Assembly (NCBI RefSeq): GCF_020217425.1
Contig: NZ_CP084092.1
Location: forward strand, 248,001 to 312,000
Direction: 5' to 3'
Length of the DNA: 64,000 nucleotides
Origin: Halomicrobium urmianum
GTDB lineage: Archaea; Halobacteriota; Halobacteria; Halobacteriales; Haloarculaceae
Within the stretch, counting starts at the first letter, position 1. Each line of letters starts with the position of its first letter. Positions 1 through 64,000 of the stretch are shown one piece after another. The notes below the pieces were generated by a model, which worked only from the letters and a program-made list of their open reading frames with translations, searched no databases and was not told the origin of the DNA. Both the position numbers and the translations under genes were made by a program.

Positions 1-473
1 GCGTCGACGCCGAGGATCCGGCCCGCGGCGAAGGCGCCGACGATCACGAACGCGAGCAGCCCGAGCAGGTCGCCGTTGACGTACCCGTGCGCCCAGTCGG
101 CGTTCCCGAGGTAGAACATGACCATCAGGAAGCCGCCGAAGAAGGCGGCCAGCCTGGTCATCGCCCCCAGGATGAGTCCCAGTCCGATGAGGAACTCGCC
201 GAGCGGGATCATCACGTTGGTGAACTCGAGCAGCCAGGGCGTCCCCGCCACCGCGGCGAAGAAGCCCGCCAGCGGGCCCCCGGCGTTAGCCAGGAATCCC
301 GCCGCGTCGAAGGGCTCGCCCGCGACGAACGCGAACTTGGTCCAGCCGGCGTGCAGGAACCAGTACCCGACGATCAGCCGGGTCAGCACCAGCACGTAGC
401 CGGCCACGCCGTCCGCGTACTCGAAATCGCGTTCCTCACCGAGCAGCTCTATCGTGGGTTGATTAGTTGCCAT
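1..473 (-). CDS. DoxX family membrane protein (C-terminus cut by window edge)
   Basis: Reading leftward from the ATG at 473, about 157 codons are open to the window edge with no stop. The visible protein begins with a short polar N-terminus (ATNQPTIELLGEERDF). It continues with hydrophobic helices containing the DoxX-type pattern of an Arg-Leu segment followed by WFLHAGWTKF, then EFTNVMIPLGEFLIGLGL. DoxX proteins are small four-helix membrane proteins, originally found as a quinol oxidase subunit and widespread in haloarchaea with unclear roles. The gene is divergent from the MmgE/PrpD gene, with a 185-bp gap. The family call is fairly safe, the function is not. Confidence 0.75.
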   Translation of the reverse strand, partial: MATNQPTIELLGEERDFEYADGVAGYVLVLTRLIVGYWFLHAGWTKFAFVAGEPFDAAGFLANAGGPLAGFFAAVAGTPWLLEFTNVMIPLGEFLIGLGLILGAMTRLAAFFGGFLMVMFYLGNADWAHGYVNGDLLGLLAFVIVGAFAAGRILGVD

Positions 474-658
474 CGTCGTCTCACATCTATAGAGAGGGGT
501 CCTCGATACATGAACTAGCGAGCGGGCTCTCACGCCCCGGGAGCGACTCTCACTTTCCGGGAATCCCGTCGCATCGAGTAGCTGCCCGGTCGCGTTCGAT
601 CCGATTGTGAGTGAGTGTCTGCCAAAGCCGTTTCCCGATAGCGACCGTACCGTCACGT

Positions 659-2011
659 ATGACAACGACGAAGGAGCTCGCGGAGTTCGTCCAGAACGTC
701 TCCGTCGACGAGTTTACCGAGGAGACCACGGAAGAGCTGAAGAAGCGCATCGTCGACTCGATCGGCATCGGTGCCGGGGCGCTCGGCGCCGAACCGGTGG
801 AGGCGGTCTACCGGACGGTCCAGCGGGCGAATCCGGGCGACGACTGCACGCTGTGGGGTCGCGGAGAGACGGCGTCGCCGGTCGGCGCCGCGATGCACAA
901 CACCGCCCTGACGCGCTACCTCGACTTCATGGACTCGTTCCTCGCGCCCGGCGAGACGCCCCACCCCAGCGACAACATCGGCGCCGTGATCGCCGCGGGC
1001 GAGTACGTCGGCGCCTCCGGCGAAGAGCTGCTGGAGGGCGTGGGAGCCGCCTACGAGGTCCAGGGGGAACTCGCCTGGAACGCGCCCGTCCGTGACAGGG
1101 GCTGGGACCACGTGACGCACACGGTCGTCTCGGCGACGTGCGGCGTCGCCACGGTGCTCGACCTCGACGTCGAGACGACGCGGCACGCCATCGGCATCGC
1201 CGGGACGGCGCACAACGCCCTCCGGGTGACCCGCACGGGCGGCATCAACGAGTGGAAGGGCATCGCGTCGGCCAACGCCGCGCGAAACGCCGTCTACGCG
1301 GCGCTGCTGGCCGAGGACGGGATGGAGGGCCCGACAAACCTCTTCGAGGGACAGAAGGGGTGGAAACAGGTGATCAGCGGCGAGTTCGAGGTCGACCTCG
1401 ATCCCGGCTGCACGCGGGTCCACGACGTCATGACCAAGCGCTACGTCGCGGAGACGTACGCCCAGTCCGCCGTCGAGGGCGTCATCGAACTCGCGGAGCG
1501 GGAGGACCTCGACGGGGACGAGGTCGAGCTCATCGACCTCGAGACGTTCGCCGGCGCGAAGCTGATCATCGGCGGCGGCGAGGGGGACCGCCACGCGGTC
1601 GAGACGAAGGCCCAGGCGGACCACTCGCTGCCGTACATGCTGGCGGCCGCGCTCCTCGACCGGGAGATGGGCACCGCCCAGTACGACCCGGACCGCATCA
1701 CCCGCGACGACGTGCAGTACCTCCTCCGGCACGTCACCGTCGAGGAGAACGACGAGTTCACCGAGCGGTTCGAGGCCGGGGAGATGCCCGCCCGCGTGAC
1801 CGTCGAACTCGAGGACGGGACGATCCACACCGTCGAGAAGGACGCCTTCGCGGGCCACCCCGCGAGTTCGATGGACTGGGGGCAAATCGAGGCGAAGTTC
1901 CACGACGTCGCCGGCCAGCAGTTCGACGAGCAGCTCCGGAACGAGATCGTCGAGGTGGGGCGGCACCTCGACCGGCACGACGGCACCGACCTCGTCGCGC
2001 TGCTAGTGTAG
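659..2011 (+). CDS. MmgE/PrpD family protein (2-methylcitrate dehydratase-like)
   Basis: A 450-aa protein of the usual MmgE/PrpD length. The ATG at 659 (MTTTKELAEFVQNV) is preferred to an in-frame upstream start because the N-terminus then matches the family, whose first helix binds the rest of the catalytic fold. Family-like segments are LDFMDSF, the PHPSDNIGA stretch near residue 100, HTVVSATCGVA, and a C-terminal KAQADHSLPYMLA segment. Members include 2-methylcitrate dehydratase, aconitate decarboxylase and sugar-acid enzymes. In this sugar island a role in organic-acid catabolism is plausible, but the substrate cannot be read from the sequence. It is followed 84 bp later by the ComA-like gene on the same strand. 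Confidence 0.85.
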   Translation: MTTTKELAEFVQNVSVDEFTEETTEELKKRIVDSIGIGAGALGAEPVEAVYRTVQRANPGDDCTLWGRGETASPVGAAMHNTALTRYLDFMDSFLAPGETPHPSDNIGAVIAAGEYVGASGEELLEGVGAAYEVQGELAWNAPVRDRGWDHVTHTVVSATCGVATVLDLDVETTRHAIGIAGTAHNALRVTRTGGINEWKGIASANAARNAVYAALLAEDGMEGPTNLFEGQKGWKQVISGEFEVDLDPGCTRVHDVMTKRYVAETYAQSAVEGVIELAEREDLDGDEVELIDLETFAGAKLIIGGGEGDRHAVETKAQADHSLPYMLAAALLDREMGTAQYDPDRITRDDVQYLLRHVTVEENDEFTERFEAGEMPARVTVELEDGTIHTVEKDAFAGHPASSMDWGQIEAKFHDVAGQQFDEQLRNEIVEVGRHLDRHDGTDLVALLV

Positions 2012-2095
2012 GGACCTCGGTCGTCACTTCTCGGGCACCCTGCCTGTGACAGGTTGTCATACTAAACGTCTAGCGAACGAACTGTCAGTCGTACC

Positions 2096-2929
2096 ATGGT
2101 CGACCGCACCTTCGAGTTCCTGCACCACAACGAGCGGGAGGAAAAGCCCAGAGAAAAGGGGATCACGGAGATCCGGGGCCCGTACTACGATCCGATGGGG
2201 CCGCGCGAGCTACGGGATCTCATGGAGACGATGGGGCAGTACGTGGACATCTACAAGTTCAGCGGCGGCTCGTTCGCGCTGATGCCCGAGGAGGCGGTGA
2301 CGGAGCTGATCGACGTCTGCCACGAGTACGACGTCAAGGTGTCCACCGGTGGGTACGTCGAGAACGTCCTGATCCGGGACAACGACAGAGTTGAGCGGTA
2401 CTTCGAGGAGGCCGAGCGGCTCGGGTTCGACATCGTCGAGCTCTCCAGCGGGTTCCTGGCTATCGGGACGGACGACATGGTGCGGATGACGGAGATCGTC
2501 GCCGAGGACTACGAGATCGATCCGAAGCCGGAGATCAACGTCCAGTTCGGCGCGGGCGGTGCGACGGACCCGGACGTCCTCGAGGAGCAGGGCCAGCAGG
2601 ATCCCGAGCAGGCCATCGAGGAGGGGAAGCGCCACCTCGAAGCGGGCGCGGACCTCCTGATGGTCGAGGCCGAGGGTATCACCGAGGAGGTCAACGAGTG
2701 GCGGACCGACGTGGCCTACCAGATCGCGAACGGGCTCGGCATCGAGAACCTCGTCTTCGAGGCGCCCGGCCCCGAGATGTTCGAGTGGTACGTCAAGAAC
2801 TTCGGGCCCGAGATCAACCTGTTCGTCGACAACTCCCAGATCGTCGAACTGGAGTGCATGCGCTCCGGGCTCTGGGGGAAGGCGACCACCTGGGGCCGGA
2901 CGGTCACCTGGAAGGGCGACCGGGAGTAG
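2096..2929 (+). CDS. comA: phosphosulfolactate synthase (ComA) family protein
   Basis: A 277-aa TIM-barrel protein resembling ComA, which adds sulfite to phosphoenolpyruvate to give phosphosulfolactate. Family-like segments are the N-terminal REKGITEIRGPYY, DIYKFSGGSFALMP with the barrel lysine, KVSTGGYVENVL, DIVELSSGFLAI and LVFEAPGPEMFEWYVKNFG. Length agrees with methanogen and bacterial ComA. Haloarchaea are not known to make coenzyme M, so the product may serve sulfolactate metabolism or a different carboxylic-acid reaction. A weak TATA-like stretch (CATACTAAAC, 2058-2067) lies about 33 bp before the start. Family call confident, physiological role open. Confidence 0.8.
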   Translation: MVDRTFEFLHHNEREEKPREKGITEIRGPYYDPMGPRELRDLMETMGQYVDIYKFSGGSFALMPEEAVTELIDVCHEYDVKVSTGGYVENVLIRDNDRVERYFEEAERLGFDIVELSSGFLAIGTDDMVRMTEIVAEDYEIDPKPEINVQFGAGGATDPDVLEEQGQQDPEQAIEEGKRHLEAGADLLMVEAEGITEEVNEWRTDVAYQIANGLGIENLVFEAPGPEMFEWYVKNFGPEINLFVDNSQIVELECMRSGLWGKATTWGRTVTWKGDRE

Positions 2930-3067
2930 CCGGGCGTTCCGTCGGTGGTCGCCCAGTTCAGGGAGCTACTGTTCGCCGTGACCGGCGTTGCCCCGGGTGA
3001 CCGCGTCAGGACGGGTGCCCCATTCCGTATCCTCTGACATTTCCGTGTCGCCCGCGAACGGGCGGAC

Positions 3068-3607
3068 ATGAGCGACCGAGCAGCCGACGGACGCGACCGA
3101 CCCACCTCAGCGGTGACCCGGCGGGCGCTCCTGGCGGCGGGCGTATTCGGGTTCGGCTTCAGTGGCCTGATCGACGTGCTCGTCCTCCACCAGGTGCTCC
3201 AGTGGCACCACCTCGTGTCGGGGATCTACCCGATGGACACGCTGAGCGGCCTGCGAACGAACGTCTTCGCAGACGGAGTGTTCTCGATCGGGATGGTCCT
3301 CGTCATGGGGACGGGAGCGGGGCTCCTCTGGCGTGCCGAGCGGCGAACCGCCGCCCCGCTGGCCGTGCGACCGCTGGCCGGGGCCGCGATCGTCGGCCTC
3401 GGTGCGTTCGACGTGTTCGACGCCGTCGTCGACCACGCCCTGCTGGGCCTCCACCAGCCCGTGGGACAGGGCGGCCAGGCGTTCTCGCTCGGCGGGCCGT
3501 ACAACCTGCACTGGATCCTCGTGAGCCTCCTGTTCGTCGCCGCCGGCTACTACGTCTACAGCACCGGCCTGCGAGAGCGGGATCGCGACGTGGAGGACCG
3601 CGCCTGA
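3068..3607 (+). CDS. DUF2243 family membrane protein
   Basis: A 179-aa protein with four predicted membrane segments, roughly residues 18-40, 65-85, 95-120 and 140-165. It has the conserved FGFSGLIDVLVLHQVLQWHH block with two histidines, then VFDAVVDHALLGLHQ and GGPYNLHWILVSL. These His-rich helices define DUF2243, a family of unknown function. Its stop codon overlaps the ATG of the next small gene (TGATG), so the two are probably co-translated. A damaged paralogue lies 2.4 kb downstream, on the far side of the integrase gene, and even the upstream sequence (TCTGACATTTCCG at about 3038) is shared. Confidence 0.85.
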   Translation: MSDRAADGRDRPTSAVTRRALLAAGVFGFGFSGLIDVLVLHQVLQWHHLVSGIYPMDTLSGLRTNVFADGVFSIGMVLVMGTGAGLLWRAERRTAAPLAVRPLAGAAIVGLGAFDVFDAVVDHALLGLHQPVGQGGQAFSLGGPYNLHWILVSLLFVAAGYYVYSTGLRERDRDVEDRA

Positions 3608-3783
3608 TGGGGGACGGATCGCTCGTCGTCGCGGAACTACCGGTGTTCGCTGCACTCCACGGTGCCCCGTCGCCGCCGGTCCCGCACTGGCTCGTCCTGC
3701 TCGTGGTGGTCCCGGCGCTCTGGCTTCTCGTCACCGGCGCCGTGCTCGCGGTCGATCGACTGCTGGAGCGGTTCGGCGCGTGA
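3607..3783 (+). CDS. small single-pass membrane protein of unknown function
   Basis: A 58-aa product starting at the ATG that overlaps the stop of the DUF2243 gene by one base. It has an N-terminal stretch ending in HGAPSPPVPHW, one long hydrophobic segment (LVLLVVVPALWLLVTGAVLA, about residues 29-48) and a short charged tail, DRLLERFGA. The coupling and membrane location suggest a partner of the DUF2243 protein. I recognise no family. It could be missed by gene callers because of its size. Confidence 0.6.
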   Translation: MGDGSLVVAELPVFAALHGAPSPPVPHWLVLLVVVPALWLLVTGAVLAVDRLLERFGA

Positions 3784-3795
3784 GACCGGCGTCTC

Positions 3796-5028
3796 TCAGA
3801 CGTCCCCGTCGACCTCGCCGAGCGCCTCGGTGGCGACGTCGCCGAGTTCGCCGGCCTCGATGTGGGAGTAGCGCTCGCGGACCATCTCCTCGGAGTTGTC
3901 GAGGTAGCGGGCCGCGACCGTGTATCCGAAGGCGCGCACGAGGACCTCACCCATCCCGCGCCGCCCGCCGTGGGGCGCGAGGTAGTCGTGTCTCGGGTGG
4001 TCGACGGAGACGTCGGCCGTCGCCGAGAGCCGCTGCAGAATCGATCGGGCCCCGTCCGTCGTGATCGACGGCAGGCGAACGTCCTCCTCGAGGGCGAGCA
4101 GCAGGTCGCGTGCGTACTCGTCGCGGCGCTCGTCGATCGCGTCCGGACGGAGACCGCGGTCGGCCAGTTCCTCCCGGACGAGGTCGGCCAGCGTCCGCTG
4201 GTCGAAGGTCGGGAACACCGGCCACCGATCCGTCGGCGGGTCCGCGAGCTTGCGGTAGCTCCGCAGCGGCTGGATCACCGGGTCGGGGAGGCTCGCGGCG
4301 TCCCACTGCTGTTTCTTCCGATAGACCGTCATGCTCCCGTCGTCGAGGTCGACCTCCTCCCACCGGAGGCCACGCCGGCGCGGGTCGTCGGGATCCCGCA
4401 GCAGTTCGCCCACGCGGACGGCGGTGTACGCGAGCACGAACACGAGCGCCCGGTCCCGCGCCGCCTTCAGGGCCGCGTACCGCGCTCGCTGGCGCTCGAT
4501 CGGATCGACGTCGGCCGGGAGCGTCGTGAACTCCTCGATGGCCTCTCGGGCCTGCTCGTCGACGTGACGCGTGATCGCGTGGCGCTGCTCGGGCGTCCAG
4601 GCCTGCTGGTCGCCGGGCTTGCGGCCGTCGTCCTCCGGGAGCGGCGCCGTCGCGCTCGCCCGCTGGGCGTAGTGGGACTCCAGGTAGCCCTCGTTGACGC
4701 ACCACCCGCACCACGCCGAGACGTAGCGGTAGTAGGTCTGGACGGTGTTCTGCTTCAACCCGCGGTCGCCGGCGAGGTGGCGGGCGTACTCGCGGAACAC
4801 GCGCTCGTCGAGGTCCGCGAACGTCGGGTCGCGGTCGGCGTCGGCGGGGGCGATCCCGGTCCAGTTGTCGCCGCCGCGGTCGCCCGTAGCCCACTCGGCG
4901 AACCGCTCGAGTTCGCGGGCCGCGTTCCGCCGGTAGTTGCCGCCCTCGCCGCCGCGGCCCTTCCCCTTGTCCTGGAGGTAGCGGTCGAACGTGTCCTCAA
5001 AGGAGGTAGAGAGCAGCCGATCAGACAT
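3796..5028 (-). CDS. tyrosine recombinase / phage-type integrase
   Basis: A 410-aa protein starting at MSDRLLSTSFED (an in-frame ATG four codons upstream is also possible). The N-terminal half (about residues 10-160) is a SAM-like core-binding domain containing LKQNTVQTYYRYVSAWC. The C-terminal catalytic domain shows the first Arg in TAVRVGELL (about residue 220), the His/Arg box in APHGGRRGMGEV and the tyrosine nucleophile in RERYSHIEAGE. All key residues are therefore present and the enzyme may be active. It is an orphan: no other phage or plasmid gene and no tRNA gene adjoins it, and it sits between an intact and a broken DUF2243 copy. Confidence 0.9.
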   Translation of the reverse strand: MSDRLLSTSFEDTFDRYLQDKGKGRGGEGGNYRRNAARELERFAEWATGDRGGDNWTGIAPADADRDPTFADLDERVFREYARHLAGDRGLKQNTVQTYYRYVSAWCGWCVNEGYLESHYAQRASATAPLPEDDGRKPGDQQAWTPEQRHAITRHVDEQAREAIEEFTTLPADVDPIERQRARYAALKAARDRALVFVLAYTAVRVGELLRDPDDPRRRGLRWEEVDLDDGSMTVYRKKQQWDAASLPDPVIQPLRSYRKLADPPTDRWPVFPTFDQRTLADLVREELADRGLRPDAIDERRDEYARDLLLALEEDVRLPSITTDGARSILQRLSATADVSVDHPRHDYLAPHGGRRGMGEVLVRAFGYTVAARYLDNSEEMVRERYSHIEAGELGDVATEALGEVDGDV

Positions 5029-5435
5029 CGTCCGTACCACCTCGGACCTGCGGGAACGGCCCCGACAGTGCTACTTCCCGGAGAATTGCGGTGTGATGCG
5101 ACCGTCGCATTCGTGCGTCCTCGATGGGGCCGGGACACTTGAACCCTCACGTGTCTCTCGGCGTTCCGTCTCCGCGACTGCCGTTTTCTCCCCCTATCGT
5201 CGATGGGTAATCCGTGCCTCCAACGTCCCGCTTTCCCGCTGATTTTCACTTCGCACACGGGGAGGCAGAGCGATCCCTCGAGCCCACGCTGTCAGCCGTA
5301 CGCCGAGCGACGGAGCAAGTGTCCCGTCTCTCTAATCGATCACTCCGCTGCGCATCGATACGTGACCTGACGTCAAACGGAGGGGGATCTGTAAACAATT
5401 ATCTGACATTTCCGCGTCGCACGCGAAGAGAGACC
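5029..5435. other. intergenic stretch without a supported gene
   Basis: No convincing coding sequence is visible here. The right edge (5402-5435) carries TCTGACATTTCCG and neighbouring bases that also precede the intact DUF2243 gene, showing that the promoter region was duplicated with the gene. Confidence 0.5.
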
Positions 5436-5880
5436 ATGAGCGACCGACCGGCCGATGAACGCGACCGCGATGACCCGGCGGGCGCTCCCCGCGACAGGCG
5501 TGTTCGGGTTCGGCTTCAGTGGTCTCATCGACGTGCTCGTTTTCCACCACAGGCTCCAGTGGCACCGCCTTCACTCCGAGGTCGGCCCGATGGACACGGT
5601 GACAGGGCTGCGGACTAACGTCCTCGCGGACGGGTTCTTCTCGATTGGGATGGTCGCCGTGATGACCACGGGAGCGGGGCTCCGCTGGCAGTCGGAGCGA
5701 CGGACCCCCGTCCCGCTGGCCGTGCGACCGCTGGCCGGAGCGGCGGCCGTCGGCCTCGGCGCCTTCGACGTGTTCGACGCCGGCGTCGACAGCGCCCTGC
5801 AGGGCCGCCACCAGCCCGTGGGACAGGGTAGGCAGCCCCTCTCGTTCGGCGGGTCGTACAACCTGCACGTCGATGCCGTC
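5436..5880 (+). pseudogene. decayed second copy of the DUF2243 gene
   Basis: The sequence starts with the same MSDRxADxRDR N-terminus as the intact gene at 3068. It then loses frame within the first 20 codons, and homology continues in another frame as MTRRALPATGVFGFGFSGLI. The body is clearly similar to the intact copy (FRF-type helices, RPLAGAAAVGLGAFDVFD, HQPVGQG), but one conserved His of the VDHALLG segment is changed (VDSALQG). Similarity stops abruptly after YNLH near 5868, so the last membrane helix is missing. Frameshift plus truncation make this a pseudogene. Together with the intact copy it brackets the integrase gene as a direct repeat. Confidence 0.75.
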
Positions 5881-6103
5881 GCTTCCTGCAGTTCCAACAG
5901 CGCGAGGACACCCTGCCTGAGAGGGAAGCGGTCGCCTGACTCGAGCGTCCCCTCGAACACGTTCCCGGCGGAGGCGTTCCGCGATCTCCTCGTCGGCCGG
6001 TCGCACACGCGACACCGTCGGCTGGTGTCCGGTTTCGTACCACTCGGTACAACAGTAGTTGTAAAAAGATATACGACCGCCAGTTAATAACGTCTGGATA
6101 CGC
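5870..6103 (-). pseudogene. frameshifted remnant of an unidentified gene
   Basis: Reading leftward from the ATG at 6103, about 45 codons are open (MRIQTLLTGG, FYNYCCTEWYETGHQ, DEEIAERLRRE). The likely continuation, NVFEGTLESGDRFPLRQG followed by VLALLELQEA, is in another frame and ends where the DUF2243 fragment begins. The amphipathic, charged composition looks like real haloarchaeal protein rather than noise, but I recognise no family. It is probably the 5' end of a gene cut off by the rearrangement that truncated the DUF2243 copy. Confidence 0.35.
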
Positions 6104-6342
6104 ATGAACGCCTCCCAGGGTGCTCCGTCACTGCTCACCGTTGAGGAGCGGCGTACTGCCGCTTTCCAGGCCGACTCCGAAGGGAGTCGGTGCCCGATCC
6201 CCCGACAGAGCTACCGAGGGGTCAATGACGCCCACCGGCAGCCGTTCGCCGGGCATCGGGCCGGAACAGACGACGCGGTCGCATCTCGGTGCCGGACGGT
6301 GCTCGACGAGTGATGGGTCCGAGAGAGTGTACCGGAACGTCG

Positions 6343-7941
6343 ATGGATATTGACGATCCGGACGCCTATCCGCAGTTACGGGGCGAACTGTTCGAGCGGG
6401 TCCAGTGCGCCCACCTCTTCGAGGACTCGAAGCGCTTCGTCGACAGCGTCCCGACCGAGGACGCCGAGGTCATCCGCCGCCGGTTCCGCGAGCGTCGGGA
6501 TGAGACCGACTTCGACCTCCGCGCGTTCGTCGACGAGCACTTCGAGATCGTCGGCGACGTGAACCCCGATCCGGCCGACGAGTCCGGCGGACGACTGTCC
6601 GAGGACGCGACGCCGTTCGGCGACCGCCCCGAGTCGATGGAGGCGCACATCGACCGGCTCTGGCCGCACCTCACGCGGACGCTCGCCGAGCCCGACGAGC
6701 GCGATTCGCTCCTCTCGCTGCCCGAGCCCTACGTCGTCCCCGGCGGCCGCTTCCGGGAGATGTACTACTGGGACAGCTACTTCACGGCCGAGGGGCTAGC
6801 CGCCTGCGATCGGCTCGAGCGCGTCGCGGACCTCGTCGAGAACATGGCCAGCCTGATCGATCGGTTCGGGTTCGTCCCCAACGGGAACCGCGTCTACTTC
6901 GCCAGCCGATCGCAGCTACCGCTGTTCGCCGCCACGGTCGGGATCCTCGTCCGCGAGCGCGGCCTCGACGCCGCCCGCCCGTACCTCGACCGGATCGAGC
7001 GCGAGTACGCGTTCTGGATGGACGGCGCCGAGGACCTCTCCGCCGACGAACCGGGCCACCGCCGGGCGATCCTGCCCGACGAGGACGACGACCGGATACT
7101 GAACCGCTACTGGGACGACAACCCGTCGCCCCGCGAGGAGTCGTGGCGCGAGGACCGCGCCGTCGCCCGGCAAGCGCCGTCCCGCGACGAGCGGCGACTG
7201 TACCGCGACGTCCGCGCCGCCTGCGAGTCTGGCTGGGACTTCAGCAGTCGGTGGCTGGCCGATCCCCATCGGTTCGAGACGATCCGGACGACCGAGCTCG
7301 TTCCGATCGACCTGAACGCCGCCCTGTTCGACGTCGAGCGGAAGCTGGCCCGATGGCTCGCGGCGACCGGCGAGGACGACCGGGCCGAGCGGTTCCGCGA
7401 GGCGGCCAGGCGCCGGCGGACCGCGATCGACGAGTACTGCTGGGACCCCGACGCGGCGTTCTACTTCGACTACCGCTGGACCGACGGCGAGCGCACCGAC
7501 GTCCGTTCGCTGGCGGCGGTCGCGCCGCTGTTCTTCGGGTGCTGTTCGGACGCGCAGGCCGCCGCGGTCGCCGACGCGCTCGCCGAGCAGTTCCTCGCCG
7601 ACGGCGGGCTGGTGACGACGCTCCGCGAGACCGGCGAGCAGTGGGACAGTCCGAACGGCTGGGCGCCGCTACACTGGTTCGCCGTCCGCGGGCTACGCCG
7701 GTACGGCCACGACGACCTGGCCGACGAAATCGCCGACCGCTGGCTGTCGCTGAACCGCGCGGTCTTCGACCGCTCCGGCAAGCTCGTCGAGAAGTACAAC
7801 GTCGTCGACACCGACCTGGTGGGCGGCGGCGGCGAGTATCCGCTGCAGGACGGGTTCGGGTGGACCAACGCCGTCGCCGCGGCGCTGCAGCGCTCGGACG
7901 ATCGGCGCGGATTCGCCGAGTCGCCCGTCGGTAACGCGTAG
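6343..7941 (+). CDS. alpha,alpha-trehalase (GH37)
   Basis: A 532-aa protein starting at MDIDDPDAYPQLRGELFERV. An in-frame ATG ten codons upstream is possible, but the family N-terminus begins about here. It shows trehalase signature 1 (PGGRFREMYYWDSYF, about residue 137) and signature 2 (EQWDSPNGWAPLHW, about residue 434), and the (alpha/alpha)6 barrel length of GH37. No signal peptide is visible, so trehalose would be hydrolysed to glucose in the cytoplasm. GH37 is the bacterial/eukaryotic trehalase type and is uncommon in archaea. The gene stands alone on the + strand, convergent with the glycerate kinase gene. The family call is very secure because both signatures are nearly perfect. Confidence 0.93.
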   Translation: MDIDDPDAYPQLRGELFERVQCAHLFEDSKRFVDSVPTEDAEVIRRRFRERRDETDFDLRAFVDEHFEIVGDVNPDPADESGGRLSEDATPFGDRPESMEAHIDRLWPHLTRTLAEPDERDSLLSLPEPYVVPGGRFREMYYWDSYFTAEGLAACDRLERVADLVENMASLIDRFGFVPNGNRVYFASRSQLPLFAATVGILVRERGLDAARPYLDRIEREYAFWMDGAEDLSADEPGHRRAILPDEDDDRILNRYWDDNPSPREESWREDRAVARQAPSRDERRLYRDVRAACESGWDFSSRWLADPHRFETIRTTELVPIDLNAALFDVERKLARWLAATGEDDRAERFREAARRRRTAIDEYCWDPDAAFYFDYRWTDGERTDVRSLAAVAPLFFGCCSDAQAAAVADALAEQFLADGGLVTTLRETGEQWDSPNGWAPLHWFAVRGLRRYGHDDLADEIADRWLSLNRAVFDRSGKLVEKYNVVDTDLVGGGGEYPLQDGFGWTNAVAAALQRSDDRRGFAESPVGNA

Positions 7942-8496
7942 GCGCATCGGCGGTCCAAGCGGCGTCCCGGCCGTCGCAGTGCGCCGAGGGAGACGGCGGT
8001 CCGCAGAGCGCGAAGTCTCTCATCAGGATTGTTTGGATTCTGTCGTACACTCGGAAAACTTATCAGTACGTCGCGGTCGCGCGTGGATACTCGGAGCCGA
8101 ACCGGTCAGGTGCCGAGTGTTCCGGACTCTCGGAGGCCGTCAGTGATGATATCGGCGCCTACGCCACTCACTTCAATGCAGTGGCGATCGGTACCGGCGA
8201 CAGCCGGGACTAATCGACGTCGAATTTGCTCATCTGGCGATCTGCTCCGTCTTCAGGGTTGTATCTCCTGAGTAGACGATCCCAGTGCAGTCGTCTCACC
8301 CGGGACCGAACTCCGGACTGGATCGACCGACATATCAGAATCAGGTCTACTATCTTATTTTGATACGTCCGTGACCGATCGCCCGAGGCTCGTCCGGAAG
8401 ACGCAGGGACGTCGACGGCGACGGTCCAGCGACGGGCGCGTCCCTCAGACCCCCCGGTCGCGGAGAGCGATCCCCGCGGAGCGCCGGAAACGCGCT
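7942..8496. other. 555-bp convergent intergenic region
   Basis: This lies between the trehalase and glycerate kinase genes, which converge on it. It is noticeably more AT-rich than its surroundings (for example around 8025-8060 and 8325-8370), and no frame gives a credible haloarchaeal protein. I see no tRNA, hairpin family or known element in it. Confidence 0.5.
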
Positions 8497-9822
8497 TCAG
8501 CGATCGGGCACGACGAACACCCGGAGGTCGTTGACGTTCGTCCCGGTCGGGCCGGTGACGACGGCGCTGTCCCGCCGTTCGAGGTACGTCCCGGCGTCGT
8601 TGTCGTCCAGAGCGGCCCGGGCCTCGTCGGCCGGTTCGGCCGTCGCACTCGTCGCTATCCCGCCTGCGGCCTCCGCGTTACCGTCGACGCCGTCGGTGTC
8701 GACGGCGGCGACGACGATCTCCGGTTCGGACAGCTCGAGCGCCGCGCTGAGGACGAACTCCTGATTGGGCCCGCCGACGCCGTCGCCGCGAATCGTGACC
8801 GTGGTCTCGCCGCCGGAGAGCAGGACGGCCGGCGGTTCAACCGGGGTCCCGGTGTCGGCGCACTCCTCCGCGACGCCGGCCAGGGCCTTCGCGGCCTCCC
8901 TTGCCTCGCCGCGGACGCGCGAACTCAGGACGAGCGGGTCGTAGCCGGCCTCGCGCGCAGCCTCGGCGGCCGCGTCCATCGCGGTGTGACTGTCGGCGAC
9001 GACGTGCTGGGACACGCTCTCGAAGGCGGGATCGCCGGCGTCGGGCGTCTCCGGGTACTCCCCGTCGCTCCCCCGGCGGAGTCGCGCGTCGACCGCGTCG
9101 GGTACGTCGACGTCGTACCGGTCGAGGACGCCCAGTGCGTCCGCGAACGTCGTCTCGTCGGGGGTCAGCGGCCCGCTCGCGATGACGTCGAGGCGGTTGC
9201 CGACGACGTCACTGAACACGAGGCCGACGGTCGTCGCGGGCGCGGCGGCGGCCGCCAGCCGGCCGCCCTTGAGGTCGGAGCAGTGCTTGCGGACGGCGTT
9301 GATCTCGTCGATGGCGGCGCCGCTCGCCAGCAGGGCCTCGGTCGTCGTCTGGAGGTCCCCGAGGTCGATCCCGTCGGCGGGTGCGGGCATGAGCGCGCTG
9401 CCCCCGCCGGTGACGAGGGCGACGACGAGATCGCCGGGACCGGCCGACGCCGCCAGTTCCAGGATCTGCCGCGTACTCTCGACGCCGCGCTCGCTCGGGA
9501 CGGGGTGATCTCCCGGCAAGACCTCGATGCGATCGGTCTCCGTGGGGTTGTCGGTGACGACGGCGCCGCGGTCGATCCGGTCCCCGAGCACGTCCTCGAG
9601 CGCGCTCGCCGCGGTGGCCGCCGCGTTGCCGCCGCCGACCACGACCACGTCGTCGTAGTCGTCGAGGTCGTACCGGTGACCGTCGACGACGAGTTCGGGG
9701 CCGTCCATCGACACCCGCTCGCCGATCACCGTCGCTGGCTTCGCGGCGCGGACCCCGGCGGCGACGCACTCCAGCGCGAGGCGACGATCCGGATCCGCGA
9801 CCGAACCGATCTCTGGCATCAT
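8497..9822 (-). CDS. glycerate 2-kinase (MOFRL family)
   Basis: A 441-aa protein of the GckA/TtuD glycerate kinase type, making 2-phosphoglycerate from glycerate and ATP. The DUF4147 domain carries VVVVGGGNAAATAASAL (about residue 62), LVTGGGSALMPAP (about residue 135) and INAVRKHCSDLKGGRLA. The MOFRL domain carries LLSGGETTVTIRG, GGPNQEF and a C-terminal TGPTGTNVNDL. Either of two adjacent ATGs may start it. It is divergent from the GH88/105 gene with about 118 bp between them. In haloarchaea this enzyme joins non-phosphorylated sugar breakdown, where aldolase products are oxidised to glycerate, to lower glycolysis. Confidence 0.92.
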   Translation of the reverse strand: MMPEIGSVADPDRRLALECVAAGVRAAKPATVIGERVSMDGPELVVDGHRYDLDDYDDVVVVGGGNAAATAASALEDVLGDRIDRGAVVTDNPTETDRIEVLPGDHPVPSERGVESTRQILELAASAGPGDLVVALVTGGGSALMPAPADGIDLGDLQTTTEALLASGAAIDEINAVRKHCSDLKGGRLAAAAAPATTVGLVFSDVVGNRLDVIASGPLTPDETTFADALGVLDRYDVDVPDAVDARLRRGSDGEYPETPDAGDPAFESVSQHVVADSHTAMDAAAEAAREAGYDPLVLSSRVRGEAREAAKALAGVAEECADTGTPVEPPAVLLSGGETTVTIRGDGVGGPNQEFVLSAALELSEPEIVVAAVDTDGVDGNAEAAGGIATSATAEPADEARAALDDNDAGTYLERRDSAVVTGPTGTNVNDLRVFVVPDR

Positions 9823-9940
9823 GTGGGTGAGTCAGACACACGTCCACATAGTAGTCCCGACTGTGCGGTGGTGCGCATCGCGACGCGCGGAACGACGAGT
9901 ACTTTTTTTGCCCGTTCCAGTGGCACTCCGTACCACCCAG

Positions 9941-11011
9941 ATGTCAGCAGTCGACCCCGCGTCCACGGCGGCCCGCGTCGCATCGCACCTCCGCTCGCTC
10001 GACGTCGACGGCCAGTCCTGGGTCACCGGCGTCTCGATCAACGGACTCCTCGCCGAGGGGAGCGAGGAGTCCGTCGAGGCCGCCCGGTCGCTCGTCGACA
10101 CGGCCGTCGCCACGCAGGACGACGATGGCCAGCTCGGATACGGCCCGAGCTACCCCATCGAGGTGTTCAGTCACGGCCGCGAGTACGAGGCCAGCTGGGA
10201 GCTGACGGCCAAGAAGGCCATGAACACCAACAACACGACCGCCATCGGCCACGGGGTCCTCGACTTCTACGAGCGGACGGGCGACGAGCGCTACCTCGAC
10301 GCGGCGACCGGGGAGTACGAGTCGCTGCTGTCCTTCGATCGGACGGCGACCGGCGGGATTCCCCACCACGACCCGGACGCGGCCGGCATCAAGTCGCTGT
10401 GGATCGACTCGGTGTACATGATGTGCCCCTTCTTCGCTCGCTACGCGGACGCCGCCGACGAGCCGGCGGCCTTCGACGAGGCGGTCGAGCAACTGCTCGT
10501 CCACGCGACTCACCTGCGCGACGACCGGACCGGGCTCTTCCGGCACATCTGGGTCGAGGAGCCCGACCACTACCCGCAGGGCACCTTCTGGGCGCGCGGG
10601 AACGGCTGGGCCGCCGCTGCGGCCGCCGACGTGCTGGAGCGCCTGCCCGCGGATCACCCGCGCCGCGACGAGCTGGTCGACCTGTTCCGGGACCACTGCG
10701 AGACGCTGCTCGACTACCAGGACGGCAGCGGGTTCTGGCACAACCTCGTCGACGACGCGGCCACCCCGCTGGAGTCGTCCGGGACGCTGATGTTCGCTTA
10801 CGCGTTCGACCGGGGCGTCGACCGGGATATCCTCGACGAGTCGCGCTTCGCCGACCCGGCCTCGCGAGCCGTCGAGGCCGTCGCCCGGACTGTCGACGAG
10901 GGCGGCGCCGTCCGTCGGATCGCGAGACCGCCCGGCGGTCCGGAGGCGCCGCTGACGACGACGCCGTACGGTCAGGGCTGGTACCTCATGGCCGTCGCAG
11001 CGCGGGACTGA
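9941..11011 (+). CDS. GH88/GH105 unsaturated glycuronyl hydrolase
   Basis: A 356-aa protein starting at MSAVDPASTAARVASHL. It has the (alpha/alpha)6 barrel pattern of GH88/GH105, with the hallmark FWARGNGW (about residue 212), KSLWIDSVYMMCPFFARYA (about residue 150) and the C-terminal TPYGQGWYLMAVA. These enzymes remove the 4,5-unsaturated uronate from oligosaccharides released by pectin or glycosaminoglycan lyases. No signal peptide is seen, so imported oligosaccharides would be the substrate. A T-rich box (TACTTTTTTT, about 9899-9908) precedes the start by about 37 bp. It is the clearest marker that this island handles uronate-containing plant or algal polymers. Confidence 0.9.
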   Translation: MSAVDPASTAARVASHLRSLDVDGQSWVTGVSINGLLAEGSEESVEAARSLVDTAVATQDDDGQLGYGPSYPIEVFSHGREYEASWELTAKKAMNTNNTTAIGHGVLDFYERTGDERYLDAATGEYESLLSFDRTATGGIPHHDPDAAGIKSLWIDSVYMMCPFFARYADAADEPAAFDEAVEQLLVHATHLRDDRTGLFRHIWVEEPDHYPQGTFWARGNGWAAAAAADVLERLPADHPRRDELVDLFRDHCETLLDYQDGSGFWHNLVDDAATPLESSGTLMFAYAFDRGVDRDILDESRFADPASRAVEAVARTVDEGGAVRRIARPPGGPEAPLTTTPYGQGWYLMAVAARD

Positions 11012-11071
11012 CCACCGCCGGCGTGGCCGTCCGACGGACACGCTTATTGGGAGACCTACTGATGTTCCAGT

Positions 11072-12433
11072 ATGGACCCCGATCCGAGCGATACACCGGC
11101 CAGTCAGCTGGCCGTCCCCGAAGAGACCATCCTCGAGGCGTGCGGCGAGACGCCGCTCCCGGAGCTGGGCGTCGTCGAACAGGTGTGGGACACCGACCCG
11201 ATACCGACTGACGACGTCGAACGACACGCGGCGCGGGCCGTCGAATCGCTCGACTTCGATGACGTACCCGAGGGCGGCGAGGTCGCTCTCGGCGTGGGAA
11301 GCCGCGGCATCGCCAACTTGCCGGCCGTCGTCAGCGGCGTCGTCGACGCCGTCGACGCGGCCGGCTACGAGCCGTTCGTCTTCCCGGCGATGGGGAGCCA
11401 CGGCGGCGCGACCGCCGAGGGACAGCGCGAGATGCTGAACGAACTCGGCGTCGACGAGTCGACGGTCGGCTGCGAGATCCGGTCGAGCATGGACGTCGTC
11501 GAGGTCGGCCGGACGCCCGAACGAGACGTCCCGGTCGTCGCCGACGCGAACGCAGCGGCGGCGGACGCCATCGTCCCGATCAACCGCGTCAAGCCCCACA
11601 CCGACTTCGACGGGACGGTCGAGAGCGGGCTCTCGAAGATGCTCGTCATCGGCATGGGCAAGCAGCGCGGCGCCAAGATCGCCCACGACTGGGCGGTCGA
11701 CTGGTCGCTGCGGAACATGATCCCGGAGATCACCGGACAACTGCTCGACGAACTGCCCGTCGTCGGCGGCGTCGCCATCCTCGAGGACCAGCGCGACGAC
11801 ACGACGCTGATCGAGGGCGTCCCACCGAGCGGGTTCCTCGATCGCGAGGCCGAGTTGCTGGAGACGGCCTACGAGATCATGCCGACGCTCCCGTTCGACG
11901 ACCTCGACCTCGTCGTGTTCGACCGCCAGGGCAAGGAGATCAGCGGCCAGGGGATGGACACGAACGTCATCGGCCGGCGGCCGTTCGCGATCCAGGAACC
12001 GGAGCCCGATCTGCCCGACATCAAGCGCATCTACACGCGCGGGCTCACCGAGGCCACCCACGGTAACGCGATGGGGATGGGCTCGGCCGACGTCGTCCAC
12101 GCGGACGTGGCCGCCGAACTGGACGCGTCGACGTCGCTCATCAACGCGCTCACCGCGAGCACGATCCGCGGCGTTCGGCTCCCGCCCGTCGTCGAGACGG
12201 ACCGAGCGGGGATGGTCGCCGCCCTCTCGACGATCGGCATCGTCGATCCGGAGACGGTGCGCGTCCTCCGCGCCCCGGACACGATGCACCTCCAGCGCCT
12301 GTACGCGTCGCCGGCGCTAGTCGAGGAGGCCCGCGGCCGCGACGACCTCCGCGTCATCGAGGAGCCCTCGCCGATCGAGTTCGACGCCGGTCAGTTCGCG
12401 GCCCCCTCGCTCCTGGAATATAGTAGAAATTGA
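11072..12433 (+). CDS. LarA-like (DUF2088) protein
   Basis: A 453-aa protein of the lactate racemase LarA superfamily. Supporting segments are FPAMGSHGGATAEGQ with a conserved His (about residue 111), IVPINRVKPHTDFDG (about residue 171) and SGLSKMLVIGMGKQRGA (about residue 187), then a large C-terminal domain. LarA enzymes use a nickel-pincer cofactor to racemise or epimerise 2-hydroxy acids, and distant members act on other sugar acids, so the exact substrate is not predictable. A TATA-like CTTATTGGG lies 29 bp before the start. The last four codons and the stop (SRN-stop) come from an 84-bp palindromic repeat, so the natural C-terminus may have been altered. Confidence 0.8.
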   Translation: MDPDPSDTPASQLAVPEETILEACGETPLPELGVVEQVWDTDPIPTDDVERHAARAVESLDFDDVPEGGEVALGVGSRGIANLPAVVSGVVDAVDAAGYEPFVFPAMGSHGGATAEGQREMLNELGVDESTVGCEIRSSMDVVEVGRTPERDVPVVADANAAAADAIVPINRVKPHTDFDGTVESGLSKMLVIGMGKQRGAKIAHDWAVDWSLRNMIPEITGQLLDELPVVGGVAILEDQRDDTTLIEGVPPSGFLDREAELLETAYEIMPTLPFDDLDLVVFDRQGKEISGQGMDTNVIGRRPFAIQEPEPDLPDIKRIYTRGLTEATHGNAMGMGSADVVHADVAAELDASTSLINALTASTIRGVRLPPVVETDRAGMVAALSTIGIVDPETVRVLRAPDTMHLQRLYASPALVEEARGRDDLRVIEEPSPIEFDAGQFAAPSLLEYSRN

Positions 12434-12502
12434 AACTATTTACACGTCGATGGCCACTCCGGGTGCCCCTCGAGTGTGTCAGTGCGGGCAATTTCTACTA
12501 TC
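12419..12502 (-). repeat. 84-bp palindromic hairpin repeat, copy 1 (inverted orientation)
   Basis: It starts TATAGTAGAAATTGAA and ends with CAATTTCTACTAT, with a partly palindromic core around CCACTCCGGGTGCCCC, so the whole unit can fold into one long hairpin. Three sister copies occur at 31822, 33631 and 37076. Judged by its asymmetric parts this copy is inverted relative to them. It overlaps the end of the LarA-like gene, and its last bases touch the left inverted repeat of the transposon. Confidence 0.8.
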
Positions 12503-12533
12503 AGTTGTTGGTAATACGATTTCTTTATTCAGT
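12502..12533. repeat. left terminal inverted repeat of the transposon
   Basis: The repeat begins CAGTTGTTGGTAATACGATT and ends TTTATTCAGT. It pairs with the reverse complement of 19098-19129, with only three mismatches (positions 5, 14 and 18). It lies 61 bp beyond the stop codon of the Cas5-like gene. Confidence 0.9.
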
Positions 12534-12594
12534 CTGCACCGCGAATTTTTGTCGGGCGATTCACCGTCGTTCATGGATTCACTCACGAGTGTAA

Positions 12595-13506
12595 TCAGTC
12601 CTTTCCCTCAGGTTCCTGATACTGTTCGCCGAGGGGCTTCAGCCGCAGTTCTCCGAAGCCGTATCGGGAGTGAGACCCGACCCGCTGGAGGCCGTTCTTC
12701 GCGGTCTCCACCGGGCGGTCGCCGAGGTACTTCACGACCTGACCGTGATCGACCGTCTCCAGCCGGAACACCTCGCGTTGCTCCAGTATCTTCTCCTCGC
12801 GGAGCCGGAGATCGTCGCGGTTCTCGGCCCACCACCACGGGATGGAGCGGTCGTTCGCCTCTGGATACTCCGACGCCAGGACGAACGGCGTCACGAGTTC
12901 GATGAGGTACGTCTCCGCGCCTTCGAGCCGCGAGTAGTCCAGTTCGTCGAGGTCAACCATCTGCGTGTCCTTCAGTTGAACCTCGCCGTAGCCGTAGTTC
13001 CGCTTGCCGCCGAACTGGAGGCCCTCCAGCACATCCTCGCCGAGCGGGAGTGCCGCCGGGTCATCAGCATGCAGATAGGCGTGAACGTACCATTTCGTCG
13101 TCTGCTGCTGTTTCCGCTGGTCTTCCCGGCGGCCCATGATGGTCTCGTGGGCGAGCGCCGGGTGGCCGCCCTGGACGCGGAGATCGTGCGTATTCAGCGC
13201 GTCCCGAGCGCGGGTATCCAGAAGCCACGGGTGCATCGCCTCCCGCTGGAGGAAGAGGTCGTCGTAGGCCTCGACGTCGGGCAGGCCGCTCCCGAGGTAC
13301 GGGCGGATGCCCGACTGCGTGTGTTCCTCGGGAAACGTCCCGAACTGTCCTGGCACGAAGACGCCGTGACTGGCCGACACCGCCGCGTGCGTCTCGGGAT
13401 CGAGGTGCTGGCCGAGCGCGTGCAGGATGGCGTTCCCCGAGACGTAGTACGGGTGGCCGATGTAGTCCATCCGCAGCTCCCACAGGACTTGCTGAATCGC
13501 CGTCAT
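12595..13506 (-). CDS. Cas5-like RAMP protein (HRAMP-type)
   Basis: A 303-aa protein. Its ATG overlaps the stop of the preceding reading frame (ATGA), which fixes the start at MTAIQQVLWELRMDYIGHPY. Two glycine-rich loops of the RAMP type are visible: FGGKRNYGYGEV at about 165-176 and RVGSHSRYGFGELRL at about 275-289. This is the layout of Cas5/Csm4-like proteins, which bind the 5' handle of a guide RNA and cap the Cas7 filament. No clear Cas6-like catalytic His context is evident, so RNA processing cannot be claimed. It is the last gene of the seven-gene leftward operon. Alternative: a two-RRM Cas6-like protein. The RAMP assignment rests on motifs, not on a database match. Confidence 0.7.
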   Translation of the reverse strand: MTAIQQVLWELRMDYIGHPYYVSGNAILHALGQHLDPETHAAVSASHGVFVPGQFGTFPEEHTQSGIRPYLGSGLPDVEAYDDLFLQREAMHPWLLDTRARDALNTHDLRVQGGHPALAHETIMGRREDQRKQQQTTKWYVHAYLHADDPAALPLGEDVLEGLQFGGKRNYGYGEVQLKDTQMVDLDELDYSRLEGAETYLIELVTPFVLASEYPEANDRSIPWWWAENRDDLRLREEKILEQREVFRLETVDHGQVVKYLGDRPVETAKNGLQRVGSHSRYGFGELRLKPLGEQYQEPEGKD

Positions 13507-14242
13507 CGGTCGGGCCTCCATTCAGCGTAGTCTTCGACGTACTGGAGCGCGGCACTCCAGGACTGCATCCGCCGAAGGTTGGCATCGAGGGTCATGTCGT
13601 ACTTGTCGTGGCCGGTATCGAGCGGATGCGCTGTCAGGCGATTCCACGCCGACGCCCACGACCGCCAGGACGACTCCCGAGGCGGGCCGACGGATTCCCG
13701 TCTGCGCTCGCGTCGATGCGGAACGCGAAGCGCTCGCCGTCGAAGACGGTGCGGAACGGGACGACCTCGCCCGCCGAATCGACGATGAGCCGGAGATCGG
13801 GGAACTCGTTCCCGGCCTGGTAGTTGTCCAGCAGCGCCGCCACGAGCAGCGTGTGGTACTTCAGGCTCGTGTACGGGTGATACACCGACTCGTTGAACGC
13901 GGCGGCGACGTCGGACGCCAGCCACCGCTCGTGCGCGGTCTCTGCCTGTTCGACGGCGAGTAGGTCGCTGACTTCGCTCTCGATGGTCGCCCGTGAGAAC
14001 TCGCCGGGGTCGTAGGCGGTCTCGCCGGTGAGCAGGGACAGCCGGTAGTGATCGTCGTGGGTCGGGACGGTCTGCTCCTGCTTCTGCTGAGGCCGCGAGA
14101 GCGCCGCTGCATCGCCGTCTGCGCCCTCGGGAACCGACTGATTCACGGGAACGCCAGCGAACTCCTCGCGGGCGTCACCGTGGCTCTCGCCGGTGAACTT
14201 GTGGGCGTCGTGCCGGAAGGCGGCGAGCATCGCGTCCGTCAC
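13503..14242 (-). pseudogene. uncharacterised HRAMP-operon protein with a -1 frameshift
   Basis: Translation starts at an ATG overlapping the Cas7-like stop (ATGA). It runs 182 codons in one frame (MTDAMLAAFRHDAHKF to RIDASADG near 13697). That frame then gives an Arg/Gly-rich nonsense tail ending at 13634, while the -1 frame continues with plausible protein (ESVGPPRESSWRSW, NRLTAHPLDTGHDKYDM) and stops at 13503. That stop overlaps the next ATG, as at every other junction of the operon. A reconstructed product would be about 246 aa. One lost G in the GGG run near 13697-13699 would explain it. I recognise no domain; by position between Cas7- and Cas5-like genes it would be the conserved unknown HRAMP subunit. 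Decay, sequencing error and programmed slippage are all possible. Confidence 0.65.
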
Positions 14243-15105
14243 GATTCAGCCTCCACGCGAGCGACGAGTTCCGCCTCGAACTCCGGGAGGTACTCCTCGC
14301 TCCACTCGGCGTCTTTGTCGTCCATCTTGTTCGTGTTGCCCTTCCCTCGGTCGAAGACGCGACGGAGTTCGGTCTCGCTGTAGAGCGGATTCACGAGCTC
14401 GCAGTCCACGATCCCGCCGCCGAAGTTCCGCGCGCCGCCGAGCTGGTGCATGAAGTCGGTCTTGTGAGCGTCGAGGTAGTCGATGGCCTCGGCGAGCAGC
14501 GCGACGAACTCGGGCTTCGTCTCCCGGAAGGAGAGGTGCCAGCAGCCATCGAGGTTGGCGACGGCGTCCAGTTCGGCGTTCCGAAGCGGTTCTCGGTTGT
14601 CTTCCTCGTTCCGGGAGACGACGTTCCGGTTGAGCCGCCGGTAGTGGCCCTCTGCCTGCCCGCGAGTGTAGTCCACGCTCGAACGGACAGGCGAGAACTT
14701 GATCGGGCGACGCATCACCTTCCCGGGGCGATTCCCGAAGCCTCCGAAGAGATCGAGAATTACGCACCCGTTGCCGTCGTCGTCTTCGAGGCAGTCGCCT
14801 TTCGGGTGGTACCCGGCGTCGAGGTCGCGGTTGTAGACGCCGTCTTTCCGGAAGTTCGCGTTGGCCTCGCCGGGGTGACAGGCGGTGCCGCCGCGCTCTT
14901 GGATGGCCTTCTCCATCCCGTGGCGGAGCCAGCCCGAGAGGCTGAACGCCGGGATGATGCCGCCGATCTGGTTCTGCGGATCGTTGTCCTCGTAGTTGCC
15001 GTTCGAGGCGTGGTGTCTGTCGGTCATGATGCTATCGCCGACCACCAGCAGGTCGGTCTGGATTCGCACGAACACGTCGCGGTCGATGTCTTCAATCATC
15101 TGCAT
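14239..15105 (-). CDS. Cas7-like RAMP protein (HRAMP-type)
   Basis: A 288-aa protein with the marks of a Csm3/Csf2-type Cas7 backbone subunit: a first strand VFVRIQTDLLVVGDS, the IPAFSLSGWLRHG segment (51-63) that parallels IPGSSLKG-type motifs, DLFGGFG (118-124) and the glycine-rich loop LGGARNFGGG (222-231). Cys76, His77, His100, Cys105 and Cys114 cluster in an insertion and might bind zinc. Cas7 proteins polymerise along a guide RNA, and no obvious catalytic Asp for RNA cleavage can be named. The start overlaps the end of the TnpB-like gene by 14 bp, and the stop overlaps the next ATG, implying coupled translation and fixed stoichiometry with its neighbours. Confidence 0.75.
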   Translation of the reverse strand: MQMIEDIDRDVFVRIQTDLLVVGDSIMTDRHHASNGNYEDNDPQNQIGGIIPAFSLSGWLRHGMEKAIQERGGTACHPGEANANFRKDGVYNRDLDAGYHPKGDCLEDDDGNGCVILDLFGGFGNRPGKVMRRPIKFSPVRSSVDYTRGQAEGHYRRLNRNVVSRNEEDNREPLRNAELDAVANLDGCWHLSFRETKPEFVALLAEAIDYLDAHKTDFMHQLGGARNFGGGIVDCELVNPLYSETELRRVFDRGKGNTNKMDDKDAEWSEEYLPEFEAELVARVEAES

Positions 15106-15754
15106 AGTAGGTCAGTTCAGTTGGTTCAGCGAGATTCGCGCGCTGTGCGATACTGAGGGCGGCGCTCTCGTCCCGGGAGACCGTGCCGACGGGACAGTCC
15201 TCGGTAGTGCACTCCACGGCGTCCTGGCTGACGGAACCGAGTTCGCCGCAGACGTGGCACTGCTGCGTCGTGTACTTCGGATCGACGTGCCTCACCGGGA
15301 TACCCGCGTCGCGGGCCTTCACCGCGATGGCGTGCTGGAGTGCCGGGAGCAACCACGTCCCGACGTCGTCGGCTGTCCGCCGCTCCCACAACGACGCCCC
15401 ACAGAACGACAGGTCTTCGAGCACCAGCATCGGCCCGGCGAACTCCTGAGCGTACCGAACAACGCGGACAGCCGCGTCGTAGACCTGCGGGCGGATCTGG
15501 TGCCAGAGCGCCGCGAACAGTTGGATCTGTCCCTCGGTGCTGTCGAACTTCGCACCCTGGAGCGCCCGCATCGCTTCCACGAGCGCCTCGTGGCGCGTCC
15601 GGATGTGGCTACCCTCGATGGTGAACGCCGACTCCACGTCGCCGTCCGCCGGGGCCGCCGCGATGAGGTTCTTCACGCCGACGTCCACGCCGACCGGCGT
15701 GACGCCGACCGAGTGGCGCTGGCCGACCGTCGTCGGGAGTGGGGTGCTGCTCAT
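15092..15754 (-). CDS. minimal TnpB-like RuvC nuclease with zinc finger
   Basis: A 220-aa protein consisting almost only of the TnpB/Cas12 catalytic half. RuvC-I is VGVDVGVKN (Asp24), RuvC-II is MLVLEDLSF (Glu113) and RuvC-III is SRDESAALSIAQRA (Asp195). A zinc finger lies between the last two (Cys166, Cys169, Cys182, Cys187). The KARDAGIPVRHVDPKYTTQQC stretch is typical of TnpB (residues 146-166). Full TnpB proteins are about 370-420 aa; here the N-terminal wedge/REC part that binds guide RNA is missing, because RuvC-I begins 24 residues from the start. The start overlaps the previous stop by ATGA, so this is not a random truncation. It probably serves as the DNA-cleaving effector for the Cas5/Cas7-like complex encoded next to it. 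Confidence 0.85.
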   Translation of the reverse strand: MSSTPLPTTVGQRHSVGVTPVGVDVGVKNLIAAAPADGDVESAFTIEGSHIRTRHEALVEAMRALQGAKFDSTEGQIQLFAALWHQIRPQVYDAAVRVVRYAQEFAGPMLVLEDLSFCGASLWERRTADDVGTWLLPALQHAIAVKARDAGIPVRHVDPKYTTQQCHVCGELGSVSQDAVECTTEDCPVGTVSRDESAALSIAQRANLAEPTELTYYADD

Positions 15755-16068
15755 CGGCTACTCACCCACTCGTCGCGGTCGGTCGGGTCGTAGGCCACTA
15801 TCTCGTCAAGGAACTGTTCGACCTCGGTGATCGTCCGGAAGGCGTTGAGGTTGACCGTTTCGACGTAGTTCTCGTCTGCGGTGTAGACGTCGTAGACGCG
15901 GACGCCGTTCTCGTACTGGCACCGGCTGTACAGCTTCAGGCCGTGGTAGTCCAGGACGACGCCGTCCGGGTACGCGCCCTCCATCATCTCCTGGAGGAAG
16001 TCCGAGGTCTCGTAGGGGAGATCGTCGCCACGCGGCGCGATCACATCGGTCGGGTCGGGAAGCGTCAT
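15751..16068 (-). CDS. hypothetical 105-aa acidic protein of the HRAMP operon
   Basis: The protein starts at MTLPDPTDVIAPRGDD, at an ATG overlapping the preceding stop (ATGA), and ends overlapping the TnpB-like start. The central part (YPDGVVLDYHGLKLYSRCQY) and the C-terminal ITEVEQFLDEIVAYDPTD look like a compact alpha/beta fold. I recognise no family. It could be a small complex subunit or a regulator. The operon coupling on both sides argues that it is a real gene. Confidence 0.7.
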   Translation of the reverse strand: MTLPDPTDVIAPRGDDLPYETSDFLQEMMEGAYPDGVVLDYHGLKLYSRCQYENGVRVYDVYTADENYVETVNLNAFRTITEVEQFLDEIVAYDPTDRDEWVSSR

Positions 16069-16535
16069 TCCGACCCCTCCAGTTCGTTCATCCGCCGCGT
16101 CTCTTCGTCGATGATGGTGGTCAGCTGGTCGCTGGCATCTTCGTCGGCGTCGATGCCGTTGTAGTTGATGTCGCAGGCGACCCACCCGGCGCAGTCGCCA
16201 CACAGCTGGCCGGCGAGCATCCCGGGGAGGCCGGCGGCACCGAGCGGGAACTCCACCTCGAAGTAGAAGCCGGGCGAGACGTCGTCGCCACACTGCATGC
16301 ACTGCCCGTCGCCCATCTCGTGGTTCTGGACGTGCTGGCACGCCCGGCAGATGTCGGCTTCGAGCGGGGCGATGGTTTCGACGGTCGTCCGTTCGACCAT
16401 CTCGGCGGGCTTCTCGGCGTCACAGATGTCACACACCTGCGTGTCCGGGGCATCGTCGTCGGTGCTGGCCGCTTCGACCGTCGGGAGCGTCGTGAGCGCC
16501 GCCGCAGCGCCGAGGAACGTTCGACGGTGCATCAT
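16065..16535 (-). CDS. Tat-signal-like protein with four CxxC pairs
   Basis: A 156-aa protein beginning MMHRRTFLGAAAALTTLP, which looks like a twin-arginine signal (Arg4-Arg5, then a hydrophobic core and a VEAAS cleavage-like site). The body has four CxxC pairs (35/38, 63/66, 79/82, 112/115), so it is probably a zinc or iron-sulfur binding protein. The start is fixed by the ATGA overlap with the zinc-ribbon gene upstream. Export would be surprising for a subunit of a nucleic-acid complex; the N-terminus may instead be a false Tat match. Cysteine-rich subunits such as Csf1 occur in some type IV CRISPR systems, but I see no direct similarity. Confidence 0.7.
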   Translation of the reverse strand: MMHRRTFLGAAAALTTLPTVEAASTDDDAPDTQVCDICDAEKPAEMVERTTVETIAPLEADICRACQHVQNHEMGDGQCMQCGDDVSPGFYFEVEFPLGAAGLPGMLAGQLCGDCAGWVACDINYNGIDADEDASDQLTTIIDEETRRMNELEGSE

Positions 16536-16744
16536 GACCACCCGCCGTTGCACTTGCACCCGCCGTCGCGGAGATCGCGGCGGCGCATCGCTTCGATGCC
16601 GCAGCCGGTGCACCGGAAGTAGTCGTAGCCGGTGTAGTCACCGTGCTTGTCGAACTCCGGGATCGGGCCTTCGATTCGGGCTTCGTCGGTCGATTCGTTC
16701 GTCGTGCCGGAAGTCTGAAGTCCGGCGGATGTCTTCATTGACAT
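16532..16744 (-). CDS. small zinc-ribbon protein, first gene of the HRAMP operon
   Basis: A 70-aa protein starting at MSMKTSAGLQTSG (an internal ATG two codons later is equally possible). It carries YFRCTGCGIEAMRRRDL followed by GGCKCNGGWS, giving two closely spaced cysteine pairs, typical of a small zinc ribbon. The stop overlaps the next ATG (ATGA). As first gene it follows directly on a 7-bp stem hairpin (GCTTCGG/CCGAAGC, 16745-16763) and a longer structured region. A longer upstream start would extend through these structures and is unlikely. Confidence 0.65.
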   Translation of the reverse strand: MSMKTSAGLQTSGTTNESTDEARIEGPIPEFDKHGDYTGYDYFRCTGCGIEAMRRRDLRDGGCKCNGGWS

Positions 16745-16756
16745 GCTTCGGTTGCT

Positions 16757-16821
16757 CCGAAGCGCGGTCGGGCGTGGTACCAACACGCTCCGGCCAACTT
16801 CTGACCGGCTTCCCGCGCTTC
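16757..16821 (-). ncRNA. candidate structured leader RNA of the HRAMP operon (three-way junction)
   Basis: A perfect 9-bp inverted repeat (GAAGCGCGG at 16759-16767, CCGCGCTTC at 16813-16821) encloses two hairpins. One is GCGTG/CACGC with a 7-nt loop (16772-16788). The other is CCGGCCA/TGACCGG with a 5-nt loop (16790-16808). In the second hairpin the single mismatch becomes a G-U pair only if the - strand is transcribed, the strand of the Cas-like operon. It lies 13 bp upstream of the first start codon. It could be a guide scaffold, a leader regulating the operon or simply GC-rich chance pairing; expression is not demonstrated. Confidence 0.35.
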
Positions 16822-16829
16822 CTATTGAC

Positions 16830-16907
16830 AAGTATGGGAACCCACCCACTTAGTTCTTTGCCAATTGTGGGAAGGTTGCCTAATGTGGGAGTTTTACAAA
16901 TGCGGGA
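16830..16907. repeat. four short iterons (AATGTGGGA-like) in the divergent promoter region
   Basis: Near-repeats AAGTATGGGA (16830), AATTGTGGGA (16863), TAATGTGGGA (16881) and AAATGCGGGA (16898) recur at about 17-18 bp steps, with the first two separated by about two steps. They lie between the divergent operons in the most AT-rich part of the element. Such spacing, somewhat over one and a half helical turns, suggests an operator for a multimeric regulator or transposase. It is too short and irregular for a CRISPR array. Confidence 0.5.
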
Positions 16908-16925
16908 ACACTACCATATATAGGA

Positions 16926-17153
16926 ATGGCACCAAAACCATCCGACCAAGATATGGCACGACGGAGAGCGATGCTCACCGATACTGAGCGCGAGTTGCTG
17001 GACAGCGACGAGAAGTCAGACCGCTACTACCAAGCAGTTTCGCGCATCAGGCGAAAGATCAACGAAGAACTGACCGAGGACATCAGCCTCCTCGAAGAGA
17101 ATCATCCCGAGCTACTCGGCGAACTGCGCGAAGTCGTCTGCGAGGACGACTGA
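16926..17153 (+). CDS. small acidic haloarchaeal protein, possible regulator
   Basis: A 75-aa protein starting at MAPKPSDQDMARRR with LTDTERELL, RYYQAVSRIRRKI and LEENHPELLGELREVVCE. I recall this pattern (TxxERELL, then a helix with RIRRKI and an ENHPELxxELREVVC tail) in small proteins encoded near haloarchaeal mobile genes, but its function is unknown to me. It is helical and could bind DNA or a partner protein. Its start lies immediately after the iterons and TTTTACAAA (16892-16900), a possible TATA box about 30 bp upstream, so it may regulate both divergent operons. Confidence 0.7.
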   Translation: MAPKPSDQDMARRRAMLTDTERELLDSDEKSDRYYQAVSRIRRKINEELTEDISLLEENHPELLGELREVVCEDD

Positions 17154-17189
17154 TCCCGAAATTGAAGACATCGCATTCTGACCAGGATG

Positions 17190-17197
17190 ATTTAAAA
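17190..17197 (+). promoter_or_regulatory. TATA box of the transposase gene
   Basis: The AT-rich box ATTTAAAA is centred about 26 bp upstream of the GTG at 17220, the expected distance for a leaderless archaeal transcript. This supports GTG as the transposase start. Confidence 0.6.
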
Positions 17198-17219
17198 GGG
17201 ATCAGAAACATCTACGCTC

Positions 17220-19052
17220 GTGGACGAAGACGCCGAACGCGACCCGGAATCGCCCGGCGAAATAGCGGAGCGACGTGAGTTTGTCAGCGAACTCGACAGC
17301 GAATTCCGGGAGCGACGGCAAGAACTGGAGGAGAAGGCCGCCGCAGACCCGTGGGATTACTGGCCTGAAACGCACGACGACAGGTACAACGAGGCCGATT
17401 ACGAGATTCCGCCGCTGTGGGAGCGGCTGGATTCAAACGCACGCCGGATTCGGCGGCGGATGGAACATACCGACATCTCGAACCCGCTCGCGGCCACTAT
17501 CGGGACGACACGCCTGTTTCCTCACTACTGGTCGCCCGGCGACAACGACGACCTGACTCGAAAACTCGACGGGAACGACGCCACCCGCGTCTACCTCTAC
17601 CTCGACCTCTCCCCCATCGCCGAGTACCGGATCGCAGACCGGCTCAAGATCGGGGCCATCCAGAACGAACTGGACATCGAGGACAAGGTGAGCCAGTCTA
17701 CGCTGAATCGGATGCCCGGTCGGATGGGCGCGCGGGAGCGCACATTCTACGCCAGTGAGACGGAGACGCTCGTGCGCCAGTGGCAAGGGACGAAGTTCGA
17801 GGATTGGGTGCGGGAGCCGACGCCTGAAACCATCGCGCCCGACGGTGAGGGCGTCCCGCCGGTACAGACTATTGTGCGCGAGCTGCGGTCGGAGACGTTC
17901 AAGTACATCCGGTTGAAGCGGGACGGCAGTATCGAAGCCTCGAAGGACGGGTCGATGCGCGTGTTGGTGGCTGCCGCGAATGGGAACGAGTTCGTGAACG
18001 ACGCGGCGGAGAACCTCAACCTCAAGCCCTGGTACGACGGTTCTGAGATTCCGACCGGACAGACGCTCATTCACCACATCCGGAAGTCCTCCCGAGAGGA
18101 GATCACGCGGATGTTCATGGAGGCGAACGAGCCGTTGTTCGAGATCGCCGACGATGACGAGTACGACTACTTCCCTGACAAGGCAGAGGTCGCCATCGAC
18201 ATCACGGACTGGCCGTACTTCGGTGATCCAGACGCGGACGAGTATGTTCGCGGGACGAAGTCGGGACGGAACTACGCGAGGGCGTGGAAGTACATCACGC
18301 TCTCGCTGGTCGGGACGGACACGCCGCTCGTGCTGCTCGTTCTCCCCGTCAGGAAGCGCTCGGAGGCACCGCAGTACGTCCGACGGCTCCTGCGGCTGGC
18401 AAGCCAGTACCTCGACCTCCACCGCGTCTACCTGGACGCCGGGACTGAGTTCTACAGCGAGGACACGATCTCCACGGTCAATGAGTTCGACTTGGAGCTG
18501 GTGATGCAGGGCCGAAAGGCCGGCTCAGACATCAAGCACCTCCTGAACGGCATGGGGCGGCTGAATCTGGACTCGTCGTACTACCCCTACGGCGTCGGCG
18601 GCCTCGACGAGGACAACTACTACGCGGTGGGCATCAAGTCGGAGAAGAAGTCCCGACGTCGGAAATCGGAGCCCGATGAGCCGATGGACGACTACACGTA
18701 CTTCTACACGAACCTCGATCCAAGCGAGGTGCCGCCGGAGGAACTCGCCAGCGACTACCGGCGTCGGTGGGGCATCGAGACCGGGTTCCGCGTGATCAAA
18801 GAGGAGTTCCTCCCGAAATCGGCGTCCCCGGATTCGAGGGTACGGACGTTCTACTTCAACTTCGCGGCCCACATGTACAACATCTGGACGGCAGCGAACA
18901 TCCGGCGCGCGGAGGAGCTCGATGCCGACCTGAGCAAGGAGAAGCAGTTCACTGCGGGACGGCTGATCCAGGCCATCGAAGACGACCCGTACGACCTCGA
19001 CATTCCAACGGAACCACCAGAAACCGGACATGTATTCGGCGAGTTGTTTTAG
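17220..19052 (+). CDS. DDE transposase, IS4 superfamily
   Basis: A 610-aa protein starting at GTG. The catalytic triad fits DDE enzymes: Asp327 in AIDITDWPYFGD, Asp406 in YLDAGTEFYSE and Glu520 in YRRRWGIETGFRVIK. The last segment matches the IS4 signature Y-(2)-R-(3)-E-(6)-K exactly. The roughly 300-residue N-terminal extension is longer than in simple IS4 transposases and probably binds the terminal repeats. No frameshift is seen, so it may be active. The gene ends 45 bp before the right inverted repeat. Its single copy inside repeats that match well indicates that it mobilises the whole 6.6-kb unit. The IS subgroup (for example an ISH-type family) I cannot decide by eye. Confidence 0.88.
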   Translation: MDEDAERDPESPGEIAERREFVSELDSEFRERRQELEEKAAADPWDYWPETHDDRYNEADYEIPPLWERLDSNARRIRRRMEHTDISNPLAATIGTTRLFPHYWSPGDNDDLTRKLDGNDATRVYLYLDLSPIAEYRIADRLKIGAIQNELDIEDKVSQSTLNRMPGRMGARERTFYASETETLVRQWQGTKFEDWVREPTPETIAPDGEGVPPVQTIVRELRSETFKYIRLKRDGSIEASKDGSMRVLVAAANGNEFVNDAAENLNLKPWYDGSEIPTGQTLIHHIRKSSREEITRMFMEANEPLFEIADDDEYDYFPDKAEVAIDITDWPYFGDPDADEYVRGTKSGRNYARAWKYITLSLVGTDTPLVLLVLPVRKRSEAPQYVRRLLRLASQYLDLHRVYLDAGTEFYSEDTISTVNEFDLELVMQGRKAGSDIKHLLNGMGRLNLDSSYYPYGVGGLDEDNYYAVGIKSEKKSRRRKSEPDEPMDDYTYFYTNLDPSEVPPEELASDYRRRWGIETGFRVIKEEFLPKSASPDSRVRTFYFNFAAHMYNIWTAANIRRAEELDADLSKEKQFTAGRLIQAIEDDPYDLDIPTEPPETGHVFGELF

Positions 19053-19097
19053 CGACCTCGAAGCCCTCTGAGACGCCTACTCAGTTTCAGGCCGAGA

Positions 19098-19129
19098 ACT
19101 GAATAAAGAAACCGTGTTACCAACTACTG
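19098..19129. repeat. right terminal inverted repeat of the transposon
   Basis: Read on the - strand it begins CAGTAGTTGGTAACACGGTT and ends TTTATTCAGT, matching 29 of 32 bases of the left repeat. A small inverted repeat TCAGTT/AACTGA (19081-19102) overlaps its inner edge and may end transcription of the transposase. Confidence 0.9.
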
Positions 19130-19158
19130 TTAAGTCACTCTCTGCCGTTGGCGTTTCC

Positions 19159-20175
19159 ATGGAGTACGTCAGACTCGGCACCACAGGACTCGAAGTCTCA
19201 CCGATCTGTTTCGGCACCTGGCGCTTCGGGCTGGAACACGAGGACAGCGGCGTGATGGAGACCGACCGCGAGGAGGCCCACGAACTGCTGGACGCGTTCG
19301 CCCAGCGCGGGGGCAATTTCATCGACACGGCCAACGGCTACGGCGAGGGCCGCAGCGAGACGTGGATCGGCGACTGGCTCGAGGACCAGGATCGCGAGGA
19401 CTTCGTGATCGCCTCAAAGTGCTACTGGTCGCAGGTCTCGCGCTTCCAGGAGAACCTCTCGCGGAAGAACGTCCGCGCCGAGGTCGAGGGGTCGCTGGAC
19501 CGCCTCGGCACGGACTACCTGGACGTTCTGTACCTGCATCGCTTCGACGACGGGACGCCGATCGAGCGGACGCTTCGGACGCTCGACGACCTCGTCAGCG
19601 AGGGGAAGGTCCACTACGTCGGCATCTCGACGTGCGACGCCTGGAAGCTCACCAAGGGCCTCTGGCAGGCCGACGTCAACAACTACGAGGCCTTCACCGT
19701 CACCCAACCCGAGTACTCGGCTGTGTACCGGGATCCGGTCGTCGACGACCTGGACCAGCCGCCCGAGCACAAGGAACCCATCGGAGAGTACCTCGACGTG
19801 TGCGAGGACCAGGACCTGGCAGTGTGCCCCTACTCGCCGCTGCACGGCGGCTTCCTCACCGGCAAGTACGAGCGCGTCGACGGTGAGATCAGGGCACCCG
19901 ACGGCTCCCGCGCCGATATCGACGAGAAGTTCGAGTCCGACTACGTGGCCGAGGCGGCCTGGCAGGTCCTCGAAGAGGTCCGCGCAGTCGCGGAGGAGGT
20001 CGACGCGACGCCGGCCCAGGTCTCCCTGCGCTGGCTGATGGACCACGAGCGGTTCACCTGCGTCCCCATCGTCGGTGCCCGTACTGTCGACCAGCTCGAC
20101 GAGAACGTCGGGGCCGTCGACGTCGATCTCTCCGACGACCAGTGGGCGCGCATCGACGACGCCATCGACGTCTGA
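19159..20175 (+). CDS. aldo/keto reductase
   Basis: A 338-aa protein starting at MEYVRLGTTGLEVSPICFG, the usual N-terminus of the family. The catalytic tetrad is visible: Asp and Tyr in FIDTANGYGEGRSE (about residue 60), Lys in VIASKCYW (about residue 90) and His in DVLYLHRFDDG (about residue 133). The C-terminal cofactor region has CVPIVGARTVDQLDENV. It probably reduces a sugar or aldehyde with NAD(P)H. Its upstream region now begins 30 bp after the transposon end, so its original promoter has likely been replaced. An upstream in-frame start inside the transposon repeat is less likely. Confidence 0.9.
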   Translation: MEYVRLGTTGLEVSPICFGTWRFGLEHEDSGVMETDREEAHELLDAFAQRGGNFIDTANGYGEGRSETWIGDWLEDQDREDFVIASKCYWSQVSRFQENLSRKNVRAEVEGSLDRLGTDYLDVLYLHRFDDGTPIERTLRTLDDLVSEGKVHYVGISTCDAWKLTKGLWQADVNNYEAFTVTQPEYSAVYRDPVVDDLDQPPEHKEPIGEYLDVCEDQDLAVCPYSPLHGGFLTGKYERVDGEIRAPDGSRADIDEKFESDYVAEAAWQVLEEVRAVAEEVDATPAQVSLRWLMDHERFTCVPIVGARTVDQLDENVGAVDVDLSDDQWARIDDAIDV

Positions 20176-20273
20176 CCGAGACAGGCACCGTGGGTCGACC
20201 GACCGTCGGCTCGCCTGCGGCACGCGACCAATTTTAAGGGGTGACGGGAAGACGGTTCTAGTGAGACGAGCAG

Positions 20274-21365
20274 ATGACCGAACAGGCCAAACTCGACCGG
20301 TTAGACGCGTATCTCGCGACGAACGACCTCGAATCGGTGTGGTTCGGGACGCCGCCAATGTTCGCCTGGCTCACCGGTGGCAGCAACCTGATCGCCCGGG
20401 AGGGTGCGGCCGGCGTCGCCGCCGCCGGCTACGACGGTGCGGAGATCACCGTGGTCACGGCGAACATCGAGGGACAGCGACTCCTCGACGAGGAGATCTG
20501 GGCCGACGTTCGCCTCGTGGAGTACCCGTGGCACGAGAGCGGCGTCGAGGAGGCGGTCACGGAGATCGCGCCGACGCCGGCGGCCGCGGACTTCGCCTGC
20601 GGCGACCTCGACCGGATCGAGCGATCGGACCTGACCCAGCCGCTGACCGACGGCGACGTCGAGCGCTATCGGGCGCTGGGCCGCGAGACGGCCGAAGCTG
20701 TCGAGGCGGTCGCGAGGGACGCCGCTCCGTCCGACACCGAGCTCGAACTGGCCGCGGACCTCCACCGAGCACTCCAGCGGCGTCGGATCGAGTCGCCCGT
20801 GGTTCTGGTCGGTGGCGAGGATCGCGTCCAGCGCTACCGGCACTTCACGCCGACTGACACCGAAGTCGGCGGCTACGTAGTCCTGACCGTCGTCGGCGCC
20901 CGCAGCGGTCTCAATGCGGCTGTCACGCGAACGGTCGCGTTCGATGCCGCTCCTGACTGGCTCGAGGAGCGCTACGCGGACGTCTCCAGGGTCGCGGCGA
21001 CCGTGGCCGCCGCGACGCAGCGCACCGGGGTCGAGGGCGGTACGGCCGGCGACGTGTTCGAGGCGATCCAGTCGGCGTACGAGGAACTGGGCTACGGGGC
21101 CGAGTGGGAGAACCACCACCAGGGCGGCGCGCTCGGCTACGCATCGCGGGAGTGGATCGCGACGCCCGACCACGACGCGCCCGTCGAACTCCCGACAGCC
21201 TACGGCTGGAATCCGACCGTCGAGGGTGCCAAGACCGAGGACACGATCCTCGTCACGGAGACGGGGATCGAGGTGCTATCCGACACTGGGGACGTCCCGC
21301 GCCGGACTGCCTCGGCGGTCGGGTGCGAATTCGAACTCGCTATCCCGGATCTACTCGTCCGATAG
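20274..21365 (+). CDS. M24 (Xaa-Pro peptidase-like) protein lacking metal ligands
   Basis: A 363-aa protein with a creatinase-type N-terminal domain (SVWFGTPPMFAWLTGG) and a pita-bread C-terminal domain. In active M24 peptidases the box V-x-D-x-G-x(9)-D-x-T-R-T supplies two metal-binding Asp. Here the aligned segment is VLTVVGARSGLNAAVTRTV, with Thr and Ala at those places. The His region (ENHHQGGALGY) and the two Glu (PTVEGAKTEDTILVTETG) persist. It is therefore probably not a metallopeptidase and may bind or modify another ligand. AATTTTAAGG lies about 40 bp upstream. It is the last + strand gene before the GH2 pair. Confidence 0.8.
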   Translation: MTEQAKLDRLDAYLATNDLESVWFGTPPMFAWLTGGSNLIAREGAAGVAAAGYDGAEITVVTANIEGQRLLDEEIWADVRLVEYPWHESGVEEAVTEIAPTPAAADFACGDLDRIERSDLTQPLTDGDVERYRALGRETAEAVEAVARDAAPSDTELELAADLHRALQRRRIESPVVLVGGEDRVQRYRHFTPTDTEVGGYVVLTVVGARSGLNAAVTRTVAFDAAPDWLEERYADVSRVAATVAAATQRTGVEGGTAGDVFEAIQSAYEELGYGAEWENHHQGGALGYASREWIATPDHDAPVELPTAYGWNPTVEGAKTEDTILVTETGIEVLSDTGDVPRRTASAVGCEFELAIPDLLVR

Positions 21366-21549
21366 CGCCCAGGATCGACGGGCTCGGCGGCGGCCTCGTC
21401 GTCTATCTGACCGTCGGACGAGCGCGCTCGGCCCGACTGTCCCACGGTCTGCGCGATACCCCGAGATTACTCCGTCTGACCCGTCGGCGTGGTCGGCTGG
21501 GGCCTCGCCCTCGCCGGCAAGACCAGTAGTCGACGGGTTCCGGCCGGTC

Positions 21550-23490
21550 CTACGGTCCGTCTCCGTCATCGAGAGTCGTTGCAGCGTCGATCAACGCCTC
21601 GTTGGCCTCGCGGACCCGGTCGGCGTCTGGCTTCACTGCCTTCCGGTCGTAGGTCAGCAGGCCGTTGTTCTCCGTCTCGACATCTGTGAGTTGGGTGTAC
21701 ACTGCCGAACTCAGTCCGCTCTGCCCGGCGAATAATCGCGTTAGCTCCAGTTTCCCAACGTAGGCCTCGGTCAGTTCCGCCGGCGAGGAGTAGGCGTCGT
21801 AGGAGTAGCTCTCCGATCCCCACTCGTGGCCGTCTAGCGCGAGGCCGAGACCGCCGAACTCGCCGATCACGGAGAGCCGGTCGTCGGTCGGCGGTGCGGG
21901 TCCGGGACCGGGGTAGTTGTGGAAATCTAGAATGGCACCGCACTCGCAGTCGCCGCCGTCGACGTTCGCCCCGCTGTTGGGATTGACCAGCCGCTCGGGG
22001 TCCCGTTCCCGTACGGCCTCGGTGATCCGTTCGGCGTCGTAGATCCCCCACCCCTCGTTGAACGGTACCCACGCCGTGATCGACGGGTGGTTGCCGAGCT
22101 GGTCGATCATCGCCCGGAGTTCGGTCTCGAACTGGTCGCGCCGCTCGCCCTCGGGTGTGCCCGTGAAGTCGGCCGTCGAGGGCATGTCCTGGTGGACGAC
22201 CAGCCCCAGCCGATCGGCGTGGTAGTACCACCGCCGCGGCTCAATCTTGACGTGCTTGCGGACCGTGTTGAACCCCAGTTCCCGGTGTTTTTCCAGGTCG
22301 AAGATCTGCGCCTCGTCGGTCGGCGGCGTATAGATCCCGTCGGGCCAGAACCCCTGGTCGAGCGCAGCGAGGGCGAAGGAGACCTCGCCGTTGAGCGTCA
22401 TCCGCTGGTGGCCGTCGATCTCCTCGTAGCCGATCGAGCGCATCCCGAAGTAGCTCTCGACGGCGTCGACCGCTTCGCCGTCCCGGAGCAGCCGCACCGT
22501 CACGTCGTAGAGGAACGGGTCCTCGGGCGACCACGTCTGGGGGTCGGGAATCGAGAGCGACAGTTCCTCGCCCGGCGCACCTGTCGCAGTCGCGGCCGTC
22601 TCCCCGTCGGCTCTCGCGGTCGCCTCGACGGTCAGATCCGCAGCGGCGTCGGTCGCGTCGACGGTCAGGGCGAGCCGCTCGTTCTCGAGGTCCGGCGTCG
22701 TGTCCAGTCCCGTGACGTGCGGAGACGGCACCGGTTCCATCCAGACGGACTGCCAGATGCCTGAGGTCGGCGTGTACCAGATAGGCCCGTCGTTGGGGTG
22801 TTGTTTGCCCAGCGTCTGCCCCTCTTCGGTCTCGTCGGCGACGCCGACGATAAGCTCCTGTCGGCGGACGTCGCTGACCGCGTCGGTGATGTCGACCGCG
22901 AAGTGATCGTAGCCACCGACGTGACTCCCGACCTCCTCGCCGTTGACGTAAACGGTCGCCTCGTAGTCGACCGCCTCGAAGTGCAACAGGAGGTGTTCGT
23001 CGTCTCCTACGTCCCAGTCCTCGGGGACCTCGAAGGTGCGGCGGTACCACATCTGGTCTTCCTCCCGGGCGATTCCCGACAGCGCCGACTCGACGGGAAA
23101 CGGGACGAGGATTCCCACTTCCAGTCCCCGTTCGGTGGGTGGATCGCCCAATTCGTCGACGGCCTCGAACCCCCAGACGCCGTTGAGGTGGCGCCAGCGG
23201 TCCCGGACCAGTTGCGGTCGGGGATACTCTGCGTGGGGGTCCTCCGGATCGACCGCTTCGAACCACGGGGTCGCGAGCGGTGGTTCAGCCGGGGTCCAGT
23301 CGTGGTCCCCGGGTCCGGGCCACGGATCGCGCCCGGCCTCAAGTGCGCTACAGCCAGCGAGGCCGGCCATACTCACCGCGGCCGAGGTCCGGAGGAGCCG
23401 TCGTCGACTGAGGCCGCCGTCCTGTGTGCTGGTGCCGTTTACTGACGCCGTCCGCCGTCGCTCCTTCTGCTCTGAGTCGTCCCTGTTCAT
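21550..23490 (-). CDS. secreted GH2 family glycosidase, Tat lipoprotein
   Basis: A 646-aa protein starting at MNRDDSEQKERRR. It has a twin-arginine signal (SRRRLLRTSAAVSMAGLAGC) with lipobox Cys47, so it would be exported folded and anchored to the membrane. The GH2 sugar-binding domain (HFEAVDYEATVYVNGEEVG), immunoglobulin-like domain and TIM barrel follow. The acid/base Glu is in AWVPFNEGWGIY (about residue 480) and the nucleophile Glu in LSVIGEFGGLGLA (about residue 550). It probably acts on beta-galactosides, glucuronides or mannosides outside the cell. It is followed on the same strand by a cytoplasmic GH2 paralogue, suggesting stepwise degradation. Confidence 0.9.
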   Translation of the reverse strand: MNRDDSEQKERRRTASVNGTSTQDGGLSRRRLLRTSAAVSMAGLAGCSALEAGRDPWPGPGDHDWTPAEPPLATPWFEAVDPEDPHAEYPRPQLVRDRWRHLNGVWGFEAVDELGDPPTERGLEVGILVPFPVESALSGIAREEDQMWYRRTFEVPEDWDVGDDEHLLLHFEAVDYEATVYVNGEEVGSHVGGYDHFAVDITDAVSDVRRQELIVGVADETEEGQTLGKQHPNDGPIWYTPTSGIWQSVWMEPVPSPHVTGLDTTPDLENERLALTVDATDAAADLTVEATARADGETAATATGAPGEELSLSIPDPQTWSPEDPFLYDVTVRLLRDGEAVDAVESYFGMRSIGYEEIDGHQRMTLNGEVSFALAALDQGFWPDGIYTPPTDEAQIFDLEKHRELGFNTVRKHVKIEPRRWYYHADRLGLVVHQDMPSTADFTGTPEGERRDQFETELRAMIDQLGNHPSITAWVPFNEGWGIYDAERITEAVRERDPERLVNPNSGANVDGGDCECGAILDFHNYPGPGPAPPTDDRLSVIGEFGGLGLALDGHEWGSESYSYDAYSSPAELTEAYVGKLELTRLFAGQSGLSSAVYTQLTDVETENNGLLTYDRKAVKPDADRVREANEALIDAATTLDDGDGP

Positions 23491-23563
23491 GACTGGCCCC
23501 GACGCTCGTGTTACCATCCCACACGGGTAGTTACCAAATAAATCTGTGGTCCCGTCTCGACCG

Positions 23564-23752
23564 TCAGTCGGTCCCCCAGCCGTCGCCGTCCGCCACGGCC
23601 CGCTCGTAGTCGCCGTGCCGATCGCGAGCGAACGGAAACACGTCGGCGGCGAACGGCCACACGCCGACTGAGCGTCCTCCCCGACGACACCCTGGAACTA
23701 CGTCCTCGCGGTCGATCCGACCGATCTCGCCGGCAAGATCGAACCGGCGCAT
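23564..23752 (-). pseudogene. possible short gene remnant between the GH2 genes
   Basis: A leftward frame of 62 codons (MRRFDLAGEIGRIDRED to YERAVADGDGWGTD) has protein-like composition, notably VWPFAADVFPFARDRHGDY. It is too short for an enzyme and I recognise no family. It may be a leftover of a deleted glycosidase or a chance frame in GC-rich DNA. Confidence 0.2.
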
Positions 23753-23794
23753 CAGGAGTGGGGCAGTCAGCGGTAACCCGGCACTCCGATTCTC

Positions 23795-26455
23795 CTACAG
23801 CGTCTTCACGAGCCTGTTCACCAGCGCCGTCGCCGTCGGGTGCTCGCCGTAGGCGTCCGTCACGCGGAAGGTACAGTGACACACTGCTCCGTCGCCCCGT
23901 TCGCGGACCACCAGCGGACTCCCCCAGTTGGCGATCCATCCCTCGACGGAACCGACGTGGACCTCGTCGCCCTCGTCGAGTTCGTCGACCAGGTCGTAGG
24001 GGAACAGGTCCTCGAACGCCCAGCCGACGCGGGCGTCCGGACAGAGGTCGGCGACGAGGTCACTGTCCTGGTACAGCAGCGATGCGACGAGGTTCCAGCT
24101 CTCGGCGGCGGGCAGTTCGCGGTAGCCGTCAACCGCCATCCGGCCGTCCTCGCCGGGGACGAGGACTGCGCTGCCGCCGTCCTCGACGAACCCCGAGACA
24201 GCGTCGTCCATCGCCTGGACGACTGCGACGTCGGCATGTGCGACGTCGTCGACGACGTCGACGCCGGCTTCTGCGAGACGACCGGCCAGCGGGTCGTCGG
24301 CGTACACCGTCACGTCGCCCGCGTCCCCGGGATCGACGACAGTCAGTGGCTCCTCTGCCGTGACGGTCCGCTCGTCCGTCTCGAACGTGACTTCGATCCC
24401 GTGGTGTCCCGTTCGGGCATCGACAGGTACCACGACCTCGATCCCCTCGGCGACGGTGGTAGTGCCGAACCCGTCGACCGCGACTGACTGGAGACCGGAG
24501 TCGCCCAGCGCCGCCCACTCGAGAGTGCCCTCGGCGGGCTCGTTCGTGTCGTTGACGACGTGCACGTCGACCGTGACCGACTCGCCGGGGGCGACGGCGT
24601 GGCGCGAGGGTTCGACCACGGCGATCAGGTCGTCGTTGACGGCGGCGAACTCGTCGACGACGCCCGGCTTCTCGTCCCGCAGGTAGTCGAGGATGCCGTT
24701 GAACTCCCACTCGATGTCGGAGAACTCGGTGACGACGTAGCCGGCGACGCCGTCGCGGGTCCGCATCGACTCGATGACGCCCTCGAGCGAGGCCGACTCG
24801 CGCCGCTGCCACGTCTCCGCGAGGTCCTCGTATCCGTCGAAGACCTCGGGCAAGTCCGTCGCCTCGTAGCGCTCGTCGACGCCCTCGGGTCGTTTCAGCG
24901 GGTCCGCGAGGAAGTCGTGGGAGAACCACGTCGGGTCGCCGCCGTAGTGTTCGCGGAGCTTCGGCAGGTCCGGGAAGCCCCAGGTCCCGAACTCCGAGAT
25001 CAGGATCGGCGCGTCCTCGGCGGGCGTGTTCTCGACCGCGTAGTTGTCGCCGGGGTTCGCGACGATGTCGTCGAGGTAGTCGTCCCAGGCCCGCGCGCGA
25101 TCCGGGCTGACGAAGTACTCGTGGTAGTCGTTGAGGTCGGTCGCGACGTGGGCCCAGCCGGAGTTGTCGCAGACCAGCCGGGTCGGATCGTACTGCTTCG
25201 TCTCGCGGTACAGCTCCGCGAGGTAGGCCTGCTTCTCCTCGTCGTTCCACAGCCGCCCCTCGTGGTCGGAGTAGTCCTCCTGGTCGAGACCGATCCCCCA
25301 CTCCTCGTTGTACAGGCTCCAGGCGACGACGCTCGGGCTGTTGTAGTCGCGGTCGATCAGCCCCCGGATCTGGTCCCCTACCTCCTCCTTCGACTGCTCG
25401 GTGTAGTAGTCGGGGTTGGCCGGCTCCTCCCAGACGAGGATGCCGAGGCGGTCCGCCGCCTCGACGAAGTCGGGGTGGGCCGGCTTGATGTGCTTCCGCA
25501 GCATGTTGAACCCGAGTTCCTTGGCCGTCCTGATCTCGTACTCGAAGAGGTCGTCCTCGAAGGGGCGGTACAGCGTATCGGGATAGTACGCCTGATCGAG
25601 CGCGCCGCGGACGTAGAGCGGATCGCCGTTGAGGTAGAGCCGCTCGCCGTCGGTCGCGACGCTGCGCATCCCGAAGTAGTCCTCGTAGGTATCGACGACG
25701 TCCCCGGACGCCTCGAGGTCGACGACGACGTCGTACAGTTCCGGATCGTCGGGCGTCCAGTACGCCGGGTCGTCGATGGTGACGGTACACTCGCCCCGAC
25801 CGTCCTCGACGGGGCACATCGCCGCCGCGACGTCGGTCCCGTCTCTCCGTATCGCCACCGAGGCGGTGACGTCGTCGGTCGGGCCGTCGACCGACAGCTC
25901 GAGAGCGACGGCGTCCTCGTCGAGGTCGGGCGTCGCCTGCACGTCTGAGACGAACGCATCGGGACGGGACTCGAGCGTGACGGACTGCCAGATGCCGCTG
26001 ACGCGGGTGTACCACGGCTCTCCCTGCTTGCCGTGGGGAATTTCGCCGAGATCGGCCGGGTCGGTCACCTTCACGGCGACGACGGTCTCACCCCGGGTGA
26101 TCGCGTCCGTGACCTCCACCTCGAAGGGGAGGTAACCGTCGCGGTTCGTGCCCACTTCCTCGCCGTCGACGTAGACGGTGGCCTCGTAGTCGACGGCCCC
26201 GAAGCGAAGGAAGACACGGTCGCCGCGGCCGTCGTACTCGACCGTCGTCCGGTACCAGGCCGTGCCGACGTAGTCGCGGTGCGCCTCGTCGTCCTGCCAC
26301 GCGTGGGGAACGGTCACCCTCTCGGCCTCGCTCGACCAGGGCCGGTCCGGGTCCTGGAGACCGCGTTGTTCACCGGTGCCCTCCGGATCAGTCAGGAAGG
26401 ACCACTCGCCGTCGAGGGTGACAGTTCGCCTCGTCTGGTCGTCGAACTGGCTCAT
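23795..26455 (-). CDS. cytoplasmic GH2 family glycosidase
   Basis: An 886-aa protein with no signal peptide (MSQFDDQTRRTVTLDGEWSF). It has the GH2 jelly-roll (RFGAVDYEATVYVDGEEVG), the immunoglobulin-like domain and the TIM barrel. The acid/base Glu is in WSLYNEEWGIG (about residue 390) and the nucleophile Glu in ILISEFGTWGFP (about residue 495). A C-terminal extension of about 250 residues (from about 640) contains another beta-rich domain and a Rossmann-like VYADDPLAGRLAEAGVDVV. The order suggests beta-glucuronidase or beta-galactosidase activity on imported oligosaccharides. It lies 2 bp from the SDR gene, so the two are an operon. Confidence 0.9.
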   Translation of the reverse strand: MSQFDDQTRRTVTLDGEWSFLTDPEGTGEQRGLQDPDRPWSSEAERVTVPHAWQDDEAHRDYVGTAWYRTTVEYDGRGDRVFLRFGAVDYEATVYVDGEEVGTNRDGYLPFEVEVTDAITRGETVVAVKVTDPADLGEIPHGKQGEPWYTRVSGIWQSVTLESRPDAFVSDVQATPDLDEDAVALELSVDGPTDDVTASVAIRRDGTDVAAAMCPVEDGRGECTVTIDDPAYWTPDDPELYDVVVDLEASGDVVDTYEDYFGMRSVATDGERLYLNGDPLYVRGALDQAYYPDTLYRPFEDDLFEYEIRTAKELGFNMLRKHIKPAHPDFVEAADRLGILVWEEPANPDYYTEQSKEEVGDQIRGLIDRDYNSPSVVAWSLYNEEWGIGLDQEDYSDHEGRLWNDEEKQAYLAELYRETKQYDPTRLVCDNSGWAHVATDLNDYHEYFVSPDRARAWDDYLDDIVANPGDNYAVENTPAEDAPILISEFGTWGFPDLPKLREHYGGDPTWFSHDFLADPLKRPEGVDERYEATDLPEVFDGYEDLAETWQRRESASLEGVIESMRTRDGVAGYVVTEFSDIEWEFNGILDYLRDEKPGVVDEFAAVNDDLIAVVEPSRHAVAPGESVTVDVHVVNDTNEPAEGTLEWAALGDSGLQSVAVDGFGTTTVAEGIEVVVPVDARTGHHGIEVTFETDERTVTAEEPLTVVDPGDAGDVTVYADDPLAGRLAEAGVDVVDDVAHADVAVVQAMDDAVSGFVEDGGSAVLVPGEDGRMAVDGYRELPAAESWNLVASLLYQDSDLVADLCPDARVGWAFEDLFPYDLVDELDEGDEVHVGSVEGWIANWGSPLVVRERGDGAVCHCTFRVTDAYGEHPTATALVNRLVKTL

Positions 26456-26457
26456 TT

Positions 26458-27234
26458 TTAGCGGTTGTCGTGCTTCCAGCTATCGATCGGTACCTGGCCG
26501 CCGTCGACGCGGAGCTCGTGCCCGTTGACGTAGTCGCTGGCTGGCGAGACCAGAAACATCACGGCGTCCGCGATCTCCTCCGGCTGAGCGAACCGGTCGA
26601 GCGGGTTCAGGTCGAGGATCTGTTCGACGGTCCGGTCGGAGAATCCGTCCGTCATCCGCGTGTCGACCCACCCGGGCGCGACCGCGTTGACGCGGACGCC
26701 CTCGCGGCCGAGTTCCAGCGCGAGGCTCTTGGTCAGCCCCAGGAGGCTGTACTTGCCGACGTCGTACTCCGGCGACATCCCGACGCCGTTCTTCGTGTGG
26801 ATCGAGGTGATGTTGACGATCTTCCCGTAGCCCTGCTCGACCATCCCGTCGACGACGGCCTCGGTGCAGTGGATGGAGCCCCACAGGTGGGTGTCGAGGT
26901 TGAGCTCGAACAGGTCGTCGCTATCCCGCGCGAGGAACGGTCCGGACTGGCCGACGCCGGCGTTGTTGACGAGGACGTCGATGGTGCCGACCTCCTCGGT
27001 CGCTTCGGCCACCATCGACTCGACGGCGTCCTTGTCCGAGACGTCCGCGGTCAGAGCGATCGCCTCGCCGCCCGAATCCCGGATCGACTCGGCCGTCGAC
27101 GCCGCTGCCTCCTCGTCGAGGTCGTTCACGACGACGGTCGCGCCGTTGGCCGCGAGTTCCTCGGCGATGGCTTTCCCGTTCCCGCGTCCGGCACCCGTCA
27201 CGAGCGCACTACGGTCCGTGATATCTAGATCCAT
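26458..27234 (-). CDS. short-chain dehydrogenase/reductase (SDR)
   Basis: A 258-aa classical SDR starting at MDLDITDRSALVTGAGRGNG. The cofactor motif is TGAGRGNGK (an Asn replaces the common Ile), followed by NNAGVG and the catalytic Ser in NITSIHTKNG with Tyr and Lys in YDVGKYSLLG. The C-terminus NGHELRVDGGQVPID is typical. It is encoded just upstream of the GH2 gene (2-bp gap) and probably oxidises or reduces a sugar, uronate or keto-deoxy sugar released by it, like KduD-type enzymes. Substrate not certain. Confidence 0.9.
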   Translation of the reverse strand: MDLDITDRSALVTGAGRGNGKAIAEELAANGATVVVNDLDEEAAASTAESIRDSGGEAIALTADVSDKDAVESMVAEATEEVGTIDVLVNNAGVGQSGPFLARDSDDLFELNLDTHLWGSIHCTEAVVDGMVEQGYGKIVNITSIHTKNGVGMSPEYDVGKYSLLGLTKSLALELGREGVRVNAVAPGWVDTRMTDGFSDRTVEQILDLNPLDRFAQPEEIADAVMFLVSPASDYVNGHELRVDGGQVPIDSWKHDNR

Positions 27235-27534
27235 GTCTCACTTTGACATCGAGTCATTGCTACTTGAAGGTGCGTGCAACGCCAACACTGGCCAGTGGTG
27301 TTCGATACCGTCGGTTGATCCGAGACGGGCGGGACAGACTCACATCTCCGTTATGTCACGACCATCCACTTGTGAGGAGCCCGCAGCTCAAGGGCGTCAA
27401 GGTATAGAGCGGAAAAGGGCGGCCAAAACGGGCCTCCGGCCGGCCCAGTCATCCAGACAGCGTGTTTCGAATCCGTCACCCGGCCGTGACTGACGGCGGG
27501 CCGGGGTCGGATCGGGACGGGACGCCGTGCGCGT
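27235..27534. other. 300-bp intergenic region, no gene seen
   Basis: No frame gives a credible protein, and no tRNA, repeat family or strong hairpin is apparent. It holds the promoter of the leftward SDR-GH2 operon and the 3' flank of the GH51 gene. Confidence 0.4.
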
Positions 27535-29028
27535 CTACTCGAGGGAGATAGCGGCTGCGGTAGAGGGCTCCAGTTCCACGGTCAGCGTCTCGCTCTCGAC
27601 CGTGACGTCGAGTTCGTCCGCGGTGAACTCGTCGGCGTTGTTCGCGTCGACCGCTAGGTCGGGCTCCTGGCCCTCGAACAGGACCTCGGCGTCGACGTCT
27701 GCAGACGTCGCGTCCACGTCCTCGACGTCGATCTCGACGGTGTGGGTCCCGCGGGTGTTCAGATTGGTCATGGTGACGTAGGTCTCGTCGTCGACGGACG
27801 CAGAGGCATGGATCAGGGGCAGCTCCTCGTCCGCTACGTCGCGGGTGGGCGTGTCGACCGACGTCTGGACGGCCTCGTTGCCCTTGTGCGGGGCGTAGAG
27901 GTCGAAGACGCGGTAGGTCGGCCGCGCCCAGGCCTCGTCGCCCTCCGTCTCGACCAGGCACTGGAGGACGTTGACCGTCTGGGCGATGTTCGACATCGTC
28001 ATCACGTCGCTGTGGTGGTTGAAGACGTCGAGGACGGCAGCGGCAGAGAGCGCGTCGATGACGGTGCCGGGCTGTTCGAGGCCGCTCTCGGCGACCGCCT
28101 CGGTGTGCCAGGCCCCCCACTCGTCGATGATGACGCCGATGTCGCGGGTGGTCGCCACGGCGTCGATCGCCGCAGCGATGCGCTCGACGTGCTCGTCCAT
28201 CTCGAGGGCTTCGGCGAGGAACGCGTCGTACTGCTCCTCGTCGGCCTCCGCGACGGACATCGTGCGCCCGTAGTAGTGGTGCAGCGTGAGGTGGTCCAGC
28301 GGGAACTCGACGCCCCAGTTCGTGTTCCCGATCTCCTCCATGAACCGCCGGTTCCAGGCGTGGTTCTCGAAGCCGCAGGCGATCAGCTCGATGTCGTGGT
28401 CGACCATCAGGTTGTCCATGGACCCGACGTACGTCGCGAACCGGCGGTACTCCCGGGCGTACTGCTCGGGCGTCATCTGGCCGCCACAGCCCCAGTTCTC
28501 GTTCCCGAGACCCCAGTACGGGACCTCCCAGGAGTCCTCGCGGCCGTTCTCGCGGCGGCGGTCGGCGAGTTCCGTGTCGCCGTCGTAGCAGGCGTACTCG
28601 ACCCAGTCGGCCGCCTCCTGGGGGTCGCCGGAGCCGACGTTGGTGGCCAGGTACGGCTCAGTGCCGATGCGTTCACAGAGGTTCAGGAACTCGTGGGTGC
28701 CGAAGGCGTTCGGTTCCTCAGGCGCTTCGGAGCGGTCCTGCGACCAGAAGAGGTTCCGTCGGCGCGGGCGTTCCTCGCGCGGACCGATGCCGTCCTCCCA
28801 GTGATAGTCGTCGGCGAAACAGCCGCCCGGCCAGCGCAGGACGGGCATGTCGAGGTCGTCGAGCAGCGAGACGACGTCCTCGCGGAACCCCTCGCCGTCG
28901 CTCTCCTGACTGTGCCAGATTCCGTCGTAGATACAACGCCCGAGATGTTCCGAGAAGTGACCGTGGAGTTCGGGCTCGATGCGGTCGATACCCGCCTCTG
29001 TGTGGACAGTAATGTGAGCGTCTGTCAT
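27535..29028 (-). CDS. alpha-L-arabinofuranosidase (GH51)
   Basis: A 497-aa protein of the GH51 intracellular arabinofuranosidase type, releasing L-arabinose from arabinan or arabinoxylan oligosaccharides. It begins MTDAHITVHTEAGIDRI and shows FSEHLGRCIYDGIW, MPVLRWPGGCFADDYHW (about residue 60), the acid/base Glu in YWGLGNENWGCGG (about residue 175) and the nucleophile Glu in IGVIIDEWGAWH (about residue 300). The C-terminal beta-sandwich ends in SLE. No signal peptide is present, so the substrate is imported. The promoter at 29055-29064 supports this start. Confidence 0.93.
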   Translation of the reverse strand: MTDAHITVHTEAGIDRIEPELHGHFSEHLGRCIYDGIWHSQESDGEGFREDVVSLLDDLDMPVLRWPGGCFADDYHWEDGIGPREERPRRRNLFWSQDRSEAPEEPNAFGTHEFLNLCERIGTEPYLATNVGSGDPQEAADWVEYACYDGDTELADRRRENGREDSWEVPYWGLGNENWGCGGQMTPEQYAREYRRFATYVGSMDNLMVDHDIELIACGFENHAWNRRFMEEIGNTNWGVEFPLDHLTLHHYYGRTMSVAEADEEQYDAFLAEALEMDEHVERIAAAIDAVATTRDIGVIIDEWGAWHTEAVAESGLEQPGTVIDALSAAAVLDVFNHHSDVMTMSNIAQTVNVLQCLVETEGDEAWARPTYRVFDLYAPHKGNEAVQTSVDTPTRDVADEELPLIHASASVDDETYVTMTNLNTRGTHTVEIDVEDVDATSADVDAEVLFEGQEPDLAVDANNADEFTADELDVTVESETLTVELEPSTAAAISLE

Positions 29029-29054
29029 ACAATTGCGTACTGCTCCGCGCAGAT

Positions 29055-29064
29055 CATATAAAAC
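29055..29064 (-). promoter_or_regulatory. TATA box of the GH51 gene
   Basis: On the - strand GTTTTATATG lies about 31 bp upstream of the ATG at 29028, giving a nearly leaderless transcript. It is a good match to a haloarchaeal core promoter. Confidence 0.6.
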
Positions 29065-29194
29065 AATCGGTCAGTGCGTGGATTGCTGACGAATATGACC
29101 GCCGATAGCGCGGTTTGCGATCAGTTCATTCCGTGCGACCAGTGGGGGGTGCGTACAGTGTCCGGAACCCGTCGTCGCTGTCTTCCTCTCCGCC

Positions 29195-30042
29195 CTCAAG
29201 GAGCACGTCGAGGTGGGCGACGCGGTCACGAAGTTCGACGTGGGCGACCGGGTCGTCGAGCGACCGATCCGCGGGTGCGGGGACTGCTATCAGTGCGAGA
29301 TCGGCGAGGAGAACGTCTGCCAGAACGCCGTCATCACCGGCGTCGACCACGACGGAGCGTACGAGCCGTACATCGCCGTCCCCGAGGACGCGCTCCATCC
29401 GGTTCCCGACAGCGTCGAACAGCAGCACGCCGCCATGGTCGAACCGACGAGCATCGGCGCTCGCGCGGTCGTCGAGAACTCGCGGGTCGGCGCGGGCGAC
29501 CGCGTCCTCGTCGAAGGACCGGGTCCAACGGCCTGCTCACGGCGCAGATTGCGCGCGCGCAGGGCGGCGAGGTGGTCGTCTCCGGCGTCGGCCCGGACGC
29601 AGACTACCGCCTGCCGCTGGCCGAGGAGCTCGGCTTCGAGACGATCAACGTCGCGGAGGACGACGTCGACGCGCGTCGCGAGGCGTTCACTGACGGCATC
29701 GGTTACGATGCCGTCTTCGACACCACCGGCCATCCGTCCGGTCTCCCATCGGCGGTCGACGAGGTCCGGAAAGGCGGCCAGATCGTCCTCGTCGGCCAGA
29801 CCGGCGAGACGACCATGGAGTACTCGCCGCTGGTCCGCGCCGAAATCGACCTCCAGTGCTCCTACGCCTCGACCTACGAGGACTTCGAGAACGCGCTCAG
29901 GCTGATCGACACCGGCGACGTCGACGCCGAGACGTTCGTCGACGACCGGTTCTCGCTGCTCGACGCCGACGAGGCCTTCGAGTCGTTCGTCAACGGCGGG
30001 ACCTGCAAGCCGGTCTTCGACGTCTCCGAACTGCGCTCGTAA
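29195..30042 (+). pseudogene. truncated and frameshifted zinc alcohol dehydrogenase
   Basis: Homology to the intact paralogue at 42021-43064 begins at about 29195 (TKFDVGDRVVERPI), so roughly 70 N-terminal residues including the first catalytic Cys are missing. It continues through the structural zinc motif CGDCYQCEIGEENVCQ. At about 29525 one base is lost between VEGPGP and NGLLTAQIA, and the rest (VVSGVGPDADYRLPLAEELG) continues in another frame to a normal C-terminus. The two lesions make it a clear pseudogene. The high similarity suggests recent duplication of the gene at 42021. Confidence 0.85.
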
Positions 30043-30119
30043 CGGTCTGCAGTTCCGACGCGAGCGGCGCTGGGACGCTGCCCGAGGTTTTTACTACCCG
30101 CTCTTAGTATCGCGAGTCG

Positions 30120-31190
30120 ATGCTCGACTGGATCGACAGCTACGACGAGCGCGACTGGCAGACGACGACCGACGGGACGGTCAGGTACGCCCTGCTCGGA
30201 CTCGGCTGGTGGACGGTAGACGTCGCACTCCCTGCAATCGAATCGTCCGACCTCGGTGACGTAACGACGCTCGTGAGTAGTTCCACGGAGAAGGCCCAGC
30301 GACTCGCCGAGGAAAACGGCGTGGACCACGGGATCAGCTACGACGAGTTCCACGACGGCGCCGCCAGTGAGGCGTACGACGCCGTCTACGTCGGGACACC
30401 CAACGCTTACCACCTGGAGTACGTCGAGACGGCCGCGGACCTGAACAAGCCAGTGCTCTGTGAGAAGCCGATGGAGGCCAGCATCGAGCGCGCGGAACGG
30501 ATGGTCGAGGTCTGTGAGGACGCGGACGTCCCGCTGATGATTGCCTACCGGATGCACACTGATCCGGCAGTCCGGCGGGCCAGGGAGCTCATCGAGGACG
30601 GCTTTCTCGGCGAACCCGTGTCCGTCTACGGGAACAATAGCCAGCCTCTCCTCGAGATGATCCCGGACCCCGATCAGTGGCGACTCGATCCCGACCTGTC
30701 GGGGTACGGGACGTCGGTGATGGACCTCGGAATCTACTCGATCAACACGACGCGGTACCTCCTGAATCGAGACCCGGTTGCGGTCCAGTCCCAGATGAGC
30801 TCGCACCACGACGCCTTCGACGACGTCCCGGACGAGCGCTCTTCGGCCATTCTGGTCCTGGAGGACGACGTGAAGATGGTCACCACCGACAGTCAGCACG
30901 CCCACGAAGACACGAATCTGAAGATCACCGGTACCGAAGGACAGATCGAGTTCCAGCCGGCGTTCCACGGACAGGCCACCCTCCACCTCTCGCGCGGCGA
31001 CCTGTCGGTGACGGTCGAACACGACGCGTTCGACGCCGAGCGGGAGATGGAGGAGGAGTTCGATTACTTTGCCAACTGCCTGCTGACCGACAGCGACGTC
31101 TACGCTGACGGCAGACACGGACTAACGGACATGCGGATCGTCCAGGCGATCCACGAGGCGGCCGAGAACGATGACGTCGTCGAGCTATAG
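30120..31190 (+). CDS. gfo6: D-xylose 1-dehydrogenase-like Gfo/Idh/MocA oxidoreductase
   Basis: A 356-aa protein closely resembling, from memory, the Haloferax D-xylose dehydrogenase: the N-terminal ALLGLGWWTVDVALPAI Rossmann motif, CEKPMEASIERAERMV with the conserved Lys, LMIAYRMHTDPAVRRA and DPDQWRLD. It would oxidise D-xylose (possibly L-arabinose or glucose) to the lactone with NADP+. A TATA-like TTTTTACTAC lies about 30 bp upstream (30088-30097). In this island it is the first step of the oxidative pentose pathway, with the FAH-type dehydratase at 47051 as a later step. Confidence 0.85.
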   Translation: MLDWIDSYDERDWQTTTDGTVRYALLGLGWWTVDVALPAIESSDLGDVTTLVSSSTEKAQRLAEENGVDHGISYDEFHDGAASEAYDAVYVGTPNAYHLEYVETAADLNKPVLCEKPMEASIERAERMVEVCEDADVPLMIAYRMHTDPAVRRARELIEDGFLGEPVSVYGNNSQPLLEMIPDPDQWRLDPDLSGYGTSVMDLGIYSINTTRYLLNRDPVAVQSQMSSHHDAFDDVPDERSSAILVLEDDVKMVTTDSQHAHEDTNLKITGTEGQIEFQPAFHGQATLHLSRGDLSVTVEHDAFDAEREMEEEFDYFANCLLTDSDVYADGRHGLTDMRIVQAIHEAAENDDVVEL

Positions 31191-32591
31191 CTGAAAGTCG
31201 TTCGCATCGCCTGTTAACACCGGCCAGAGCACTCCGGTGGTAGTACTCGACAACCGCGTTCTCAGGTGCGTGCTGATTCGGTAGTTAGTGGAGGAGTACG
31301 TACATTAGTTCGCACCGCCGAGTCCGGACAGCTAACGTGTAAGCAATACACTCACAGTAGTTTCTGACATTCGAATTAGGGTTCCACAGTATCAAATATC
31401 CTCACAGAGATAGTTACGTGGGATGTAGGTGGTGAATTACCCGTTCGGAGACGAGTCTCCCGGACAGAACTCGGTTGCTCCGAGATAACAATGATCCCAT
31501 ATCGAGGTGATATACTATCCTAGAATTCATCTATTTTGAACATGTAGTCGGATCTTCCTGAAAGCAGTCTCCGATATCTCCGACCGTCACGGGACGACGG
31601 CGACCAGTGAGAACGCCTCATGGACCGCGAGGAACTCCCGCCGAATTCGAGAGCGCCGCCGAGGTTGGCGAGCCCGTCGCCACCGCCAACCGAGCGCGAC
31701 AGGAGCGACGTGACGATTGAAGACGCGTCACGCCCTCCAGACTTCCGAAGTATCACCGAACGACCGCCGTCCACCATCGCGAAGGAGGACTTTCCTACTG
31801 TGCTCTCCAGACGAGCGATACTATAGTAGAAATTGAACGCAATGACACACTCAAGGGGCACCCGGGGTGCCCCTCGATGTGGGAATAGTTTCAATTTCTA
31901 CTATAGAACTGTTTCAGACGTGCCGAACAGCGAGCGATATTCGCTCGATATCGATCCGGGACCCCTGGAAGCGATTCGTAACTGGGGACGGCCGGGGCCG
32001 GACAGATCACCGAAGCCGTCCGCTTGAATCGTCGATCGAGCCAGTGGATATACCGAAGGTACTACTGTTATTTTCTGAGCTACCGGTTTCCGGTGTAATC
32101 GTACGCAAGAAGCGAGCCACACTGGACGTCTCTGACACGAACTGGCCGGCTTGGCGGTCATCGGATTCGCTTCGCGCTCCTCTTCGCGTCCCTCGACGAC
32201 GAGACGATCCAGTGCGAAAACGCGCGCTGACGGGCCTGTAGGCGGTTCAGCCCAGATAGCCCCGGGATGGCATCGTCACCGATCGTCACTGAATCCCGCT
32301 AAACGCCTCTGGACGTGCGGTCGGGGCTACTCGAGAATTACCCGGGGAGTGTCCGGCTATGCCGGACGGTTTCAGTAACATTAGTACTGCTGTTAGCGCC
32401 ATCGAACCCCATCGATCCGGCAGTTCGGAGCGCCAGACTGAGCGGCTCGTCTTCCAGTTCCGAACCTGGTTCCGGTGTCGTCGGAAACCGGGCGAACTTC
32501 CCTGTGGACGCCGTTGTCCCGGAGTGACCAAAGGTATATGTATGGACGTATGCAATCTATTTCCATCAGGGTCAGCCTGAGGCATCACGAT
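31191..32591. other. 1.4-kb intergenic region with one palindromic repeat
   Basis: No convincing gene is seen. The sequence is more AT-rich than average in 31200-31560. It contains repeat copy 2 (31822-31905). The remaining frames look like chance reading of GC-rich DNA, possibly with decayed remnants. The last 60 bp contain GTATATGTATGG (about 32535), a candidate promoter for the alcohol dehydrogenase downstream. Confidence 0.45.
31822..31905 (+). repeat. 84-bp palindromic hairpin repeat, copy 2
   Basis: This is the most complete copy. It has perfect 16-bp inverted ends (TATAGTAGAAATTGAA and its complement) and a perfect inner palindrome of GGGGCACCC with GGGTGCCCC. The whole unit can extrude a cruciform or fold as RNA. 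It lies about 630 bp downstream of the xylose dehydrogenase-like gene. Confidence 0.85.
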
Positions 32592-33626
32592 ATGAAGGCA
32601 ATCGTGCAGACGGGATCCGAACAGATCGAAGTACAGGAGCGAGAACAGCCGACGCCGGGACCGGAGGAGGTGCTCGTTGAGGTCCACACTGCCGGGCTGT
32701 GCGGGAGCGACGTCCACGCCTACCAGTACGACGGCGGGTACGAGTGGATCCCCATCCCCCGGATCATGGGCCACGAGTACTCCGGACGAGTGGCCGAGGT
32801 CGGCGAGAACGTCGACCAGTTCGAGGTCGGCCAGAAGGTCGTCGAGGAGCCGATCCACGACTGCGGCCACTGCTTCCAGTGCAAGAACGGGCAGGAGAAC
32901 GTCTGCCAGAACTTCTCCATCACCGGGATGCACACGGACGGCGCCTACGCCGACTACACGGTCGTCGACCAGCGCCACCTCCACGAGATCCCCGAGAGCG
33001 TCCCGCTGCGGGACGCGGCGATCACGGAGCCCACCAGCATCGCGACGCGCGCCATCCTCGACCAGTCCGAGACGACCCCGGGCGACGACGTCCTCGTCGA
33101 GGGGCCCGGCCCCATCGGCGTGCTGTCGGCCGTCGTCGCCGACTCGCTGGGCGCGAACGTCGTCGTCTCCGGCCTGGACAAGGACACGTCTTACCGACTT
33201 CCCCTCCTCGAGGATCAGGGCATCGACACGGTCAACGTCCAGGAGCGGGACCTCGAAACCGTCGCCGAGGAGCGCACCGACGGCGGCGGGTTCGACGTCG
33301 TCGTCGACGCCACCGGCCACCGCAGCGGCCTCGAAGAGGGACTCGAGTACGCCCGGAAGGGCGGTCAGATCGTCATGGTCGGGATCCCGAACGAGGAGGC
33401 CGAGGTGTTCATGGCCCCGGCGGTCCGCGGCGAGCTCGAGGTCAACACCTCCTACGGCTCGAAGTGGCGCAACTTCGAGCAGGCGCTGCGTCTGATGGAG
33501 CGCGGCGCCATCGACGTCGACGCCATCGTCGACACGTCCTACGACGTCGAGGACCCGGAAGAAGCGTTCCGGACGTTCCTCGATTCCGAGACGTGCAAGC
33601 CCGTGTTCACCTTCGCGGAGGACTAG
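32592..33626 (+). CDS. zinc-dependent medium-chain alcohol/polyol dehydrogenase
   Basis: A 344-aa MDR protein starting at MKAIVQTGSEQIEVQE. Catalytic zinc residues are in GLCGSDVHAYQ (Cys about 38) and GHEYSGRVAEVG (His-Glu about 64). The structural zinc site is DCGHCFQCKNGQENVCQ (about 90-106), and NAD(P) binding is GPGPIGVLSAVVADSLGA. It resembles sorbitol or L-threonine dehydrogenases and likely oxidises a sugar alcohol or sugar. It is flanked on both sides by 84-bp palindromic repeats, and three further copies of the gene family (one intact, two broken) lie in this window. Confidence 0.9.
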   Translation: MKAIVQTGSEQIEVQEREQPTPGPEEVLVEVHTAGLCGSDVHAYQYDGGYEWIPIPRIMGHEYSGRVAEVGENVDQFEVGQKVVEEPIHDCGHCFQCKNGQENVCQNFSITGMHTDGAYADYTVVDQRHLHEIPESVPLRDAAITEPTSIATRAILDQSETTPGDDVLVEGPGPIGVLSAVVADSLGANVVVSGLDKDTSYRLPLLEDQGIDTVNVQERDLETVAEERTDGGGFDVVVDATGHRSGLEEGLEYARKGGQIVMVGIPNEEAEVFMAPAVRGELEVNTSYGSKWRNFEQALRLMERGAIDVDAIVDTSYDVEDPEEAFRTFLDSETCKPVFTFAED

Positions 33627-33630
33627 CCTC

Positions 33631-33714
33631 TACAGGAGAAACTGAACGCGATGACACACTCGAAGGACGCCAGGTGTGTCCTTCGATGTGTACATAGTTT
33701 CAATTTTCACCACA
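33631..33714 (+). repeat. 84-bp palindromic hairpin repeat, copy 3
   Basis: It starts 4 bp after the stop of the alcohol dehydrogenase gene (TACAGGAGAAACTGAACG) and ends CAATTTTCACCACA, a diverged version of copy 2 in the same orientation. Its hairpin could terminate transcription from the dehydrogenase. Confidence 0.75.
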
Positions 33715-33910
33715 GCTCTGGCGTTCGCTTGTGATATCATCACCACCGTGGTTTGTTGCGATGGCTGGTGCGATACGTTCGCGGTGTTCGTCGCCGTGTC
33801 GACGAGGGCCGAGGCCTCGAACTGGCCGGCCCGACGCTGTTGAACCGGTAGCGGAGTTCGGTCGCGACGAGCGAGACGGTGGTGAGTGACTCGAGCGAAG
33901 AGACGGGCGA

Positions 33911-35047
33911 TCAGACGCGATAGCGGTCCAGCGCGTCCACGTCGAGGTCGACACCCAGTCCCGGTCCGTCCGGGACCGCTATGGCCCCGTCGTCGTTCGC
34001 AGAGAACTCGTCGGGGGCCAGTTCCCCCCGTAGCGGGTTCGACGAACTGTCGAACTCCAGCCACGGCCGACCGGGCAGGGTCGCGATCAGCTGGAGGCTC
34101 GCGGCGATGGCCACCGGCGTCCCCCAGACGTGGGGGACGAGCGGGACGCCGGCGCCCGCTGCCCGGTCCGCGAGCCGCCGGCCCGCCGTGAGCCCGCCCG
34201 CGTTACAGAGGTCGGGCTGGGCGACGTCGACGGCCCCGGCCTCGAACAACCGGTCGAACTCCGGCGGAGTGTGGCACTCGCCGCCGGCGACCCTGACGTC
34301 CAGCGCGTCCCGGAGCCGGGCGTACCCGTCCACGTCGGTCGGCGGGACCGGCTCCTCGAACCAGTAGACGTCGAGGTCCTCCAGCGCGCGGCCGACTCGG
34401 CGGGCGGTGCCGGCGTCGTAGGCGTAGTTGGCGTCGACCAGCAGCGTCGTCTCCGGTCCGACGGCGTCGCGGATCCGCCGGACGAGTTCGACGTCCTCGT
34501 CGGGACCGTACCCCAGCAGGGAGAGACCGATCTTCGCCTTGACCGCGCCCAGTCGGTCGGCGTTTGCCGCCGCCTCGGCGGCGATCCGCTCGTACTGCTC
34601 TTCGAGGTCGGCACCGTGCTTGAAGTAGTGGCCCGTCGCGTACGCCCGGACCGCGTCGCGCCGGCGGCCCCCGAGCATCGACGCGGCCGACTCGCCCCGG
34701 CACTTCCCGCGGAGGTCCCACAGCGCCAGGTCGACGCCGCTGATGGCCGGGTAGGGGACGATCGACTGGTAGGCCGCTCGCGTCCGGTCGCGGAGGTCCT
34801 CGTGGATCCGCTCGACGTCGGCCGGGTCCCGCCCCTCGACGATGGGCGCGAGGAAGTCCTCGATCGTCTCCCGCGAGCCTGCGATCGGCCCCCAGCACTC
34901 GCCCCAGCCGACCGCTCCGTCGGCCGTTTCGACTCGCACGAGCAGAGCGGTGCGCTCCTCGACCCACGCCTGGGCGTACCCGAACGGCTCGTCGGGTTCC
35001 GATCGAAGGGCGACCGCCTCGACGGATCGGACTGTCGTTCCGGTCAT
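33911..35047 (-). CDS. enolase-superfamily sugar-acid dehydratase (mandelate racemase-like) A
   Basis: A 378-aa protein starting at MTGTTVRSVEAVALRS. The N-terminal capping domain (GWGECWGP) is followed by the barrel with VKAKIGLS (KxK, about residue 170), the metal ligands Asp in LLVDANYAY (about 203), Glu in YWFEEPVPP (about 230) and Glu in VAGGECHTP (about 255), and the His in LVPHVWGTP (about 305). The residues fit a mandelate racemase subgroup enzyme that dehydrates aldonic or uronic acids. It is divergent from the second enolase-superfamily gene. Which acid it uses is not readable. Confidence 0.9.
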   Translation of the reverse strand: MTGTTVRSVEAVALRSEPDEPFGYAQAWVEERTALLVRVETADGAVGWGECWGPIAGSRETIEDFLAPIVEGRDPADVERIHEDLRDRTRAAYQSIVPYPAISGVDLALWDLRGKCRGESAASMLGGRRRDAVRAYATGHYFKHGADLEEQYERIAAEAAANADRLGAVKAKIGLSLLGYGPDEDVELVRRIRDAVGPETTLLVDANYAYDAGTARRVGRALEDLDVYWFEEPVPPTDVDGYARLRDALDVRVAGGECHTPPEFDRLFEAGAVDVAQPDLCNAGGLTAGRRLADRAAGAGVPLVPHVWGTPVAIAASLQLIATLPGRPWLEFDSSSNPLRGELAPDEFSANDDGAIAVPDGPGLGVDLDVDALDRYRV

Positions 35048-35293
35048 AGGACGGGCGTCGCAGCGCTCGGGCTTATCGCTTTGGACGCGCCGACACGAGC
35101 GGCGGCCGGGAGTCGGCCCGCAGCAGCCCGTTCTGCAGTCCGCTGGCCCTGAGATCGCTCGTCATCCATCGCGCTGTTTCCGGACGCCGTCACGGCGCTG
35201 CCGCGGCCCGTCTTCTGACCGGCGGCCCTGCGCTTCTGGTCACGACCGTCGATCGACAGCGGGCATCGCCCTCGCCAGTTCCTGACCGCTTGG

Positions 35294-35300
35294 ATTTATG
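35294..35300 (+). promoter_or_regulatory. TATA box deciding the start of the next gene
   Basis: ATTTATG is centred 28 bp upstream of the GTG at 35325. It overlaps the ATG at 35298, so that ATG would lie upstream of the transcript start. This favours GTG at 35325 for a leaderless mRNA. Confidence 0.55.
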
Positions 35301-35324
35301 TGGTGGCGCGAGTACGTCGTACTC

Positions 35325-36500
35325 GTGACACCGACAATCACGAAAATCGAGAGCACGGAGTTCGAGTACCCCCTCGAGGACGTCGGGATGGACAACCACG
35401 GCTTCAACATCGTGTACGATCCCGGCGAGACTACCTACCGAAAGCTATTCGCGCTGCAGATCCACACCGACGAGGGAATCACGGGCGAGTACGTCGGCGG
35501 CAACTCGCCGGGCGCGGCGCAGATCAACATGTTCGCTGACTATCTGGTCGGGAAGAACCCCCTCGAGCGCGAGAAGCACTGGTCGGAGATCAAGCGCGCC
35601 CTGCGCAAGTACGACCGCATGGGGATGGGCCCGATCGACATCGCCCTGTGGGACTTCGCCGGCAAGTACTACGACGCTCCCATCCACGAGCTACTGGGTA
35701 CGTATCGCGAGCGCATCCCCGCGTACGCCTCGACGTACCACGGCGACGAAAACGGCGGCCTGGACTCGCCCGAAGCGTTCGCCGACTTCGCCGAGGAGTG
35801 CCTGGAGAGGGGCTTCAGCGGCTTCAAAATCCACGGCTGGGGCGGGAGCGAAGGGCCCCACGACATCGACCGGGAGGTCGACGCCGTCCACGCCGTCGGC
35901 GAGCGCGTCGGCGACGAGATGGACCTGATGCACGACCCCGCCTGCGAACTGGAGACGTGGGCCGACGCGCTCAAGCTCGGCAAGGCCTGCGACGAGGAGG
36001 GCTTCTTCTGGTACGAGGACCCCTACCGCGACGGCGGCATCAGCCAGCACGGTCACAAACAACTGGGCGAGCACCTCGAGACGCCCATACTCCAGACCGA
36101 ACACGTCCGCGGGCTGGAGCCGCACACCGACTTCATCGCCAACGGCGCGACCGACTTCGTCCGCGCCGACCCCGAGTACGACGCCGGCATCACCGGCGCG
36201 ATGAAGATCGCCAGCGTCGCCGAAGGCTTCGGGCTGGACGTCGAGTTCCACGCGCCCGGCCCCGCCCAGCGGCACTGCATCGCCGCCACGCGCAATGCCA
36301 ACTACTACGAGATGGCGCTGGTCCACCCCGACTGCCAGAACACGATGCCGCCCGTCTACGAGGGCGGCTACTCCGACCTGATCGAGGCCGTCGACGACGA
36401 CGGCACCGTCCCCGTCCCCGACGGACCCGGCCTCGGCGTCGAGTACGACTGGGACTACATCGAGGACAACGCCACCGGGAGCGTCCACACCTACGAATAA
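35325..36500 (+). CDS. enolase-superfamily sugar-acid dehydratase (mandelate racemase-like) B
   Basis: A 391-aa protein with GTG start (MTPTITKIESTEFEY); an ATG nine codons upstream lies inside the TATA box and is unlikely. The barrel shows GFKIHGWGG (KxH, about residue 173), a metal Asp in MHDPACELE, Glu in FWYEDPYRDGG and Glu in ILQTEHVRG. A late EFHAPGPAQRHC provides a possible catalytic His. The KxH-type second-strand motif differs from the KxK of the neighbour and recalls the mannonate or rhamnonate dehydratase groups. It likely acts on a different sugar acid, broadening the substrate range of the island. Confidence 0.88.
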   Translation: MTPTITKIESTEFEYPLEDVGMDNHGFNIVYDPGETTYRKLFALQIHTDEGITGEYVGGNSPGAAQINMFADYLVGKNPLEREKHWSEIKRALRKYDRMGMGPIDIALWDFAGKYYDAPIHELLGTYRERIPAYASTYHGDENGGLDSPEAFADFAEECLERGFSGFKIHGWGGSEGPHDIDREVDAVHAVGERVGDEMDLMHDPACELETWADALKLGKACDEEGFFWYEDPYRDGGISQHGHKQLGEHLETPILQTEHVRGLEPHTDFIANGATDFVRADPEYDAGITGAMKIASVAEGFGLDVEFHAPGPAQRHCIAATRNANYYEMALVHPDCQNTMPPVYEGGYSDLIEAVDDDGTVPVPDGPGLGVEYDWDYIEDNATGSVHTYE

Positions 36501-36539
36501 CCGACCGCGCAGGCATCGCCTGTACTGGCGGCATCCCGG

Positions 36540-36850
36540 GAACGGGCATCCTCGTGGTGCACGACGAGATGGCCATCGGCGCGAGGGGGGCGAGGCCAGC
36601 CACGCCGGCGGCTACGCCGCCACCGACGACGTCGAACTGATCGCCCGCGGACGGCGACCAGTCGAGACGTCGCTGCCGGGCATCGACGGTCCGTGGACCT
36701 GTGACGGGACCACCAGGGCGCGTTCGCCGACGCCGTCGCGCACGTCGAAGCGCTGCTCGATGGCGACGCCGAGAATCGCTCGACCAACCGCTCCGGGACC
36801 GTCACGTTCTGGGAATCCCGGCCACTGCGGTTCTCCGTCCGTCCCCGTGT
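36540..36850 (+). pseudogene. remnant of a possible Gfo/Idh/MocA oxidoreductase
   Basis: Fragments GILVVHDEMAIGARG, then ASHAGGYAATDDVELIARG and PVETSLPGIDGPWTCDGTT, then AFADAVAHVEALLDGDAENRS follow each other in different frames. The last piece resembles the end of Gfo/Idh/MocA oxidoreductases (FADAVxH...). At least two frame changes separate them. No start region is present. The family call is tentative. Confidence 0.45.
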
Positions 36851-37020
36851 CGTCGATCGGCAGACGGGAGCTCGACAGATCGGAGCGTGGCATCTGAGAC
36901 AGTCGACCCCGAGACCGAACGAGGTCGTCGAAGAACCGTTTCGCGACTGCGGCACTGTCCAGTGCGACGACTGCCGGGCGAACGTCTGCCAGAACGGCAC
37001 CAGAGTGAGAGTCCCTGTCT
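36850..37020 (+). pseudogene. internal-deletion remnant of a zinc alcohol dehydrogenase
   Basis: The frame reading VVDRQTGARQIGAWHLRQ then TPRPNEVVEEPFRDCG and CRANVCQNGT corresponds to the N-terminal strand of the intact gene at 32592 joined directly to its structural zinc region. The catalytic zinc part between them is missing, as is everything downstream. It ends about 55 bp before repeat copy 4. It is the fourth member of this gene family in the window. Confidence 0.65.
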
Positions 37021-37075
37021 CCGGCGTTCCCCATGGGCGACGAACCCCCGCCGAGACGGATCTGATGCGAAAGAT

Positions 37076-37159
37076 CACAGCAGAAATTGAACGCACTGAT
37101 ACACTCGACGGGCACCCCGGGTGTCCGTCGACGTGTGAATAAATTCAGATTCCACTATA
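37076..37159 (+). repeat. 84-bp palindromic hairpin repeat, copy 4
   Basis: It starts CACAGCAGAAATTGAACG and ends CAGATTCCACTATA, with the core GGGCACCCCGGGTGTCC, in the same orientation as copies 2 and 3. It lies in the gap between the dehydrogenase remnant and the 3' end of the TRAP operon and might terminate the latter. Confidence 0.75.
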
Positions 37160-37238
37160 GCGGCGCTCGGCGCCGGGTGACCCGACGCCACGAGAACGCA
37201 CTGGACCGGGGACCGGAGGAAAACGGCTGGACCGGGAA

Positions 37239-38522
37239 TCAGAACCCGGTGGCCCGCGGGAAGGCCATAGTGATCTCCGGGAGATAGATGATCGCCAGCA
37301 GGACGGCGATGTCGGCCACGTAGAACGGGACGACTTTCTTGCTGATCCCCCAGACCGGTCGGTTTGAGACGCTGGACGCCGCGAACAGGCAGATCCCCAG
37401 CGGCGGGGTGATGAGCCCGAAGTTCAGCGTCACGATGAACATGATGCCGAACTGGTAGGCCGGGATCCCCAGCGTCTCGGCGATCGTCGCCAGCGTCGGC
37501 GCTAGGATGATAGCCGCGGCGCCGATCTCGAGCCACGTGCCCACGAACAGGAGGACGAGGCCGACGACCAGCATGTAGGCCGCCGGGCTCAGCCCCATCT
37601 CGACGAGGGCGGCACCCAGTTCGCGAGTGATGCCCTCCTTGGCGAGCATCCACGAGAGGATCGACGCGAAGCCGATGATGGCGTACAGCTGGGTCGACCG
37701 CTCGAGGGTGACGCTCAGCGAATCGATGATCTTGTCGCCCGTCAGGGTGCGATAGAGCACGCCGCCGATCAGCAGTGCGTACACGCAGGCGACGGCGGCG
37801 GCCTCAGTGGGCGTGAAGATACCGCCGAGGATGCCGCCGAGGATGATCGCCGGCATCGTCAGCGCGACCAGCGAGTCGAACACCAGCGACGGGACTTCGG
37901 AGCGCTCGACGTCCGGCGAGTGGCTCGGGAAGTCCCGCTGCACGGAGAGGACCCCGGTAATCACCATCAGTGCGCCGCCGAGCAGCAGGCCCGGGATCAC
38001 GGCCGCCGCGAACAGCGCCCCGATCGAGGTGTTAGTCACCGACCCGTAGATGACGATGATGATACTCGGGGGGATGATCGGGCCGACGATCGACGACGCG
38101 GCAGTCAGTGCCGAACTGAAGTCGGTGTCGTACCCCTCGTCGGACATGGCGGGAATGAACACCGAGCCGAGCGCGGCGACGTCGGCGACCGCAGCGCCGG
38201 TGATGCCGGCGAAGAACAGGCTCGCGAGGACGTTCGCCTGCGCGAGCCCGCCCCGGATGCGCCCGATCGTGTAGTTCGCGAAGCGGACGATCCGGTCGGT
38301 GATCTCGGAGTTGTTCATCAGCTCCCCGGCCAGCAGGAAGAAGGGGATCGCCAGCAACACGAACGAGTTGAGCCCGCTGAAGATGCGGGTCACGCCCGTG
38401 GTCATGGACTCCCCCGCGACGAACAGCCAGAGGTACGACACCGTCGCGATGGCGAAGGCGATGTCCACGCGGAGGAAGATCAGCGCGAGCAGGATCGCCA
38501 GAAGCGGGACGAGCTCAATCAT
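37239..38522 (-). CDS. dctM: TRAP transporter large permease (DctM)
   Basis: A 427-aa protein with about 12 hydrophobic helices, starting at MIELVPLLAILLALIFLRV. This ATG overlaps the end of the small permease gene by 8 bp. Typical DctM segments are IPFFLLAGELMNNSEI, VLASLFFAGITGAA and PTEAAAVACVYALLIGG, with PPLGICLFAASSVSN near the end. It forms the ion-driven membrane domain for uptake of a sugar acid captured by DctP. It is the last gene of the leftward operon. Confidence 0.95.
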   Translation of the reverse strand: MIELVPLLAILLALIFLRVDIAFAIATVSYLWLFVAGESMTTGVTRIFSGLNSFVLLAIPFFLLAGELMNNSEITDRIVRFANYTIGRIRGGLAQANVLASLFFAGITGAAVADVAALGSVFIPAMSDEGYDTDFSSALTAASSIVGPIIPPSIIIVIYGSVTNTSIGALFAAAVIPGLLLGGALMVITGVLSVQRDFPSHSPDVERSEVPSLVFDSLVALTMPAIILGGILGGIFTPTEAAAVACVYALLIGGVLYRTLTGDKIIDSLSVTLERSTQLYAIIGFASILSWMLAKEGITRELGAALVEMGLSPAAYMLVVGLVLLFVGTWLEIGAAAIILAPTLATIAETLGIPAYQFGIMFIVTLNFGLITPPLGICLFAASSVSNRPVWGISKKVVPFYVADIAVLLAIIYLPEITMAFPRATGF

Positions 38523-39105
38523 CGCTCTCACCCTCTCGCTGGTCGACGTCGTAGGCGTTCTGCAGGCTCTCGGTCTCGCCGAGCACGACCAGGCGGAGCA
38601 GGCGCGCCAGCGCGAACAGCGTGACGAGGGTGCCGCTGATCGGGATCACGATGTACACCCACAGCAGCGGGAAGTTCATCGCGGGCGCCTCCGCGTTGAG
38701 CCCCGCACTGATGGCGTACTCGAGCCCGAAGTTGACCCAGATGAGCCCGAGGACGACGTACAGTGCCATCGTCGTCGACTGCAGCCAGTACTTGACGCGG
38801 TCGGGGAATCGATCGTAGACGATCCCCACGTTGAGGTGGTCGTCGCTGTTGACGAGGGAGGCCGTCACCAGCAGCGCGAACCAGACCATGAGGTACCGCG
38901 ACAGCTCGTTGGCCCACAGTAGCGACTCGCTTAACACGTACCGCATGATCACGTTGAGGACCACGACGCAGACCAGCAGGGCGAGCAGGATCAGGCTGAA
39001 CTGCCGCAGTCTCGTGTCGAGGCGGTCCATCGCCGAGTCGAACCGCTCGGCGGACTGGTAGAGCGCGCTGTCTTCGGTGACGGTGTAGTTAAACACGACG
39101 ATCAC
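38515..39105 (-). CDS. dctQ: TRAP transporter small permease (DctQ)
   Basis: A 196-aa protein with four hydrophobic helices. It starts MIVVFNYTVTEDSALY, has an amphipathic N-terminal stretch and the DctQ-type WANELSRYLMVWFALL motif with NSDDHLNV. It overlaps the DctM start. A later ATG (MDRLDTRLRQFSL) would also give a complete DctQ domain, so the true start is slightly uncertain. Confidence 0.9.
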   Translation of the reverse strand: MIVVFNYTVTEDSALYQSAERFDSAMDRLDTRLRQFSLILLALLVCVVVLNVIMRYVLSESLLWANELSRYLMVWFALLVTASLVNSDDHLNVGIVYDRFPDRVKYWLQSTTMALYVVLGLIWVNFGLEYAISAGLNAEAPAMNFPLLWVYIVIPISGTLVTLFALARLLRLVVLGETESLQNAYDVDQREGESDD

Positions 39106-39150
39106 CTCCCGGGAGCGTCCACAGTCGAGGCGTGCTCGCGTCGGACATGG

Positions 39151-39588
39151 TCAGGCAGCTCCCTCCTCGTCGACGGACTCCGGAACGACCGTCACCGGCA
39201 CGTCGGCATTGAGAACCACCGACTGAGTCACGCTGCCGAACAGGGCCTTGCCCGTCGGCGAGCGCTCCCGGCCGGCGACGGCCACGTGGTCGACGTTCCG
39301 GTCGTCGGCGACGGACACGATGACCTCCTCGGCGTTGCCCTCCGCGACGAGCGCCTCGACCGGAACGTCGGTTCGCTCGAACCGTTCGCGGGCCTCACTT
39401 ATCACGTCCGGCACGTCGCTGTATTCACGGAGCGACACGGTCCCTCCGAATTCGGTCTCCAGTTCCTCGAACACGTACAGCAGCGTCACGGAGACCGCCT
39501 CTGTCCGGACTGGCAGGTCCTCGACAGCACTCACGAGTCGTCCCATCCGCACGTCGTCGTTTGGTATTGGTAACAGAATTTCGTACAT
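39151..39588 (-). CDS. universal stress protein (UspA) family
   Basis: A 145-aa protein starting MYEILLPIPNDDVRMGRLVS. It has the Rossmann-like fold and the nucleotide-binding motif VAGRERSPTGKALFGSVTQS (about 105-124), followed by VPVTVVPE. It lies between the DctP and DctQ genes on the same strand with gaps of about 45 bp, so it is part of the TRAP operon. USP domains sit next to or fused to TRAP permeases in some halophiles, where ATP/AMP binding is thought to tune transport. Confidence 0.9.
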   Translation of the reverse strand: MYEILLPIPNDDVRMGRLVSAVEDLPVRTEAVSVTLLYVFEELETEFGGTVSLREYSDVPDVISEARERFERTDVPVEALVAEGNAEEVIVSVADDRNVDHVAVAGRERSPTGKALFGSVTQSVVLNADVPVTVVPESVDEEGAA

Positions 39589-39633
39589 AGGAAACAGTTG
39601 TCCCGGCGGAGAGCGCTTTTCTGTCGGGAGTTG

Positions 39634-40755
39634 TTACTGGTAGCCCAGGTCCTTCTCGGCCTGCTGGATGGCCTCCTGCATGTCGTCGACCATACTCGGA
39701 TCGTCCATCTCGTCGCGAATCAGCTCGCCGACGGGCTCCTGGGTCGCCTCGCGGAAGTCGTTGATGACGTCCTGCGGCGGATCGTAGACGGTGACGCCTG
39801 CGTCCTCGACGGTCTTGACGCCGCGTTCGCGCTGGACGCGGTTGATCATCCGGGCCTCCTGGGAGGCCAGCCGGCCGCCTTCGAGGACCAGACGCTGGTA
39901 GTACAGCGGGAGGTCCTGGAACCAGTCCTCGTTGCAGTGGATGAAGTTCATCGTGAACACGTGGCGGTCCAGGATGATCCAGTCGAGCACCTCGTGGAGG
40001 TCGCCGGAGATGACCGTCGGGATGGAGTTCTCCTGCCCGGCGACGACGCCCTGGTCGATCGCCTGGTACAGCTCGTTCCAGTCGATGGGCGTCGGGTTGG
40101 CGCCGAGTTCGCTGACCAGCTTCTGGTGAGCCTCGATCTGCATCGTCCGGATGTCCAGACCCTTCATGTCCTCGATGGACTCGATCTCGACGCCGGAGAC
40201 GCCGAACGACCGGAAGCCGCCGTTGTCGTACCAGGTGAGCATCCGGAGGCCCGTCTGGTCGCGGAAGTCCGCCCACAGCTTGTCGCCGAACTCGTTGTCG
40301 AAGACGTAGTTGGCGACCTCGACGTTCCGGAACGCGTACGGCAGCGCGTACACGTTGATGTTCGAGTAGAACGGCGCGATGTGGCCCTCGGCGGTCGACC
40401 CGACGAGTTCGATGGACCCGGACTGGTTCTGCTCGACCATCTCACGGAGGCTCCCGAGAGCTCCGCCGGGGGAGATCTCGACCGTGAAGTTGCCGTTCGT
40501 GTTGTCCTCGATGTGCTTCTTGAACGTCACTGCCGCGCGGTGCTGGTGCTGCGTGATGTCCTCGGGCCCGGAGTGGCCGAGCGTGACCGTCATCTCCGGC
40601 ATCTCGGCGTCGCCGCTGTCCGATCCGTCCCCGCTACCACTGCCGCCGCCACTCCCGCCTGAAGTCAAACTGCTACAGCCCGCGATAGAGGTCAGTCCAG
40701 CCGTCGCACTGATAGCCCCTGCCGTTCGCATGAAATTACGCCGATCTGGTGACAT
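39634..40755 (-). CDS. dctP: TRAP transporter substrate-binding lipoprotein (DctP)
   Basis: A 373-aa protein with a twin-arginine lipoprotein signal (DRRNFMRTAGAI, lipobox SIAGC with Cys27) and a Gly/Ser/Asp linker to about residue 50. The DctP fold follows (VTLGHSGPEDITQHQHRAA, GALGSLREMVEQNQSGSIEL), with YALPYAFRNVEVA and the substrate carboxylate-binding region DIRTMQIEAHQKLVSELGA. It binds an organic or sugar acid outside the membrane for DctQM. It is the first gene of the operon and is preceded by a good TATA box. Confidence 0.93.
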   Translation of the reverse strand: MSPDRRNFMRTAGAISATAGLTSIAGCSSLTSGGSGGGSGSGDGSDSGDAEMPEMTVTLGHSGPEDITQHQHRAAVTFKKHIEDNTNGNFTVEISPGGALGSLREMVEQNQSGSIELVGSTAEGHIAPFYSNINVYALPYAFRNVEVANYVFDNEFGDKLWADFRDQTGLRMLTWYDNGGFRSFGVSGVEIESIEDMKGLDIRTMQIEAHQKLVSELGANPTPIDWNELYQAIDQGVVAGQENSIPTVISGDLHEVLDWIILDRHVFTMNFIHCNEDWFQDLPLYYQRLVLEGGRLASQEARMINRVQRERGVKTVEDAGVTVYDPPQDVINDFREATQEPVGELIRDEMDDPSMVDDMQEAIQQAEKDLGYQ

Positions 40756-40781
40756 TGCGTACCGTGATTATCTACTATTGC

Positions 40782-40789
40782 AAATAAAC
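40782..40789 (-). promoter_or_regulatory. TATA box of the TRAP operon
   Basis: On the - strand GTTTATTT, preceded by GGAAAG, lies about 31 bp before the ATG at 40755. The surrounding 40756-40870 is strongly AT-rich, as expected for a regulated haloarchaeal promoter. Confidence 0.65.
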
Positions 40790-40911
40790 CTTTCCAAGAG
40801 TTATGGAGAATCCTAAAACAAAATTAATTTTACATTTGTGCAGTATCGCTAACAATAGATGGGTGAGCGGCTACAAGAGTAGTGACGCTCGGCAGACCAG
40901 CGTGCGGACCG

Positions 40912-41886
40912 TTACGTGCGCTGGACTTCGCTCTCGTTGGTGAACCCGTGTGGCGAGTCGCCGTCGAGGTACTCGGTGATGTTCTCGGCGGCCTTGCGGC
41001 GGAGTTCTCCGAGCGAGTCCTCGGAGTACCACGCGACGTGGGGCGTCACGACGACGTCGTCGCGCTCGAACAGCGGGGAGTCGTGGGTCGGCTCCTCCTC
41101 CATGACGTCCAGGCCGGCACCGGCGATCTCGTCCGCCTCGAGAGCGTCGTACAGGGCGTCCTCGTCGACGAGCGGCCCGCGTGCAGTGTTCAGGAGGAAC
41201 GCCGACGAGTCCATCTGCTCGAAGGCGTCGGCGTCGAACATGTGATGGGTCTCGTCGACCAGCGGCGTGTGGATCGAGATGACGTCCGACTCCGCGAGCA
41301 GGGTCTCGAAGTCGACCAGCTCTACGGGGTGGTCGGCGACGTCCTCCTCGTCGAGGTAGGGGTCGTACGTGAGGTACTCGAGGTCGAACCCGTCGGCCAG
41401 TTCGGCGAACGTACGGGGAATCTTCCCGAACGCCGCGAACCCGACGGTCATACCGGTCAACGACTCGATCGGCCGGCCGATCTTCCAGTCCCAGGTCCCG
41501 GACTTGACCGCCTTGTCGTACTGGGCGGTCTTGCGCGCGAGCGTGAACAGCAGCGAGAGCGCGTGGGAGGCGACCTCCTCCTCGCAGTAGGAGGGGACGT
41601 TCGACACGGCGACGTTCCGCTCCGAGGCGGCGTCGACGTCGACGTTGTCGACGCCGATGCCGTATCTGGAGACGATCTCCAGGTCCGGCAGCGCGTCGAG
41701 GACCGACTCGGTCACCTCGGCGTACTGGACGAGAAGCCCGTCAGCCCCCTCTGCGAGGTCGATCAGTTCGTCCTCCGTCTCGGCCGAGCCGACGACCACG
41801 TCGTCGACTCCGGCCTCGGCGAACACCGCTTCCTCGATGTCGGCGTCCGGAAAATCCGCTTGCGAGATTGCGATCCTGTGTGCCAT
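40912..41886 (-). CDS. D-isomer 2-hydroxyacid dehydrogenase
   Basis: A 324-aa protein (MAHRIAISQADFPD; a second ATG directly upstream is possible). Catalytic Arg is in LLNTARGPLVDEDAL (about residue 238), Glu in AGLDVMEEEP (about 267) and His in VVVTPHVAWYS (about 286). The Rossmann motif reads VGFAAFGKIPRTFAE rather than the usual GxGxxG, so cofactor binding may differ. The family includes phosphoglycerate, glyoxylate/hydroxypyruvate and D-lactate dehydrogenases. Near sugar-acid enzymes, reduction or oxidation of a 2-keto acid is plausible. Confidence 0.88.
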   Translation of the reverse strand: MAHRIAISQADFPDADIEEAVFAEAGVDDVVVGSAETEDELIDLAEGADGLLVQYAEVTESVLDALPDLEIVSRYGIGVDNVDVDAASERNVAVSNVPSYCEEEVASHALSLLFTLARKTAQYDKAVKSGTWDWKIGRPIESLTGMTVGFAAFGKIPRTFAELADGFDLEYLTYDPYLDEEDVADHPVELVDFETLLAESDVISIHTPLVDETHHMFDADAFEQMDSSAFLLNTARGPLVDEDALYDALEADEIAGAGLDVMEEEPTHDSPLFERDDVVVTPHVAWYSEDSLGELRRKAAENITEYLDGDSPHGFTNESEVQRT

Positions 41887-42020
41887 CATCCGTATCTCTG
41901 CAGGAAGCGTCTTAAACGCTATCAACTGCTCGTCTCGTTTCCGATCGTTCAGGGACCGTCTCCGTGGCAGCGAGCGGCGACGTCCGTCGGGCCGCTCCCC
42001 GACGCCGTCACCCGGTCCCG

Positions 42021-43064
42021 TCAGTCGCGGAACTCGGCGGGATCGAACAGGACCTTGCAGGTGTCGCCGGCGAGGAACGTCTCGAAGGCCTCGTCGGCCT
42101 CCTCGAGGGAGAACCGCTCGTCGAGCATCGGTTCGGGGTCGACCTCGCCCGATTGGAGCATCCGCAGCGACCGCTCGAAGTCCTCGTAGGTCGAGGCGTA
42201 GGAGCACTGGAGGTCGATTTCGGCGCGGACCAGCGGCGAGTACTCCATGGTCGTCTCGCCGGTCTGGCCGACGAGGACGATCTGGCCGCCTTTCCGGACT
42301 TCGTCGACGGCCGTGGTGAGCCCGGAGGGGTGTCCGGTGGTGTCGAAGACCACGTCGTAGCCGATGCCGTCGGTCAGTTCCTCGCGGACGGCCTCGCGGT
42401 CGTCGGCGGCGACGTTCAGCGTCTCGAAGCCCAGTTCCTCGGCCAGCGGCAGGCGGTAGTCTGCGTCCGGGCCGACGCCGGAGACGACCACCTCGCCGCC
42501 CTGCGCGTCGGCGATCTGGGCGGTGAACAGCCCGATCGGGCCCGGTCCTTCGACGAGGACGCGGTCGCCGGCGCCGACCCGCGAGTTCTCGACGACCGCG
42601 CGAGCGCCGATGCTGATCGGCTCGGTCGTCGCGGCGTGGCGCGGGTCGACGTCGTCGGGAACGGGGTGGAAGTACCGCGCCGGCGCGGCGATGTACCCCG
42701 CGAAGGCCCCGTCGTGGTCGACGCCGGTGATCACGGCGTTCTGGCAGACGTTCTCCTCGCCGATCCGGCACTGGTAGCACTCCCCGCACGGCCGGATCGG
42801 CCGCTCGACGACTCTGTCACCGACGGCGAAGCCGGTGACGTCCGCGCCGGCCTCGACGACGCGGCCGGTGTACTCGTGACCGATGACGGTCGGCAGGTCC
42901 ATCCGCTCGAACGCGCTCTCGAACTCGTAGATCCCGCCGTCGCTGCCGCACAGGCCCGCGTAGTCGACCTCGACCAGTACCTCCTCCGCGCCGGGCTCGG
43001 GCATCGGGCGCTCGACGACCTCGAGTGCACCCGCCTCTCGAGCGGTCTTGGCTAGCGCTCGCAT
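42021..43064 (-). CDS. zinc-dependent alcohol/polyol dehydrogenase
   Basis: A 347-aa MDR protein starting MRALAKTAREAGALEVVE. Catalytic zinc ligands are in GLCGSDGGIYEFE and GHEYTGRVVEAG, the structural zinc site in PCGECYQCRIGEENVCQ and the cofactor loop in GPGPIGLFTAQIADAQGG. It is the intact counterpart of the pseudogene at 29195 and a paralogue of the gene at 32592. A role in oxidising a sugar or sugar alcohol fits the cluster. It is divergent from the SDR gene at 43213. Confidence 0.92.
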   Translation of the reverse strand: MRALAKTAREAGALEVVERPMPEPGAEEVLVEVDYAGLCGSDGGIYEFESAFERMDLPTVIGHEYTGRVVEAGADVTGFAVGDRVVERPIRPCGECYQCRIGEENVCQNAVITGVDHDGAFAGYIAAPARYFHPVPDDVDPRHAATTEPISIGARAVVENSRVGAGDRVLVEGPGPIGLFTAQIADAQGGEVVVSGVGPDADYRLPLAEELGFETLNVAADDREAVREELTDGIGYDVVFDTTGHPSGLTTAVDEVRKGGQIVLVGQTGETTMEYSPLVRAEIDLQCSYASTYEDFERSLRMLQSGEVDPEPMLDERFSLEEADEAFETFLAGDTCKVLFDPAEFRD

Positions 43065-43182
43065 GGGACTCGATTGCCTTGCCCCGGTCTTAGCTCTTCG
43101 GATAGCGAGAGAGGGCGACGACCGCACGGCTCCGCGCGGATCGACGACGCTCCGCCGAGGCGCTCGCCCGCGGTCACCAACC

Positions 43183-43190
43183 TCTATGTA
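43183..43190 (+). promoter_or_regulatory. TATA box of the SDR gene
   Basis: TCTATGTA is centred 27 bp upstream of the GTG at 43213, supporting this GTG as a leaderless start. Confidence 0.5.
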
Positions 43191-43212
43191 GGTCGCGACA
43201 GAGGGGGCAATC

Positions 43213-43992
43213 GTGCCACTGGATTATACACACCACCCGGTGACGGTCGAGGGCAAGACGGCCGTCGTCATCGGGGCGACGAGCGGCATCGGACGAGCGA
43301 TCGCACTGGGCTTCGCCGAGGAGGGCGCGAACGTCGTGGCCACCTCGCGGACGGAAGAGCGCGTCGAGCGGACGGCCGAGGAGATCCGCGAGCGCGGCGC
43401 CGACACCATCGAGGTCACCTGTGACGTGACCGACCGCGAGTCGATCCGCGAACTGCGCGACGCAACGATCGAGGAGTTCGGCGACGTCGACATTCTGGTC
43501 AACTCGCCGAGCTACATCGCCAGGAAGGGCGTCGCCGACGTGACCGAGGAGGAGTGGGACCAGGTGTTCGACGTCCAGCTGAAGGGAACCGTCCGCGCGA
43601 CTCAGCTGTTCGCCGAGCGCATGGGCGAGGGGTCGATCATCAACATGGCCTCGGCCTCGGCGGAGTCGGCCATCCCGAACCTGGCCGCCTACACCACGGC
43701 CAAGGGCGGTATCGACTCGTTCACCCGCGTCGCCGCCGAGGAGTACGGCCCGGAGATCCGCGTCAACGCCATCCGGCCGGGCTTCGTCATCACCGAGCAG
43801 ACGGAGGGCACCTACACCGACGGGGAACCGCGGTACGAGACGATCAAAGACCGGACGACCGACGAGCGCCTCGCCCGGCCGGAGGAGATGGCCGGCATCG
43901 CCATCTACCTCGCCAGCGACGCCGCCTCCTACACCACCGGCGAGATCGTCACCGTCGACGACGGCTTCCTGAACGCCACCTTCGAGGAGTGA
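43213..43992 (+). CDS. short-chain dehydrogenase (gluconate/KduD-like)
   Basis: A 259-aa SDR with GTG start (MPLDYTHHPVTVEGK). The cofactor motif is IGATSGIGRAIALG, and the usual NNAG is replaced by NSPSYIARKG. Ser is in INMASASAESA and Tyr/Lys in YTTAKGGIDS. The C-terminus TTGEIVTVDDGFL is typical. The length and N-terminal extension resemble gluconate 5-dehydrogenase or KduD-type enzymes. The loss of NNAG is unusual but occurs in some subfamilies. Confidence 0.88.
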   Translation: MPLDYTHHPVTVEGKTAVVIGATSGIGRAIALGFAEEGANVVATSRTEERVERTAEEIRERGADTIEVTCDVTDRESIRELRDATIEEFGDVDILVNSPSYIARKGVADVTEEEWDQVFDVQLKGTVRATQLFAERMGEGSIINMASASAESAIPNLAAYTTAKGGIDSFTRVAAEEYGPEIRVNAIRPGFVITEQTEGTYTDGEPRYETIKDRTTDERLARPEEMAGIAIYLASDAASYTTGEIVTVDDGFLNATFEE

Positions 43993-43996
43993 AGGC

Positions 43997-44023
43997 GAGG
44001 CCGCTCGCTACGCTCACGGCCTC
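43997..44023. terminator. hairpin after the SDR gene
   Basis: A 7-bp stem (GAGGCCG at 43997-44003, CGGCCTC at 44017-44023) with a 13-nt loop begins 5 bp after the SDR stop. It may mark the transcript end, though archaeal termination usually needs T-rich sequence, which is absent here. Confidence 0.35.
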
Positions 44024-44030
44024 GGACTCA

Positions 44031-44139
44031 GCGAGCGGGAGTGAGCAGAGCGAACGACACGCGAGCCGCGAGGGCCCGACCAACGGGAGGAACCTCGATT
44101 TTGCGAGCGGGAGCGAACGCAGGGAGCGACACGCGAGCC
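44031..44139 (+). repeat. pair of 37-bp imperfect direct repeats
   Basis: Copies at 44031-44067 and 44103-44139 agree at 31 of 37 positions, both beginning GCGAGCGGGAG and ending GACACGCGAGCC. They fill the gap between the SDR and the UxaA cluster. Such GAGCG-rich intergenic repeats are common in haloarchaea. Confidence 0.6.
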
Positions 44140-44169
44140 CGCATCGGTCGACGGCGCTGACGGCGAGGG

Positions 44170-45309
44170 TCAGAGCGACGGGCCGACGCGCGTGATGGCG
44201 AAGTCGTCGACCCCGTGTCGCTCGGCGCAGGAGGGGTCACCGTCGAGCACCGCGGTGATCCGCTCGCGGAGGTCCGCGACCGAGGCCGTCGTCGCGTCCA
44301 CGTCGACGTCGTCGGACAGCACCTCGTAGGTCGCCTCGTTCCCCGTCACCTTCACCACCGGCGCCACCGGATGGCCGGTGGGGACGCCCTCGTCGGTCAC
44401 GTGGACGATTACCTGCGCGCCGGCGGCGACCAGGCCCGTCGCCGCCTCTGCGAACTCGGACGGCGCGTCGACGACCGCCAGCCCCCGGTCGAGGGTCGCT
44501 GGCGCCCCGTAGTCGCAGACCTCCCGGATCGGCTGGTCGCCCCAGGCGCGCGTCGCCGCCGCGAAGGATCGGTCGGCGGCGGCGCGGTGGACCGCCCGCG
44601 CCTTCGGCGGGTGCGCCTCGTGCCGGGCGAGCAGGGTATCGACGTCCGCCGCCGTCGCGTCGTCCGCTGCGGCCTCCTGGGCGGCCTCGGCGTGGGCGAT
44701 CAGAGGCTCGCTCCCGGCGGCGACGACGCGCCCGCCGGCCGCGACGACCTCGTCGGCGAACGCTCCGACGAGCGGCGCGGCCTTGGCTACCGTCCCCTCC
44801 GCCAGGTCGGTGGCCACGATCCCGACCGTGAGGGCGTCTGCCCCCGCCGGCACCGTTTCGTCGGCCGCAGCCTCGACCAGTTCGCTAGCCGCCCGGGCGC
44901 CGCGGGCGATGGTCGGCTCAGTGCCGCCCGCCTCCTGGATCGACAGCTCACGGACGCGCTCTCCGGCGTCGTCCAGGCGCTCGGCGACGGCGTCGCTCTG
45001 GACGTGTTCACAGCCCAGGCCGACCACGACCGTCCCAGCGACGTTGGGGTTCTGCGCCACGCCCCAGAACGTCCGCTCGGTCTGCTCGTTGTCGGCGCCG
45101 ATCTGGGCGCAGCCGTGATCGTGGGGCGCGCTCACCGCTCCGGGCACCCGATCGGCGATCCGGTCGGCCACCATGTGCGAGCAGATCACCGACGGGAGGA
45201 CGAGCACGTGGTTCCGGGCCCCGACGGTTCCGTCGAAGCGCTCATACCCCTCGAAGGATAGGTCGGCGTCGGGTGCATTACCACTCGATCGGGCCTCGTC
45301 GGCACTCAT
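44170..45309 (-). CDS. UxaA/GarD-family paralogue A (keeps Cys motifs, lost others)
   Basis: A 379-aa protein of the altronate/galactarate dehydratase large-domain type, starting at an ATG that overlaps the SAF gene stop (ATGA). It keeps the N-terminal part (DGTVGARNHVLVLPS), HDHGCAQIG and NPNVAGTVVVGLGCEHVQ. The ECGGSDxxSG, ETPE and FTTGRG motifs of the family have disappeared. It therefore seems unable to work alone and may complement paralogue B encoded two genes upstream. Substrate: an aldarate or uronate-derived acid. Confidence 0.8.
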   Translation of the reverse strand: MSADEARSSGNAPDADLSFEGYERFDGTVGARNHVLVLPSVICSHMVADRIADRVPGAVSAPHDHGCAQIGADNEQTERTFWGVAQNPNVAGTVVVGLGCEHVQSDAVAERLDDAGERVRELSIQEAGGTEPTIARGARAASELVEAAADETVPAGADALTVGIVATDLAEGTVAKAAPLVGAFADEVVAAGGRVVAAGSEPLIAHAEAAQEAAADDATAADVDTLLARHEAHPPKARAVHRAAADRSFAAATRAWGDQPIREVCDYGAPATLDRGLAVVDAPSEFAEAATGLVAAGAQVIVHVTDEGVPTGHPVAPVVKVTGNEATYEVLSDDVDVDATTASVADLRERITAVLDGDPSCAERHGVDDFAITRVGPSL

Positions 45310-45629
45310 GCTTCTCCCTCCTGTACGTCGCCGCGCCCCCGTCGACTCTCGCAGTTGTGAGTGTGGACCCACTCGCCGGGGTCGATGGTCGCGGCGGCCT
45401 CGCCGATCACCTCACCGTACTTGTAGACGGGGTCGCCCGATGCCATCGCCGTCAGCGCGACCTTGTGGCCGAAGGGGACGTCCTCGCGCAGCGTGACGGA
45501 GTCGCGCTCGCAGCGGTCGACGCCGTCGACCGGCAGTTCGCGGCCCGCCTCCAGGTCCGCGAGCGCCGTCGCGACGGTGTCGTCGTCGGTCATCACGAGC
45601 GCGACCTCGTCGATCACTGCGCCCTTCAT
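45306..45629 (-). CDS. UxaA-family SAF-domain small subunit
   Basis: A 107-aa protein (MKGAVIDEVALVMTDDDTVA) with the SAF fold, DVPFGHKVALTAMASGDPVYKYGEVIGEA and the terminal EWVHTHNCES with His residues. In bacterial altronate dehydratase this domain is fused N-terminally to the large domain and helps bind the metal and substrate; here it is separate, as in many archaea. Both ends overlap the adjacent UxaA genes by ATGA, so the three proteins are likely made as one complex. Confidence 0.88.
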   Translation of the reverse strand: MKGAVIDEVALVMTDDDTVATALADLEAGRELPVDGVDRCERDSVTLREDVPFGHKVALTAMASGDPVYKYGEVIGEAAATIDPGEWVHTHNCESRRGRGDVQEGEA

Positions 45630-46816
45630 ATCGCCTCACCCCGCAGTTCGCCCAGCTCGTTGGGCTGGATCTCGTTGATCGCGAACTCCTCGAGGCGGCG
45701 GCGCTCGGCGGCCGTCCGCTTGCCGTCGGCCACCGACAGGAGCGCGTCGTAGACTCGCTCGCCGACCGTCGACAGGGAGTCCCCCTCGATGACTGTGCTG
45801 GCGTTCACGTCCATGTTGTTCGCCATCTCGTCCCACGTCCCCGGGTTACCGGTCACCTTGATCACGGGAGCGATCGGGTTGCCGGTGGTGCTCCCGCGGC
45901 CGGTGGTGAACGCGACGACCTGGGCGCCGCCGGCGACCTTCCCCGTGACGCTCTCGACGTCGTAACCCGGGGTGTCCATCAGCACGAGGCCACCGCCGAC
46001 GGGGAGGTCGTCCGCGTAGTCGACGATCCCGCGGACCGGAGTCGTCCCGCCCTTCGAGATCGCGCCGAGGCTCTTCTCCTCGATGGTGGTCAGCCCGCCC
46101 TCCTGGTTGCCCGGTGACGGCTGGGCGCCGCGCATGTCGACGCCCATCAGCGCGGCCATGTCCTCGCGCACGTCGACCCGCTCGAGCAGGCGTTCGCGGA
46201 CCTCGTCGTCGGCGCACCGCCCGGCGAGGATGTGCTCCGCCCCGATGAACTCGGGCGTCTCGCTGAAGCAGGCGGTGCCGCCGTCCTCGACGAGTCGGTC
46301 GCAGGCCTCGCCGACGGCGGGGTTGGCGGCGATGCCGCTCGTGGCGTCGCTGCCGCCGCACTCCACGGCGAACACGAGCTCGCTCGCGTCGGCCGTCTCC
46401 CGGCGGGCCTCCTCGATCTCGTCTGCGAGTGCCGCGGCGACCTCGGCTCCGCGGTCGACCGCGGCCCGCGTCCCGCCGGCCGCGCGTATCGACAGCGTCT
46501 CGACGGGCTTGCCCGACCGGGCGATCCGGTCGGCCACGTCGTCGGCGGCGATCGTCTCCGTCCCGAGCTCGACGACCAGTGCCGCACCGACGTTCGGGTT
46601 GCGACCCGTGCCGGCGAGCGTACGTTCTGTCTGTTCGCGCGCGCGATCAGGCTGGCTCGTCCCCATCTGGTGAGGCGTCGCCCTGACGGAGGCGTCGGCC
46701 TCCGCCGCGATCGCCTCGGCGATCGGGCTCGCCGTGACGGACGTCGGGAGCACCGCGACCCGGTTGCGCACGCCGATCCGACCGTCGTCACGGCGGTAGC
46801 CGGTAAACTCTGGCAT
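45626..46816 (-). CDS. UxaA/GarD-family paralogue B (lost Cys motifs, keeps others)
   Basis: A 396-aa protein starting at MPEFTGYRRDDGRIGVRNR. It keeps the family motifs VFAVECGGSDATSGIAANP, FSETPEFIGAEHIL, GNQEGGLTTIEEKSLGAI, VLMDTPGYD and VVAFTTGRGSTTGNPIAPV. In contrast to paralogue A it has HQMGTSQ and ELGTETI where the family has Cys (HxxGC and GLGCE). It is the first gene of the three-gene operon. It probably combines with A and the SAF subunit to make one active dehydratase. Confidence 0.82.
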   Translation of the reverse strand: MPEFTGYRRDDGRIGVRNRVAVLPTSVTASPIAEAIAAEADASVRATPHQMGTSQPDRAREQTERTLAGTGRNPNVGAALVVELGTETIAADDVADRIARSGKPVETLSIRAAGGTRAAVDRGAEVAAALADEIEEARRETADASELVFAVECGGSDATSGIAANPAVGEACDRLVEDGGTACFSETPEFIGAEHILAGRCADDEVRERLLERVDVREDMAALMGVDMRGAQPSPGNQEGGLTTIEEKSLGAISKGGTTPVRGIVDYADDLPVGGGLVLMDTPGYDVESVTGKVAGGAQVVAFTTGRGSTTGNPIAPVIKVTGNPGTWDEMANNMDVNASTVIEGDSLSTVGERVYDALLSVADGKRTAAERRRLEEFAINEIQPNELGELRGEAI

Positions 46817-47050
46817 ATGAGAGTGCGTAACGACCACCGGGGGCTTAGATGTTCGGGACGGAAGGGCGATACTGCCGACGTCCGGTTCGGCGAACGAGCC
46901 GCGTGCGGCAGCGATTCAGTACCGTTTACCGGACGGCCGACCCAGTCTCGCCCACGCGGCACACGGTGGCCACAGCGCGGAGCGGCGGCCGCTCTCGGGA
47001 GGCAGTGGAAGGACGGTATCGTTAAGTGCCGAGCAGCGCCACGTTGTGCC

Positions 47051-47911
47051 ATGCGCTATTACAGAGTGGCTACGGACGGGAACGCCCATCTCGTCGCCGA
47101 GGACGACGCTGGAGCGTTCGACCTGACCGCGGCCAACGAGCGGATCGACTCGTTCACGACGCTGGCCCGCTGTGCCGACGTGGCGGGGACGTCCATCGAC
47201 GACCTCGCGCGCCGACATCGCGAGGACGCCCCGTCGGTCGACCTGACGGCGGCGGACGTCCGCGCCCCCGCGCGCCCGCCCGAGGTGTGGGCCGCCGGCG
47301 TCACCTACGAGATCAGCGAGGAGGCCCGCGAGGAGGAGAGCAACACGCCGGACCTCTACATGGAGGTCTACCGCAGCGAGCGCCCCGAACTGTTCCTCAA
47401 GTCGACGCCCTCCCGGACGGTCGGCCCGGGCGAGGCGGTCGGCGTCCGCGGCGATTCCGACTGGGACGTCCCCGAACCCGAACTGGGCGTGGTCGTCTAC
47501 GACGGCGACGTCGTCGGCTACACCATCGGCAACGACGTCAGCAGCCGCGAGATCGAAGGCGACAACCCGCTGTACCTCCCGCAGGCGAAAATCTACGACC
47601 GCAGTTGCTCGATCGGCCCCTGCATCGCCTCGACCGAGTCCATCGACGACCCCCACGACCTCACCATGACCATGACCATCGAACGCGACGGCGAGGTCGT
47701 CTACGAGCAAAGCGCCGACACCGGCGACATGGTCCACAGCTGCGAGGAACTGGTCTCCTACCTCGAGCGCCACAACGAACTGCCCGAACTGACCGTCCTG
47801 CTGACCGGCACCGCGCTCGTCCCCGAGGACTACACCATGCACCCCGGCGACGAGGTCCTCATCGAAATCGAAGACGTCGGCACCCTCACCAACGGCGTCG
47901 TCGACGTCTGA
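47051..47911 (+). CDS. FAH-family 2-keto-3-deoxy-pentonate dehydratase-like
   Basis: A 286-aa protein starting MRYYRVATDGNAHLVAE. It matches the archaeal 2-keto-3-deoxy-arabinonate/xylonate dehydratase branch of the fumarylacetoacetate hydrolase family as I remember it. Matching segments are AAGVTYEISEEAREEES, YRSERPELFLKSTPSR, DVPEPELGVVVYDGDVVGYT, NDVSSREIEGDNPLYLPQAK and YDRSCSIGPCIAS. It would convert the keto-deoxy pentonate to 2-oxoglutarate semialdehyde. Metal ligands fit the Glu of PEPELG and nearby acids. With the xylose dehydrogenase-like gene it indicates the oxidative pentose pathway. A long in-frame extension upstream is antisense to the UxaA gene and is rejected. Confidence 0.85.
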   Translation: MRYYRVATDGNAHLVAEDDAGAFDLTAANERIDSFTTLARCADVAGTSIDDLARRHREDAPSVDLTAADVRAPARPPEVWAAGVTYEISEEAREEESNTPDLYMEVYRSERPELFLKSTPSRTVGPGEAVGVRGDSDWDVPEPELGVVVYDGDVVGYTIGNDVSSREIEGDNPLYLPQAKIYDRSCSIGPCIASTESIDDPHDLTMTMTIERDGEVVYEQSADTGDMVHSCEELVSYLERHNELPELTVLLTGTALVPEDYTMHPGDEVLIEIEDVGTLTNGVVDV

Positions 47912-48972
47912 GCCGCGTCAGCGGGTCTGGTACCACCATCGATCGGACCACACAGCCTGTGACCCAGAAGCGGGCCTGTAGCTTCAGGCAGCGCGCATCG
48001 ATCGCAGTTGGTCCGCACTTCGCTGCTCGCGACGCAGTCCGAAGGCTGCCGCTCTGAACGGCGGCTAGTTTTCTCCGCCCAGCTGTAACGGGCGAGCGCA
48101 TGTCCGCGGCCGCGTCCGAGGGTTCTCGGAGAGGGGAAAGTGACCCAGTGCCATCAGAGCCTCGTTGTTCAGAATCGGACTGTCGTCTGGAATCACAGGT
48201 GCCCTCCACTCACGGGGTCGACTGCGTCGTAGTGGTTAATAGATCACCCGTACACAAATATATCGCACCCGGTAGGAGAGGCGTAGTAACTCACAGGGGA
48301 TACGTTTAGGAGGGCTCGGTTCTCTCGTTTCGATGTGAGACTGGTCGGCCGTCGCCGGAGTTCGGCTCGGAGCGGCGACGCTGCAGCGCGGGGGACGAAA
48401 CGGTGTCAGTGAAGTACCAGTCGAGGGCCGAGTAGACGATCGGCCCCAATCACCGCCGGCGGGGAAACGCGATGAGACGGTAATTTCCGAGTTCTGGTTC
48501 GCGATAATTGCAAGCGGGTGTCGCCGGTAGCCGCTTCGAGCACCGGGTTCTTCGACGGCGACGCGATTCGGTCTCGCTCCGCCGACTGGCGGCCAACCGG
48601 TTCGTCACGCCCTGTCTCGAACTGGACGAGCGACCGTGCCAGAGACGTTGCCTCTCGGGATTCGACGAGGTACCTGTATCTGATAATTCGGCGGCAAAGA
48701 AAGGTATCCGGCATCCATACCAAGGTAGATGTTCCCACTCACTGTTTGTGGACGGATACGTCTTTGGGCCAGTATCGTGTATCCGGTAGACGCGGAAGGC
48801 CCGGTGGCAGCGCCCGGTCAGCACAGGACGGGACAGCCCCGTACTGCGCTCCCGTTCTCGTCGAATTCCCTGGTGTTCCGTCGCAGCGACGGCCTCGAGG
48901 GTCCGACGGGAGGCCGACAGGTCATCCGGTAGTAGCGGAAGGCTTTTCATCGATAGTGGTGACTTGGTGAGT
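47912..48972. other. 1.06-kb intergenic region, no gene seen
   Basis: Frames on both strands are short or have Arg/Ser-rich chance composition. The part at 48225-48320 is AT-rich. No tRNA and none of the 84-bp repeats occur. It may hold operator sites for the IclR regulator encoded next, but I cannot identify them. Confidence 0.45.
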
Positions 48973-49731
48973 ATGCCCGATGCAGTCCCGGTGAACGCGG
49001 CCAAGATCTCCCTGGAGATAGTCGAGACGCTCCGCGAACTGGACGGGGCGGGCGTCTCGGAGATCGCCGACCGGCTCGACAGACCCACGAGCACGATCCA
49101 CGATCACCTGCAGACGCTCGAGGCGGAGGAGTACCTCGTCAAGGAGGGGAGCACGTACCACGTCAGCACCCGGTTCCTCCAGCTCGGCGATCAGGCCCGG
49201 TCCCGCAAGAAGGTGTTCGAGATCGCGCGCCCAGAGATCGACGACCTCGCCGACAAGACCGGCGAACACGCCAATCTCATGATCGAGGAACACGGGCTCG
49301 GCGTGTTCCTCTACCGGGCCCGCGGCCCGGACGCCGTCCAGCTCGACACGCACGCTGGGATGCGCGTCCCGCTCCAGACGACGGCCCTGGGGAAGACGAT
49401 CATGGCCAATCGCCCACGCGAGGAGGTCGAGGAGATCGTCGACCGACGAGGGCTGCCGGAGGTGACCGAGACGACGGTCACCGACCGCGAGGAGCTGTTC
49501 GAGGTGCTCGACGAGGTCCGCGAGCGCGGCTACGCGTACGACGACGAGGAGCGCGTCAAGGGGATGCGCTGCGTCGCGGCACCGATCACGGACGACGACG
49601 GGCGCGCCATCGCCGCCGTCAGCGTCTCCGGCCCCAAGAGCCGGATGCGCGGCGACCGGTTCTCGGAGGAGATCCCCGAGCTGATCCTCCGGAGCGCGAA
49701 CGTCATCGAAGTGAATCTCACCTACTCCTGA
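48973..49731 (+). CDS. IclR family transcriptional regulator
   Basis: A 252-aa protein starting at MPDAVPVNAAKISLEIVE; TTG and GTG codons just upstream are possible starts. An N-terminal winged helix (GVSEIADRLDRPTSTIHDHLQ, about residues 27-47) is followed by the IclR effector domain (GVFLYRARGPDAVQLD, VPLQTTALGKTIMA and GMRCVAAPITDDDGRAIAAV). IclR proteins such as Haloferax XacR control sugar catabolic genes in haloarchaea. Placed between two FAH-family enzymes, it probably controls this pentose or sugar-acid cluster, sensing a pathway acid. Confidence 0.93.
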   Translation: MPDAVPVNAAKISLEIVETLRELDGAGVSEIADRLDRPTSTIHDHLQTLEAEEYLVKEGSTYHVSTRFLQLGDQARSRKKVFEIARPEIDDLADKTGEHANLMIEEHGLGVFLYRARGPDAVQLDTHAGMRVPLQTTALGKTIMANRPREEVEEIVDRRGLPEVTETTVTDREELFEVLDEVRERGYAYDDEERVKGMRCVAAPITDDDGRAIAAVSVSGPKSRMRGDRFSEEIPELILRSANVIEVNLTYS

Positions 49732-49850
49732 GACTGCCGGCTACAGGTCCAGAGAGGCGTTCGATCCCCGGAGTGGCGAATGTCTCGGAATAGCCACAGC
49801 CGGCAGTATAAACGCAACAGTTAGGTTCCGGGCGCCGGCACTCACACTCG

Positions 49851-50696
49851 ATGCAGTTCGTCCGATACACTACCGGCGGTGCCCCGGAGTGGGGCGTTCG
49901 ACGCGACGACGACATCGTACCGCTCGCGGGGCTCCGCGAGGACGTCAGCTACCAGCAACTGACCGATTCCGGTTTCCTCCGGGTCGTCGAGGACGCCGTC
50001 GAGGCCGCCGCCGACAGCTCCGTCCCGGCCGAGGAGGCCCGCCTCCTCGCGCCCGTCCCTCGTCCCGGCAAGATCGTCTGCGTCGGCATGAACTACCACG
50101 ATCACGCCGAGGAGCAGGACGAGGAGGTGCCCGACCAGCCGCTGCTGTTCGGCAAATCGCCGTCGTCCGTCACCAATCCCGGCGACCCCATCGTCCACCC
50201 CGCGGAGCTCGATGAGGTCGACTACGAGGTCGAGCTGGGCGTCGTGATCGGCCGCACCGCGAAGGACGTCGACGCGGCCGAGGCCCGCGACTACGTGGCG
50301 GGGTACACGGCGATCAACGACGTCAGCGGCCGGGACGCGCAGTTCGACGACGGCCAGTGGTTCCGCGGCAAGAGCTTCGACACGTTCGCGCCGATGGGAC
50401 CGACGCTGGTGCCCGACGAGTACGTCGACCCGCACGGCCTTGACGTCGCCTGTCGCGTCAACGGCGAGACGAAGCAGGACTCGAACACGGAGGAGTTCAT
50501 CTTCGACGTCGACGATCTAGTCGAGTATATCAGCGGGTTCACGACGCTACGCCCGGGCGACGTCATCTCGACCGGCACGCCCGGCGGCGTCGGCGTGTTC
50601 CGCGACCCGCCCGAACTGCTCGAACCCGGCGACGAGGTCGACGTCGAGATCGAGGGCATCGGGACGCTGACCAACTCCGTCGTCGCCGAGGAGTAG
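49851..50696 (+). CDS. FAH-family hydrolase
   Basis: A 281-aa protein starting MQFVRYTTGGAPEWGV. The FAH core shows CVGMNYHDHAEEQ, the metal ligands in DEVDYEVELGVVIGRTA (Glu-x-Glu about residue 128), INDVSGRDAQFDDGQWFRGK and STGTPGGVGVF near the end. This is the fumarylpyruvate/ureidoglycolate lyase-like branch, different from the gene at 47051. A likely role is hydrolysis of a 2,4-diketo acid formed from deoxy sugars such as L-rhamnose or L-fucose. AGTATAAACG (about 49809) could be its promoter, about 40 bp upstream. Confidence 0.88.
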   Translation: MQFVRYTTGGAPEWGVRRDDDIVPLAGLREDVSYQQLTDSGFLRVVEDAVEAAADSSVPAEEARLLAPVPRPGKIVCVGMNYHDHAEEQDEEVPDQPLLFGKSPSSVTNPGDPIVHPAELDEVDYEVELGVVIGRTAKDVDAAEARDYVAGYTAINDVSGRDAQFDDGQWFRGKSFDTFAPMGPTLVPDEYVDPHGLDVACRVNGETKQDSNTEEFIFDVDDLVEYISGFTTLRPGDVISTGTPGGVGVFRDPPELLEPGDEVDVEIEGIGTLTNSVVAEE

Positions 50697-50869
50697 CGAC
50701 CCCGATCAGGAGGCCCGCGCCTGTTCGAACGGCGCAAACCGGTGTCCGGAGGCGAACGGATCGCCGACGAAACCACTACCGTGACGGCGACTGCCCGTCG
50801 CGGTGAACGGGACCGTCCCTTCCCACGCCGCAGGTAACCCTTAGTACGCCGTCGGCCGTTGGCGCTCGT

Positions 50870-51742
50870 ATGGTGCTGGACACGCACACGCACGCCTGGG
50901 GAGCGGCCAGCGAGGAACACCCCTGGGTCAACGGGCCGATCCTCGACCTCGTCGACGGGTTCGACGTCCACGCGGTGTACACCGACGACCGCCTGCTGCG
51001 GGACATGGACCGCAACGGGATCGACGAGGCCGTCGTCGTGGGGTATCCCATCTGCGAGTGGATGGACAACTGGTACACCCTGCAAGCGGTCGAGGGGAGC
51101 GATCGGCTGTACGGCATCGTGATGCTCGATCAGTTCGCCGACGGCGCGGCCGACCGCCTCAGGGAATACATGGCCGTCGACGGTATCCTCGGGATCCGAC
51201 TGGGCGCCGCCTGCCCGTACGATCGGATGTGGGAGACGTTCGACCCGAGCGTTGACTGGCTCCGGGACGCGATCGAGGAGGAGGCCTTCTGGGAGGCCGC
51301 CCGCGAGACCGACGCCGCCGTCCAGATCCTCTGTGACTACACCCAGCTCGACCAGGCTCTCGAACTGGTCGAGACCTATCCCGAGCTGACCTACCTGTTC
51401 GACCACTTCGCCCACGCGGGGCCCGGCGTCTCCACCGACGCGGAGACGTTCGCCCGGTTCGAGGAACTGGCCGAGTACGACACCGTCGCCGTCAAGGTCT
51501 CCGAAGTGGTCCACCGCTCGAACGAGGGGTTCCCCTACGCGGACATGCACGACGCGGTCCGGCGGTTTCTGGACGTGTTCGGCCGCGAGCGCGTGATCTG
51601 GGGATCTGACTACCCCAACGTCAGCGACGAGGCCGAGTACGGCGAGTCCCTGCACTGGCTGGATCAGGTCGACGGCCTGTCGACGGGCGACCGGAAGTGG
51701 CTCACCGACCGGTCGTTCCGCCGGCACGTCGGACTGGAGTAG
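50870..51742 (+). CDS. amidohydrolase (metal-dependent TIM-barrel hydrolase, lactonase-like)
   Basis: A 290-aa protein starting MVLDTHTHAWG. It has the HxH motif at the N-terminus (residues 6-8), LFDHFAHAGPG (His about 182), VKVSEVVHRS (about 205) and the metal Asp in VIWGSDYPNV (about residue 245). This is the amidohydrolase-2 family, including sugar lactonases and decarboxylases. Next to the FAH and LUD genes a lactonase in L-rhamnose or L-fucose oxidation would fit: deoxy-sugar lactone to aldonate, later lactate. Confidence 0.85.
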   Translation: MVLDTHTHAWGAASEEHPWVNGPILDLVDGFDVHAVYTDDRLLRDMDRNGIDEAVVVGYPICEWMDNWYTLQAVEGSDRLYGIVMLDQFADGAADRLREYMAVDGILGIRLGAACPYDRMWETFDPSVDWLRDAIEEEAFWEAARETDAAVQILCDYTQLDQALELVETYPELTYLFDHFAHAGPGVSTDAETFARFEELAEYDTVAVKVSEVVHRSNEGFPYADMHDAVRRFLDVFGRERVIWGSDYPNVSDEAEYGESLHWLDQVDGLSTGDRKWLTDRSFRRHVGLE

Positions 51743-52013
51743 TCGACGGGCTGCCGGCGAAGTGAGCAGATAACGTGAGGGGGTCAGGCACGGGACGTCT
51801 CGCCCTAACGGTCCATGAGAGGGGCAGTGACGGTACCTATTCCCGTGCGTGCAAAAGATTCGCACGAGGGGGTCATAAATACCGGGTATCCTCCCGGGTG
51901 CGGAGTCCCCGCCCGACCGGGAGCGAAGGCGGACGGAGTTCCGGCATCCGCCGACGGTTCCCTCGACCCGCAAGTTACATGCCCCGTGATACGGTACAGT
52001 GGGCCACATAACC

Positions 52014-52529
52014 ATGTCAGCAACGCCAATCGATTCCCTGGCGTCGGCGCTATCCGCCCTCGACGTCCCCTGCGAGCGGACGACACCGGACGAGTTCGGC
52101 GAGACGCTCGCGGAGCACCTCCGCGGACCCGCCGTCGGCGTCTCGCTCGACGGCGTCGACGCCAGCCTGTCGAGGACGGACGTGACGGTCGATCCGACGC
52201 CGGCCGAACTCGACGCCGCGCACACCGGCGTGACGCCGGCCTCCTTCGCGATCGCCGACTACGGATCGGTCGTGATTCCGACGACGGAGACCGGGACCGA
52301 ACTCGTGAGCCTCTTCGTGGACCGCCACGTGGCAGTCGTCGACGAGGCCGACGTCGTCCCCGGGATGGAGGCCGCCTTCGACCGCTTCGGCGACGAGTTC
52401 CGCGCCGACGCTGGCAGCGGCATCGTCGCCACGGGGCCGAGCGCGACGGCCGACATGGGAGCGCTCGTCCGCGGCGCGCACGGGCCCAGCGAGGTCCGCG
52501 TGATCGTCCTGGAGGACGACGATGAGTAA
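52014..52529 (+). CDS. LUD-domain protein (LutC-like)
   Basis: A 171-aa LUD domain starting MSATPIDSLASALSAL. It shows the LutC features IADYGSVVIPTTETGTELVS and GPSATADMGALVRGAHGPSEV. LutABC oxidises L-lactate to pyruvate with iron-sulfur proteins. The stop overlaps the next ATG by 8 bp, so the protein is produced together with the LutB-LutA fusion. In this cluster lactate may come from the diketo-hydrolase pathway for deoxy sugars. Confidence 0.88.
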   Translation: MSATPIDSLASALSALDVPCERTTPDEFGETLAEHLRGPAVGVSLDGVDASLSRTDVTVDPTPAELDAAHTGVTPASFAIADYGSVVIPTTETGTELVSLFVDRHVAVVDEADVVPGMEAAFDRFGDEFRADAGSGIVATGPSATADMGALVRGAHGPSEVRVIVLEDDDE

Positions 52530-54705
52530 GGCCGATCGGCTCCGCGAGGTGATGGCCGCCGAGGGCGAGGCGGTCAGCGAGAACACGCAGGGGTTCAACG
52601 CGGGCCGCTACGAGTCCGTCGAGCGCCTCGAGGACTACGAGGAACTGAAGGCGAAGGCCCGCTCGATCAAGGAAGACGCCATCGAGCGGCTCCCCGAACT
52701 GATCGACGAACTCCGCGAGACGATCGAGGACAGGGGCGGCACGCTGTACGTAGCCGACGACGCGGCCGACGCCAACGACTACGTCAGGTCGGTCGTCGAC
52801 GACCGGGACGCCGAGCGGGTCGTCAAGAGTAAGTCGATGACCTCCGAGGAGATCGACGTCAACGAGGCCCTCGAGGCGGACGGCGTCGACGTCGTCGAGA
52901 CGGACCTCGGCGAGTGGGTGCTGCAGGTCGCCGACGAGGCACCGAGCCACATCGTCGCGCCCGCCATCCACAAGTCGCGCGAGGACATCGCACGGCTGTT
53001 CAACGAGCGGTTCGATCCCGACGAGCCCCTGGAGACCGCCGAGGAGCTCACGACCTTCGCGCGCGAGCACCTCGGCGAACTCGTCGAGGACGCCGAGGTC
53101 GGCATGACGGGCGCGAACTTCGTCACCGCCGACACGGGCACGATGGCGCTGGTGACCAGCGAAGGCAACGCCCGGAAGACCGTCGCCGCGACGGACACCC
53201 ACGTCGCCGTCGCCGGCGTCGAGAAGGTGATCCCCAGCGTCGAGGACCTCCAGCCGTTCGTAGAGCTGATCGGTCGATCCGGGACGGGGCAGGACATCAC
53301 CTCCTATATCTCCCTGCTGACGCCGCCGGTCGGGACGCCGACAGTCGATTTCGGCGACGACGAGACGCCCATCTCGGAGTACGACGACGACCGGGACTTC
53401 CACCTCGTGCTGATCGACAACGGCCGGACGGCGATGCGCGAGGACGACGACCTCCGGGAGACGCTGTACTGCATCCGCTGCTCCGCGTGCTCGAACTCCT
53501 GTGCGAACTTCCAGCAGGTCGGCGGCCACGCCTTCGGCGGGGAGACCTACTCCGGCGGCATCGCGACCGGCTGGGAGACCGGCGTCGAGGGACTGGACAC
53601 CGCGGCCGAGTTCAACGACCTCTGTACCGGCTGTACGCGCTGCGTCGACGCCTGCCCGGTCGGCATCGACATCCCCTGGATCAACACCGTCGTCCGCGAC
53701 CGGATCAACCACCGCGGCGAGGAGGGCCAGTTCGACTTCCTCGTCGACGGGCTCACGCCCGACGAGGAGACGGGCTCGCCGTCGCTGCAGAAGCGCTTGT
53801 TCGGCAACTTCGAGACCGTCGCGAAGGCCGGGTCTGCGCTCGCGCCCGTCTCCAACTGGCTCGCAGACGCGTTCGTCTCGCGGGCCGCCATGCAGCGGGT
53901 CCTCGGCATCGACGCCCGCCGGGACCTCCCGGAGTTCCAGCGCGAGACGCTGGTCGACTGGTTCGCTGATCGGGACGTCACCGTCGAGAATCCCCGTCGA
54001 CGGGCCGTGCTCTACCCCGACCTGTACACCAACCACGTGCAGGTGGAGCGCGGGAAGGCCGCGGTCCGCGTCCTCGAAGCGCTCGGCGTCGACGTCGTCG
54101 TGCCGCCCGCGCCGTCGAGCGGTCGCGCCCCGCTCTCACAGGGGATGGTGGCGACGGCCCGCGACCACGCCGAGCGCGTCGCGGCGACGCTGGAACCCCA
54201 CGTCCGGGACGGCCGCGACGTCGTCGTGATCGAGCCGAGCGACCACGCGCTGTTCGAGCGCGAGTACGAGCGACTCCTCGACGAGGCGTCGTTCGAGCGC
54301 CTCGCGTCGAACGCCTACGAGGTCATGGAGTTCGTCTACGGGCTGCTGGAGAATGGCGCCCCGGCCGACGCGCTCGCCCGCGGCGACGGCGAGGCCGTCG
54401 CGTATCACAGCCACTGCCAGCAGCGGACGCTCGGCCTGGAGCCCCATACCGTCGCCGTCCTCGAGGACCTGGGCTACGACGTGCTGACCTCGGACGTCGA
54501 GTGCTGCGGGATGGCCGGGAGCTTCGGCTACAAGGACCAGTACTACGACGTGAGTATGGCCGTCGGCGACGAGCTCCGGGAGCAGTTCACCGACGACGAC
54601 GCCCGCGACCGGACGGTCGTCGCCAGCGGGACGTCGTGTCTCGACCAGCTGGACGACCTGCTCGAACGGCCGACGAGACATCCGATCCAGTTGCTCTCCC
54701 CGTAA
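52522..54705 (+). CDS. LutB-LutA fusion, iron-sulfur lactate-utilisation protein
   Basis: A 727-aa protein combining a LUD domain (about 60-300; KSKSMTSEEIDVNEALE, MTGANFVTADTGTMALVTSE) and two 4Fe-4S clusters (CIRCSACSNSCANF about 314, CTGCTRCVDACPVG about 371). A C-terminal CCG-type domain (YHSHCQQRTLG about 630, VECCGMAGSFGYK about 655) carries the LutA-like cysteine site. In bacteria LutB and LutA are separate proteins. Together with LutC it would form the L-lactate dehydrogenase complex feeding electrons to quinone. The start overlaps LutC, and no frameshift is seen. Confidence 0.9.
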   Translation: MSKADRLREVMAAEGEAVSENTQGFNAGRYESVERLEDYEELKAKARSIKEDAIERLPELIDELRETIEDRGGTLYVADDAADANDYVRSVVDDRDAERVVKSKSMTSEEIDVNEALEADGVDVVETDLGEWVLQVADEAPSHIVAPAIHKSREDIARLFNERFDPDEPLETAEELTTFAREHLGELVEDAEVGMTGANFVTADTGTMALVTSEGNARKTVAATDTHVAVAGVEKVIPSVEDLQPFVELIGRSGTGQDITSYISLLTPPVGTPTVDFGDDETPISEYDDDRDFHLVLIDNGRTAMREDDDLRETLYCIRCSACSNSCANFQQVGGHAFGGETYSGGIATGWETGVEGLDTAAEFNDLCTGCTRCVDACPVGIDIPWINTVVRDRINHRGEEGQFDFLVDGLTPDEETGSPSLQKRLFGNFETVAKAGSALAPVSNWLADAFVSRAAMQRVLGIDARRDLPEFQRETLVDWFADRDVTVENPRRRAVLYPDLYTNHVQVERGKAAVRVLEALGVDVVVPPAPSSGRAPLSQGMVATARDHAERVAATLEPHVRDGRDVVVIEPSDHALFEREYERLLDEASFERLASNAYEVMEFVYGLLENGAPADALARGDGEAVAYHSHCQQRTLGLEPHTVAVLEDLGYDVLTSDVECCGMAGSFGYKDQYYDVSMAVGDELREQFTDDDARDRTVVASGTSCLDQLDDLLERPTRHPIQLLSP

Positions 54706-55808
54706 CGTCTCCCGCCGATCTGTGTCCGGTCCTACCGGAAGGCTGAGGACGGGGAACTTCTACGAACGGTCGAGATCCCCACTCTCAGACCGGTTCTATC
54801 ACCGAAGCTGCCCCAGTAGCGCCGTACGATCAGACGAACACGGCAACTCCCGACGTGTAGTTTCCGCACACACCGGAAAATCTGATAACAGAGGTACGGT
54901 TGTTATAAAATAGACTATTCCGTTTCTCTCGCCGCAGAGTCGCTGTATCGGGTGGTACGACGGATCTGGTTGGTTTCCGACACCGTCGGAAGCGTTCGTT
55001 CGACGGCCGCCCTGATCGCTCGGCTTCTCCGGATCACAGTGAGCAGCAACGGCCACCGGGTCGATCACTGATCGGTTCTGCCTCCCGTTCATGTTGGTCT
55101 GCCCGGTCTAAATAGGCCACGACGGGACTCACGGTGAACCCGTGGTCGACAGTGAAACGCCGATACTAGTGCGACCTGATAGTTCACCCGTTATGTTTCT
55201 CTGACTAATCATCTGGACGGGCTAGCGGTCCTCGGTTTCACTCCGCAGCAGAATTACTTTGAGCAAGTGACATCGATCAGTCGAGGCACCGCTATCGGGA
55301 CGTTAGACCCATATAAAACTATAATTCAGGACATTCGTGCTGTATCGATCGGGTCCCGTTCGTTCTGCCGGACAGAGATGCGCAGTGGGAGTCGCCCCGG
55401 AGTCGAAGACTTCGCGTAGCGGATGTCAGTCGTTTCTGGGGAGACGAGGGGCCTTCGTGCCTCACAGACGATCCGATGATCGTCCATCGAACAGCCGACG
55501 TTCGTCGCACCGCGCCCGACGTGAGCAGTGGAGCAGCACCGATCGATAACTAAACAATCAATTCGACACATATTACAGTAAACTTATATTTCCTTCGGAC
55601 GGGCGTTGCTACTGATCTCGGTGGGCGGCGTCGCGTCTCGTTTCACAGAACGCGGTCACGGCAGTCGCTCGCAGAGGCGAGACGGACGAATCCGGCAGAG
55701 ATCACTGGAACGTCGCTCTGGTAGACTCGTCTGCTCTCGCCGGAACAGCGCCTCCGTGAGGAAGCGAGTCGAAACACGGGCACTCAGAGCGACGGCCGGA
55801 GCGTGACT
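54706..55808. other. 1.1-kb intergenic region, no gene seen
   Basis: The stretch contains several AT-rich blocks (54880-54920, 55240-55325, 55550-55600). No frame shows haloarchaeal protein character, and I find no tRNA, rRNA, repeat copy or integrase site. It separates the LUD operon from the leftward SDR gene. Confidence 0.45.
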
Positions 55809-56651
55809 TCATCGACTGCTGGGGGCCTCGTCAGCCTGATAGATCTCGTTCACGAAAGACGTCGGGAGACCAGCCGTGAGCCCCCCGTCGACGACGACGT
55901 TTTCGCCGGTGATGAACCCCGACCGCTCCGTGGCGAGGAAGAGCGCGGTGTCGGCGACCTCGTCCGGGCGGCCGAAGCGACCGAGCGGATACTGGTCGAG
56001 CCAGCGGTCCCGCGCGCTCGTACCGCCCGATCGGTCCTCGGTGTCCTCCATCTCTTCCTTGCGATTCTGCGTCTCGATCGTCCCCGCCGAGAGGACGTTC
56101 GACCGGACGCCGTACTGACCGTAGTGGGTCGCGACGTTACGCGAGAGCGCCAGGAGGCCGCTCTTGGCCTCGGAGTACCCCGCCAGTCCAATACCGAACA
56201 GGCCGTTGACCGAACCGACGTGGATCATCGATCCGCCGCCGGCGGCGATCATCGCGGGTAACGCCTCGCGCGCCAGCAAGTACGGGCCCTTCAGGTTGAG
56301 TTCGACCGTCCGCTCGAAGGTCTCCTCGTCACAGCGATGCAGGAGGTCGGCCGATTCGTCGGCACCGCCGGCGTTGTTCACCAGCACCCGGAGGTCGCCG
56401 AACTCCTCGATGGCGACGTCCACGAGGTCGCGGACCGCATCGGCGTCGGTCACGTCGCACTCGACTGGGACGACGCGCCCGTCGTGCTCGTCGGTAAGCT
56501 GGTCGGCGACCGGTTCGACGTCCGCGCGCGAGCGGGAGCAGATAGCGACGTCGCCGCCGGCAGCGGCGAAGGTCTCCGCGATCTGGCGGCCAATGCCTCT
56601 CGACGCGCCGGTGACGATAGCCGGGCGGTCGGCCAGGGACAGCTCTATCAT
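55809..56651 (-). CDS. short-chain dehydrogenase/reductase
   Basis: A 280-aa SDR starting MIELSLADRPAIVTGASRG. It has TGASRGIGR, NNAGGADES, the catalytic Ser in VGSVNGLFGIGLAG, Tyr/Lys in YSEAKSGLLALS and the end TGENVVVDGGLTAG. An insertion of about 20 polar residues (RKEEMEDTEDRSGG) near residue 205 lengthens it. Possible role: oxidation of a sugar, lactone precursor or deoxy sugar; the substrate is unknown. It is divergent from the formamidase-like gene. Confidence 0.9.
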   Translation of the reverse strand: MIELSLADRPAIVTGASRGIGRQIAETFAAAGGDVAICSRSRADVEPVADQLTDEHDGRVVPVECDVTDADAVRDLVDVAIEEFGDLRVLVNNAGGADESADLLHRCDEETFERTVELNLKGPYLLAREALPAMIAAGGGSMIHVGSVNGLFGIGLAGYSEAKSGLLALSRNVATHYGQYGVRSNVLSAGTIETQNRKEEMEDTEDRSGGTSARDRWLDQYPLGRFGRPDEVADTALFLATERSGFITGENVVVDGGLTAGLPTSFVNEIYQADEAPSSR

Positions 56652-56790
56652 ATCGGTCTGACAGAGCCCCGCAGGGACAAAGAAGGTTACCCGCCCTTCG
56701 ACGCGAGGCGGTCGAACCCGTCGAGAGCTCGTTCCGCCGTCGCGGTCGCCAGAAGCGCTTTCAGCCCGCCAGCCGATGGATCGGACATCG

Positions 56791-57735
56791 ATGGACGTCG
56801 ATCACTCGCTCAGCCACGAGACGGCGCTGCACACGTCGTGGAACAGCTCCCTGTCCCCCGGGCTCCGCGTCGAGTCGGGCGAGGTAGTCTCCTTCGACTG
56901 TCTGAACGACTCCGGCCCGCGTATCACGCCGGAGACGCGGAGCGAGGACCTGCCCGAGACCGAGTTCGTCGGTCACCACCTCACCGGACCGGTCGCCGTC
57001 GAGGGCGCCCGTCCCGGCGACGTCCTCCAGGTCGAGATACTCGAGGTCGGCCACGACGACTGGGGGTACACGCTGATACGGTCGGGCGAGACGGGCAAGG
57101 GCCTGCTCCCGGCAGCGTTTCCCGACCCGTTCGTCTATCACTGGGACCTCGACGACGACGTCGGCCACTTCGAGGCGGGGATCGAGGTGCCGCTCGCGCC
57201 GTTCCCCGGCGTCGTCGGCGTCGCACCCGCCGCGGAGGGTCCCCACTCGACGGGGCCACCCCGTCGCGTCGGGGGGAACCTGGACGTGAAACACCTGACG
57301 GAAGGATCGACGGTCTACCTCCCCGTCGAAGTCGACGACGCCCTCTTCAGCATCGGCGACGGGCACGCCGCCCAGGGCGACGGCGAAGTGTGCGTCACCG
57401 CCATCGAGACGCCGCTGCAGGTCACCGCTCGCCTCACGGTACGCACTGACCTGGACCTCGACTCCCCGCAGTTCGAGACGACCGGCCCGTTCACCCCGTC
57501 GGGTCGGGACGAACCGACGTTCGCGACGACGGGCATCTCCGACGACCCCGAAGAGGCGGCGAGGAGCGCAGTGAAGGCGCTGGTCGACCACCTCCACGAC
57601 CACCACGGGCTCGCCCGGGAGGCGGCCTACGTCCTGTGTTCGGTCGCAGCGGACCTCAAGATAAACGAGGCCGTGAACGAGCCGAACTGGGTTGTCTCTG
57701 CCTACCTCGCGAAGCGGCTGTTCCCGGACGAGTGA
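56791..57735 (+). CDS. acetamidase/formamidase (FmdA/AmdA) family
   Basis: A 314-aa protein (start MDVDHSLSHETALHTSW; an ATG five codons upstream is possible). Features are ESGEVVSFDCLNDSG, HHLTGPVAVEGARPGDVL, GGNLDVKHLTEGSTV, the conserved SIGDGHAAQGDGEVCVTAIE (about 190-209) and VCSVAADLKINEAV-like ending. The family hydrolyses short amides to ammonia and acid with metal ligands in the GDGHAAQGDGE segment. It is the only nitrogen-related gene in the island. Confidence 0.92.
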   Translation: MDVDHSLSHETALHTSWNSSLSPGLRVESGEVVSFDCLNDSGPRITPETRSEDLPETEFVGHHLTGPVAVEGARPGDVLQVEILEVGHDDWGYTLIRSGETGKGLLPAAFPDPFVYHWDLDDDVGHFEAGIEVPLAPFPGVVGVAPAAEGPHSTGPPRRVGGNLDVKHLTEGSTVYLPVEVDDALFSIGDGHAAQGDGEVCVTAIETPLQVTARLTVRTDLDLDSPQFETTGPFTPSGRDEPTFATTGISDDPEEAARSAVKALVDHLHDHHGLAREAAYVLCSVAADLKINEAVNEPNWVVSAYLAKRLFPDE

Positions 57736-57849
57736 GCGGGACCCCGCAGTGACCGAGACGCCGCGGTGAGCTGGACGGCGAGACCGACCGGACAGCCGGG
57801 AAGCGTGGCCGCTCTGGAACGCGCAACTGAGTCGGGCGACGGGGAGCGG

Positions 57850-58776
57850 TCAGTCGAGGTCGAGATCAGTCAGTCGGTCGTAGTACTCGCGGCAGCGGGT
57901 CTTCACTTCGTCCGGGAGTTCCGCGAGCGGCTCCCGCACCGGCCCGCCGTACAGGCCGGCCAGTTCCTGTCCGTACTTCACCGACGGGACGTTGTTCGCG
58001 GCGTCGAAGTCGCTCCCCACGCCGCTCTCGTCCCGGAGGTCCTCGTAGGGTCGCAGTCCGTCACGGATCCGTTTCGCCCGATCGAAATCACCGGCTCGAA
58101 CGGCGTCCGCGAGCGCGAGCACGGGTTCGGGGGCGAAGTTCCCGATCCCCGTCGTGAAGCCGGTCGCCCCCTCGAGCGCGTAGGCCGGGACGAACCGTTC
58201 GGCGACGCCCGTCGACCAGACGACGTCGCCGGGCGTCCGGGAGACGGCCTTCGCGAACAGGTCGACGTCGTTCTGGGCGAACTTCACGCAGACAACGTTC
58301 TCCCGCCCGGAGAGCGCGGCCACGTTCGCGAGCGAGAGGCGGGGCCCGCGCTTGTACAGCACGACGCCGAGGTCCGTCGCGTCGGCGATGCGTTCGTAGT
58401 ACGAGCGGATGCCGTCCTCGTGGACGTAGGTGTGCCTCGGATACATCACCAGGACCCCGTCGGCCCCGGCCGCCTCGTAGCGTTCGAGGAGCGAGAGCGC
58501 GTTCTTCGTGCTCCCTCCCACGCCGCCGATCACGATCGCGTCGTCACCGACCGCGTCGACGACCGTCCGGACGACGCCCGCTCGCTCGTCGTTGGAGAGC
58601 GAGTAGTACTCGCCCGTGTTGCCACAGGGGACGAAGAGGCTCGCGCCCGCGTCGCGGAGGAACTCGACGTTCGCCGCCAGCGCGTCGTGGTTCACGGCCG
58701 TCCCGTCCTCCGTGAACGGCGTCGGAAGCGTGAATCCGGCGTTACTAAGTCCCTCCTTCAGCGTCTCGTATGCCAT
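57850..58776 (-). CDS. DapA-family aldolase/dehydratase
   Basis: A 308-aa TIM-barrel protein starting MAYETLKEGLSNAGF. It shows the DHDPS-family motif VPCGNTGEYYSLS, GADGVLVMYPRHTY, a Tyr in LGVVLYKRGPRLS and the Schiff-base Lys in VVCVKFAQND (about residue 163). These enzymes act on 2-keto-3-deoxy or 5-keto-4-deoxy sugar acids, or cleave them to pyruvate. It follows the enolase-superfamily gene on the same strand, and its likely substrate is the keto-deoxy acid formed by that dehydratase. Confidence 0.9.
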   Translation of the reverse strand: MAYETLKEGLSNAGFTLPTPFTEDGTAVNHDALAANVEFLRDAGASLFVPCGNTGEYYSLSNDERAGVVRTVVDAVGDDAIVIGGVGGSTKNALSLLERYEAAGADGVLVMYPRHTYVHEDGIRSYYERIADATDLGVVLYKRGPRLSLANVAALSGRENVVCVKFAQNDVDLFAKAVSRTPGDVVWSTGVAERFVPAYALEGATGFTTGIGNFAPEPVLALADAVRAGDFDRAKRIRDGLRPYEDLRDESGVGSDFDAANNVPSVKYGQELAGLYGGPVREPLAELPDEVKTRCREYYDRLTDLDLD

Positions 58777-58865
58777 GGGATAATTGCGGCGAGCGAGATC
58801 AAAAAGGTTGGTCGCCGACGCACGAAGGCCGTGAAAGTGGCGGCGCGTCTCCGGTCAGTCCGACG

Positions 58866-60032
58866 TCAGACCCGGTACTCGTCGACGGCGTCCATATCGA
58901 CGTCCACGCCCAGTCCGGGTTCGTCCGGAACGGTCATGCGGCCCTCGGTGACCTCGAACGGCTCAGCGATGACGTCGTCCTCCCAGCCGTAGTACGTCGT
59001 GTCCGGCGGGAGCGAGAAGCCCGGCAGACCGTGCACTGCGTGCAGAACCGCGGCGGTTCGGACGCCGAGGTCGAACGCGCAGTGGTGCGTGCAGGGGACG
59101 CCGGCGTCCTCGACGATAGCGGCCTGCTGTCGGAGGCCCGAGATGCCGCCCGCCGGGGTCAGGTCGAGGACCGCCACGTCCATCGCCCTCGCGTCGACGA
59201 GCGACCGGAGGTTGTTGGGGATGTAGGTGTCCTCGTTCGGGGCGATGGGCTGGCGGAGGCGCTGGCGGAGCATCGCGAGCGAGTCGTGGGCGTTGACCCG
59301 GATCGGCTGTTCCATGTACTGGAGGTAGATCCCCGAGTCCTCGAGGGCGGCCCCCACGCGGACGGCCTGGTCGAGCGACCAGCCCTGGTTCGGATCGAGG
59401 CGGAACTCGAGTCGACCGTCGACCTCGTCGTGCATCGCCTCGATGCGGGCGACGTCCTGTTGCCAGTCGCGGCCGGCCTTCGTCTTGAGGACCGAGAACC
59501 CCGCGTGGAGCGCCTCGCGCGCCTTGACCCGGGACTCCTCGGGCGAGAGGATGCCGAGGCAGAACGCGAACTCGACCTCGCGGTCAGTCGCGGACTCGGC
59601 GTCCGCCGCGTCGGCGTTCATCGCCGTGGTCTGCTGGGGCGCCGTCGACCCGCCCAGGAGTTCGAAGACGGGCCGTTTCAGCGCCTTTCCGGCGATGTCC
59701 CAGCAGGCGGTCTCGACGGCGGCGAAGAACAGCTCGATGTTGGTGTACTCGATGAACACCTGCCGGCGGAGCCGCTCGACCTCGAAGGGCGACTGTCCCT
59801 CGATCAGCGGGGCGATGCCGTCCTCGATGATCGCCTCCGTCGCCGCGGGCGAGAGGAAGGTCCGCATCTCCCCCCAGCCGGCGATTCCCTCGTCGGTGTC
59901 CACGCGGACGAGGACCCGCTCCATCGAGTCCACCTGGCCGTGGTTGGTGACGTACGGACCGATGCCGAGGCGCTCGTCGAGGTCGACCAGCGGGACGTCG
60001 ACAGTGATCGCAGTCACGTCGGTTATCTCCAT
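58866..60032 (-). CDS. enolase-superfamily sugar-acid dehydratase (mandelate racemase-like) C
   Basis: A 388-aa protein starting MEITDVTAITVDVPLVD; a much longer upstream reading is antisense noise. It has GWGEMRTFLSP, VLKTKAGRDW (KxK, about 185), the metal Asp in FRLDPNQGW, Glu in YMEQPIR, Glu in PNEDTYI and a His pair in CTHHCAFDLG. The C-terminus PDEPGLGVDVDMDAVDEYRV is like that of gene A at 33911. It probably dehydrates an aldarate or aldonate to the keto-deoxy acid for the DapA-type enzyme next to it. Confidence 0.9.
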   Translation of the reverse strand: MEITDVTAITVDVPLVDLDERLGIGPYVTNHGQVDSMERVLVRVDTDEGIAGWGEMRTFLSPAATEAIIEDGIAPLIEGQSPFEVERLRRQVFIEYTNIELFFAAVETACWDIAGKALKRPVFELLGGSTAPQQTTAMNADAADAESATDREVEFAFCLGILSPEESRVKAREALHAGFSVLKTKAGRDWQQDVARIEAMHDEVDGRLEFRLDPNQGWSLDQAVRVGAALEDSGIYLQYMEQPIRVNAHDSLAMLRQRLRQPIAPNEDTYIPNNLRSLVDARAMDVAVLDLTPAGGISGLRQQAAIVEDAGVPCTHHCAFDLGVRTAAVLHAVHGLPGFSLPPDTTYYGWEDDVIAEPFEVTEGRMTVPDEPGLGVDVDMDAVDEYRV

Positions 60033-60106
60033 AGGCTCCTGTGGCAGTGCCAGCGCAAATAACTTACCGCCGCGCCACCCCGCCGTCCGGATCGCAGTCG
60101 TTCGGA

Positions 60107-61246
60107 TCAGGCGGTCGCCGCGTCGATCCAGTCCAGCGACCGTTCGGGCAGGAGCCCGTAGTTGTAGAAGGACACGCGCGGAACGCCCGCGGAGCGGAGT
60201 CCGTCGACGACGTCGACGACCGTCGCCCGGTCGTGAACAGCGGGGTGTCCCGGGAGGACGCCGACGTGAATCGGGACGTCGGGCGTGAGCGCGTCGACGG
60301 TCCGATAGGCGTCGAGGACGGCCGCGCGAGAGGACTCGTAGGCCGGCAGGCAGTAGTAGTCGACGTGGTCCGCCAGGCGGTCGACGTCCGCCCCGACCAG
60401 CCACTCCCGGCCTGCCTCGGGCATTCCGACGTAGTACCCCAGCGGCGTGTCGCCGGCGGCGTCCGCGAGGTCGGCGTACAGGTCGACGAGCGTGTCCTCC
60501 CGGACGGCCACGTACTCGGCGACCTCGGGGTGCCCACGGAGCCACCGTTCCGGGGCGAGTCCGTGCGGAACGTCGCCGCCGACGACGGCGTCCAGCGTGT
60601 CAGCGGCGGTGTCGCGGGCGCGATCGACGTCCACCCCGGCGTCGGCGGCCGCCGAGCGGCAGTGGTCGCAGAAGCACAGGCCGAGCAGGAACTCCCCCAG
60701 CGTCCCGAGGCGGGCGTGGATCTTCTGGTGGTGCCACCCCCACCCCGTGCCGTAGAAGTAGTCGAACGTCTCCAGTTCGATCCGGTCGAACTGCGCCCTG
60801 TCGGCGAGGTCAGCGACGAGCGCGGTCAGGTAGGTCCGCACGGCGGGGTTCGACGGACAGAGCCCGAAGACCAGGTCGTCGCCGTGGGGCGACTCGATCG
60901 TGACGTCGGGGTTGGCCATGCCCAGCCGCGAGTTGTGACAGCCGACGGTCCACGACGTCAGCGTCAGCTCCTCGAGGTCGTCGGCAATAGCGGCCACCCA
61001 GTCGCCGTCCATGCCGTCGTAGGGAATCGGTTCGAGCCGTCCGTAGCCATCGCCGGGTCTGAAGTACGCGCTGGCGCGCGCGAAGTGAGTCCGGCGTTCC
61101 GGATTGTGCGGCGCGAACGCCTGAACCGAGTGGTAGTTCGTCGCGAGGTTCACCTCGTCGACGCCGACGTCGCGGAGTCGATCGGCGACCCGGTTCGGTC
61201 CCTCGTCGCGGACGTCCCAGGGATAGGCCCAGACAGCGAACTCCAT
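60107..61246 (-). CDS. putative TIM-barrel glycosidase-like protein of unknown family
   Basis: A 379-aa protein starting MEFAVWAYPWDVRDEG. The pattern looks like a (beta/alpha)8 barrel: VDEVNLATNYHSVQAF, IELETFDYFYGTGW after strand four, CFCDHCRSAAADAG (a CxCxxC motif), PLGYYVGMPEAG and VPRVSFYNYGLLPE. Glu and Asp at strand ends could be catalytic, as in putative glycoside hydrolases, but I recognise no GH family. It is encoded between the ABC transporter and the dehydratase genes on the same strand, so a role in processing the imported sugar is likely. No signal peptide. Confidence 0.7.
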   Translation of the reverse strand: MEFAVWAYPWDVRDEGPNRVADRLRDVGVDEVNLATNYHSVQAFAPHNPERRTHFARASAYFRPGDGYGRLEPIPYDGMDGDWVAAIADDLEELTLTSWTVGCHNSRLGMANPDVTIESPHGDDLVFGLCPSNPAVRTYLTALVADLADRAQFDRIELETFDYFYGTGWGWHHQKIHARLGTLGEFLLGLCFCDHCRSAAADAGVDVDRARDTAADTLDAVVGGDVPHGLAPERWLRGHPEVAEYVAVREDTLVDLYADLADAAGDTPLGYYVGMPEAGREWLVGADVDRLADHVDYYCLPAYESSRAAVLDAYRTVDALTPDVPIHVGVLPGHPAVHDRATVVDVVDGLRSAGVPRVSFYNYGLLPERSLDWIDAATA

Positions 61247-61336
61247 AGGACGAGTGCGAACGGAGCGGTAGTAAAACTCCGGGCCGAACGACGGAAGACC
61301 CGAGGAGGGTCCCGGCGAGAGCGACCGCCTCGCCGG

Positions 61337-62182
61337 TCACTCCTTGACGGCACCGGCGGTCATGCCGGCGACGATGTACTCCTCGAGGAAGGCGAAGAGG
61401 ATCAGCAGCGGGATGATCCCGATGACCGACACGGTCAGCATCATCCGCCAGTCGGTCTGGAGCGCCCCGACCATCGAGAAGACCCCGCGCGGGATGTTGT
61501 ACTTCCCGGCGTCGGTCAGGAACGTGAGCACGAACAGCAGGCGGTTCCACGCGTAGAGGAACGTGTACGTGACGCTGGCGACGAGCGCGGGCTTGGTCAG
61601 CGGCAGTACGATCTTCGTGAGGATCTGCAGCTGGCTCGCGCCGTCGATGCGAGCGGACTCCTCCAGCGACACCGGGATCGTCTGGAAGTAGCCGTACAGC
61701 ATCCAGACGTTGAACGGCAGCGTGAACGCCGCGGCCGGGATGATCACGGCGAGGTAGGAGTTGTAGATCCCGAAGCTGGTGATGACGTCGAACAGGCCGA
61801 CGATCAGCACCACCGGCGCGAACATCTGCACGACGAGGACTGACAGCAGGAACGAGCGCTTGCCGACGAACTCGTTGCGCGCACAGGAGTACGCGGCCGG
61901 AATCGCCAGGAGCAGCGTCAGCGCGACAGTGCCCAGCGAGATGATGAAGCTGTTGCCGATCCACAGCAACACGTCGGTCTGGCCCCAGACGGCGAGGTAC
62001 GCCTCGATCGACGGGTCGTTGGGGAACAGCGTCGCCGGACTGGAGAAGATCTCCGACTCCGGCTTGAACGTGCTCGAGAACATCGTGTAGAAGGGGAACA
62101 TCATGATCCCCAGCAGGGCGATCAGGACGCCGTAGATGCGGACTTTCCTGAGTCTGCTCCGCTGCTGGCCGGCCATCGTCAT
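61337..62182 (-). CDS. carbohydrate ABC transporter permease (MalG/UgpE-like)
   Basis: A 281-aa protein with six hydrophobic helices, starting MTMAGQQRSRLRKVRI at an ATG that overlaps the upstream permease stop (ATGA). The ATPase-contact EAA loop is EESARIDGASQLQILTKIVL (about 175-194). It pairs with the permease at 62179 to import a sugar or oligosaccharide bound by the solute-binding protein. The ATPase subunit is not in the window. Confidence 0.93.
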   Translation of the reverse strand: MTMAGQQRSRLRKVRIYGVLIALLGIMMFPFYTMFSSTFKPESEIFSSPATLFPNDPSIEAYLAVWGQTDVLLWIGNSFIISLGTVALTLLLAIPAAYSCARNEFVGKRSFLLSVLVVQMFAPVVLIVGLFDVITSFGIYNSYLAVIIPAAAFTLPFNVWMLYGYFQTIPVSLEESARIDGASQLQILTKIVLPLTKPALVASVTYTFLYAWNRLLFVLTFLTDAGKYNIPRGVFSMVGALQTDWRMMLTVSVIGIIPLLILFAFLEEYIVAGMTAGAVKE

Positions 62183-63117
62183 AGCTCGTCACCTCCGCGA
62201 GTGTAGATCCGGAGGTAGATCACGGCGAACGCCATCAGGAACAGGAACCCGATGACGCTGTACGCCGCGCCCCTGCCGAGGTTCCCGTTCTCGAGGCCGA
62301 CCTGGTAGATCCAGATCACGAGCGTGGCCGTGGTGTTGATCGGGCCGCCGCCGGTCATCGTCCAGATGACGTCGAAGCTGACGAACGTCCAGATCGTCGA
62401 CAGCAGCGTCGCGATCAGGATGACGCTCTTGAGCTGGGGCAGCGTGATGTAGCGGAACTGGTGCCACTTCTCGGCGCCGTCGATGGCGGCGGCCTCGTAC
62501 AGCTCCTCGGGAATGGACTGCAACCCAGCGAGGAAGATGATAGCCATGAAGGGCGTCCCGATCCAGACGTCGGCCACCACGACGCCGAGCCAGGCGATGT
62601 CGGGACTCCCGAGAATGCCCATTCCCTGATCGATCACGCCGAGTTTCAGGAGGATCGCGTTGAGGTAGCCGTACTGCGGGTGCTCGATCCACCGGAAGAC
62701 GACGGCGGAGATCGCGTAGGGGATCCCCCACGGGATGAGGAACGCGGTCCGGAAGAACTTCCGGCCCCGGATGTCGCCCCGGAGGTGAACGGCGATCAAC
62801 AGGCCCAGCAGCGTCTTGCCCGCGACGCCGAGCAGAACCCAGCGGCCCGTCTGCCAGAGCAACTGGTAGAAGATGTCGCTGTTGAGGATCTCGACGTAGT
62901 GCTGGAACCCGACGTAGGTCTCGATCGCGGCGTCGGCCGGCGAGCGATACAGCGACAGGCGGAACGTCTCGAAGATCGGCCACCCGACGACGCTCAATAG
63001 GAAGATCGCGGCCGGTGCGATCAGCAGGTACGCCAGCCTGTTCTGCCACAGGTAGTGCACGCCCCGTTCGAGGCGCGAGTCGGCCGGCGGCTCGGTGTAC
63101 TCCTCTACGGTACCCAT
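62179..63117 (-). CDS. carbohydrate ABC transporter permease (MalF/UgpA-like)
   Basis: A 312-aa protein starting MGTVEEYTEPPADSRLE with six hydrophobic segments. The EAA loop is EELYEAAAIDGAEKWHQFRY (about 206-225) followed by ITLPQLK. The C-terminus (YLRIYTRGGDEL) overlaps the second permease. The start is 3 bp after the stop of the solute-binding protein gene, making a standard SBP-permease-permease operon. Confidence 0.93.
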   Translation of the reverse strand: MGTVEEYTEPPADSRLERGVHYLWQNRLAYLLIAPAAIFLLSVVGWPIFETFRLSLYRSPADAAIETYVGFQHYVEILNSDIFYQLLWQTGRWVLLGVAGKTLLGLLIAVHLRGDIRGRKFFRTAFLIPWGIPYAISAVVFRWIEHPQYGYLNAILLKLGVIDQGMGILGSPDIAWLGVVVADVWIGTPFMAIIFLAGLQSIPEELYEAAAIDGAEKWHQFRYITLPQLKSVILIATLLSTIWTFVSFDVIWTMTGGGPINTTATLVIWIYQVGLENGNLGRGAAYSVIGFLFLMAFAVIYLRIYTRGGDEL

Positions 63118-63120
63118 CTG

Positions 63121-64000
63121 TTACTGCATCATCTCTTCGAGGTCGGCCTGCGCGTCGTCCAGCGCCTGCTGGGGCGACTTCTGGTCGCCCAGGGCCTCCT
63201 GGATCGCCTGGACCATCCGGTTGTTGAACTGGTTGAAGTTCGATAGCTTGGGCCTGGCGCGCGCGTACTGACCGGCCTCGATGAACGGCGCCCAGTTCTT
63301 CGAGTCCTGGAAGTAGTCGCGCTCACCGACCGACTCCACCGTGGGCATGAAGCCCTTGCTGCTGGCGTACTCGAAGTGGCGATCCTCGTCGAAGTAGAAC
63401 CGCAACAGGTCCCTCGCGAGGTCCTCGACCTCGGTCTGGGCGAAGATCGAGATCCCGTCGATCGTGTTCAGACTGTAGCGACCGGCCGGGCCTTCCGGCA
63501 CCTGCACGATCCCGTAGTCGAAGTCCGCGTCGCTCTCCGCGATGTTGATCCCGGTGTACACGTGAGCGATGACCATGCCGAGCGATCCGGACTCGAACAG
63601 CTGCCTGATGTCCTGGCGCGTCGAGGACAGCGGCGACGACTGCGTGACGCCGTGTTCGAGGTGCAGATCGGAGTAGAAGGTCAGCGCCTGGACCCCTTCG
63701 TCGGAGTTGACGACGGGCTGGCCCTCGTCGTCGATCAGGTCGGCGCCGTAGGACCAGTGGTAGTGGTAGTACTGCGATCCGGTCTCGATGGCGTCGGCAC
63801 CTGCGAGGCCCAGTGCGGGCGTGTTGGTCTCTTCGGTGATGGTCTGGGCCGCCGAGAGCATGTCGTCCCAGGTGTCGAGCGACGGGTTCTCCGGATCGAG
63901 GCCCGCCGACTCAAAGACGTCCTTGTTGTAGTAGAAGCACTTGTTCGACGCGGCCCACGGGGCGGCGTAGTACTCGCCCTGGTACATGCACCCCTCCGCC
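63121..64000 (-). CDS. ABC transporter sugar-binding protein (N-terminus cut by window edge)
   Basis: About 292 C-terminal residues are visible; the frame is open to the right edge (reading AEGCMYQGEYYAAPW), so the signal peptide lies outside. Family-like segments are APWAASNKCFYYNKDVFESAGLD, broken only by normal variation, and DTWDDMLSAAQTITEETN (family 1 solute-binding proteins). It captures a sugar or oligosaccharide for the two permeases that follow. The ATG at 63985-63987 is internal and not the true start. Confidence 0.88.
   Translation of the reverse strand, partial: AEGCMYQGEYYAAPWAASNKCFYYNKDVFESAGLDPENPSLDTWDDMLSAAQTITEETNTPALGLAGADAIETGSQYYHYHWSYGADLIDDEGQPVVNSDEGVQALTFYSDLHLEHGVTQSSPLSSTRQDIRQLFESGSLGMVIAHVYTGINIAESDADFDYGIVQVPEGPAGRYSLNTIDGISIFAQTEVEDLARDLLRFYFDEDRHFEYASSKGFMPTVESVGERDYFQDSKNWAPFIEAGQYARARPKLSNFNQFNNRMVQAIQEALGDQKSPQQALDDAQADLEEMMQ

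Follow-up and report, generated by a model that had tools for sequence, protein, structure and literature searches.

Few cis-regulatory RNAs are known or predicted in archaea (PMC7247131). The leaders of two ribosomal-protein genes, S15 in Halobacteria and eL15 in euryarchaea (PMC7247131), are structured, covarying RNAs of the 5' untranslated region (5'-UTR), as is the element described here, and S15 comes from the same group of organisms. Those leaders precede ribosomal-protein genes, whereas the present family is found ahead of many unrelated genes of mobile elements, and its structure stops exactly at the AUG. Translational riboswitches and attenuators likewise have a strand common to an aptamer-like fold and a start-codon hairpin; our leader differs in being archaeal, in having no known ligand, and in a strand exchange that we infer.

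Two haloviruses offer further parallels. The early lytic region of phiH1 (repR and the T4 transcript; MK002701) likewise sets a divergent repressor gene against an early operon with an untranslated leader. For that virus, control by antisense RNA has been reported, and the stretch of its early region that we searched gave no match with our class I or class II models. The intergenic repeats of HF2, as described in the sections of PMC8707807 consulted, are likewise repeated promoter-bearing elements, with a TATA box about 26 nt before the start; they are 58- and 29-bp promoter repeats, and those sections report no leader structure of the present type.

The operon downstream of our element belongs to HRAMP (haloarchaeal RAMP), which the portions of two reviews available to us (PMC8730458; PMC12669027) describe as diverged Cas5- and Cas7-like proteins with a nuclease and no array, as here. 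These portions give the nucleases as mostly HNH or PD-(D/E)xK, whereas our operon encodes a TnpB/Cas12f-like protein with only the RuvC end and a zinc domain, and they make no mention of an RNA partner of HRAMP. We describe a leader family that is widespread, strongly covarying and set directly against the start codon. It connects viral operons with an array-less CRISPR derivative, and it makes two matters testable: (i) translation control in haloarchaeal mobile elements, and (ii) the RNA, if any, that HRAMP binds.

Predicted fold of the leader

The window is the whole stretch of DNA that was analysed, 64,000 nucleotides of a Halomicrobium urmianum contig (NZ_CP084092.1, 248,001 to 312,000), and positions are counted from its first letter. 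An original prediction had proposed a 9-bp stem around a 5-bp and a 7-bp hairpin at 16757-16821, and a further 7-bp hairpin at 16745-16763 before the start codon. Both were found on the minus strand. There, the folding energy of 16757-16821 is -34.3 kcal/mol (z-score -3.73; 0 of 200 dinucleotide shuffles as good), and the fold consists of a 9-bp P1 (GAAGCGCGG/CCGCGCUUC), a 5-bp hairpin and a 7-bp hairpin that contains one U-G pair. The plus strand folds more weakly (-30.9, z -3.03, 2 of 200 shuffles). The 80 nt from 16742 to 16821 thus consist of P1, P2 and P3, which form a three-way junction, and of the additional hairpin, P4, which ends right at the AUG:

16742-16821, minus strand: whole class I structured leader, which begins at the predicted 5' end of the transcript and reaches the start codon (R1 score 90.3 bits, E 1e-20)
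16813-16821, minus strand: P1 5' strand, GAAGCGCGG; partner 16759-16767; pairing in 97.2% of cells, both partners changed (two-sided changes) in 6 of 9 pairs
16790-16808, minus strand: P2 hairpin, CCGGUCA-GAAGU-UGGCCGG; 7 of 7 pairs with two-sided changes
16772-16788, minus strand: P3 hairpin, GCGUG-UUGGUAC-CACGC; 6 of 6 modelled pairs with two-sided changes, the strongest covarying columns
16759-16767, minus strand: P1 3' strand, CCGCGCUUC; its GCUUC is also used by P4
16745-16763, minus strand: P4 hairpin, GCUUCGG-AGCAA-CCGAAGC, 7 bp, the alternative partner of GCUUC; 92.8% paired, 5 of 7 pairs two-sided, 87 cells, 0 of 500 shuffles
16742-16744, minus strand: AUG of the first operon gene, adjoining the 3' arm of P4; a terminal ATG is found across class I and class II leaders

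P4 overlaps the 3' arm of P1 within 16757-16763. Because GCUUC (16759-16763) belongs both to the P1 3' arm and to the P4 5' arm, full P1 and full P4 are mutually exclusive. In the window the P1 form and the P4 form have the same computed energy (both -34.3, difference 0.0 kcal/mol), and the median gap between the two forms is 0.6 kcal/mol over 102 homologues. The folding energy of the entire 82-nt leader is by itself modest (z -1.99) and alone unconvincing; the decisive support for the predicted structure is comparative.

Covariation across homologues

The original prediction had named compensatory changes in homologues among its tests, and such changes are present in both the junction and P4. 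On A3, a MAFFT alignment not fitted to structure, seven P1-P3 pairs changed on both sides (0 of 500 shuffles). On A6, a model-fitted alignment of 102 matches, 19 of 22 P1-P3 pairs did so, with 259 cells, 95.3% of cells paired and 0 of 500 shuffles; the rows of these alignments are related genomes, and the large alignments are fitted to the model structure. As a control on A6, sliding the partner by 1-3 columns lowered pairing to 32-46%. When we ranked column pairs of the model-fitted alignment by mutual information, over the leader and 45 downstream bases, the pairs of P3, P4, P2 and P1 came out on top. RNAalifold on the first MAFFT alignment recovered P1 alone.

A difference between the strands, noted at first for a single pair that becomes G-U on the minus strand, extends to the whole family: P1 and P2 together hold 133 sense G-U cells and 17 A-C cells. 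Over all modelled pairs of the 102 leaders the counts are 136 and 67, with 45 of the 67 A-C cells on two helix-end pairs. This excess of G-U over A-C on the sense strand points to RNA on the operon's strand and not to a DNA palindrome.

Two details of the fold may be added. Columns 78 and 83 of A6, in the P3 loop of class I, covary strongly (MIp 0.467) with 45% standard pairs, possibly reflecting a non-canonical loop contact. A k-turn at the P1 junction (GA..GA), judged by eye, is not claimed because the 5' GA varies.

Distribution of class I and class II leaders

Among 195 related genomes, a blastn-type search with an 86-nt sequence found homologues in 27, and 21 of these homologues, the window among them, were used to build covariance model R1. 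R1 defines class I and matched 138 of 391 sampled haloarchaeal genomes, over a third. A broader model, R2, matched 82 of the 195 relatives. Run over 247 genomes of the phylum, R2 matched 12, all from the same order or closer, and found no class I match outside the order. These counts describe a sample of genomes, with rough covariance-model E-values, and the gene calls around leaders come from a simple script. The genome of the window carries a second class I leader (contig 1, 572721-572799, plus strand, 42.4 bits). At two other loci (L034, 4809-6010; L036, 4178-5519), two near-identical class I leaders, spaced about 1.1-1.3 kb, have one gene apiece.

By inspecting HRAMP loci that have no class I leader, we noticed a second class with the same overall plan. 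Class II leaders have GAAGCCCGG, a small CUCG-capped hairpin and a longer P3 whose loop is of the UGGAA type; where class I has P4, they carry GGGUUC..GAACCC-AUG. Covariation is also present in the class II model, R3, which was built from 20 leaders. At a lax E of 0.05, R3 matched 114 of the 195 relatives' genomes. Some genomes have many copies, several of them in tandem with one gene per copy, and the weakest of these multi-copy matches may be false. At four loci (L332, L333, L334 and L336), a class II leader and one gene form a repeated unit, present three or four times within about 10 kb or, at L334, as two copies about 10.7 kb apart. Many genes of these repeated units are SWIM zinc-finger-like, forming an expanded leader-gene family.

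Leaders also occur on plasmid records of Halobacterium and Natrinema, in the haloviruses ChaoS9, Humcor1 and HJTV-4, and on several IMG/VR contigs. Plasmid pNRC200 of Halobacterium salinarum NRC-1 has one (NC_002608, 219756-219854, minus strand). In ChaoS9 and Humcor1, the leader heads an operon read toward orc1. A scan of the window region against Rfam 15 returned only chance-level matches, none at a curated score, and we found no comparable leader in the part of the literature that we covered. The leader thus apparently represents a large RNA family not described before, a claim of novelty that partial literature coverage does not prove.

Promoter, start codon and first gene

If the element is a 5'-UTR, it should lie between a promoter and a start codon. 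We examined the DNA on both sides of the leaders and give two further features of the window here:

16848-16859, minus strand: predicted core promoter, BRE AAAGAA and TATA-like CTAAGT, about 27-38 nt upstream of P1
16708-16719, minus strand: fixed-distance motif in the first gene, nt 26-37 after the A of ATG (121 aligned loci)

The window's own promoter box matches weakly, with an offset of about one base. Across 128 distinct aligned class I loci, numbered from the first base of P1, a BRE A stands at -36/-35 (77-81%), followed by a TATA-like box from -32 to -28, and BRE and TATA are likewise phased upstream of class II leaders. Promoters of halovirus HF2 have a TATA that begins at -26, according to the sections of PMC8707807 consulted, and from this spacing we infer that transcription may start at P1 or a few bases before it. 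Downstream, ATG follows directly in 95 of 97 class I leaders and in 42 of 44 of class II, and the gap between P4 and the AUG has a median of 0 and a maximum of 3 nt. The leader therefore lies on the sense strand between a predicted promoter and a start codon and, being flanked by a phased promoter and the start codon, has the appearance of a complete 5'-UTR.

Initiation by a Shine-Dalgarno sequence is often not used in haloarchaea. Such a signal was weak in the P4 loop, where GGAG occurs in 28 of 101 loops (10 expected by shuffling) and GGAGG in only 3. In the motif of the first gene, nt 27 is always A/T, accompanied by A29, C36 and G37, while the downstream proteins are many and unrelated. 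Since nt 27 is a wobble position and is always A/T in GC-rich genomes, the motif is likely conserved at the nucleotide level. We rejected a pairing between leader and motif, as no leader-downstream column pair was among the top 45 by mutual information in the model-fitted alignment.

A probable cis-acting leader with competing helices

Taken together, the sequence comparisons make it probable that the operon mRNA begins with this element as its untranslated leader, and that the leader belongs to an RNA family of haloarchaea which tunes expression in cis and serves operons of mobile elements and viruses as well as nearly all HRAMP operons. The promoter would set transcription, probably under the divergent small regulator described below, and the leader would then tune expression in cis. 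P1 would close the three-way junction and P4 the hairpin against the AUG, with the two competing for GCUUC. Any factor that stabilises P1-P2-P3, be it a protein, ions, a ligand or the speed of transcription, would free P4 and alter ribosome access to the AUG; the converse would also hold, with an opposite shift between the P1 fold and P4.

The predicted competition between P1 and P4 suggests a switch at translation initiation. As in a riboswitch, exclusive helices are predicted and are nearly isoenergetic, and most of the positions that P1 and P4 share allow either pairing. At one shared position, where the middle base is changed in 13 class I leaders, P4 pairing was kept in 12 and P1 pairing in 1. 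A changed middle strand thus follows P4 more than lower P1, so lower P1 may be dispensable, and an arrangement of fixed upper P1 and P4 without switching is possible. Full covariation of all three strands of P1 and P4 is supported only in part. Precedents exist for control of this kind: mutating stem loops in haloarchaeal 5'-UTRs abolishes translational control (PMC2636863), and translation of a leaderless haloarchaeal gene was blocked when a tetracycline aptamer was put in front of it (cited in PMC8241225). These precedents make start-codon control by a leader plausible in haloarchaea.

The closeness of P4 to the AUG would also suit a site of RNA processing, where nuclease cleavage at the P4 base would convert the transcript into a leaderless mRNA starting at the AUG. 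Haloarchaea have many leaderless mRNAs and translate them well (PMC8241225), but conservation of P1-P3 would then have no obvious need, and we consider such processing rather unlikely.

Association with HRAMP operons

The leader of the window heads an operon on the minus strand, with a small gene reading away on the other side:

16532-16744, minus strand: first ORF of the operon, 70 aa, with an open frame from the AUG next to P4; N-terminus conserved in relatives
16065-16535, minus strand: second ORF, 156 aa, with a weak Tat-signal-like N-terminus (TAT_signal E 0.0076, below the Pfam cut-off)
15751-16110, minus strand: third ORF, 119 aa, kept with HRAMP in some relatives
15092-15754, minus strand: short TnpB/Cas12f-like protein, 220 aa, RuvC C-terminal part and TNB zinc domain (Pfam Cas12f1-like_TNB 4.7e-10; NCBIfam guided_TnpB 3.6e-18, below its cut-off)
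14239-15105, minus strand: Cas7-like RAMP protein of HRAMP (PADLOC Csm3 9.4e-5; homologues in 49 of 195 genomes)
13503-14242, minus strand: HRAMP middle gene, with an apparent frameshift near 13640 (split over two frames here, a single open frame in relative L030)
12595-13521, minus strand: Cas5/Cmr3-like RAMP protein of HRAMP (PADLOC Cmr3 7e-8)
16926-17153, plus strand: divergent small gene, candidate repressor; homologues annotated winged helix-turn-helix

The diverged Cas5-like and Cas7-like proteins, in a haloarchaeon, identify the operon as HRAMP. The apparent frameshift may mean that the HRAMP copy in the window is inactive, or it may be an assembly error.

The expectation of a conserved structured RNA in the direction of the RAMP operon was borne out well beyond the window. 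Among the 54 HRAMP cas7 loci in the 195 genomes, 47 have a leader upstream (14 class I and 33 class II), located 49-1637 nt from cas7 on the same strand; an opposite-strand leader occurs at 0 of the 54. Two further leaders came from additional DNA (G059 contig 10 and G140), giving at least 49 of 54, and leaders precede HRAMP in both Cas7 clades. We estimate a chance expectation of about 0.03 from leader density, and the excess is not explained by a generic leader by itself. However, 237 of the 284 leader matches listed (about 83%) have no HRAMP Cas7 within 3 kb, and 47 have one. The association is real, yet HRAMP is one cargo among many.

The original prediction had read the RNA as a guide for an array-less complex. 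In that reading, the leader would be cut from the operon mRNA and bound in trans by the Cas5- and Cas7-like proteins as a guide or scaffold. The near-constant presence of a sense-strand leader at HRAMP operons favours this, as does the lack of any CRISPR-like repeat array in the 17 kb around the operon (9000-26000 of the window). The guide reading is not supported by the wider comparison: most of the listed leaders stand apart from HRAMP, viral copies exist, one Cas7 family is served by two structural classes, and the structure is tied to a promoter and has a start codon at its end. Moreover, a CRISPR-type guide would have a variable segment of about 20 nt or more and would occur mainly with its effector genes. 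Loops and joints of the leaders have medians of 3-6 nt, and the maxima of the three hairpin loops are 19, 7 and 14 nt; a guide-length variable segment is not among them. We therefore hold a trans-acting HRAMP RNA to be unlikely. Without such a segment, with viral and non-HRAMP copies, and with the link to promoter and AUG, a cis-acting leader is the best reading.

A related idea is that the leader, once cut from the operon mRNA, serves as the RNA component of the HRAMP complex, or that viral transcripts are recognised by HRAMP through this leader. We regard this as decidedly doubtful. If true, an array-less CRISPR derivative would use its own 5'-UTR in place of crRNA, and haloviruses and HRAMP would share an RNA currency.

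Neighbouring genes and remaining alternatives

The first genes after the leaders vary widely: many encode small proteins of unknown function, HRAMP is in the minority, and some are SWIM zinc-finger-like by weak matches. Upstream, on the divergent side, 52 of 128 leader loci have a member of the family of the window's divergent gene and 40 have one of a second small HTH family, together 92 of 128; one of these families is HTH by Pfam, and relatives of the other are annotated as winged HTH.

The same leader ahead of unrelated genes, a small regulator-like gene opposite it at most loci and the tandem leader-gene units of some genomes would all be compatible with an element that acts as DNA, namely operator palindromes, a cruciform or a recombination site for exchange of operon cassettes. 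Against this stand the roughly 8 to 1 ratio of sense G-U to A-C in P1 and P2, the promoter phased on one side, with P4 within 0-3 nt of the AUG on the other, and the conservation of loops besides stems, which leave a DNA-level function very improbable.

The omega-RNAs of TnpB are located at the 3' end of tnpB. Although the operon encodes a TnpB/Cas12f-like protein, a gene of this kind is present at only 8 of 128 leader loci and the leader sits upstream, ending at a start codon, which makes an omega-RNA-like partner of that protein extremely unlikely.

Adjoining the divergent small gene of the window is an ISH3-like DDE transposase gene (17220-19052, plus strand), and blocks of transposase, regulator and leader like this one recur in several relatives.
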